Positions 1 to 35,739 of a DNA stretch of 35,739 bases are shown here, piece after piece; the first letter of the stretch is position 1; the number at the start of each line of letters is the position of its first letter. This DNA is from an uncultured Oscillospiraceae bacterium. Lineage in GTDB: Bacteria > Bacillota > Clostridia > Oscillospirales > Oscillospiraceae. Position numbers and translations under genes: made by a program. The notes under the pieces were generated by a model. It was given only the letters and a program-made list of their open reading frames with translations, had not been told where the DNA came from and ran no database searches. The stretch is from assembly GCA_947626585.1 (NCBI GenBank), contig CANQSU010000008.1:1-35739 (forward strand), written 5' to 3'.

Positions 1-120
1 GGTTCCGGTGTCGGTTCCGGTGTCGGTTCCGGTGTCGGTTCCGGTGTCGGTTCCGGTGTCGGTTCCGGTGTCGGTTCTGGTGTCGGTTCTGGTGTCGGTT
101 CTGGTGTCGGTTCCGGCGTC
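1..120 (-). repeat. 12-bp tandem repeat encoding TPEP units
   Basis: Ten consecutive copies of a 12-bp unit (plus strand GGTTCCGGTGTC, with C-to-T variants in copies 7-9 and a T-to-C change in copy 10) fill positions 1-120 and continue to the window edge. Read on the minus strand in the frame of the gene they give Thr-Pro-Glu-Pro repeats. The unit is a multiple of three, so copy-number change would lengthen or shorten the tail without a frameshift. Confidence 0.95.
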
Positions 121-1865
121 TCAACAGATTCAGTCGGCGGATCGGAAACGATATCATTGTCCACGGAAGGCGGATCAGAGATATCGATCGTGTCCTCAGA
201 CTCAATGGTGTCCGGCGTCGGCGGATCGGAGATCGTCGTCTCAGAAACCGGATCAGAAACAGGCGGGTCAGAGATTGTCGTCTCAGAAACCGGATCAGAA
301 ACAGGCGGCTCGGAAACCGTCGTTTCAGACACCGGCTCGGACACTTCGGTACTCGGAGTGGTGGACGGCGTAACCGTCGGAACCGGCGACGGATCGGGTG
401 TACGAATCACCTTGGGCAAATCATTATACTCCATCTCAACAGCACCAGTATCAAGGTCCCAGACCTCCTGGAACATGGTGCCGTTGATCGGCGGCGTATG
501 CACGATGTTGTTGCACACCATCAGGATCTTCTGACCAAGCTCGGACTTGTTCAGGACATCGCGGAAAGCGTCGATACCGGCCTTGAACGCCGTGAACAGC
601 AGGGAATTCGCATCACCCGCACGTTCCTGGCGCTGCTCCTGCCACTCCGCCTTCTCCTCGGCGGTCAGCCCATCCGGCATCTTGCCGGAACCATTGATAT
701 CCTCGGCCAGAGTCAGGTCGTATGCGTCACGATACAGATCCCGCTTCTCCTCAGGGATGTTGTCCGGCCACTCACCATTGGCCAGCGGCGAACGGTAAGC
801 GTCCTTATTTGTCAGGTCCGGGTTATGGATCGACTCGATGTACTTGTCAGGATCCCAGGACTCGTACTCCGGGGTGCCCGGCTCATAGTTGGCCTGCATG
901 TCACGGCAGAAGTCGCGCAGCACGTCGTCCGGCTCCATGTCCGGATGGTCCTTGTCCCAGTTGGCGCGCATGGCATCCGTCGCGGCGATCCGCTCGACCG
1001 CCTCGTTGCCGCACCAGGCCATGTTCATCATCCTGGCATCATAGCTCTCGCAGGCGTCAAAGTACTGGTCCTCGGTGATCTCGCCCTGCTCCTGCAGGTT
1101 CTCCAGGATCTGGTCCATGGCCAGCAACGTATCGGCCTTCAGATTCTGGTCGAAAAACGTGTTGGCATGAATATCGTCCTCATATCCGAACAGCACGTCG
1201 ATGCTCTGGATGTTCAGGATATCGCGGACACCGCCCTGCGTGCCAAGCATGGACTCGACACCGATGTTGGCGGTCAGGGTCTCCTTGCCGGAAGCCTGCG
1301 GGTCGTCGATCCAGTTGGCGATGCCATTGGCCAGCGCCGTGTCACGATCCGCCTCGGGCATGGCCATATAGGCCTCCAGGTCGAAATCCTCGCCCATGCC
1401 GCCGTTTGCGGCGACCATGGCCAGGGCCATGAACTTGTCCTCGCCAAACGACTCCATGTCGCCCCATTCATGATGCTCGGCGAACGTGTCGGACATGCTG
1501 TTATACATGTCCATGATCTCGTCGTGCTCCAAAGGGCCGGCGCCGAGCCCGGAGATCGAGCCCTGCTTGTCCGGCTGCCCGTAAGGCATCGGATGGGTCA
1601 TGGCATGAACGAACGTGTCCATGTTGTTAGTCGTCAATTCAGACGGGTCAAGGGAATGGGTGTCGGTCTCGGGCGTCGCGTCACGCTGGTCACGCACGCC
1701 GCCATGGGCCGTATCGCCGAAAACAGGGTCGTCCGTGCCGGCCGACGGCGTAGACTGTCCGCGAGGCGGGGTGCCCTGCGACGGCGACGTGCGGTCGGGC
1801 CTGGTACGGTCGCCCTCAACGTTGGTGTAATAAATATCCCGATCGTTTTGGTTGACTACCGCCAT
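1..1865 (-). CDS. Hypothetical protein with Ser/Thr/Pro-rich tail and TPEP repeats (3' end cut by the window)
   Basis: The frame opens with ATG at 1865, preceded by an AGGAGG ribosome binding site at 1875-1880, and stays open to the window edge, giving at least 621 residues. I do not recognise the family. Residues 1 to about 480 are acidic, rich in Met, Asp and Ala, with no signal peptide or membrane segment. From about residue 480 the protein becomes a low-complexity tail: first Ser/Thr/Pro/Val-rich 14-residue units resembling PVSETTISDPP, then TPEP repeats that continue past the window. Such a tail suggests an extended spacer or wall-spanning segment, but the absence of a visible export signal argues for caution. 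It has its own consensus promoter (1969-1997), directly behind the terminator of the upstream small gene. The stop codon and any C-terminal anchor are not visible. Confidence 0.85.
   Translation of the reverse strand, partial: MAVVNQNDRDIYYTNVEGDRTRPDRTSPSQGTPPRGQSTPSAGTDDPVFGDTAHGGVRDQRDATPETDTHSLDPSELTTNNMDTFVHAMTHPMPYGQPDKQGSISGLGAGPLEHDEIMDMYNSMSDTFAEHHEWGDMESFGEDKFMALAMVAANGGMGEDFDLEAYMAMPEADRDTALANGIANWIDDPQASGKETLTANIGVESMLGTQGGVRDILNIQSIDVLFGYEDDIHANTFFDQNLKADTLLAMDQILENLQEQGEITEDQYFDACESYDARMMNMAWCGNEAVERIAATDAMRANWDKDHPDMEPDDVLRDFCRDMQANYEPGTPEYESWDPDKYIESIHNPDLTNKDAYRSPLANGEWPDNIPEEKRDLYRDAYDLTLAEDINGSGKMPDGLTAEEKAEWQEQRQERAGDANSLLFTAFKAGIDAFRDVLNKSELGQKILMVCNNIVHTPPINGTMFQEVWDLDTGAVEMEYNDLPKVIRTPDPSPVPTVTPSTTPSTEVSEPVSETTVSEPPVSDPVSETTISDPPVSDPVSETTISDPPTPDTIESEDTIDISDPPSVDNDIVSDPPTESVETPEPTPEPTPEPTPEPTPEPTPEPTPEPTPEPTPEPTPE
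226..318 (-). repeat. 42-bp imperfect tandem repeat in the Ser/Thr/Pro tail
   Basis: Two adjacent units of about 42 bp (14 residues, of the type SETTISDPP-VSDPV) lie just upstream, in the coding sense, of the TPEP array. They are close copies of each other, and more diverged relatives flank them on both sides. The boundaries are approximate. Confidence 0.7.
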
Positions 1866-1968
1866 ATTCAAATACCTCCTATCATTTATCTCGTTTCAGG
1901 CCCAATATCATCGCCGCATTCAGCAATAGATAACAGGCTTTCGAAGCGCTGCCGCGCCTTTGCATATA

Positions 1969-1997
1969 ATTATATGACGCCGACCCGGACTTGTCAA
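1969..1997 (-). promoter_or_regulatory. Consensus sigma-A promoter for the 1865 gene
   Basis: On the minus strand TTGACA (1992-1997) and TATAAT (1969-1974) are separated by exactly 17 bp. Both hexamers match the consensus completely. The promoter lies about 100 bp upstream of the ATG at 1865 and just after the T-tract of the preceding terminator. Confidence 0.9.
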
Positions 1998-2008
1998 GGT
2001 CGGGACGG

Positions 2009-2059
2009 AAAAAAATTCATAGCGGGGCGGAGGGACGGTTATTCGCCGTCCTCCCCGCC
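2009..2059 (-). terminator. Probable intrinsic terminator overlapping the stop codon of the 71-residue gene
   Basis: On the minus strand a GC-rich arm (2059-2046), a 7-nt loop containing the TAA stop codon (2045-2039) and an imperfect complementary arm (2038-2022) are followed six bases later by seven T residues (2015-2009). The six-base gap before the T-tract is longer than usual, so strength is uncertain. Confidence 0.7.
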
Positions 2060-2254
2060 CATGTTGGAGTAGCGCTCGTACCGGCGCACGGCGCGCGGCT
2101 TCGGCACCCTCTGGTGTTCCTCGCGGTACTTTGCCCGCCTGTCGGTCTCTTCGGCCTCGGCCATCAGCTCGGCCATCGCGCCGGATACAGGCTTCTGTTC
2201 CTGCTTCGGCTCGAAACGCTTCCTGCCGGAAGAATAGGATCTGTACTTGCCCAT
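2039..2254 (-). CDS. Small basic protein of unknown function (71 aa)
   Basis: This short frame lies alone between the RNA polymerase gene and the 1865 gene, with its own promoter (2297-2325) and a terminator that folds over its stop codon; this framing is the main reason to accept it as real. Two ATGs are possible, at 2266 and 2254. A GAAAGGGG purine tract ends only one base before the first and about 13 bases before the second, so I prefer 2254 (MGKYRSYSSG...). The product is rich in Arg, Lys and Glu, with no membrane segment and no Cys pair. Its central part (KPVSGAMAELMAEAEETDRR) could form an amphipathic helix. I recognise no family. Its position beside the polymerase might hint at an accessory or nucleic-acid-binding role, but nothing in the sequence proves that. 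Confidence 0.7.
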   Translation of the reverse strand: MGKYRSYSSGRKRFEPKQEQKPVSGAMAELMAEAEETDRRAKYREEHQRVPKPRAVRRYERYSNMGGEDGE

Positions 2255-2296
2255 GTTTGGTATCATGCCCCTTTCTGCGGATATGCCGCTGCCTAC

Positions 2297-2325
2297 ATCA
2301 TATCACAAAGAACATGTGTTTGCAA
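2297..2325 (-). promoter_or_regulatory. Sigma-A type promoter for the 71-residue gene
   Basis: Minus-strand TTGCAA (2320-2325) and TATGAT (2297-2302) with a 17-bp spacer. An AT-rich block (2329-2343) sits three bases upstream of the -35 box, in UP-element position. The same 15-mer occurs upstream of the promoter at 30729-30757. The -35 box begins 23 bases after the stop codon of the polymerase gene. Confidence 0.8.
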
Positions 2326-2328
2326 CAG

Positions 2329-2343
2329 TTTTATATAAAATTA
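2329..2343 (-). promoter_or_regulatory. AT-rich UP-like element, copy 1 of a shared 15-mer
   Basis: The minus strand reads TAATTTTATATAAAA, identical to 30763-30777. Both copies lie 3-5 bp upstream of a -35 box that departs from consensus. The base composition contrasts sharply with the GC-rich surroundings. It could be an UP element bound by the alpha subunits of the host polymerase, or a shared regulator site. Confidence 0.6.
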
Positions 2344-2347
2344 CACA

Positions 2348-5300
2348 TCAATCCACGGGACATTCCGGCGGCTTTTTGTCATCAGGCTTGTCAGGATCCT
2401 TGTCGTCCGGTTTGTTGGGCCGTTTGAACAGGGACGCGAACTGCCTGCGCTTGGCCTCCTGTGCCGCCTCGGCCCTGCCGTCGGCTGCCGGCGCAGCACT
2501 AGGCTGTTCCACATCCTGTACACGCACGGACCCGCGCCCGGCCTTGCTGACCTGCTGTGGTTTGTGTGCCAGCTCATCGATCGCCTGACGCATGTCCTGG
2601 ATATACTCCTCCGCATGGGCCACCTGCATATTTCTCTCCAAATCCGTCACGGTACGCTCCAGCATCTTGGCCGTCACGTACTGCCCGTCGATCCGGCCGT
2701 CGTAAACGCTCCTGGAATAGATCCCGCGTTGCTGGTCGGCCATCGTGTCGAGCAGGGACGCGTAGCCAAAATCGCTGCCATACATTGCCGCGTAGGTCAT
2801 ATCATACTTCTTGTCGGCTTCGCGGACAGGGTTCTTGACCGTAGGCCCGTTCTTGCCGTCTGTAGCGTACCGTTCCATGACCGCGTCCATGACCGCGTAG
2901 TCAACCTTGGAAAACCCGGGCTGGCCAATGGCGACAAGGAAATTGTGCATCTGCTTCGCGCATTCGGGCACGGTCAGGGACCGTCCGGAATCGATCGTGA
3001 ACTGCCCGCCGTACATGCTGGCCGGGTTTTTCTTCTCGACGTCGGAATCGGCAAACTCGTCGACGCAGCCGAACCCGACGATCGTGTTCAGGATCGACTT
3101 GCCGATATTCATGTTGATCGCGCACCGCTGGACATTCTGCTTGGCGTCCAGGAAGTTCTGCGTGATCGGCCCGCTGATCCGAAGCGCCGTCTCACCGTAA
3201 CCAAGGGGCGCCATGATCTTCTGCAGCTTCTGGGCCGCCGCGCCGCCAAGCCCGGTACCGTCGGACTTGCAGCCCTGCGCTACCAGGTTGGACTCGGACT
3301 GGGTGAAGAACCGGGACGGCGCCACGTCGCTCTTCGCCTTCATGTGGTCCATCCGGATCTCCGTGTCGAACACGCCCTTCTCGGGCTCATACTTCCCGGA
3401 GACGGAGGACTGCCCGTCATAGAGCATCTCGAACTTCCCGTCGGAATTCTTAACGACGGACAGGTGCCCGCCGCAGGCTTCGTGCACGCCGGCGAATTTC
3501 AGCAGCGCGTTGAGCTGCGGCTCCTTGCCTTTTTTGGAAATATTGGCATCGGAAATGATATGGTACAGCGTCTCGCAGGCACACACGCCGTGCGTCATCA
3601 GCGACGGCTTCGTCATGTAGGCCGGCATGTCGCGGTACGCCGCGGACATGTGCCCGAACGTCTCCCGGTCCAGTTTCGAGATGGCGTCCAGGTCAAGGCT
3701 GCCAATCGCCTCTACCAGGGTAGTACCGGAAGCCCCGTCACAGACGTCGTCAAATTTCTTCAGAATCCCGTTCCAGCCGGCGTCCAGCACGCGGTCATCC
3801 CGCGCGAACTTGTCGTCGCCGGCGTACAGCTTTGCGTGCTCGACACCGTCAAACATTCTCCGCAGGTCGGAGATCTGTTCCATCCTGGCGGCGATGATCC
3901 GGTTGCCTGCCGATTCTGAAATCTTTCCGGCGGCCACGTTCTCGGCGTCATAGGCGCACTGGCGCAGATGCTCCAGCATGTTGGCCATGGCGGTCGTCCG
4001 GTCCATCTCGCGGCCGATGTCGTACCCGCAAGCGGGCCGTCCGTTCTCGTCTTTCTGCTTCATATTGTACATGGCCACGGCATAGTCCGCGTTCTTAGCG
4101 ATGAACAGCGGGTGGACGTCAGGGATCACCGTGCCGTCAGGCGCCGTCAGTTCCGTGTAATCCGCCTTGTGGCACATGTTCCCCTGCATCGTGAGCCGTG
4201 TCTTGATCTCCTGCTTCGCGGCCGGCCACAGTTCCGCATATTTCTCAGAGTCGCCCTTCAGGCCGACAGGCTCCGCCGGGTACGAAACGCCGACGGTGTC
4301 GCCGTCGAAATCGCCGTCGAAGATCGTCGCGCAGGCCGGGTTGATCTCCAGGCCGTTGCCGGACGCGGACGTGATCTTGACGCGCAGCGCCCGGATGCAC
4401 CCTGTCGTCTGCCCGGGGCTCCGGTTCACCAGGATGAAATCGTCATCGGTCAGGGGCTCGTATCGTTCAGACATGAACTCGTAAGTGTCCGGAATCTGGG
4501 ACAGCTCATCCTTGGAAAGACCCGCCTTCGGCTTCAGGATCCCAAGGGACTTCGCCTTCTCGAACGACAGGCCGGCCTCGTCGATCTCCAGGGTCGGGTT
4601 GCCGTTCCAGACGCAGGTCAGGGAGTTCGGCGTCACCGTCCGGTACAAGTTCTTCTTCAGCCACCCATTCATGTCGTTCAGGGACATGGACTTCTGTTCC
4701 GGGCATGTCGCGTAGGTGCTGCTGATGTCCTTCAGGAGCTCGCCGGACGCGGCACGGCACACGCCGGAATCGACGTACGCCTGCCCATGGTCGGACTTCG
4801 CGGCCAGCTTCTCGATCACGGCCCCAGCCAAAATATCACGGAAGATCTGGAACTGCTTCCGGTTGTCAATGGGCGACACGGACAGTCCAGTGTCCTGGTC
4901 CGGGATCTCCCGGGCGGACATGAACAGCGGCGCAAGGGCCCGCTTTTTCCCGTCAGCCGCGGCATAGCCCTTGAGGTTGACCAGCTTCGCTTCCTCGCCG
5001 TTGTCGGTCCTGCATTTCAATCCGATATCGACGTTGGCGTTGATGGCGTCCAAGCTCTCCGGCAGCAGCACGTAGGCCCCGCCGTACCGCCCAACGGACG
5101 CCGTGAACATCCTCCGAATCGCATCCTCGGACTCCTGGGGGCTCGTTTTCCCGGCCTTCATGCCGGCACCAAGGGAGAACAGCTTCGAAAAATCGCCCTC
5201 CCCCAGGGCCTCGACGGCCTCCTTCATGTCGGCACCGTTGGGCCTGGTATCACCGAGGCACTTGACCACGGTGTCAGCCATCCCATCCAGGTCGACAAAC

Positions 5301-8300
5301 CGGATGCCCGGCATCGCCTCGCAGGTATATGCCCCTGCTTCCGGCGTATGGGCGAGCTGGGCACCATCCTCCGGATGCTCCGGGTCGAACGGCGGCAGGA
5401 CGTCGGACACGCGCCGCACGACGAAGCCCGTCCCGGCCCCGTCCTCTGGCGTGTTCGGGTCGGCGTAATAGCCGTTCATCAGGATCTTCCGCTCATATTT
5501 CATGATCCGATCCGGCAGCGTGCTGTCGTTGGCCGTCATGTAGGAGAGCAGGCCGGAGGCGTGCTTCGCCTGGACGGCGTACATCTCCTGGGCCGCCAGC
5601 GCGCGCCCCTGCTTGAACGTCACCTCGTTATAGTCTTTGTTCTTGTCATCAGCCGTGTGAGAGTCCGTATAGACGTTGAACACGCCCTTGGCCCCTGGAA
5701 TGGCCGTCCTCGTCCCGTCGTCGTTCTCGACCCAGAGCATGCCGCCGCCGTTCTCAGCCTGGTCCTGGACGGACATCAAAATGCTTGGGTTGGAACGGGT
5801 GCACACGCATACGTTGGTCATCGCCAGGTCCAAATCCGGATTATCACGGAACACCTTCCAGATGTCCCGCTCGACGCGGTACGCCCCGGCGAACGGCTCG
5901 ATGCCGTACCCGTCCAGGTGCATAGAGATCGTGTCCATCGGCCCGTAGGGCGAGCACAGGGCGTCGTGCAGCTCCTTCTTGATCTCGTCCGGGTCACCGG
6001 CCATGAACCCGTTCCGGTTCTTCGTGCCGAGTTCGACCCCGCGGAGCTGTCCCAGCTTGTCGCCGACCGTCATGCCGTCCGCGCACTGGTAGGCCAGCAG
6101 AGCCGACTCCCAATGCTGCCCGTCATACCCCGGCCAGGTGGACACAAGGTCCTCCAGCGCGGTGTCGATCGGCTCCCGCAGAGCCCCGTCATGGGACTTC
6201 CCATGGTTGAACGCGTAGGTCTTGAAATACTCGTAGGCGAACTCAGTCCGAAACTCGTTCTCGTCCGTAATGTCGGTGTTCACGATCTTGGAGACGATAC
6301 CCTTGTTCCCGGACTCCGTATCGCCGATCTTGTCCCACTTCTGGAGCGGCTGGAACACGCCGTTCTCGTTGAAATGCCCGAACTTCCCGGCGGACCGCTT
6401 CGCGACGATATAGCCGTCCTCCATGTTGTAGCCCAGGTTGACCATGGCGAACGTCGCCGGGGAATACATCAGGGACTTCTCGCCGCCGTTGGTGCTCAGC
6501 TGGGCGCGGTCGACCGCCTGGCCGCCCTTGTGGGGCATGAACCAGGAATCGACGCCGCCGGTCTCAAAATCCATCACGCCGGCGGACACAAGGATCGCGG
6601 ACGCCTCGTCTCCGGTCCCCCGCAGGGTCGTCAGCCTTCCCGTGATCGGGTCGAACTGCACGCCGTCGCTCAGGAACGCCACGGCGCCCATGTTCCGGGC
6701 AGACCCGGTCAGGATCGAGTCGAACACTGGGTTCTCGCTCTGAAGCCCGACGCGGGACCCCTTGCAGTCGGACAGGCGCATGTTCTTCCTGGACTGGTTC
6801 CCTGCCGTGTTGGCGATGGACATCTGGTCCAGGTTCAGCATGATGCCGTACAAGCCGACGTTCTCGTCGATGTCGACACGGGGCAGCACGACACGGTTGT
6901 TGAACATCTGGGCCTGGGTGTAAACCAGGTTCGCCACGCGCCGCGTGGCGTCCTCGGCCTCGGGCCTCGGGTCAATGTACATTTTATCGTAAGTTCCGGA
7001 CTTGTCGACGGTCGGGTTCTCGACAAAGTTCTCCAGGTACTGGTTTGCTACCATGGACTTCGCCTTGTCCTCCAGGATGTACGTGTTCGACCGGTAGCAC
7101 TTCGCCAGGGAACTGGCGCTCACGTTGGCAAAGAACACGGACCGCATGAGCTCCGGCTTGGAACCAGTCGCCCTGTGCGTGCCCTCATAGACGCCCAGGC
7201 AACGGTCCAGGTTGTCCAGGACGGCCATCTGGTACGTGTAGAGCTTCACGCGTTCCGGCATGGTCTGCCTATTGTGATTGTACCCGTCATAATTCCGGAC
7301 CTTGCCGGAGATCCCGTAATACCGGTTCATCACGATCGCGTCGCTGGACGTGCCGGGCGTGGCGGACTGGGTATCCAGCGGACCGAACGCGACCGGGTTC
7401 AAAAGCTCCCCGTTCCGTCCGACCAGGACCCTGTCATCCACGGTGACCCACGCCCGGCGGGTGATCACGTTGCCAGCCTCGTTGCGCCGGATCACGCCGG
7501 CCTCGTCAACGTCCGGTAGGTCCACCTGCCTGGCGCCAATGGTGCCTTCTTCGACCTCCGTCACGACGGGCCGGATCCACGCCTTTTTCTCCGTAAACGG
7601 GCCAAGTTTCAGCGCCGGCGTGTTGTTGGCGTCCAGGTAATAAAGCATGCCCTGCTTGGTCATGAAAAGCCTGTCTGGGCTGTACGTGTCGCTCTCGTGC
7701 TGTTTCAAAAACGCGTCAACGCGCGTCATGGCGGCAAGCTGCAGCGGGTGCGTGGCACGCCAGATCGCCCGGTCGACGACATTGTAATCGTCCGTGTCGA
7801 CCGTCCCGTCGCTGCCCACGCCGGATTCCGTCATCCATGCGAACGTCCGGTCGGAACCAGGGGCCATCGGCGCGAAAGTGGCGTCAAACCAGGCCTTCTC
7901 GTCACGGGTGGAATTGAATTCCGAAGCATCCGCGTCATCATCGTCCATGGTCTCGTTCAGGGACACGGTGTCCCCGTCCTCGACACCGGCCTCGGACACG
8001 CCGCTGGTACGGTGCCTCGCCGTGGCAAAGCTGTCGACGCTGAACGCCTCGGACGCGTAAAGCTGGACCGTGGCGGGGCTGTACGTCTGCAGGTTCGCCC
8101 GGATGACGGCCCCGGGATTGGACACGTAGTTGACCTGGTCCGTATAGGAAAGCAGCCTCAAAAGGCTGTCATAATCGTCGGGCATGATCCCGCTGGAAGC
8201 GTGCCGGCACATGTTGGCCTTCAGCACCAGTTTCCCGGTCCCAGGGTCGGTATAACCAAACACCTGGTCCAGGGCCCTGGACAGGGTCTGGCTGTCAGGG

Positions 8301-10651
8301 TCCGACACGCTGTCGAGCATCTCGTTCACCAGCTGGGTGGACCGGTCGGCATCAAGCGTCTCACAGGCGTCCAGGATCTCCTGGGTCAGCACGGTCTCCC
8401 CGTTCCCCACGGTGCCGACATCCCTGGCAAGCCCGTCAGTCACGGACCGGACGAGGGAGCCAAGGTACGCGTGGTACACGTGCCTTGCGGTCGTATAGCC
8501 GGTCACGTCGGCACCGTAGCTGGTGTTCAGTTCCCGGGCCGCCAGCGATTCCAGCCGGCTGGACATCCTGCGGCGCAGGTCGTCCACGGTCGCCCCGGAA
8601 CGCATGCGCGCGGCCATCAGGTACACGGCGTCGCCAAACGTGAACTCCGACCCGTCCGGCTTCACGGCGCCGTCACACTGCTCAGCGATAAACGCGTCCA
8701 GGACGGACGCCATCCGCTCACGGTTCTCGGGGCGCAGGAAACCGGCCTTCGCCACGGCCTTCGACGTCTCCATGTCCTCCGCAAGGGCGCGGATCACCTT
8801 CGGGGCGTCAACGGTGCCCTGGTTCGGGATCAGGAACTCGGACAGGTCGGCCGCGCCAGTATTGCCGACGCTCCTCGCCATCTTCACGATGCTGATGTCA
8901 CGGTCCGACATCTTCCCGGGGTCCGCCCAAGCATCGAAGGTCTTCTGCATCTCGGTGACCATGCTGCGGTCGATCAGGTGCATCTGGGTATACTGGTTCG
9001 TCGACGGGTTGTTCACGCCGTTCTGGGACGCCTCATTGGACTCACGGAACCGGCGGTTCGTGATGGAATACGGGTCATAGGACCCAGACACGATGTCGCC
9101 GGCCACCGGCTGCACGGACAGGTTCTTCGGCACATAGTCCAGGTAGGGATAGAACGCGAAAAATCGCGTCGGGTTGGACTTCGCCCGGTTGATGTCGTGG
9201 GTGTGCTCCCCCGTGATATACAGCATCGGGAGGTATCCGCCGGTCTCGCGCTCCACGTAAGTCTGCGGCGCGAAATGAATCTCGAACTCATGGGAGGACA
9301 TCTTGTCCTGCACTGTAGAGAACACATGTTCTATGTAGTTAAAATAATTCTGGGCATTCGCGATCACGGCCTGCGGGTCCTGCGCCTGCGGGTCGCCAAA
9401 GACGGTGCTGCCGTAATTCGTGCCGCCGATCTGCCGGTTGAACATCTCGAACGCGATGTTCAGGTCCTCCTGCTCCAGTTCCCGGCGGGAATACTTATTC
9501 ATCAATTCGGCCATCTGCCAGCCGAACTGGACCTTCATGTCGGCGCCGACCTTGCGCGCGTCATACGCCGGCACAGGCTCGGTCCTCGTCTCGACATGCG
9601 TGACATGGCCGGTGTACTCGTCCCGTCCATCCTCGCCCTGGACGGTCTCCATGGTCTCGACGGTCTGCGTCCGCGTGTAGGACGCCCCGCGCACGAAGTC
9701 TTCCGAAGCACGGGTGGACGCGATGAAAAGGTCGCCGTTGTTGCCGAACATGTCCTCGACGCTGCGGGACATGTATTCCCCGTGGTAGCGCTGGCTCGCG
9801 ACCTGGAGGAGGGCCTTCTGGGTATCGAACTGCAGGACGCCATTCATGTTTTCCGGCATGCTGCCGTCCCGCCCGATCCTCTGGCCGGGCTGCGCGTACA
9901 GCCCAAGCCGCTCGGCCTGGGAGATCCCGGACAGGCGCAGGGACCTAAGCTCCGGCATCAGCGGGCTGATCTTCAGGCAGTCATGGGACCGCCCCGGGGC
10001 CGTCCCGATGTCGCGCCGGAACCCATCCCGCGTGTCGTTCACGGTGAGCCGCTCGTCAGGCGCCCGGTAGGCGTATAAGTCATGGTCCGTGTCAGTAAAC
10101 GTCCGGCCGTCCTCGGACACGCCGGCCACCATGTCAAAGCCCTGGACGGCACGGACGACCCTGGACAGGACACTGTCCGGATTGCCGGCGTCAAGGATCC
10201 GCCCGAACTCGGCCTCCGTCATGGCAGCCTTGGCGTCGTCGTCCAGCTTGTCGACGTTGGACTCGCCCACAAGGTGCTTCATGACCATGTTCTGGAGCGC
10301 CTCGGAGTTCAGGATGGACGCGCGGACGAAACCCGAAATCACGTCAGGCGACAGCCTGTCGCTCGTGACCCAGCGCCCGTTTTCATCCTGGACGCGGAAC
10401 CCCTCGACCAGGTTCTCGTTGGTATAACGCACGACGCCCTGGTCCGAAGCCCGCATAGCCATCTGGTCGCGGGCCGCCCCAAGGCCGTCGGGATGGATGG
10501 TGCTGATGTCACGGGAACCCTCGATCCCATAATCGTGCAGCATCTCCTTCAAAACGATATAGTATACCATGTCGGCCTGCAGCTTGTTCCGGATCTGCCG
10601 GTCCTTTGTCTCGCCGCCGCGGCCGTATGCACGCAAATCATCTAAAAGCAT
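2348..10651 (-). CDS. Giant single-chain DNA-dependent RNA polymerase (beta and beta-prime signatures in one polypeptide, 2767 aa)
   Basis: The protein carries hallmarks of both large RNA polymerase subunits in beta-then-beta-prime order. Beta-type: NQSRKNMRLSDCKG and NPVFDSILTG ahead of GYNMED (1407-1412), then DK (Lys1441) and GNKG (Lys1450), matching the two catalytic lysines. Beta-prime-type: NRSPGQTTG leading to DFDGD (2114-2118), the three metal-binding aspartates; GLGGAAAQ near 2470, like the GARGSAAQ segment before the bridge helix; and PITQNF (from 2495), like PITANFREGLNV at the bridge helix. About 1300 residues precede the beta core and are unrecognised. The C-terminus is a KPDD-rich tail. 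I choose ATG at 10651 because AGGAGG at 10661-10666 lies nine bases upstream; the GTG at 10669 would overlap that site. The gene has its own perfect promoter and follows the coupling-protein terminator. Single-chain two-barrel polymerases are known from SP-beta (YonO) and crAss-like phages; this one is longer than either. Confidence 0.9.
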   Translation of the reverse strand: MLLDDLRAYGRGGETKDRQIRNKLQADMVYYIVLKEMLHDYGIEGSRDISTIHPDGLGAARDQMAMRASDQGVVRYTNENLVEGFRVQDENGRWVTSDRLSPDVISGFVRASILNSEALQNMVMKHLVGESNVDKLDDDAKAAMTEAEFGRILDAGNPDSVLSRVVRAVQGFDMVAGVSEDGRTFTDTDHDLYAYRAPDERLTVNDTRDGFRRDIGTAPGRSHDCLKISPLMPELRSLRLSGISQAERLGLYAQPGQRIGRDGSMPENMNGVLQFDTQKALLQVASQRYHGEYMSRSVEDMFGNNGDLFIASTRASEDFVRGASYTRTQTVETMETVQGEDGRDEYTGHVTHVETRTEPVPAYDARKVGADMKVQFGWQMAELMNKYSRRELEQEDLNIAFEMFNRQIGGTNYGSTVFGDPQAQDPQAVIANAQNYFNYIEHVFSTVQDKMSSHEFEIHFAPQTYVERETGGYLPMLYITGEHTHDINRAKSNPTRFFAFYPYLDYVPKNLSVQPVAGDIVSGSYDPYSITNRRFRESNEASQNGVNNPSTNQYTQMHLIDRSMVTEMQKTFDAWADPGKMSDRDISIVKMARSVGNTGAADLSEFLIPNQGTVDAPKVIRALAEDMETSKAVAKAGFLRPENRERMASVLDAFIAEQCDGAVKPDGSEFTFGDAVYLMAARMRSGATVDDLRRRMSSRLESLAARELNTSYGADVTGYTTARHVYHAYLGSLVRSVTDGLARDVGTVGNGETVLTQEILDACETLDADRSTQLVNEMLDSVSDPDSQTLSRALDQVFGYTDPGTGKLVLKANMCRHASSGIMPDDYDSLLRLLSYTDQVNYVSNPGAVIRANLQTYSPATVQLYASEAFSVDSFATARHRTSGVSEAGVEDGDTVSLNETMDDDDADASEFNSTRDEKAWFDATFAPMAPGSDRTFAWMTESGVGSDGTVDTDDYNVVDRAIWRATHPLQLAAMTRVDAFLKQHESDTYSPDRLFMTKQGMLYYLDANNTPALKLGPFTEKKAWIRPVVTEVEEGTIGARQVDLPDVDEAGVIRRNEAGNVITRRAWVTVDDRVLVGRNGELLNPVAFGPLDTQSATPGTSSDAIVMNRYYGISGKVRNYDGYNHNRQTMPERVKLYTYQMAVLDNLDRCLGVYEGTHRATGSKPELMRSVFFANVSASSLAKCYRSNTYILEDKAKSMVANQYLENFVENPTVDKSGTYDKMYIDPRPEAEDATRRVANLVYTQAQMFNNRVVLPRVDIDENVGLYGIMLNLDQMSIANTAGNQSRKNMRLSDCKGSRVGLQSENPVFDSILTGSARNMGAVAFLSDGVQFDPITGRLTTLRGTGDEASAILVSAGVMDFETGGVDSWFMPHKGGQAVDRAQLSTNGGEKSLMYSPATFAMVNLGYNMEDGYIVAKRSAGKFGHFNENGVFQPLQKWDKIGDTESGNKGIVSKIVNTDITDENEFRTEFAYEYFKTYAFNHGKSHDGALREPIDTALEDLVSTWPGYDGQHWESALLAYQCADGMTVGDKLGQLRGVELGTKNRNGFMAGDPDEIKKELHDALCSPYGPMDTISMHLDGYGIEPFAGAYRVERDIWKVFRDNPDLDLAMTNVCVCTRSNPSILMSVQDQAENGGGMLWVENDDGTRTAIPGAKGVFNVYTDSHTADDKNKDYNEVTFKQGRALAAQEMYAVQAKHASGLLSYMTANDSTLPDRIMKYERKILMNGYYADPNTPEDGAGTGFVVRRVSDVLPPFDPEHPEDGAQLAHTPEAGAYTCEAMPGIRFVDLDGMADTVVKCLGDTRPNGADMKEAVEALGEGDFSKLFSLGAGMKAGKTSPQESEDAIRRMFTASVGRYGGAYVLLPESLDAINANVDIGLKCRTDNGEEAKLVNLKGYAAADGKKRALAPLFMSAREIPDQDTGLSVSPIDNRKQFQIFRDILAGAVIEKLAAKSDHGQAYVDSGVCRAASGELLKDISSTYATCPEQKSMSLNDMNGWLKKNLYRTVTPNSLTCVWNGNPTLEIDEAGLSFEKAKSLGILKPKAGLSKDELSQIPDTYEFMSERYEPLTDDDFILVNRSPGQTTGCIRALRVKITSASGNGLEINPACATIFDGDFDGDTVGVSYPAEPVGLKGDSEKYAELWPAAKQEIKTRLTMQGNMCHKADYTELTAPDGTVIPDVHPLFIAKNADYAVAMYNMKQKDENGRPACGYDIGREMDRTTAMANMLEHLRQCAYDAENVAAGKISESAGNRIIAARMEQISDLRRMFDGVEHAKLYAGDDKFARDDRVLDAGWNGILKKFDDVCDGASGTTLVEAIGSLDLDAISKLDRETFGHMSAAYRDMPAYMTKPSLMTHGVCACETLYHIISDANISKKGKEPQLNALLKFAGVHEACGGHLSVVKNSDGKFEMLYDGQSSVSGKYEPEKGVFDTEIRMDHMKAKSDVAPSRFFTQSESNLVAQGCKSDGTGLGGAAAQKLQKIMAPLGYGETALRISGPITQNFLDAKQNVQRCAINMNIGKSILNTIVGFGCVDEFADSDVEKKNPASMYGGQFTIDSGRSLTVPECAKQMHNFLVAIGQPGFSKVDYAVMDAVMERYATDGKNGPTVKNPVREADKKYDMTYAAMYGSDFGYASLLDTMADQQRGIYSRSVYDGRIDGQYVTAKMLERTVTDLERNMQVAHAEEYIQDMRQAIDELAHKPQQVSKAGRGSVRVQDVEQPSAAPAADGRAEAAQEAKRRQFASLFKRPNKPDDKDPDKPDDKKPPECPVD

Positions 10652-10660
10652 CTTCTTGTT

Positions 10661-10666
10661 CCTCCT
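10661..10666 (-). promoter_or_regulatory. Ribosome binding site that fixes the polymerase start
   Basis: AGGAGG on the minus strand, nine bases before the ATG at 10651. An in-frame GTG at 10669 lies upstream of this site and would place the Shine-Dalgarno sequence inside the coding region, so the ATG is preferred. Confidence 0.85.
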
Positions 10667-10702
10667 CACAGTCTTTCATGATCGGCAAGGTCATCTCCAT
10701 AT

Positions 10703-10731
10703 ATTATATACGGTGACAGGCCAGGTGTCAA
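10703..10731 (-). promoter_or_regulatory. Perfect consensus sigma-A promoter for the RNA polymerase gene
   Basis: Minus-strand TTGACA (10726-10731), 17-bp spacer, TATAAT (10703-10708). The -10 box lies about 50 bp before the ATG. The polymerase gene should therefore be read strongly by the host holoenzyme, independent of its own product. Confidence 0.92.
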
Positions 10732-10743
10732 TCGGGAAGAGGC

Positions 10744-10781
10744 AAAAATAAACCCCGCGCCGGCATCCGGTGCGGGGTTTA
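10744..10781 (-). terminator. Intrinsic terminator after the coupling-protein gene
   Basis: A perfect 10-bp stem (10772-10781 with 10749-10758) encloses a 13-nt loop and is followed on the minus strand by TTTTT (10748-10744). It starts 15 bp after the stop codon at 10797. The opposite side is also AT-rich, so it might work weakly in both directions. Confidence 0.9.
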
Positions 10782-10796
10782 TAATTTATTCCGGCA

Positions 10797-13700
10797 TTAC
10801 AGGTTGCCGTCGACCTGGGCCCTGGCCATCTTGCGTGCAAACTCGCCGCGGCAGAACGGCCACTCGCCGTCAAACGACGCCAGGAACTTGTAGAACGCAT
10901 CCGTCACGATCAGGTCGTTCCGGACCTTGGTCAGCGTGTCGTCGTCGGCCCCGTTCACGCGGGAATTCGGGTCGTCGGAGGCATTGCGCATGCGCTCCGC
11001 GTCGGCGGACTGGTCCTGGAACTGGATGTACAGCTGGCCCCGGGTGCTGGACAACGCCCTGGTCTGCGTGTCGACCCGGAAGAAGCTCGGGTCCTGCGCG
11101 AACATGTTGATGTTCCTCGCATAGATGTCCGAGATGATCGCGTCCAGCGCGTGGTTGACCCCGTACGGGCCCACCAGGTCGCTCCGGGAGATGCTCTTGT
11201 TGGCGTAGATCTTCCGGTCCGCGTCCTTCTGGCGCTGGATCGTCGGGTCGGATGCCATTGCCTGATTGACGGAGTTATCCGTCTCGGCGGTCTTGGTGTA
11301 AGCCGTCTGCTCCGGCTCGACTTCGAGAACCTCAGGAGACGCGTTCTCCTCGCGCTTGGTCAGGTCCAGGTTCGGGTTCAGCATCTGGGAGATCAGCTCC
11401 ATGATGCTGTCCGCGTACACGTCGATGTCCAGCTTCTGGATCTCGTCGTCCGTCAAGCCGTACACGTCCTGGTAGTATTCCATGGCCCTGGCGGCCTTCG
11501 CGGCCTGGTTCAGGCGCTTCTCGAACATCCGCATGAAATTCGGCTGGTTCTGTTTCACGTCGAAGTCTTTCGCCGTGGACAGGCTCGGGATCGTCTGCAG
11601 CGTGTATTCTTTGCCCGGATTGATGATGGTGTTCTTGAACAGCCGCCAGCTCATGGGCAGCGCCGTCTCATTCCGGTTCCAGATCGGCGAGTCGCCGGCA
11701 CGGAACACGATGGAGTTGCAGGGCGGGATGGACGCCATGTCATTGTAAGAAATGACCGGCTCTTCTTTCGTGGTCATGGTGTAGCTGATCTTGCCCTCGT
11801 TTGCGGTAAACTTCGTCATCGCCTCGACGTCCTGGGTCACGGTCTTGGAATCGCGGTACGTCTTGTGCCGCACGCCGGACATCTTGGACAGGGTCTCGAT
11901 CATGGAATCGTCCGTCGACTTCAGGAAGATGATGTTACTGGTATTGCCCTGCACGATCTTGTCGACGGAGTCGCCATACACGTCCTTTAACTGTTGGAGC
12001 GTCTGCAGGATCAAAGTGAACTGCTGCTCCTGGCCAAGGCCGATGGAAAGCATCGTCTCGAAGCCGGAAATACCGTGGCCCTCAGACTGCAGGTTGCCCA
12101 GCTCATCCAGCATGTACCGGGTCTTATACAGCGGCTTCTGGTTGGATTTCGTCATGTAGGACTGGTCGAAGTTCAGGTCCACCAACTGCTTGATCAGGAT
12201 CAGGATCAGCTTGGCGTATTTCATCAGATGCGGGGGCGTCACCAGGAACACCATCTTGCACTTCTCCTGGTACCGGGCGAACACGGATGTGAAGATGTTC
12301 GTCTTCACCATGCCCCGCTTCAGGAGCTCGGCCCGCTTCTGGACTTTTTCCTCGTCAGAGAGGCCCTCCAGCTGCGGCGCGACCTCCAGCAGGTTCAGAA
12401 CAGTGTCCTTGTCGAACGTGCTGGGCCGGCGCTTGAAGATGATCGTCCCGTCGGACTTGCGGACCTTGATCATCTCGGTCAGGAACCCGTTCTTCACGAT
12501 ACGGGTGCCCAGGATCGGGTCCTTCATGTAGGTCCGGCCATCATAGCTGGTCTGGTAGTCCTTCTGGAACTCGAAATAGAAGGTCTTCACCAGCATGTCA
12601 GCGCCGTTGTCCTTGATGCGCAGGCGGATGTACGCCTTGTCGTTCTGGAACACGCCCTTGAAGAAATACTTGGCCCAGCCCTCGCGGGAAACCGTGTCGT
12701 CATGGACGAAATCTTTACCTAAAGACTTGGTAAAATTCTCGTCCTCGTACGCGTCCCACAGGCACTGCATTCCGACCAAGTGCTGCGCCTTCAGGTAATC
12801 CATGTGGAACCGCACGCCGAACCGGCGCGGGAACGACAGGCCGGCCAGGTCGACGTTCTGCGCGATGGTACCGGACGTCAGGGTCGAGATCGTCGGGTCC
12901 GTAAAGAAGGACATGGCCGTGATGGCAATGCCGTAAACGGACGCGATCATCTTCTCGGCGCCGCCCATGGCCTTCAGGGCGTTGTCCGCGTTGGTGACCA
13001 GGGTCCGCATCGAGTTCTTGGGCAGCCTTGCCGTCGCGTTGAAGAACAGCGTCAGCATGTCGGGCTCCTTGCCGCCCTCCCAGATCGGCATCTTGTCCAG
13101 GGCATCATTGGCCATCTTGTCCTGCTCTTCGGTGGAATACGGCCTGCCGGACTCCTCGGCCTCTTTGATCTGGTCCTGCACGACGTGGGCCGGGTCCTTC
13201 TGTTTCTTAGAGGACATCTGCACGAACAGCTGGTAGCAGTTGTACAGCGTCACGCGGCCCCACATCTCATCGATTTTCTGCTCCAGGACCTTCTTGTCGG
13301 TGTTCTTCACCGCCGCGATCCGGCGCATCTCTTTCTCCTCTTCCAGGTAGTAGTCGATCAGGCCGTAAGCGGCACGCTTGAAGGCGTTGTTTGCGGCATT
13401 CGGCCACAGCGGGTCCTCACCGCCGTCTACCGGGAAGAAGACTTCCGCGATGTTCTCGACGTACATGGCGCACTTCGTGGAATCGCCGTTCCTGGCCGAC
13501 TCGGCGGCCAGCGCCAGAGGGTTATAAATGTCCGTCTTCATCGGGTTGATCAGGTTGAACTGGACGATCGTGAAGCCGCGCACGGTGCCGCGGACATAGT
13601 TCTTGACCAGAAGCTCGCCCTTCGGATCGTTGATGACCATGTTGTTGGGCCGGATCTCCCTGGTCCACATGTCGATCGTCGGCTCAATGATCGTCTGGCC

Positions 13701-15218
13701 TTTACCGGCACGGGTGATGGCCAGCACCATGGTGTTGACGGGCGCCGTGTCGACGATATACACACCGCCGGGACGCTGGGGCTCGTACACCGGGAAGGTC
13801 CAGTCTTTATTGATCAAATCTGCCACGGTGTCATAGTCCTTGAGCTTGTCCAGGTTGGCGTTCCCGGGGTTGTACGGGATGTTCGGCGCGTCATAGTATT
13901 TCCGGGCGTACTTGTCCTTCGGTGTCTTGGCCGAATCGAACAGCGCCTCGGAAAACGCGGGGTCGATCAGCGGCACCTCGGTCGTGATCGGCTCGCCATG
14001 GTCGTCACGCAGGATGTCGCCCTTATAGACCTCCACGTCGCCATCCTCGTCAACGATGTCCTTGTCGGCCCGCTTGGCCAGCTTGACCTTTTTCAGGCCC
14101 TTGTTGGTCAGCATCTGGTGCGAGATCATGGACGACACCATGACCGACGAGTGCGCGCCAACGTCCGGGAAGATGTCATACATGGACTGCACTTCCTCAG
14201 GCAAAGCGATGTGCTGGTCATTATGGTACTGGTTGATGTCGGCCGTCTCGGCCATCATGTTCTGCGCCTTCAGGTTCTTGGCCAGCACGGCATACAGGAT
14301 GCCGTACACCGCAAAGAAACCAATCAGGCCCAGGAATAATTTGAGAGGCGTCGGGCGGTAGTCGACAAACTTGTCGTGGAAGAACGAACCGTCCGTATCC
14401 TTCGGCTCGCCCCGGTCCAGCCTGTAATAGTAATACGCATTCTTGCCAGTCTCAAACCCGGACAAAGACAGGTACACCGGGTCGTTAATGTCACCGTCGA
14501 CAGGGACCTCGTCCCCGGACCCGGCCGTCTCGTCGTAGTCGAACAGGTATTCCCGCGCCGAGACATCGAACACGTAGCCATATTCCGACGTGCGGCCCAG
14601 GAAGCCCTCCTGGCCTTCAAATTTATTGGCCCACCCGGACGTGTCCATATGGATGTAGATGCGCGGGTTCGGCTCGCCCTCCGGCGCCACGGGCTTCACG
14701 GTCGCCGGATCGTACACGAGTTTGTCGTTCTCGTCGTAGGACGCGTTGCCGCACCCGGTATAGACGGGCACTTTCGAATGAGAGATGTCCGTCAGGACGC
14801 CCGTCGGGATGTACACGATATAACGCTCAAACGTGTCGTTGTACGTCGGGTTACCGTCTTCATCCAAAACCGGCGTCACGCCGTCCTCCTCAAAGACCTG
14901 TTCCGACGTGCGGAACGTGACGTACTGGTAATCGGACTTCTCGCCGTCATGCTTGTAGAACACGTTATACCAGCCACGGTTCAGCCCGTCCAGGACGCCG
15001 GTCCTCTCAACCTGGGCCACGACGCACCAGACCACGATCAGCGTGAAGAGGCCCGCGGCCGCCGCCAGGATCATACGGGACGTCATGGTCTGCTTCTTGT
15101 CGATATAGCTCCGGTCAAGCTGCTGTTCCTCGTAGACGTCTCGGAACCGGGCATTGTCCTCTGTCGCCTGGTTTCGGATCTTATCCCAGTTGGTTTTGTT
15201 TTTCGGTTTTCTTGCCAT
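10797..15218 (-). CDS. VirD4/TraG-type type IV coupling protein, enlarged (1473 aa)
   Basis: This is a membrane-bound P-loop ATPase that would bring the relaxase-bound DNA to the conjugation channel. Two membrane segments are visible, about residues 49-69 and 291-312, with about 220 residues between them predicted outside the cell; classical VirD4 has a much shorter loop there. The Walker A motif AGKGQT lies at 504-509, followed by VINDPKGELLVKNY, a typical VirD4/TraG signature. Walker B is LDELGN with Asp1038 and Glu1039, followed by a Gln-rich helix (LILQTLQQL) as in this family. The region after the ATPase core, to residue 1473, is long and mostly unrecognised. Start ATG at 15218 follows an AAGGAG site. 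The gene is transcribed alone, from promoter 15289-15317 to the terminator at 10744-10781. At 1473 residues it is more than twice the usual coupling-protein length. Confidence 0.92.
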   Translation of the reverse strand: MARKPKNKTNWDKIRNQATEDNARFRDVYEEQQLDRSYIDKKQTMTSRMILAAAAGLFTLIVVWCVVAQVERTGVLDGLNRGWYNVFYKHDGEKSDYQYVTFRTSEQVFEEDGVTPVLDEDGNPTYNDTFERYIVYIPTGVLTDISHSKVPVYTGCGNASYDENDKLVYDPATVKPVAPEGEPNPRIYIHMDTSGWANKFEGQEGFLGRTSEYGYVFDVSAREYLFDYDETAGSGDEVPVDGDINDPVYLSLSGFETGKNAYYYYRLDRGEPKDTDGSFFHDKFVDYRPTPLKLFLGLIGFFAVYGILYAVLAKNLKAQNMMAETADINQYHNDQHIALPEEVQSMYDIFPDVGAHSSVMVSSMISHQMLTNKGLKKVKLAKRADKDIVDEDGDVEVYKGDILRDDHGEPITTEVPLIDPAFSEALFDSAKTPKDKYARKYYDAPNIPYNPGNANLDKLKDYDTVADLINKDWTFPVYEPQRPGGVYIVDTAPVNTMVLAITRAGKGQTIIEPTIDMWTREIRPNNMVINDPKGELLVKNYVRGTVRGFTIVQFNLINPMKTDIYNPLALAAESARNGDSTKCAMYVENIAEVFFPVDGGEDPLWPNAANNAFKRAAYGLIDYYLEEEKEMRRIAAVKNTDKKVLEQKIDEMWGRVTLYNCYQLFVQMSSKKQKDPAHVVQDQIKEAEESGRPYSTEEQDKMANDALDKMPIWEGGKEPDMLTLFFNATARLPKNSMRTLVTNADNALKAMGGAEKMIASVYGIAITAMSFFTDPTISTLTSGTIAQNVDLAGLSFPRRFGVRFHMDYLKAQHLVGMQCLWDAYEDENFTKSLGKDFVHDDTVSREGWAKYFFKGVFQNDKAYIRLRIKDNGADMLVKTFYFEFQKDYQTSYDGRTYMKDPILGTRIVKNGFLTEMIKVRKSDGTIIFKRRPSTFDKDTVLNLLEVAPQLEGLSDEEKVQKRAELLKRGMVKTNIFTSVFARYQEKCKMVFLVTPPHLMKYAKLILILIKQLVDLNFDQSYMTKSNQKPLYKTRYMLDELGNLQSEGHGISGFETMLSIGLGQEQQFTLILQTLQQLKDVYGDSVDKIVQGNTSNIIFLKSTDDSMIETLSKMSGVRHKTYRDSKTVTQDVEAMTKFTANEGKISYTMTTKEEPVISYNDMASIPPCNSIVFRAGDSPIWNRNETALPMSWRLFKNTIINPGKEYTLQTIPSLSTAKDFDVKQNQPNFMRMFEKRLNQAAKAARAMEYYQDVYGLTDDEIQKLDIDVYADSIMELISQMLNPNLDLTKREENASPEVLEVEPEQTAYTKTAETDNSVNQAMASDPTIQRQKDADRKIYANKSISRSDLVGPYGVNHALDAIISDIYARNINMFAQDPSFFRVDTQTRALSSTRGQLYIQFQDQSADAERMRNASDDPNSRVNGADDDTLTKVRNDLIVTDAFYKFLASFDGEWPFCRGEFARKMARAQVDGNL

Positions 15219-15288
15219 GGGATGTCTCCTTCCTTTCCGGCCTTCCGGCCAAGGTCTCCCGGATCATCTGGTCCCCGGGGCTGCCCAT

Positions 15289-15317
15289 ATCATATCATAT
15301 AATCGTCTGGAAATCAA
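15289..15317 (-). promoter_or_regulatory. Sigma-A type promoter for the coupling-protein gene
   Basis: Minus-strand TTGATT (15312-15317) and TATGAT (15289-15294) with a 17-bp spacer. A second overlapping TATGAT lies five bases upstream but would leave only 12 bp. The -35 box overlaps the tail of the preceding terminator. Confidence 0.8.
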
Positions 15318-15356
15318 ACAGAAGAAAGGCCGCCCCGGTCTTTCCGGGACGGCCTT
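15316..15356 (-). terminator. Intrinsic terminator of the Clp/coiled-coil/RHH operon
   Basis: A 13-bp stem (15344-15356 with 15326-15338; one mismatch) closes a five-base loop and is followed on the minus strand by a pyrimidine-rich TCTTCTGTTT. It begins four bases after the stop codon of the small RHH gene. Confidence 0.88.
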
Positions 15357-15359
15357 GAA

Positions 15360-15560
15360 TCAACGGTCCTCTTCCTTGCCGTCTTCGTCAGGGCCGCAGT
15401 ACAGAAGAATGGCACGCTCGATCGCCTTCGTCTTGGACTGCCCGGTCTGCTCACAATGAGCCAACAGCGCCTCGTACGCGCCCTGCTCGATATAAGCGCT
15501 GACGAGGGTCCCGACCTTCTTCTTGCGTTCAGGACGCCCATTCTCAACGTTGTTGCCCAT
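15360..15560 (-). CDS. Small ribbon-helix-helix-like protein (66 aa), probable DNA-binding regulator
   Basis: The product begins MGNNVENGRPERKKK and has the size and pattern of a CopG/Arc-type ribbon-helix-helix protein: a basic N-terminus, a strand-like VSAYI segment, a helix (EALLAHCEQTG), a turn, and a second helix (SKTKAIERAILLY). Such proteins dimerise and bind operator DNA through the strand; in conjugative elements they often act as autoregulators or relaxosome accessory factors. I chose ATG at 15560 because AGGAGG (15570-15575) lies nine bases upstream. A longer in-frame extension exists but overlaps the end of the coiled-coil gene and has the composition of a shadow frame. It is the last gene of the operon; its ribosome site sits at the stop codon of the gene before it, suggesting coupled translation. 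The fold is assigned by pattern only. Confidence 0.75.
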   Translation of the reverse strand: MGNNVENGRPERKKKVGTLVSAYIEQGAYEALLAHCEQTGQSKTKAIERAILLYCGPDEDGKEEDR

Positions 15561-15576
15561 GTTCGTTTCCCTCCTT

Positions 15577-18222
15577 TCAGTCTCCGGCGGTCTGGCTGCC
15601 GCCTTCATCGGCCCCTGTCTCGGCCTCGGAGCCGGTGCCGTCACCGGTCTCGCTGTCATCCACCTTGTCACCGTCCAGATACCCCTGCAACTCGCTGGGG
15701 TCGACCTCCTCACCGTCAATGAAGAAGTGCGGGACAACCTCGCCGGCGGACTGGTTAACGCTGGATCCCTGCGCGTTCGCATTAGAGCGGTTGGACATGA
15801 ACCAGCACCCAAGGATGATGCCGATGGCCAGCGCCGCCACCATGCCGATCAGCATGAAGGTCATCTTCAGGCGGTCACTGTACTTGTGCAGGCTGACCAC
15901 ATGGTCCGCCCGCTCCGTCCACGCCTCGCGCTCGCTCTTGAGCATATCGATCTGCGTGGTGTATTTCTTCTCTGTGTCTTTTTCGAGAGTAGAGAACTTG
16001 CGGGTGAGTTCGTCGTTCCGGGCGTTCGCCTTGGAGAGCTGCTCCTCCAGCAAATGGATCTCGTTGTCCTTGTGCTGGACCGTCTCGGCCTGGGAAGTGC
16101 GCAGGTTCTGCATCGCATGCTCGTAACGGTCCTGCTGCTCCAGCATCCGGTCATCATTGGCCAGCTTGGCCTGATCAACGTCGGAACGGATCGCCGCCAG
16201 CCGGGACTCGAAGTCCTGCTTGGCCAGGGCCATCTGGGCGTCATACTCCTGACGGACCTTGACAGCCTCGTTGGACCGGCGCTGCTCTTCTGCCAGGACG
16301 CGCACCCTAGCGTCGTCCAAGGCCATGTTCTCGTTCATATAGTCCGTGATCATGGCCTGCAGGCGGGCGTACTCCTTGCGCTCCTGGGCCAGCATCTTCT
16401 GGTACTCGTCCGCGCAGATCTTCAGCGCCTCGGTGATGCCAGCGTCCAGCTGGCGCTTCGCCTCGGTGCGGCGCTCGTTGTTCAGGTTCTCCAAGGACGC
16501 CACACGCTCGGACTCCAGGTTGTTACGAAGGTCGGTCTCGATCTCCTGCAACTCCCTCTGATGGTCCTTGGAATACCGGTTTAAGAAGTTCGCCTTGGCC
16601 ACGGCCTTGGCGTTGTCCATCTCGGCGTTCAGCCGGCTCTGGAACGCGTCCTCACAGGCCTTCTTGTACGCCTCGGACTCCTCGCTGACGGCCGCCAGCT
16701 TGGTCTTGTAGTGGGCGTCGATTGTGCTCTTCGCGTAGCCGAAACGGGTCTTCGGGTCGTCCGTGGACACGGACTTCGTGATGGCCTCGCAGTGCTTGGA
16801 AACGATCATCATGTACTGCTTGCGCATGATGAGCAGGTTCTCGTAGTGCAGCTTGGAAAGGCGGGCGTTCGCGTCGCGCCGCAGGTTGTTCACGTACCCG
16901 TTCAGCCACCCGTCGCCCTCTTCCTCAACAAAGGGGATGTAGGGGTTGCTCTGGATGAACATGGCGTCGAACGGCTGAGAGGAGATCTCCAGGTCCAGGC
17001 CGTCCGAATAATATTTCCGGGTGACGTACTGGTCCATGGCCGCCATGTCGAACACCGGGCGCTGCCTGGGCGCCGCTGCCGCCGGGGAGTTCTCCCTGGC
17101 CCGCTTGATGTCGGCGTCGCCGGCAGCTTTATCCGATGCCGCCTGCACGGCCCCGGACAATCTGCTGATCCGGGATTGGATCGCGCTGCCGGGCGCCTTC
17201 GGGGCGTCGTCCGGCTGGGACGGTGCCGGGGCCGGTCCGCCGGTAGGCGTCTCCTGCCTCGCGGCCTGTGCCGCCGCCGGGCCATCAGGGACGCCGACCT
17301 CTTCCTTTTGGGACTCGACCCTGGAGGCCACACCGGACGCCTTGCTCACGGCGGCTGCCGCGGCAGCCGCCGCTTCCCCGGCGTCATGCTTCTGCGCCGC
17401 GGGTTCAGGCTCAGATTCCCCTGCAGGCTCTTCATCCGCGGGCGGCTCATCCTCCTCAATACCGCGCCCGTACGTCTGTTCATACTCATCCTCGGAAACG
17501 GCGTCGTCGCCGCCATCGATCCCACCGGAAGGCTGCGCGGCATCCTCGTCACCGGGCTTGTCGGTGTACTCGCCGTGGATGCCGCCCATCTCGCCGGTGG
17601 TACCGGAACGGCCCTGGAGCATGGCAATCCAGTCGCGGACATAGATGTTCTTCTCCAGCATGTTCCGGACGTCGTTCAGGGTGGCGAAAATGAAGTCGTC
17701 ATCGATCTCCGGGGTCTTGGTCTCCAGGGACAGGGAGTGTTCCTCGGTGGCATAGGCGATGTAGAACTTCATATCGAAGGTGTCTTCGAACTCGGCCAGC
17801 GCCGCCAGGGAGCGGGACGTCGGGATCACCAGGATGATCTCATTGTCGAACAGCGCGTCCTCGATGACGCAGTTCATGCTGGCCTTGATGGCCGTCAGGA
17901 TGGATCCGACGTCATCGTCGGACTTGTTGGCGAAATCGTCCACCACACGGGTGTCAAAGCCAAGCAGGACATACTTCGTGATGTCCTCGCCAGTCTCACG
18001 GTCCTTGTCGACAAACGTGAACTGCGGAATATCCTTCCGCATCGTGTCGACGGCATTGGACCAAACGGTCTCGTCAAACTTTTTCTTCATGTTGCGGATC
18101 TTCTTGAGCCGCTGCTTATCCGCGGCCGGATTGGCCTTGGGTGCATCCGCCTGGGGAACCCCGCCACGGACGTCTTCCGCATTTTCAGCGGGTGCCTGCT
18201 TCTTCTTGCCAAAGAAACCCAT
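15577..18222 (-). CDS. Large coiled-coil protein with a near-C-terminal membrane anchor (881 aa), unknown function
   Basis: I do not recognise the family. Residues 1-30 are basic and Ala/Pro-rich. Residues of about 45-210 look globular, with alternating strand-like hydrophobic runs such as YVLLGFD and IILVIPTS. About 210-380 is acidic or Ala-rich low complexity, including a run of consecutive alanines. About 470-785 is a long heptad-like helix rich in Glu, Arg, Gln and Ala, predicted coiled coil. A single membrane segment follows at about 787-808 (MTFMLIGMVAALAIGIILG), and a 70-residue acidic tail ends the protein. This implies a long rod on the cytoplasmic side with a short outer tail, though the orientation is inferred. 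ATG at 18222 follows AAAAGGAG. It lies 47 bp after the Clp-type gene and just before the RHH gene in one operon, so a joint role with the ATPase is plausible. Confidence 0.85.
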   Translation of the reverse strand: MGFFGKKKQAPAENAEDVRGGVPQADAPKANPAADKQRLKKIRNMKKKFDETVWSNAVDTMRKDIPQFTFVDKDRETGEDITKYVLLGFDTRVVDDFANKSDDDVGSILTAIKASMNCVIEDALFDNEIILVIPTSRSLAALAEFEDTFDMKFYIAYATEEHSLSLETKTPEIDDDFIFATLNDVRNMLEKNIYVRDWIAMLQGRSGTTGEMGGIHGEYTDKPGDEDAAQPSGGIDGGDDAVSEDEYEQTYGRGIEEDEPPADEEPAGESEPEPAAQKHDAGEAAAAAAAAVSKASGVASRVESQKEEVGVPDGPAAAQAARQETPTGGPAPAPSQPDDAPKAPGSAIQSRISRLSGAVQAASDKAAGDADIKRARENSPAAAAPRQRPVFDMAAMDQYVTRKYYSDGLDLEISSQPFDAMFIQSNPYIPFVEEEGDGWLNGYVNNLRRDANARLSKLHYENLLIMRKQYMMIVSKHCEAITKSVSTDDPKTRFGYAKSTIDAHYKTKLAAVSEESEAYKKACEDAFQSRLNAEMDNAKAVAKANFLNRYSKDHQRELQEIETDLRNNLESERVASLENLNNERRTEAKRQLDAGITEALKICADEYQKMLAQERKEYARLQAMITDYMNENMALDDARVRVLAEEQRRSNEAVKVRQEYDAQMALAKQDFESRLAAIRSDVDQAKLANDDRMLEQQDRYEHAMQNLRTSQAETVQHKDNEIHLLEEQLSKANARNDELTRKFSTLEKDTEKKYTTQIDMLKSEREAWTERADHVVSLHKYSDRLKMTFMLIGMVAALAIGIILGCWFMSNRSNANAQGSSVNQSAGEVVPHFFIDGEEVDPSELQGYLDGDKVDDSETGDGTGSEAETGADEGGSQTAGD

Positions 18223-18269
18223 GATCTTATTCTCCTTTTCTTGGTTATTATGATCCGGCCGTGGCCATC

Positions 18270-21200
18270 TCAGTTATTCTTGATCTGCTTTGCAAGGTCA
18301 ACGTTCTCGTTGACAAACTTCGTCCCAACGTAAACGTAAGCCTCAGACTCCAGTTGCCGCTTGTTCAGGATAGCCATGTTACCGGCCACGGAGACGAAGA
18401 TCTCCTTCTCCAGCGGATGCTCGTTGATGTACCGGGACAGCGGCACCGTCACCTCACGCTCCAGCTTGGACACCACGATACGGGCGCCGCCGGAATCGGA
18501 GTCGCTGTCCAGCTTGTCATAGATCAAGTACACGTAAATGTTCCGGTGGACATGCAGGTTCACACCATGCTTCCGCTGTACCGTCTCGCTCAGGGCCCGC
18601 AGCTTCTGCTGAACGATGCCCATCATCGTGCGCTTGGACAACGGCTGGAACGGGACGATGCAGTCGATACGTCCGAGCAGCTCGGGCGGGAATTTCGACC
18701 CGGACTGGGATCGGATGGATTCCCGGATCAGCTTGTCATATTTCTCCAGGGTCTTGAAATCCGCCTTGTCGCTCTGCTCGTAGTTCGAGATCGTCTTGTA
18801 GATCTCGTTGCCGGCGTTCGTCGTGACGATGATATAGGCGTTCTTGAACGTGACCTCACGCTCGTTCTCGTCCATCAGCCGGCCGTCGTCCAGCACCTGC
18901 AGGAGCAGCCTCGTCACCGGCGCGCACGCCTTCTCGATCTCGTCCAGAAGGATCAGGCAGTACGGGATAGTCGACACCCGGTTGGTCAGCTCCCTCCGGA
19001 ACCGGTTCAGGGAATCAGGCAGCGCGTACTCCGTCATATCGAAACGAATCAGGTTCCGGTCGTCGTCGTACAGGATGGCCGCCAGCTGCTTCGTGGTCTC
19101 GGTATTGTGCGTCACGATAAACTGTCCAGCCTGATACAAATGCTCATCATCCTCGACCATGATGCAGGTCGTCGGCATCATCTCGGGAATCTCCTCGATG
19201 CTCACGATCGGGACCAGGCCGTACGTCTTCTCACGCTGCTTCGCAACGCCTTTCGCCTTTACGGCCAAGTCATGCTTCTTCGGAATCGAGAAGAAAAGCT
19301 CTTTCCGGTCGTTTTCAACCTTGACGTGCAGCTCATACTCGTCATGATACTCACCATCACGGTCCCGGCTTCCATGGTTTTTAACCGAACTTGCAACACC
19401 AAGGCCAAACAGCACATCCTGGATATCATACGCCAGCTTTTCAGAAGACGTGGAGTACGACACATTAAACCGGTCGCCATCGGACTGTTTAATACAACCA
19501 TCCGTATCAAACAGGCCGCGGATCAATTCCCAACGTTGCTCTACGGAACCATACTTATAAGCGTCAGGGATAAATTTCTCATGCGATTTCAGGCCGACAA
19601 GCCCCGTCCCATCAAGAATCGACGTCTGGAACAGACTATCCTTCAGAACATTCCGCCCATGGCCATTTTCCTCGCGGACAAAGCACCAATTATAGTTCTT
19701 CCCACCCTGTTTCGCCCGCACGGCACCAATCTTCTCAGCGATTTTATCAGGGATGAACGAGTTCGGTGCGGAAACTGTCAAAACCGACATCGTCAAGCAT
19801 CCATTTCCGATCATGGCCCCAACGACATAAGGATCAACATCATAGACACGCTCCGCATATTGCGCGGCTTCGTTCATGGGAATCCAGATCCTGGCGGAAC
19901 GCCGTCCGTTCCGCTCTGACCGATAAAGCCCGCGGCGGATGATGTCTTCCGTGTTCGTCGTCACGAACGTCTCAGACTCATGTCCTTTGGCATATTTCCA
20001 GGTCCAGAGATGGCTCCCGTCAACGATGATCTCACGCCCGTCACCAAGCGTCACCCGGTACACCTTCTTGAGCCCACGGTGATAAACACCCGTCACCATG
20101 ACCGGCTCCCCCTGGCGGTTAAATACATAGTCACCGACGGCAAGGTCGCCATTGCGTTTCCTCACAACGGACCCGTCCGGCACATACACGGGGATCATCT
20201 CATCATCGACGATGCCTTTGCCTGTACCAGTTGACCCGGTGAAAAGAAAGGAACTCATGGGCCGGTTCGGGTTGTTCAGGCCAGCAACGCAGATTTGTAA
20301 CCTCTGCTCGATGGAGCTGGTCGCCACTTGCTGCGCCAGGACCTTCTGGTCCAGCTTCTTCTTGATCGTGGACGCGTCGACACGAAACGCGACGTTCACG
20401 CCCTCGGTCTCATAGATCACGTCCGCCAGGAGCTTCCGGTCCAAAGGCCGCCGCGTGAGCCTGTGCCAGCCGATCATGGAGTCCAGGATCAGGATCGACT
20501 TACGGGGCTGGGACGTCGCCGGGATATACCGGTTCGTGTATGTATAAATGTCCGAAAACAACGACTGGTGCGCCGGCTGCACGTCATACCGGTCGCACAT
20601 GGACTGCAGGATCGAAACGACGGCATCCTCGCCCGGCTGCGTCAGCTTGATACGCTGCAGACGCTCGACCAGGGGCAGGTTCGGCGCGATGAACTGCTGG
20701 TACTCGATGTGGGTCGTCGCCGCGATGACCCGGATGCCGCGGGTGCCTGAGTCTGCAAGCAGCGGCTTCAGGACCTCGACGGCCGCCGGCGACAGCTGTA
20801 CGATCTGGTGGAACTCATCTATGAACAGAACGATCTCCTGGTTCTTTTCACGGCGGAACCGGGAAACCTCGTCGAACAGGGTCTTCAGGCGGTCCGCCAT
20901 CTCGTTTTCATTTTTCAGGTTCGCGATCATCTTGGACAGGTCAACTTCCAAATACAACCTGGCCGTGTCCTCGACCATGATGCCCTGCACCAAGGCTGTG
21001 TTGTGTGTCACGATATGCTCGTAACCGATCTGGAACAGGTGTGCCGGGCTATCGACGTAAATACAGGCCATTTCCGTCTTGTAACCAAGGTCCTTGACTT
21101 CGGTGATTGCCATGTCGTTCCGAATCTTGTGAAACTTCCGTTCCACCCCGACGCGTTCAAGGCAGGCATCAACATGCCGTTTCAGCCAGAAAAGCCCAGC

Positions 21201-22301
21201 GCCGCGCTCCGCATCAACAATAAAACGAACGGTATATTCCTCATTCCTGCCGTCCCGGTCAGAGACCTTCAGGATCGTCCTGTAACCGAGGGATGCCGCC
21301 AGGCGGCGTACGTCCCGCGCGAGCTGTACAGAATTCGTAGAGAACCTGACATCAACCCTGCCGCCATCACCGGACACGGACCCGTCCGTATCCATAAGGC
21401 CGTGCAGCAGATCCATGCGTTGCTCAATGGACCCGTTGAAATACATCTCAGGGATACAGCGGTCGATGCTCCTATAGCCGAACACCTTCGAACCATCCGG
21501 GAGTAGCGCGAGCATGTCGAGCGTTTGAATATACTTCTGGTTAGGGGCGTGCGTCTCCCCAGAAACCAAAAAGTGCCATCCGTAATTGTACGGCGACTGT
21601 TCAACACCGGCCCCATGGATCAGCTCACAAACATGGGACACGACGTCCGGATCATCCGAACTGATGGTCAGTGGCCTGTCAGTCAGGCATCCGTCCCCGA
21701 TCAACGCACCGAGCGCATACGGGTGGATCGGAAGCTCCGCCTCGTCACGCTTGACAGCCCTGTTCAAAGGAACATACCACATGTATTTCTTCATACCGTC
21801 CTTACGTCCGGACTTCTTGCCGACACGAACGATATCCCGGTCGATCATGTCTCTAAGCGTATGGACGGAAAACGGCCCATCCTCATGGTGTACAGGCCTA
21901 CGTCTGGCTGCCCAAAGATGCTCGTCATTGCACCGGATGGACGTCCCGTCTGCAAAACAAACCTCGTAACACTCAAGGGACCCCTGCGGGAACACGCCCA
22001 ACACGCGGACAGGATCACCATCCTCATTAAAGACCATGTCGCCGACCTTGATGTCGCCAAGGCGAACATAGCCTCGGGAATCCGCAACAGGGATCACCGT
22101 GTCAACAGGGTTCGCCTTTCCCGCGCCGGCCTCCGCAAGCAGAAGCACGTTACAATATTCCGGCTTCAGCATGGCTGCCATGACCTGCAGCTTCTCGTGC
22201 TCGCGCCCGATCAGCGGCCGGGTCATTTTCTTCATGTAGTTCGTGTAATTGTTCATGTAGGGATACTGTTCTGCAGCATCCCGGTCATGCTCAAAAAGCA
22301 T
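18270..22301 (-). CDS. Clp-type double AAA+ ATPase interrupted by two class 3 inteins (1343 aa before splicing, 600 aa after)
   Basis: With the inteins removed this is a 600-residue two-ring AAA+ unfoldase of the ClpA/ClpB/ClpC type. First module: Walker A GAGK (59-62) joined to Thr435, Walker B LFIDEF (Asp495, Glu496). Second module: GSTGTGK (689-695) joined to Thr1067, Walker B LILLDEIEKA (Asp1120, Glu1121), sensor-1 TTNAGNE, and a GRID arginine finger (Arg1211). The usual Clp N-terminal repeat domain is missing, no long ClpB middle domain is seen, and the second module has no clear IGF/LGF loop for ClpP, so remodelling without proteolysis is more likely. ATG at 22301 is chosen because AGGAGG (22310-22315) lies eight bases upstream. 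First gene of a three-gene operon. Both P-loops are split, so the ATPase should be inactive until both inteins leave. Confidence 0.93.
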   Translation of the reverse strand: MLFEHDRDAAEQYPYMNNYTNYMKKMTRPLIGREHEKLQVMAAMLKPEYCNVLLLAEAGAGKANPVDTVIPVADSRGYVRLGDIKVGDMVFNEDGDPVRVLGVFPQGSLECYEVCFADGTSIRCNDEHLWAARRRPVHHEDGPFSVHTLRDMIDRDIVRVGKKSGRKDGMKKYMWYVPLNRAVKRDEAELPIHPYALGALIGDGCLTDRPLTISSDDPDVVSHVCELIHGAGVEQSPYNYGWHFLVSGETHAPNQKYIQTLDMLALLPDGSKVFGYRSIDRCIPEMYFNGSIEQRMDLLHGLMDTDGSVSGDGGRVDVRFSTNSVQLARDVRRLAASLGYRTILKVSDRDGRNEEYTVRFIVDAERGAGLFWLKRHVDACLERVGVERKFHKIRNDMAITEVKDLGYKTEMACIYVDSPAHLFQIGYEHIVTHNTALVQGIMVEDTARLYLEVDLSKMIANLKNENEMADRLKTLFDEVSRFRREKNQEIVLFIDEFHQIVQLSPAAVEVLKPLLADSGTRGIRVIAATTHIEYQQFIAPNLPLVERLQRIKLTQPGEDAVVSILQSMCDRYDVQPAHQSLFSDIYTYTNRYIPATSQPRKSILILDSMIGWHRLTRRPLDRKLLADVIYETEGVNVAFRVDASTIKKKLDQKVLAQQVATSSIEQRLQICVAGLNNPNRPMSSFLFTGSTGTGKGIVDDEMIPVYVPDGSVVRKRNGDLAVGDYVFNRQGEPVMVTGVYHRGLKKVYRVTLGDGREIIVDGSHLWTWKYAKGHESETFVTTNTEDIIRRGLYRSERNGRRSARIWIPMNEAAQYAERVYDVDPYVVGAMIGNGCLTMSVLTVSAPNSFIPDKIAEKIGAVRAKQGGKNYNWCFVREENGHGRNVLKDSLFQTSILDGTGLVGLKSHEKFIPDAYKYGSVEQRWELIRGLFDTDGCIKQSDGDRFNVSYSTSSEKLAYDIQDVLFGLGVASSVKNHGSRDRDGEYHDEYELHVKVENDRKELFFSIPKKHDLAVKAKGVAKQREKTYGLVPIVSIEEIPEMMPTTCIMVEDDEHLYQAGQFIVTHNTETTKQLAAILYDDDRNLIRFDMTEYALPDSLNRFRRELTNRVSTIPYCLILLDEIEKACAPVTRLLLQVLDDGRLMDENEREVTFKNAYIIVTTNAGNEIYKTISNYEQSDKADFKTLEKYDKLIRESIRSQSGSKFPPELLGRIDCIVPFQPLSKRTMMGIVQQKLRALSETVQRKHGVNLHVHRNIYVYLIYDKLDSDSDSGGARIVVSKLEREVTVPLSRYINEHPLEKEIFVSVAGNMAILNKRQLESEAYVYVGTKFVNENVDLAKQIKNN
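19104..20216 (-). other. Class 3 intein 2 (371 aa) in the second P-loop of the Clp-type ATPase
   Basis: The insert begins with Gly after GTGK and ends VTHN before the +1 Thr. Class 3 markers are present: Trp71 in GSHLW, Cys351 in TTCIMVED, and Thr369 in VTHN; these inteins use the internal Cys instead of residue 1, which explains the unusual Gly start. Two LAGLIDADG-like motifs surround the endonuclease part: GAMIGNGC (133-140) and GLFDTDG (234-240). In the first, the expected acidic residue is Asn138, so DNA cleavage may be impaired. It is clearly homologous to intein 1. Confidence 0.9.
21000..22115 (-). other. Class 3 intein 1 (372 aa) in the first P-loop of the Clp-type ATPase
   Basis: The insert begins with Ala after GAGK and ends VTHN before the +1 Thr, so splicing restores GAGKT. 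The class 3 triplet is present: Trp68 in DEHLW, Cys351 in MACIYVD, Thr370 in VTHN. Two LAGLIDADG motifs, LGALIGDG (135-142, Asp141) and LLHGLMDTDG (236-245, Asp244), keep both catalytic acids, so the homing endonuclease could be active. Confidence 0.92.
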
Positions 22302-22348
22302 GCGCAGTTCCTCCTTTCGATTAGACGCGCATTTTCGCTCTGATAAGG

Positions 22349-22377
22349 ATTGTACCACGTCCCGGCTGAAAAAGCAA
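22349..22377 (-). promoter_or_regulatory. Sigma-A type promoter of the Clp operon
   Basis: Minus-strand TTGCTT (22372-22377) and TACAAT (22349-22354) with a 17-bp spacer. The -10 box lies 47 bp before the ATG at 22301. Upstream (22378-22413) are A-tracts at roughly helical spacing, resembling an UP element or bent DNA. Confidence 0.82.
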
Positions 22378-22413
22378 TATAAAAACCAACATTTTTATAG
22401 ATTTTTATATAAC
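22378..22413 (-). promoter_or_regulatory. Phased A-tract region upstream of the Clp promoter
   Basis: The minus strand holds three AAAAA/TTTTT tracts about 10 bp apart, including TTATATAAAAA, in otherwise GC-rich DNA. The block lies between the preceding terminator and the -35 box. An UP element, intrinsic bend or regulator site would all fit. Confidence 0.55.
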
Positions 22414-22425
22414 GCAGATCCGGCC

Positions 22426-22460
22426 AAAGAAGGCCGCGGCCCGTTTTCCGGACCGCGGCC
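22426..22460 (-). terminator. Intrinsic terminator of the relaxase operon
   Basis: A 12-bp GC-rich stem (22449-22460 with 22432-22443, including one G-T pair) encloses a five-base loop and is followed on the minus strand by TTCTTTGG. It begins six bases after the stop codon at 22467. Confidence 0.88.
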
Positions 22461-22466
22461 CGAAAT

Positions 22467-24470
22467 TTAATCATTAAGGCCCGACTCCTCCTGGAGCTGT
22501 TCGCGCAGCTCAGACATCTTACGGCCAAGCTGGGTCGTCGCCTGGGTCGGGTCATGGTGCTGCGCCCGGTCCAGGGCCCCGGACAGGTCCTGGATCTTGC
22601 GCTCGCGCTGGGCCGCCAGGGTCTCCGACATCAGGTCGATCGGCGCCGCGGTGCCGTTGACGCGGGACGCGACCATCTCTTCCAGGAACCCGTCGGAATC
22701 GGCCTTCTCCAGCTCGCGGTCGTAAGCGTCCTCGAAATAGCCGGCCGCGTAGGTCGTGTCACGGCCAAGGATGTCGCCGGCGCTGATGGTTTTAAGCCTG
22801 CTCTGCTTGAGCATGTCTTCCACCGTTGGCATGGGCGGCTCCGGCGGCGCCTCAGGCTCCGCGGGCTTCTCCGGCACGGCCTGGCTGGCGTCACTTGTCC
22901 CGGGCGCCGTATCAACGCCCTCCGGCGCGTCCGTTTCGGCGTCCTCGCCACCATCAGCGGCGTCATTGCCGCCATCGCTCACGTTGTCAGTGCTTTCGGA
23001 ATTTTCATCGCCGGCACCGGCGGCGTCGGCCTCATCAGACACAGCGTCGGTCAAACTGCCGCTTTCATCATCCATGACGGCAGGCACATCACCGGCTTCA
23101 TCCGGGGAGACGGCCTCACCATCCTCGTCGTCCGTGACGGCAGGCACATCGCCAGCCTCATCCGGCGAAACGGCCTTGCCGTCCTCGTCGTCAGAAACAG
23201 CGACCACATCGCCGGCTTCATCCGGCGAAACGACCTCACCATCGTCATCATCCGTGACGACAAGCACGTCACCAGCTTCATCCGTGGAAACGGCCCCACC
23301 GTCCGCATCGTCCATGACGGCAGACACATCGCCGGCCTCTTCCGGCAGAACGACCTCACCGTCCTCGTCGTCCGTGCCGGCAGGCGCATCACCGGCTTCA
23401 TCCGGGGAGACGGCCTCGCCGCTCTCATCATCCGTGACGGCAGGCACATCACCAGCTTCATCCGGGGAGACGGCCTCGCCATCGTCATCATCCATGACGG
23501 CAGGCACGTCACCTGCCTCGTCCGTGGAAACGGCCCCGCCGTCCCCGTCATTGGAAACAGCGACCACATCACCGGCTTCATCGGCAGAAACGACCCCATC
23601 CCCGTCCAGATCCGGGATGTCAGGCACATCGCCCACCACGTCGTCCACGGGCATGCCGTCATCGTCCGGGACCTGGGCGGCGCTGCCGCCCTCGTCGCCG
23701 ACAACGTAAGGATCGCCCTGTTCCGATACTGACTCGTTACTCAAGTCAGGCACGGACCCGAGTATGTAATCCGGGTCCAATTCATGGACGCTCGGTTCGT
23801 CCGGTTGGATATATGACACGGGTGTCAGGTCAAACTGCCGAGGAATGTCCGGTTCCGTATAGCCGGCCATGTCATGGCCGTAATACCTGTCCAGGAAGAT
23901 TTTCAGGTCCTCACAGGACAGCGTGCGGAACAGGCTGCACAGGGACCGCGCCAGCATCTCGAAGGAATGCCGTACGCCTCCAAGGTAGATATAGTCGCCG
24001 ATCACGCCCCAGCGGCAGTCATGCGCCAGGTCCTCGTCCACGGGGATCTCCCTGAGGGCGGCCAGGTTTCCGGCCAAAATCTTATTGCTCGGCGGCAGCA
24101 GGACGTTGCCCGCCCCGAGGTCGGTCAGGAACTTTTTCAGAGGCGACCAGTCAGGAACGCTCTCCAGGTCCCAGGTGCCGTCCGCCTGCGCCCGTGCGAA
24201 CTCCTGCATCAGGAACCTGACGGCGGCGGCATTTTCCGAAGCGCACAGGTCCAGGACGCACTTAAAGGCCAGATCGGAATACAGCACCAAGGCGCCGTCG
24301 TCCGTCAGGACGCCGACAGGGCCCTCATGGTCGGACGGCATGGAAACCTGCTCCGAACGGCTGTTCCAGGTGTAGTCGCTGTAGACGGCACAGACCGGGC
24401 CGCGGCTGCCAGCGGGCTTCGCGTTCAATGCGTCAAGGTCGATAGGTCCGTTTTTACTTACGATCCTCAT
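22467..24470 (-). CDS. Acidic protein with nine tandem 20-residue repeats (667 aa), unknown function
   Basis: I do not recognise a family. Residues 1-230 look globular, with no signal peptide or membrane segment. About 230-296 is an acidic linker. Residues 297-476 are nine copies of a 20-residue unit of the form DEAGDVPAVTDDEDGEAVSP, strongly acidic. About 477-560 is a further acidic, Ala/Pro-rich linker. The C-terminal 100 residues are charged and helical (QRERKIQDLSGALDRAQ and SELREQLQEE). The Asp-rich DxDxDG-like units recall calcium-binding loops or an unstructured acidic spacer, but neither is proven. ATG at 24470 follows AAAGGAG. It is the last gene of the operon, 27 bp after the relaxase, so a role in relaxase handling or DNA processing is possible. 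Confidence 0.85.
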   Translation of the reverse strand: MRIVSKNGPIDLDALNAKPAGSRGPVCAVYSDYTWNSRSEQVSMPSDHEGPVGVLTDDGALVLYSDLAFKCVLDLCASENAAAVRFLMQEFARAQADGTWDLESVPDWSPLKKFLTDLGAGNVLLPPSNKILAGNLAALREIPVDEDLAHDCRWGVIGDYIYLGGVRHSFEMLARSLCSLFRTLSCEDLKIFLDRYYGHDMAGYTEPDIPRQFDLTPVSYIQPDEPSVHELDPDYILGSVPDLSNESVSEQGDPYVVGDEGGSAAQVPDDDGMPVDDVVGDVPDIPDLDGDGVVSADEAGDVVAVSNDGDGGAVSTDEAGDVPAVMDDDDGEAVSPDEAGDVPAVTDDESGEAVSPDEAGDAPAGTDDEDGEVVLPEEAGDVSAVMDDADGGAVSTDEAGDVLVVTDDDDGEVVSPDEAGDVVAVSDDEDGKAVSPDEAGDVPAVTDDEDGEAVSPDEAGDVPAVMDDESGSLTDAVSDEADAAGAGDENSESTDNVSDGGNDAADGGEDAETDAPEGVDTAPGTSDASQAVPEKPAEPEAPPEPPMPTVEDMLKQSRLKTISAGDILGRDTTYAAGYFEDAYDRELEKADSDGFLEEMVASRVNGTAAPIDLMSETLAAQRERKIQDLSGALDRAQHHDPTQATTQLGRKMSELREQLQEESGLND
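23043..23582 (-). repeat. Nine-copy 60-bp tandem repeat
   Basis: Nine in-frame 60-bp units encode 20 residues each, beginning DEAGD (EEAGD in the fifth). Units 2, 3 and 8 are the most alike; units 1, 4, 5 and 9 are more diverged, and a degenerate partial copy precedes the array. The unit length is a multiple of three. There are no spacers, so this is not a CRISPR array. Confidence 0.95.
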
Positions 24471-24497
24471 AATACCCTTCTCCTTTATAAGTTTGGA

Positions 24498-26879
24498 TTA
24501 TTGCGGCTGCTGCGGCCGCATGTCATCAGGAACCTCGTCCACGACGATCTGGTCACGGCCGGACGCGTCACGTACGATCTCCCGCAGCGATTCCATCATG
24601 CTCCGCTTGGAAAGCTCCTCGTAGACCGGGTTGTCAAGACGGATCGTCGCCGTGTTGGTCCTGGCACGGATCGCCTCATCATAGAGCGTGTGGTAGGTGT
24701 TGTCGTCCCGGTAGTCATCCGCCACCTGTTTCATGGCCTGGATGTCGCCCGGGTCAACAATGCCGGCAAGGCTGTCCTCCTGGCCGGTGCTCTGCAGGTA
24801 CCGATACGCCTTGTTCCAGGCGTCGTACCGTTTCTGCGCCATGTCGCGGAAGTTCCTGACGTTCTCCGGTGAGATCCGGAAATCATACGTAAAGTCATAG
24901 GCCATGTGGTGCAGGTCGAACGCCTTCACGTCGTCAAAGCGGAACGCGCTGCCCTGACTGACCTGTTCCGTGTCCGGGTCGAATTCGAGGCCCAGCGTCG
25001 CCAGCTTCTCCCGCAGGTTCCTGAGCCCCCTCCGGTACTCCTCGTCCTCCTGCAGCATCAGCTGCTGGAACGCGCCTGGGTTCGTAACAAGGAACCCGGC
25101 CCCGTTCAGGCCGTATTTCTCGCTGCCGTTCTTTTCTGTCTTTTCGGCGCTGCCGCCCTTATCGACGATCTTCTTGTCGTCGTGCATCGCGTGCCGCCGG
25201 CCGGACCGGTACTTGAGCTGCAGGACGTCGTCCACATCGTCCTGGTATTCGTCCGGCATGTGGAAGAAATGCAGGAAACGCTGGTACTTGTTCATCAGTG
25301 CCTCGTTGTAATCCTGCTCGACCTTCAGGAAATCATACAAGACCTTCGACTCAGGGTTGTATGTCTCCTGGGCGCCGTCCTCGTACTGGTGGACGATCTC
25401 GCCGACCTTCTGAAACGCCTCCGTGTGGAACCGCAGCCGCCCCGCATAGGACCGCAGGCGGAACCCGAACTCGATCATCTTGTCGTCCTTGATGTAGTTC
25501 GCCATCTCCTCATAGGGCATGCACATGGCGTCCATGAACGGCGTGTTGAAGTTAATCTCCCGGTCGTCAATGGTTTTCAGGACGTCGTACACGGCGTTCA
25601 TGCCACGCTCCAGGACCTCGTCCCGGAATTTGACTTCCTGGTCGCGGACGGCCTCTTCCGGAGTCAGCCGCACCCGGACCGATTTCCGGTTTCGGCCGGT
25701 GCCGCGGTACCGGTATGCGTAATATTCGTCAAAATCTCCCCGGGCCATCTGTGCCTGCAGGTATTCATGTTTCTGCTGCAATGCCTCGGAAAACCCGGAA
25801 TCCGGCCTGTCCAGGAGGTCCGTCACGTAAGACCGGACAATCCCGTTGGCCTTTTTCATGTTGCCGTGGATCTTTTTGGTACCCTTGCCCTTCCGGACCG
25901 TCATCACGTCATCCGGGCCGCCGTCCGTGTTGATGCTTGCCTTCCAGAGCGACTTGTCGTCCTTCGGCAGGCACGCAAGCAGGTATTGCGGCAAGCCGCG
26001 CTCCTCGATGAGCTTGTACGTGAACCGCTTGATAAACCCGATGGTGTTCTGCCGCTCTTCCTCCATCTGGCGGGAGAGCCGCTTATACACCTGGCACTCG
26101 CCCAGCGTGTCGTCGATGCCGCGCCGGATCGCCTTGCGCATCCCGGCGTCCAGGGTCCCTTTCTGTTCCCCGTCCTTGGTGAAGCGCTTCCCCGGCCCCT
26201 TGTCCACCATGGCCAGATGGCAGTGCAGGTGCTTCGTGTCCACCTGGATCAGCCCGATGTAGTCCAGGTCCGAAAACTGCGGCGCGATGTTCTTGAGGCC
26301 TTTCTGGATCGCCAGCCGCAGCTTTGCCTGGTCGGACTTGCCGTAAATGTCGCCTGGCTTGTTGACCTTCAGGCCCTTCGGAAGGACGCCCATGTCCTGC
26401 AAATACTCCGTTTCGAACGAGATCACGGTCTTCAGGACGGGTTTGCCCTTCTTGTATTCCCTGTCCAGCATCCGCGACGTCTCCAGGACCTCGTTATGCG
26501 TCAGCGACAAACTTCGCGGCCCGAAAGCCAGCCCGGAATATCCCTGCATCCGCTCCATGTCGTCCCGGAGCTTCCCGGGCGACGTGGAACCGCTGTCGAT
26601 CGCCACGTCCGTGGCGCCGTCACGGGCCATGTACCGGGTCACGTAATCCGAGATGTCAACGCCGGCCATCCTGCGGTCCCGGTAGATCTCCCGCATCTGG
26701 ACGTCTAATTTTAACAGCTGGTCCGGCCTGGCCGGGGACGGCGTCAGGTTTTCAGAAGCGCCGTCCCGGGCCATATATTCGATCACGTAGCGCCCGGGGG
26801 AATTCCCGCGGCTGCCGTGGATCGTGAACTCATTGGCGATGACGATCGATTTGGACAGGTTGTGCGTCTTGCCGGCCAT
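24498..26879 (-). CDS. mobL: MobL/MobP2-like conjugative relaxase (793 aa)
   Basis: The relaxase nicks one strand at oriT, stays bound through a tyrosine and pilots the DNA to the coupling protein. The HUH-type metal motif is HLHCH at 217-221 (His217, His219, His221) within YIGLIQVDTKHLHCHLAMVD. VISFETEYLQDMG is typical of the MobL group of Firmicutes MobP relaxases. Near the N-terminus a YVxxYMARDGA segment, also typical of this group, occurs twice, at 31-41 and 79-89; its tyrosines are candidates for the nicking residue. The C-terminal half is long, helical and unrecognised. ATG at 26879 lies one base after the stop of the preceding gene, and only a weak ribosome site is visible, so translation is probably coupled to that gene. 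The gene sits fifth in a six-gene operon. Confidence 0.88.
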   Translation of the reverse strand: MAGKTHNLSKSIVIANEFTIHGSRGNSPGRYVIEYMARDGASENLTPSPARPDQLLKLDVQMREIYRDRRMAGVDISDYVTRYMARDGATDVAIDSGSTSPGKLRDDMERMQGYSGLAFGPRSLSLTHNEVLETSRMLDREYKKGKPVLKTVISFETEYLQDMGVLPKGLKVNKPGDIYGKSDQAKLRLAIQKGLKNIAPQFSDLDYIGLIQVDTKHLHCHLAMVDKGPGKRFTKDGEQKGTLDAGMRKAIRRGIDDTLGECQVYKRLSRQMEEERQNTIGFIKRFTYKLIEERGLPQYLLACLPKDDKSLWKASINTDGGPDDVMTVRKGKGTKKIHGNMKKANGIVRSYVTDLLDRPDSGFSEALQQKHEYLQAQMARGDFDEYYAYRYRGTGRNRKSVRVRLTPEEAVRDQEVKFRDEVLERGMNAVYDVLKTIDDREINFNTPFMDAMCMPYEEMANYIKDDKMIEFGFRLRSYAGRLRFHTEAFQKVGEIVHQYEDGAQETYNPESKVLYDFLKVEQDYNEALMNKYQRFLHFFHMPDEYQDDVDDVLQLKYRSGRRHAMHDDKKIVDKGGSAEKTEKNGSEKYGLNGAGFLVTNPGAFQQLMLQEDEEYRRGLRNLREKLATLGLEFDPDTEQVSQGSAFRFDDVKAFDLHHMAYDFTYDFRISPENVRNFRDMAQKRYDAWNKAYRYLQSTGQEDSLAGIVDPGDIQAMKQVADDYRDDNTYHTLYDEAIRARTNTATIRLDNPVYEELSKRSMMESLREIVRDASGRDQIVVDEVPDDMRPQQPQ

Positions 26880-26880
26880 G

Positions 26881-28362
26881 TCAGGTCAGCCCCATGTCAC
26901 GGGCGAGGGCGTCAATGTCGACGTCCGTGCTGATGATGTCGCCGTCCAGGCTCTTCTTTTCCTGCACGCGGACCTCGGTCTTGCCGGTGACCTTGTTCTC
27001 GACCTTGACTTCAACGTCAGCGTCACGCTGCTCCAGGCCCTTCCCGGCCTCTTCCTTTCCGGCGCTCGTCATGGCGTCCTGCTGCTGGCGCAGCCTCGCC
27101 TGCTGCTCCGCGCGTCGCTGGGCCAGGCGGTCCTTGCGGCTCAGGGTGCGCTTGACGTCATTCACGGCCGCAACGGTGGCCGCGGCGGCGTTCTCCGCGT
27201 CGTGCGCGGCCGAATGGATCCGGTCGCTCAGGTCATCGATCACGGACACGGGGTCGTCCATCCTATCCGCCCCGGGCTTCCTGGCCACGTCGGTGGTCGG
27301 GCTGGTCATCACGTCATCGTTCCGGCCGGGTGCCTTGGGCTCCGCCAGGGACTTCGCGTCGACCTTCGGACGGTCGACGGGAATGACCTCCGCTCCGGCG
27401 TAGATCATCCTGCTGGCCATGTCGTTGAGCCGGGCATCCAAAGTGGCCTGCTCGACCTTGTGGCCGGCGTCCTCGGTCTGCTGGACCTCTTTCTTACGGG
27501 CCTTGTCCGTCTGCTCCTTGATGTTCGTCACGGCGTCCGCCACAGCCTTTGCCGTCTCACCGGCAGAAGGCGTCCCGAACATGTTGGCCTTGGCCATCTG
27601 GTCACGCAGCCGCTGCTGGATGCGGCTCTGGGCCACCTCGACGAAGCTGGCGCCGTCAGCCATGGTGCGGCCGTCAAAGTCGTCGCTGAACCGGTTCGTC
27701 GGGGCGTCGTACAGGGCGCGCCTGCGGATGTCGGACGTCTCGCGGTCAAACTTAACGCCGTCGCGCAGCTTCGCGGACTGCTCCTCGTTGTGCTTCTGGG
27801 CCTTGAACGGCAAAAACGCTGCCGCCAGGGTCTTGTACCCGGTCTTCATGGTGCTGGTGTGCAGGGAAAGCCGGTCCTGGATCTCGACGAACGTGATCGG
27901 CGTGTTGGCGATGGCCGAATAGTCGACCTTGCACGGGATCTCCAGGAGGCTCCCGATCACGCGCCCCTGGCAGGACCAGCCGTTGTTGAACAGTCCGTTG
28001 TTCGCCAGCGTGGCGATCTCCAGGTCGGAAAGGGCGTAGCTCATGGACGCCGTGACCGGAAAATCGGTGCGGAAGTCTAGCTGGTCGCAGGCGTTCGGGA
28101 ACAGGAGCCCCGTCTTCTCCTGCAGGAACACGCCCTCGGCGTGCCCGTCGAACTGTATGTACGGCCTGTAATTCTGCATCATGTCGAACTGCACGTGCGC
28201 CTGCTCGACGCGGAACAGCATGTGGCAGTCGATCCCATACAGGCTGATGATCTCGGACTTGCGGCAGCGCCGGACAATGTCGTTCACACGCCGGTCCCTT
28301 TTATGGAACACGGTGCTGTGGATGCGCCCGTCCGAACGCTGTACTGCGGTATTTGCTGGCAT
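26881..28362 (-). CDS. Hypothetical protein (493 aa), possible relaxase partner
   Basis: I do not recognise a domain. Residues 1 to about 215 look like a folded domain with several aromatic and strand-like stretches (YRPYIQFDGHAEGVF). From about residue 225 the protein is helical and rich in Ala, Lys, Glu and Arg, with a probable coiled coil at about 400-440 (RKDRLAQRRAEQQARLRQQQ) and a charged tail. No signal peptide or membrane segment is seen, so it should be cytoplasmic. ATG at 28362 follows AAGGAGG, which lies inside the last codons of the upstream membrane-protein gene. Its stop codon is one base before the relaxase ATG, which suggests coupled translation and similar amounts of both products. 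That supports, but does not prove, a relaxosome role. Confidence 0.82.
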   Translation of the reverse strand: MPANTAVQRSDGRIHSTVFHKRDRRVNDIVRRCRKSEIISLYGIDCHMLFRVEQAHVQFDMMQNYRPYIQFDGHAEGVFLQEKTGLLFPNACDQLDFRTDFPVTASMSYALSDLEIATLANNGLFNNGWSCQGRVIGSLLEIPCKVDYSAIANTPITFVEIQDRLSLHTSTMKTGYKTLAAAFLPFKAQKHNEEQSAKLRDGVKFDRETSDIRRRALYDAPTNRFSDDFDGRTMADGASFVEVAQSRIQQRLRDQMAKANMFGTPSAGETAKAVADAVTNIKEQTDKARKKEVQQTEDAGHKVEQATLDARLNDMASRMIYAGAEVIPVDRPKVDAKSLAEPKAPGRNDDVMTSPTTDVARKPGADRMDDPVSVIDDLSDRIHSAAHDAENAAAATVAAVNDVKRTLSRKDRLAQRRAEQQARLRQQQDAMTSAGKEEAGKGLEQRDADVEVKVENKVTGKTEVRVQEKKSLDGDIISTDVDIDALARDMGLT

Positions 28363-28365
28363 CTC

Positions 28366-28830
28366 TTAATCCTCCTTCTTGTCGAATTCATGGCGCTCGC
28401 GCCACGCCGGCCCCCTGTCGATCCCGCCGGTCGCCCGGTCGGTCCGCCACAAACGCCGCTTCGCGGCCCGTGCCAGCATCTTGATCACGGCAAACGAGGC
28501 AAAAAGACAGAAGCCGCAGGACATCGCGATGATCGTGTACGCGGTCAGGACGTCGGTCACCAGCTCCATGGCGGCGACGCCCGTCGCCCCGAGCAGCAGC
28601 GCCACGACAACCATGGCCAGCTGCACGGCTGCATAGCAGACCAGGAACATCGCCAGCCCGTACACCAGGCAGATCAGCCCATTGTGCATCAGGATCTTCG
28701 ACCCCTGCCACGACTTCGACATCACGGTGCCGAACAGGTTCGCCTGTTTCTTCGTCTCCTTCACGGCTTCATTCATTTTCGCCTTGTGCCTTTTTGCCGC
28801 CGAAGCGGCCATTGCGGTACCCATTTTCAT
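28366..28830 (-). CDS. Small multi-pass membrane protein (154 aa)
   Basis: The N-terminal 48 residues are basic and probably cytoplasmic. Residues of about 50-82 form a long hydrophobic stretch, either one long or two short membrane segments, and about 94-119 form another. The tail from 120 is basic, then acidic. Size and layout would fit a small inner-membrane part of a type IV secretion channel, such as a VirB3-like protein, but no motif confirms it. I use ATG at 28830 because AAAGGAG lies just upstream; the in-frame TTG at 28845 would put that site inside the gene. The gene starts 11 bp after the stop of the upstream gene and ends three bp before the next start. Confidence 0.82.
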   Translation of the reverse strand: MKMGTAMAASAAKRHKAKMNEAVKETKKQANLFGTVMSKSWQGSKILMHNGLICLVYGLAMFLVCYAAVQLAMVVVALLLGATGVAAMELVTDVLTAYTIIAMSCGFCLFASFAVIKMLARAAKRRLWRTDRATGGIDRGPAWRERHEFDKKED

Positions 28831-28841
28831 TTGCTCTCCTT

Positions 28842-29657
28842 TCAACCGTTCGTCTTCTTATAGCTCCGGCTGCGGTCAGGCGGCCAGCATTTGAAGTCTG
28901 ATATCGTCACGTTATCCTCGCCGCCTGCCCCGGCGGTGTGGACGGCCGTGTATTCAAACACCACGGCGATCTTGCTGTTGGATTTGTTCCGCTGGATGAA
29001 CACGTAACCGATGTACCGGTAGTTCCCGTCCCCGTCAACGCTGATCGGGTAGGACAAGAAGTCAGTCTTGGACGCCTGGCAGACATACTTGCCGCTGACC
29101 TCGTCCATCACATACTGGGGCGGGTTCCCGTCGGCGTCCGGGTCGATGTGGTTCTGCTTGCAGTACTGCTGCGCCGCCGCGGTGATGTCGTAGGCGGTCA
29201 AAAACTGGGTGGTGAACAGGCAGTCGCCCAGGACCTGCCGGTAATCCTCACGGGTCTTATTGTACTCGACGGCGGAACTGAAGTTGAACGCCGGCGAAAT
29301 GAAGTCCCAGAACTTGTCGTCATCGGAACGCCAGCGCCCGGAGTCGACCTTGTTGCCGTTCCAGACGATCTGCACGGTGTCGTCGCGGTCGATGTCCCCC
29401 TTGTGGGTGAAATACTCGTCACTGGACTGGAAGCTGGCCATCTCGTTCTGCAGCGCGACCAGCGACGCCTTAGCCTGCGCCTCCATGTCGGCAAAAGTCC
29501 CCTTCACCATGTTGGTCGCGGCCGTCACGACCAGCAGGAGACACAGGAACACCCCGCCGACCATAAGCTGTTTTTTATGGGCCTTGCACCAGTCCGCAAA
29601 ATTCATGACGCCCTTCGGCGCGGCCGGCCGCCCGGCCGGCATTTTCGGAAGTTTCAT
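28842..29657 (-). CDS. Single-pass membrane protein with outer domain (271 aa), VirB8-like layout
   Basis: A basic, Pro-rich N-terminus is followed by one membrane segment at about 31-48 (LMVGGVFLCLLLVVTAA) and about 220 residues that should lie outside the membrane. The outer part has a short helix, then mixed helix and strand, with strand-like YRYIGYVFIQR and KIAVVFEYTAV near the end. This layout matches VirB8/TcpC-type channel proteins of Gram-positive elements, which have an NTF2-like outer domain, but the sequence alone does not settle it. ATG at 29657 follows AGGAGG. The next upstream gene encodes a protein of the same layout, so the two may form a pair. Confidence 0.83.
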   Translation of the reverse strand: MKLPKMPAGRPAAPKGVMNFADWCKAHKKQLMVGGVFLCLLLVVTAATNMVKGTFADMEAQAKASLVALQNEMASFQSSDEYFTHKGDIDRDDTVQIVWNGNKVDSGRWRSDDDKFWDFISPAFNFSSAVEYNKTREDYRQVLGDCLFTTQFLTAYDITAAAQQYCKQNHIDPDADGNPPQYVMDEVSGKYVCQASKTDFLSYPISVDGDGNYRYIGYVFIQRNKSNSKIAVVFEYTAVHTAGAGGEDNVTISDFKCWPPDRSRSYKKTNG

Positions 29658-29676
29658 GTCAAAAGTCCTCCTCTCG

Positions 29677-30678
29677 TCAGTCCGCCGGCGTGGCCAGACC
29701 CTCGTCGCCAGGGTCCGTCACGTCCGTATCATCGGGAATTGTCCCAGCGTCACCGGTTTCACCGGTTTCACCGGTGGCATCGCCCTCAGAACCGGGTTCC
29801 GCGGCCCCATCACCAGTCGTCTCGCTAGGCGGGTCCGCGTCGCCGGAATCCTCCCCAGTTTCCGTGTCATCAGGCGCCACCACGCCGGTATCTGTGCCCG
29901 TCTCCGTATTGCCGTCGCCAAGCCCCGCCGCCAGGTCGTCCACCGCCTGCTGCAGGTCGGGGTCAGTCGTCTCCGCGTTCGGGTCGACCTCGATCCGGTG
30001 CTCCGTGGAATTTTCCAGGATCCATAGGAAATCACTGTAATACATATCGGAATCGATCTTAAACTTACCGGTCTCGCCGTCATAACTGCCGATCTTCAGG
30101 GCGACCAGGTACTCGGTGCCGCTGGTCTCGGTGTACCAGCAGGACCAAATACAGTCATAGGTCGGCACGGTAGCATCGTAAAACGTATCGAACCGCCATT
30201 TCAGCGGATTCGTGGCGGGGCTCAGCTTTGTCAGGGACGGACCGCCGTACCATGCTGCCGTATTGGCGTTGCCGGTCAGGACGGCCATCCGGCTCTTCTC
30301 GTCAGACGTCAGGCCGCCTTTCATGTAAAACGTCGTCATCAGGTCCGCCAGCTCGTTGCCGCCGTCATGGGCCGAATACATGTCCTTCTCCTCCGTCCGG
30401 ACACCGGCATCGTCACGGATGGCATCGTTCTCCTCGTGCCAGGCCGCCGCCTCGCTTTTCAGCGTAGCGTAGTCAGCCTCCAGCTTCGCCTGCTGGGCGC
30501 TGATGTCCTGCACATTGTCGTAAGCGCTCTTGATCTTCATCCCGGCCATGGCGACCAGTGCCAGGGACAGGACGACACAGAAGATATAGAATAATTTGAA
30601 CTTGATGGCGGTCTCATGCTCCACCTGCTTGTGGATGTTTTCCCGCGTCTCGTTCGGTGCGTTCAGGTTTACAGCCAT
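29677..30678 (-). CDS. Single-pass membrane protein with acidic Thr/Gly/Asp-rich tail (333 aa)
   Basis: First gene of the relaxase operon. A cytoplasmic N-terminus of about 27 residues is followed by one membrane segment (about 28-47), a short coiled coil (about 52-82), and a folded outer part to about 230 with strand-like YLVALKIGSYDG. The last 100 residues are low complexity, rich in Thr, Gly, Asp, Glu and Pro, and strongly acidic, which would suit a segment in the cell wall. No LPxTG-like anchor is present. Size and topology resemble VirB8/TcpC-type proteins and the product of the next gene, but I see no decisive motif. ATG at 30678 follows AGGAGG (30687-30692) with eight bases between. 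Confidence 0.85.
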   Translation of the reverse strand: MAVNLNAPNETRENIHKQVEHETAIKFKLFYIFCVVLSLALVAMAGMKIKSAYDNVQDISAQQAKLEADYATLKSEAAAWHEENDAIRDDAGVRTEEKDMYSAHDGGNELADLMTTFYMKGGLTSDEKSRMAVLTGNANTAAWYGGPSLTKLSPATNPLKWRFDTFYDATVPTYDCIWSCWYTETSGTEYLVALKIGSYDGETGKFKIDSDMYYSDFLWILENSTEHRIEVDPNAETTDPDLQQAVDDLAAGLGDGNTETGTDTGVVAPDDTETGEDSGDADPPSETTGDGAAEPGSEGDATGETGETGDAGTIPDDTDVTDPGDEGLATPAD

Positions 30679-30728
30679 TGGGCTTTCCTCCTTATGAAAT
30701 TCTCCGGCTCCCGCCGGCCACTGGAGCT

Positions 30729-30757
30729 ATTATAACACAGCTCTCCGGGAAAAACAA
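30729..30757 (-). promoter_or_regulatory. Sigma-A type promoter of the relaxase operon
   Basis: Minus-strand TTGTTT (30752-30757) and TATAAT (30729-30734) with a 17-bp spacer. An AT-rich UP-like block (30758-30780) lies directly upstream. The -10 box lies 50 bp before the ATG at 30678. Confidence 0.85.
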
Positions 30758-30762
30758 TATAC

Positions 30763-30777
30763 TTTTATATAAAATTA
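30763..30777 (-). promoter_or_regulatory. AT-rich UP-like element, copy 2 of the shared 15-mer
   Basis: The minus strand reads TAATTTTATATAAAA, identical to 2329-2343, five bases upstream of the -35 box. It may compensate for the poor -35 hexamer, or may be a binding site shared by two transcription units. Confidence 0.6.
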
Positions 30778-30792
30778 TTAAAAATGTTTGCC

Positions 30793-30825
30793 GGAACAAA
30801 GGACCCCGGCCCCGAAGGGCCGGGG
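30793..30825 (-). terminator. Intrinsic terminator after the giant surface-protein gene
   Basis: A perfect 9-bp GC stem (30817-30825 with 30804-30812) closes a TTCG tetraloop on the minus strand and is followed by TCCTTTGTTCC. It lies 15 bp after the stop codon at 30841. The tail is only moderately T-rich. Confidence 0.82.
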
Positions 30826-30840
30826 CGTTTACCTCGTAGT

Positions 30841-33800
30841 CTATTCTTGATGCCTGGATTCCGACATAGCCGCATTGTACAGCTCGATCAGGTTGTGCCA
30901 GTGGGAATTGTCCCCCTGTCCATAGGTGTCGCTGAAATTCGTAGGTTTGTAACCAATGACGTTACCATCATCATCTGTGATCTCAACAGAGCCATAACCC
31001 CAGACATATTCCGGGTTGCGATCAACATCAACGCAATCACCTGGTGGATCTTTATAAACGAACCCCTCTTTTTGGTCATGGTCTTCATCCGCATCATTAC
31101 TTCCGGTAAACCAGTACTCCCGTTCTTCCTTCTTCGAGTGTTCATCGTCATCTTTCCGGTTGATGACGGTGAACAGCATGTAACACGCCGTCTTGGTACT
31201 TTCGCCAGCATCGTTGTCATAGACCGTCTTGAACATCCCGTGCAGGTTCAGGTACTGCGTCATCATGCCGCGGGTGCCGCGGGACGCATGTGTCACCCAG
31301 TTACAGTTGTCGCTCTTGTAGAGTTTGATATTTTCCACGTTATCGTGGCCAAATTCATCCTGAGCATCATCCGTAGGCGCATACGTAACAGGGTCAGAGT
31401 ACTTTTTGTCAGTAATCTCATCAGTAACAGGCACTCTGTACTTCTCATCCTCGTCTTGCGTCCGGAACACCGCGGAAGCCTCGACCTTCGTGTACTTCGA
31501 CTGCTCGTCGCCCGGGAGTGCAGCGTAATCCCCGTCAGACATGACCTCGACCTCGCCGGTCTCGGAGTTGTAATACTCCGTCAAGCCGTCCGTGCGCTCA
31601 AACGGCTTGGACACGTCATGGTCATCCCAGTTAGCCCACCAGTCAGTTCCGTCATCGTGTAGATCCTCGATGGCCATGCCGTAAGCAGGAACGCCTGCGG
31701 GCATGTCGTAAACCGGGTTCGGTTCATTCACATACCCGTCGGCCGAGAACATGTTCGGCGTCGGCTGGCCGGTCAGGTGGTCAATGAACAGGTTCGGCCG
31801 GCTCTTCGCCGGGCTCATCTGTTTCTTCTCCGGGTCCCAGTAACCCGTGTAGTACATGAAGTCGCGCCCGTTATCCGCGTCGAGCGTCAGCCCCGCCGGA
31901 TCCTGGGAATAGTACGACACATGGAACACGTGCTCATCGCCGATGATCTCACGCAGCAGCGACCGGCCAAAATCAGACTTCTTATTGCCTTTATAACCGT
32001 CGGGACCGCACACATCGTTCATGCCATAGCCGCCGCCGCTGTCCGTCGGGTCGAGCCCGTGCTGCGTGCCGACCACCTGGACCTCGCCATAGCCATAGTT
32101 GGAAACGACGCCTGGCTCGCCATGTGTATCACGGTCAAACTTGATCTCTTCAAGCCCGGTCTTCACAGGCAGGGACTTCTGGTTGACGGCGATCGAGGTG
32201 CCGTTCACGGATTGCAAGGCCGATTTCCCGTACCCCATCCGGTTCCGCAGCGACTCAACGCGCTGCAGGTCCTCGGGTACGCAGTTCTTTGACACGTCGC
32301 TGATCGTCTCCGCGTCCTCGCCGCTGCCGCCATTCCGGATCACGTCACCCTCGATGGTGAAGTACCCGAGCAGGCCCTGGCGCCCGGAAGCGCAGTAGCC
32401 GACGGCCTTGTCCGTGCTGGAGCAGTCGTTCCAATAGCACTCGTCATAAGATACCTTGGACGGCAGGTAGGTCAAACCGCTGGTTCCAAGCATGGTCGGA
32501 TTGGTCAGGCTCTGGGAACCGCCGCTCACGATGCTGTCCCAGGTCTCATCAACAAGCCCGTTCGTATCGTACTGCACGGCCTGAAGCAAGTTCGCCTTGT
32601 CGGGAACGATCACGCCACCGACCTTCCAGTTGTTGATGTCAAAGTCTTCGGTCGGATGCTCAACAACAGGAATGGCCATGTAAATCGTGATTCCGTTATG
32701 ATAGGCGTACTCCAGGTAATTACAGCCCCACTTCTTATGGCATTCGTCCTCACCGTCACACTCGTCGTGATTTGCGGCATGACCGGTATAACCTGCGTTA
32801 AGCAGGTCATCACAATCATGATGGTGTGTCTCACCACACGCTATTTCATGATCGCAACCGGGAACGGGGCATGGTGTGGTACCGCACTCACAGCTGCCGC
32901 CGATGTCGTCCTCGTCAACACACTCATCATTGCAGTCGGCACCGCAAGGTCCGTAAAAATCCTCGCCGCCGCACGTCACGTGCATGGGCGGCTTGTCGGA
33001 CTGGAACACTTCCGTCCCGTCGGCCTTGAAATACCTAGCCTGGCCATATCCAATGACGCTGGACAGGTCATACTTGCCCCGCATGCTGATCTCGGTGTTG
33101 AACGCGATCGTGTCGCCCCAGTCGTTCTCCCAGCCCAGACTGTTCAAGTACGTCTGGGTGTCGATCTTGTGTGAGTCGCCGGGTGAAAGAGTCGCGTCAT
33201 CATTGCACCAGTTGCACTTCAGGTCATAACCAATGTCCTCCAGACGCCTGTCATGCAGGCACATCTGCGCATGCGTATGGTAATACGGAATCACAATCCA
33301 CTCGCGGCGGTTATAGTCGTCACGGACGTCCGTTTCGGTTTCGCCTTCCTGCCGGTGGTCACCGCCAAGGAGCCGCTTGCCCATCTGCTGGTTATCAGTG
33401 ATGGTCTCGGCATAAATGTAATCCGTATAGCGGATCAACCCGACGCTGCTCCAGAGCTTGTCAGAGTTCCCGTTTGGGTTATCAGGGTTCGTACCGCTGG
33501 CCTGGGCATCCAAAGTTGACGTAGCTTTCAACGCAAACTCCCATCCAGACTTCCCGCCGGACACCTGCTTACCGGTAGACGGGTTCATCCCCGCCACCAT
33601 GTAGGCCAGCATGTTGATGTTGTAGTTCTCGCCGAGGATGTAATGCCGGTCGATCCAGGCAAGACGGTCGTCCAGACGGTCCGTGTTGCCGTCAACGCCA
33701 TACCCGTCGCCCGCGCCGTCGTCGTCAATGCTGTTACGGGCGGAACCAGAACCCTTGCTGTCAACGTCCCACTTCTCCAGCTGCTGGACAAGGCCGCCGT

Positions 33801-35739
33801 ATTTGGACTCGTCGTAACCATTCTCGCTCTCGATCATCAGGAACGGGTTGAGGCCGTAGATCTCGTTCTCATAATACCCGTCGTTGAACACGTGGTCGCC
33901 TTCATGGGCACCGCGTCCGTCAGTCGTAGCGTCAGAATATACGCCGCGGTCGTACAACGCCTTCTGCGCGTCATTGATCGCATGCATCGGCATCGTGATG
34001 TACTTGTGGAAAACCTCGTTGGCGCCCTCTGCGTCAACGCCCATGGACAGGCCCCCAACGCCCTCCATGATCTCTTTGATGTCAGCCGCGGTCAGGCCGT
34101 ACCGCCGGTCGAGCCGGCTGGAATCCCCTGCCGTTGTGCGCTGGGTCATGGTGTCCTCGTAATCATCCATGCCGGTACCAACACGCTTGAACAGGTACAT
34201 CGGCCCGAAATTCCGTGCCTTGTAGTCGCCGCCACCGGTGTTGGTGACGCCTTCCGGACCGCCGTTCCGCTCAATGGACCAGAGCTGCGTCAGGTCCTGC
34301 AGCAGGTCGTTGGACACCACCGTATTGTAGTAATAATACCGCCCGGAAATGTCCGTCACGTCAGGGATCCTGGAATAACGCCGGTACACGTTGCCAATGA
34401 TGTGGCCCGTGTCGTTGCTGTCACCGTAGCCCAGCTGCCAGATGTCCGCGTCTTCCTCAGAAGGCAGCGAGCACATCAGGGACGCCATGGCAAACCGTAT
34501 GAATTGGTTCATCCGGTACTCGATGTCCGTCACCAGCTCATAACGCCAGTAATCGTAATCATCCGTACCGCCACTGTTCTCCATGGTCCACTTGCGCTCG
34601 GAACCGTCATCACCCCAAAGCAATTCGTCCCCGGTAACGCCCTTGTAGTCGTCCTCGCCGTCACGCTTGACGTCGTCGCCGGCACCGACGGAGTTCCAGT
34701 CCTCTGCAAACGACTTGTTCGCCCGGGCGGGAAGCTCCTGGTACTGCTCGATCAGGTCCTCAGCATCATCGTAATAGTTGTCCTTCTCCTCATCATATTC
34801 ATAGAACAGGTCATTGCCCTCCGCGGTCTTCGCGGCGGCGTCGTCATCCGTATTATGGATCAGGCGGACGAAGATCTCTTCCCAGGATTTGAACTCCGGC
34901 AGGCCGGTCTTCATATTATACTCGACCTCACGCCCGGTAGCCGTGTCCTGTTTCTTGTCATCGTTCGTCTTCGCGCCCAGGCTCTGGGCCTCAAGGAACG
35001 TATATCTCTGGTTGGACGCGTACTTCGCAAAGAACGTCTTGTAAGACAGCCCGTCCTTCATGATCTGCGGGATGTTGACATCGAAATCACCTTTGATCAG
35101 ATTGCCGGCAGGATCACTGCCCTCAGGGTTATCCTTATAAGTCACATACTGTTTATACAGCCAATCCATGCCCCAGAACGCCTCGACGGTACTCTCACCG
35201 ACATAGGTCATGATGTGCCGGGTCGTGTTCGTGTTGGACATGGGCCATCTCAGGTTCGCCATGGCCATGGCCGCTTCCTGGGCCGCCGCATCCGCATCCG
35301 GATTGACCGGGTCATCAGGCACAGTGGGATCAGTACTTTCATCAGCATCAGTATGATCACCAGCCAAAGAATCCAACTCTATGCCACCAGATGTAGCACC
35401 ATGAGAATCACCCTGCAACATACCGTTTGCAGCCTCGATGGACCAGGAAATCATCACCGTACCCGGGGAAATCTTGGACGAGGCCGAAGCCGGATACAAG
35501 TTGTCGCCGCGGAAGAATCCGGCAAATTCCCAAAGAGCGCCAGCACTTTGACTTTCAACACGCGCATCCGGATCATGTTTCGAACCCTTCTTGGCGCCGC
35601 CGACTGCCCACTTCAACTGATACTTCGGATTGCCGGCAGGGAACTTGTCATCCGCCCCGGCAATCCGGACAGCCGTCGCAGTACCGCGATCACAGGAGGA
35701 AAAATACCCGGCGTTATCACGGCCAGTCTCCTTCGGGAA
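30841..35739 (-). CDS. Giant, probably surface-exposed protein, 3' part only (at least 1632 aa)
   Basis: The frame is open from the window edge to TAG at 30841, so the start and any signal or membrane segment lie upstream. A TTG at 35616 is in frame but has no sign of being the start, and the frame continues through it. The visible 1632 residues have no membrane segment and are rich in Tyr, Trp, Asn, Asp and Gly, as is usual for secreted or surface proteins. A Cys/His-rich block (about 32720-32980) holds many CxxxC-like and CxC pairs and an HHHDC run, and a CNWC motif lies near 33205-33225; these could bind metal or form disulfides. I recognise no family. Its place just before the relaxase operon suggests a role in transfer, such as a mating-pair adhesin or the outer part of a VirB6-like channel protein, but this is inference. 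Confidence 0.85.
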   Translation of the reverse strand, partial: FPKETGRDNAGYFSSCDRGTATAVRIAGADDKFPAGNPKYQLKWAVGGAKKGSKHDPDARVESQSAGALWEFAGFFRGDNLYPASASSKISPGTVMISWSIEAANGMLQGDSHGATSGGIELDSLAGDHTDADESTDPTVPDDPVNPDADAAAQEAAMAMANLRWPMSNTNTTRHIMTYVGESTVEAFWGMDWLYKQYVTYKDNPEGSDPAGNLIKGDFDVNIPQIMKDGLSYKTFFAKYASNQRYTFLEAQSLGAKTNDDKKQDTATGREVEYNMKTGLPEFKSWEEIFVRLIHNTDDDAAAKTAEGNDLFYEYDEEKDNYYDDAEDLIEQYQELPARANKSFAEDWNSVGAGDDVKRDGEDDYKGVTGDELLWGDDGSERKWTMENSGGTDDYDYWRYELVTDIEYRMNQFIRFAMASLMCSLPSEEDADIWQLGYGDSNDTGHIIGNVYRRYSRIPDVTDISGRYYYYNTVVSNDLLQDLTQLWSIERNGGPEGVTNTGGGDYKARNFGPMYLFKRVGTGMDDYEDTMTQRTTAGDSSRLDRRYGLTAADIKEIMEGVGGLSMGVDAEGANEVFHKYITMPMHAINDAQKALYDRGVYSDATTDGRGAHEGDHVFNDGYYENEIYGLNPFLMIESENGYDESKYGGLVQQLEKWDVDSKGSGSARNSIDDDGAGDGYGVDGNTDRLDDRLAWIDRHYILGENYNINMLAYMVAGMNPSTGKQVSGGKSGWEFALKATSTLDAQASGTNPDNPNGNSDKLWSSVGLIRYTDYIYAETITDNQQMGKRLLGGDHRQEGETETDVRDDYNRREWIVIPYYHTHAQMCLHDRRLEDIGYDLKCNWCNDDATLSPGDSHKIDTQTYLNSLGWENDWGDTIAFNTEISMRGKYDLSSVIGYGQARYFKADGTEVFQSDKPPMHVTCGGEDFYGPCGADCNDECVDEDDIGGSCECGTTPCPVPGCDHEIACGETHHHDCDDLLNAGYTGHAANHDECDGEDECHKKWGCNYLEYAYHNGITIYMAIPVVEHPTEDFDINNWKVGGVIVPDKANLLQAVQYDTNGLVDETWDSIVSGGSQSLTNPTMLGTSGLTYLPSKVSYDECYWNDCSSTDKAVGYCASGRQGLLGYFTIEGDVIRNGGSGEDAETISDVSKNCVPEDLQRVESLRNRMGYGKSALQSVNGTSIAVNQKSLPVKTGLEEIKFDRDTHGEPGVVSNYGYGEVQVVGTQHGLDPTDSGGGYGMNDVCGPDGYKGNKKSDFGRSLLREIIGDEHVFHVSYYSQDPAGLTLDADNGRDFMYYTGYWDPEKKQMSPAKSRPNLFIDHLTGQPTPNMFSADGYVNEPNPVYDMPAGVPAYGMAIEDLHDDGTDWWANWDDHDVSKPFERTDGLTEYYNSETGEVEVMSDGDYAALPGDEQSKYTKVEASAVFRTQDEDEKYRVPVTDEITDKKYSDPVTYAPTDDAQDEFGHDNVENIKLYKSDNCNWVTHASRGTRGMMTQYLNLHGMFKTVYDNDAGESTKTACYMLFTVINRKDDDEHSKKEEREYWFTGSNDADEDHDQKEGFVYKDPPGDCVDVDRNPEYVWGYGSVEITDDDGNVIGYKPTNFSDTYGQGDNSHWHNLIELYNAAMSESRHQE

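Follow-up and report, generated by a model that had tools for sequence, protein, structure and literature searches.

A putative single-chain beta/beta-prime RNA polymerase kept with the coupling protein and relaxase of MobL-type conjugative elements

Why would a conjugative element encode an RNA polymerase (RNAP) of its own? To our knowledge, such elements are generally thought to rely on the host RNAP. The question is raised by one whole contig of 35,739 bases, analysed here over its full length and hereafter called the window, from a 3.08-Mb assembly (84.75 % complete, 6.25 % contaminated) whose own rpoB and rpoC lie on another contig. The gene for a single-chain polymerase is real; it is found on the minus strand at 2348-10651 and encodes 2767 residues. 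The longest open form of its frame starts at GTG 10669 (2773 aa). Judged from the sequence, ATG 10651 is more likely the better start, because AGGAGG lies 9 bases before it and a TTGACA-17-TATAAT promoter is found upstream. Residues of the window protein (P0001) are counted here from GTG 10669, which gives the numbers of an earlier, sequence-only reading of this DNA plus 6.

That reading had described a beta-type half followed by a beta-prime-type half. The motifs it named (GYNMEDG, DKIGDTESGNKG, NRSP, DFDGD, GLGGAAAQ and PITQNF) were all found, and the order of the two halves in one chain is borne out by both motifs and profile matches. The beta-type core (residues 1316-1699; 5573..6724, minus strand) is defined by family-conserved columns and by its match to the rpoB profile (E 1.2e-10). 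It contains FDSILTG..N.G, R1388, GYNMEDG, WDK1447IGDTESGNK1456G, R1625SN and GR1689, so that the two lysines of DKIGDTESGNKG are Lys1447 and Lys1456. The beta-prime catalytic barrel (residues 1984-2182; 4124..4720, minus strand), assigned from PF00623, AlphaFold2 and comparison with the PDB, holds NRSP at 2082-2085 and DFDGD at 2120-2124. On the window polymerase, PF00623 (Pfam Rpb1 domain 2) reaches 27.8 bits versus a cut-off of 25.3. The profile built from the family matches RPB1 (E 9e-20) and, in profile-profile comparison, host-type rpoC (E 1.7e-15) and rpoB (E 1.2e-10), while three unrelated window proteins used as controls reached a probability of at most 0.3 %. As PF00623 is above its cut-off and the profile of the relatives matches cellular beta-prime and beta, the motifs are not due to chance. 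A profile search had been proposed earlier as a check, and besides rpoC and rpoB the family profile also matches phage single-chain RNAPs.

The family is present in 13 of the 72,556 plasmids of PLSDB, 35 of the 48 matching records having been set aside as rpoB/rpoC-like or short unannotated matches. The carriers are Gordonia pGKT2, Rhodococcus pGS01, a Streptomyces plasmid, five staphylococcal plasmids and five near-identical Lactococcus records; outside PLSDB, the window contig and an Oscillospiraceae metagenome-assembled genome (MAG) also carry it. Counting the five Lactococcus records as one and two S. aureus records as one, ten distinct members were compared. The enzyme has been overlooked, since all 13 plasmid copies are annotated as hypothetical. 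The pGKT2 gene (L008 17586-23321) is annotated from an internal start (1487 aa), its open frame being 1911 aa, and a small opposite-strand gene is called over its 5' part. Twelve Clostridioides difficile plasmid records (e.g. NZ_CP149721.1) match in two pieces each, annotated as rpoC and rpoB in eleven of them; these are perhaps phage-plasmids with a two-chain RNAP of their own.

In the core, the window protein is 74 % identical to the protein of the Oscillospiraceae MAG and 20-24 % identical to six plasmid members, and despite this distance to six of the seven others aligned the active-site residues are kept in all ten members. The earlier claim that the metal-binding aspartates and both catalytic lysines are retained thus holds for all ten members compared. 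Each of the ten has, in one and the same order, the DFDGD aspartates, both lysines, ED (or DD) in GYNxED, the Arg of SRxN with the Gly-Arg that follows, RxP and the TQ motif. DK...GNK is also found in every member, as WDK in the window and GDK in the plasmid members. A bridge-helix-like TGLGGAAAQ (2472-2480) and a trigger-helix-like PITQNFLDAKQ (2501-2511) follow DFDGD in the window protein (3137..3256, minus strand; motif table of the 10 members). TGxxG is shared by nine members, the Lactococcus one having TANAG, and the trigger-helix-like motif reads TQxxLxxKH in eight and KQ, with Gln for His, in the window and its nearest relative from Oscillospiraceae. An hhalign comparison placed a relative's EPLTQATLKLKH colinear with phage EPMTQMTMKTFH at a probability of only 0.5 %, and for this reason we grade a trigger helix in the family as likely and no higher.

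The Gln in two of ten members could mean that the protein is a relic, kept without synthesis, for example to bind DNA or the host RNAP. This is very unlikely, as the catalytic aspartates and lysines are all kept (10/10) and dN/dS is low: 0.22 for the window-Oscillospiraceae pair and 0.10, 0.10 and 0.13 for three other pairs, rough ratios given dS values of 1.1-2.0. Such low values in four pairs (0.10-0.22) point to purifying selection. From the kept residues, the family is predicted to be catalytically active.

The stretch from the glutamate of ED to the lysine of DK measures 30-34 residues in 10/10 members versus 152 in the host rpoB, and by this measure the beta flap is missing in all 10 members compared. 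In cellular enzymes the flap holds sigma region 4 and the exit channel. A flapless polymerase would therefore not hold sigma in the normal way. About 1300 residues before the beta core had been called unrecognised, and indeed there is no Pfam or NCBIfam match up to residue 1300 (6770..10651, minus strand); a profile-profile comparison of the family's N-terminal part with the rpoB N-terminus gave no match either. This part is about twice as long in the window as in compact relatives, which have about 660 residues ahead of the core, and the core alignment shows large insertions in the window polymerase relative to other members.

A fold with two double-psi beta-barrels had been expected, and here the result is divided. 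The AlphaFold2 model of the beta-prime barrel alone has a mean pLDDT of 61.9, and all of its PDB matches listed (50 per comparison) are RNA polymerase entries, so that this barrel is predicted with middling confidence. The 1200-residue core (pLDDT 34) gave no usable model, and with it none for the beta barrel; its alignment had 13 rows, namely the window, the Oscillospiraceae protein and 11 distant phage rows (two with an insert at DFDGD), the nearer plasmid relatives being left out. The beta barrel is assigned by motif and profile. With DFDGD in 10/10 members, a beta-then-beta-prime single-chain RNA polymerase of the two-barrel (double-psi beta-barrel) superfamily is supported, and the identity proposed earlier, a multisubunit-type single-chain polymerase on a conjugative element, is sustained by profile, motif, synteny and selection evidence.

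How widespread is the family? Searched in 300 genomes of its own bacterial family, the window protein matched three, its own and two with short matches that are rpoC-like by profile score. The family profile matched 364 of 394 genomes of the order at E 1e-5, and among the matches listed the best besides the window's own reached 69.2 bits, in rpoC-sized frames. At E 1e-30, a search of 398 genomes of the phylum gave the window's own copy alone. The family is rare in the genomes sampled, the window's own copy being the one strong match in order and phylum. All three samples are rich in MAGs, which tend to lose plasmids. No close relative of the window protein was found in IMG/VR, and none of the loci from two profile-guided scans of it (24 and 6 loci) exceeded 92 bits with the family profile. 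These loci were rejected as family members on that score and form a separate, flap-bearing RNAP group. GenBank phages gave no match to the window protein; the Rhodococcus protein matched 11 phage records, annotated as beta-prime or RpoC. The tree built for the beta-prime barrel covers the ten members, nine phage rows and eleven rpoC rows. Long branches meet in it, and the ten members lie on one side of a branch (100/99), apart from the phage and rpoC rows. IMG/VR rows with a DFDGD insert were excluded from this tree and from the second model; L045 was used in the tree but not in that model.

The coupling ATPase and the relaxase noted earlier were both confirmed. The VirD4-like coupling protein (1473 aa; 10797-15218, minus strand) matches PF02534 (E 3e-20) and PF12696 over the cut-off and NF045973 below it, and the MobL relaxase (793 aa; 24498-26879, minus strand) matches PF18555 (E 1.6e-34). 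With both present, the window carries a MobL-type conjugative element, which is incomplete since the contig ends at 35739. Between the two lie, all on the minus strand, a ribbon-helix-helix DNA-binding protein of 66 aa (15360..15560; PF01402 over cut-off), an 881-aa protein without family that is kept before the coupling protein in 5 elements (15577..18222), and a ClpB-like two-domain AAA ATPase with two intein-like inserts (18270..22358; PF07724, PF00004, PF14528, PF05204) and homologues in other elements. Beyond the relaxase, p26881, p28366, p28842, p29677 and p30841 (26881..35739, minus strand) have no clear family and keep their order in the Oscillospiraceae element; the frame of p30841 is still open where the contig ends. 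The gene downstream of the polymerase (3..1871, minus strand), which has a consensus promoter at 1997-1969, occupies the same place there. Twelve window genes, including the polymerase, are colinear with the Oscillospiraceae contig.

Some features of these neighbours deserve mention on their own account. The ribbon-helix-helix gene shows very high DNA-level conservation with the Oscillospiraceae element, unlike the adjoining non-coding stretches. Each P-loop of the AAA ATPase has one insert (LAGLIDADG, Hom_end), after GAGK and GTGK; the Streptomyces homologue is oversized too (1431 aa) and that of Oscillospiraceae has 620 aa. The product of the gene at 3..1871 ends in a run of PTPE repeats, and the C-terminus of its Oscillospiraceae homologue is without repeats.

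The order MobL relaxase, AAA ATPase, VirD4 coupling protein, polymerase is found in nine of the ten elements, in Bacillota and Actinomycetota. In Oscillospiraceae, Streptomyces, Gordonia, Rhodococcus, SAP020A and pHD75-1, homology to the window proteins was tested with phmmer or HMM. In S. capitis and S. aureus this was done for the coupling protein, MobL and the AAA ATPase being taken from annotation. The polymerase directly follows the coupling protein in five elements (with a small opposite-strand call between them in Gordonia) and stands two genes further on in the four staphylococcal ones. The tenth element, the Lactococcus plasmid, has the AAA homologue, and its coupling protein is about 32 kb off in pJM1A. 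No MobL was recognised in the stretches of this plasmid that were read, and a 734-aa candidate relaxase was rejected as it had no MobL match. The arrangement had been called unusual. It is rare, considering the 13 carriers among 72,556 plasmids, but it is no lone oddity, as at least ten elements have the polymerase. The carrier pGKT2 was moved between actinobacteria in the laboratory, according to the available part of the report (PMC5640721); therefore, at least one carrier is a working transmissible plasmid.

From this evidence, the protein is probably the conjugative element's own dedicated DNA-dependent RNA polymerase and belongs to the transfer module. Both barrels would come from a single chain: the beta half would give the two lysines and the beta-prime half the metal-binding DFDGD, behind which lie a bridge helix and a shortened trigger-helix region. 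As to template, timing and start-site finding, we infer that the host polymerase with sigma-A would make the polymerase mRNA, and that the polymerase would then transcribe the DNA of the element itself at about the time when transfer takes place. Because a flapless enzyme could not hold sigma normally, start sites would be chosen by its long N-terminal part or by a protein of the element. Three observations do not fit easily with a dedicated polymerase: Gln replaces the trigger-helix His in the window and its nearest relative, the perfect promoter-like sites are of sigma-A type with no element-specific promoter found, and the Lactococcus gene sits away from the coupling-protein gene.

The transcription signals concern the first of these steps. 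A sigma-A type promoter, TTGACA-17-TATAAT, matches the consensus at 12/12 positions before the polymerase gene (10703..10731, minus strand), and TTGACA and TATAAT are likewise present in the Oscillospiraceae element. Between the coupling protein and polymerase genes, a terminator-like hairpin of 16 pairs is found at 10748..10782 (minus strand); the scan listed it on the plus strand, and TTTTT follows it on the minus strand. With its own sigma-A promoter after such a hairpin, the polymerase gene appears to form a separate transcription unit that the host enzyme reads. The consensus scan found 13 promoter-like sites in 1-18000, versus 5.3 (sd 1.9) in shuffles, two of them perfect, and 16 in 18001-35739, versus 7.1 (sd 2.8), none perfect.

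What would such an enzyme transcribe, and where? The plain reading is a donor-side role like that of YonO, in which the polymerase would remain in the donor and, once transfer is switched on, transcribe some of the element's genes from promoters of its own. We consider this possible without leaning towards it. The polymerase gene does sit in the transfer module, and YonO is described, in the part of PMC5467207 available, as transcribing late genes of SP-beta. However, both perfect sites of the window, which lie ahead of the polymerase gene and of the next gene downstream, are of sigma-A type, and neither the alignment of three intergenic stretches with the Oscillospiraceae element nor the consensus scan brought to notice a non-sigma, element-specific promoter.

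The bolder reading is co-transfer: the coupling protein would recruit the polymerase through a relaxase-like tail, and the polymerase would enter the recipient together with the single-stranded DNA and make first transcripts or primers there. Relaxases are the cargo recognised by coupling proteins. In three of the four staphylococcal elements, MobL and the polymerase share an acidic-hydrophobic C-terminal tail with the pattern hydrophobic-acidic-hydrophobic-acidic-hydrophobic (relaxase and polymerase, respectively: IELEL and FELEM in SAP020A, IELDI and VEMEM in pHD75-1, YEIEL and FDLEM in S. capitis). Since the polymerase has the same tail as a cargo of the coupling protein, a common dock is suggested, and these C-termini are a hint of co-transfer in staphylococcal elements. 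The tail ends 2 of 61 ORFs in SAP020A, 2 of 24 in S. capitis and 3 of 47 in pHD75-1 (the third being a RelE-type toxin), versus 2/646 other proteins, or 3/991 when ORFs down to 90 aa are included, as they were in the test sets. The motif had been picked out by eye on the very proteins in which it was then counted. The tail is found on the polymerase only in S. aureus (1/34 ORFs) and Lactococcus (1/59 ORFs), where it is absent from the relaxase and the candidate relaxase, respectively. Relaxase and polymerase are both without it in the window and the Oscillospiraceae element. The actinobacterial elements have a loose pattern only, drawn from the very proteins counted (4/45 ORFs in Gordonia, 3/47 in Rhodococcus, 1/24 in Streptomyces, 0/716 others); it includes the polymerase each time and the relaxase in one of three. 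Several proteins from the transfer regions of pGKT2 and pGS01 have GPQLGG, GPQLG or GPELGA at the C-terminus (L083 13097-14359, L008 2661-3632, L008 23726-26062, L084 9686-10924), perhaps as a common signal.

The chain is also very large to translocate, and we regard co-transfer as rather doubtful. It has precedents in the sources available in part: the N4 virion RNAP and transferred primases (PMC5512222), proteins transferred by the pED208 T4SS (PMC8406263), and early transcription of F single-stranded DNA from single-stranded promoters (PMC9849209). Only tentatively, therefore, do we propose that a co-transferred polymerase would transcribe or prime the single-stranded DNA before the host RNAP can act. 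Transferred primases of other plasmids (PMC5512222, in its available part) also recall a narrower role, in which the polymerase would lay the RNA primers from which the lagging or complementary strand of the element is synthesised, and Frpo-type RNA also primes replication, to go by a title cited in PMC9849209. Such a primase role is unlikely, as a two-barrel polymerase would exceed a primase's needs.

Whichever of these roles applies, the polymerase is kept beside relaxase and coupling protein in two phyla, and this suggests that RNA made by the element is part of the transfer route; RNA synthesis may be a built-in step of MobL-type gene transfer. The family offers a testable case of how the first genes of a plasmid come to be read after its arrival in a new host, and would represent a flapless form of the multisubunit polymerase design. 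If co-transfer were true, the conjugation system would bring along a transcription machine of its own, which would be for conjugation what the N4 virion RNA polymerase is for its phage. In the literature searched, mostly without subscription papers, we found no description of this family on conjugative plasmids beyond a remark on NCgl1702, of its constant location next to the relaxase and the coupling protein in two phyla, or of a tail common to polymerase and relaxase.

Single-chain two-barrel RNAPs are known from phages. The phi14:2 protein gp077 (KC821624, 2180 aa), which we take to be the crAss-like polymerase in view of its length and its DFDID motif, is a single giant chain like the window polymerase and is annotated as a virion structural protein. 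YonO of phage SP-beta likewise has both barrels in one chain on a mobile element; it is given in the available part of PMC5467207 as 839 aa with no detectable trigger loop. The present family keeps a trigger-helix-like TQ motif. Compared as single sequences with the family profile, neither gp077 nor YonO gave a detectable match, and the family appears to be nearer to cellular and phage-type beta/beta-prime than to either of them. The phage-type single-chain beta/beta-prime RNAPs of the IMG/VR contigs (L045-L074; 11 used, 1975-2662 aa) also have beta before beta-prime, and theirs is the best profile match of the family (E 2e-30). Unlike the window family, they keep a flap-sized stretch (about 140 residues in L048); they have the full trigger motif in 5/11, are much closer to cellular rpoB (E 1e-75) and rpoC (4e-112), and form a separate group in the tree. 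In L054, L055, L062 and L063, the sequence deviates right after DFDGD and the length exceeds that of the others by about 500 aa, as would be seen with an intein inside the catalytic motif. Cellular bacterial RNAP is sigma-dependent and has HGNKG, SRxN, NRxP, DFDGD and TQ..H in the same order as the family, but its beta and beta-prime are separate and the flap is present, while the window has one flapless ORF. By description, there is a likeness to the NCgl1702-like RNAPs of mobile elements, two-barrel enzymes without the SBHM (flap-type) insert in the beta barrel according to the available part of PMC7824862. The polymerase family described here shares this lack of the insert, and may be the NCgl1702-like family or its sister.
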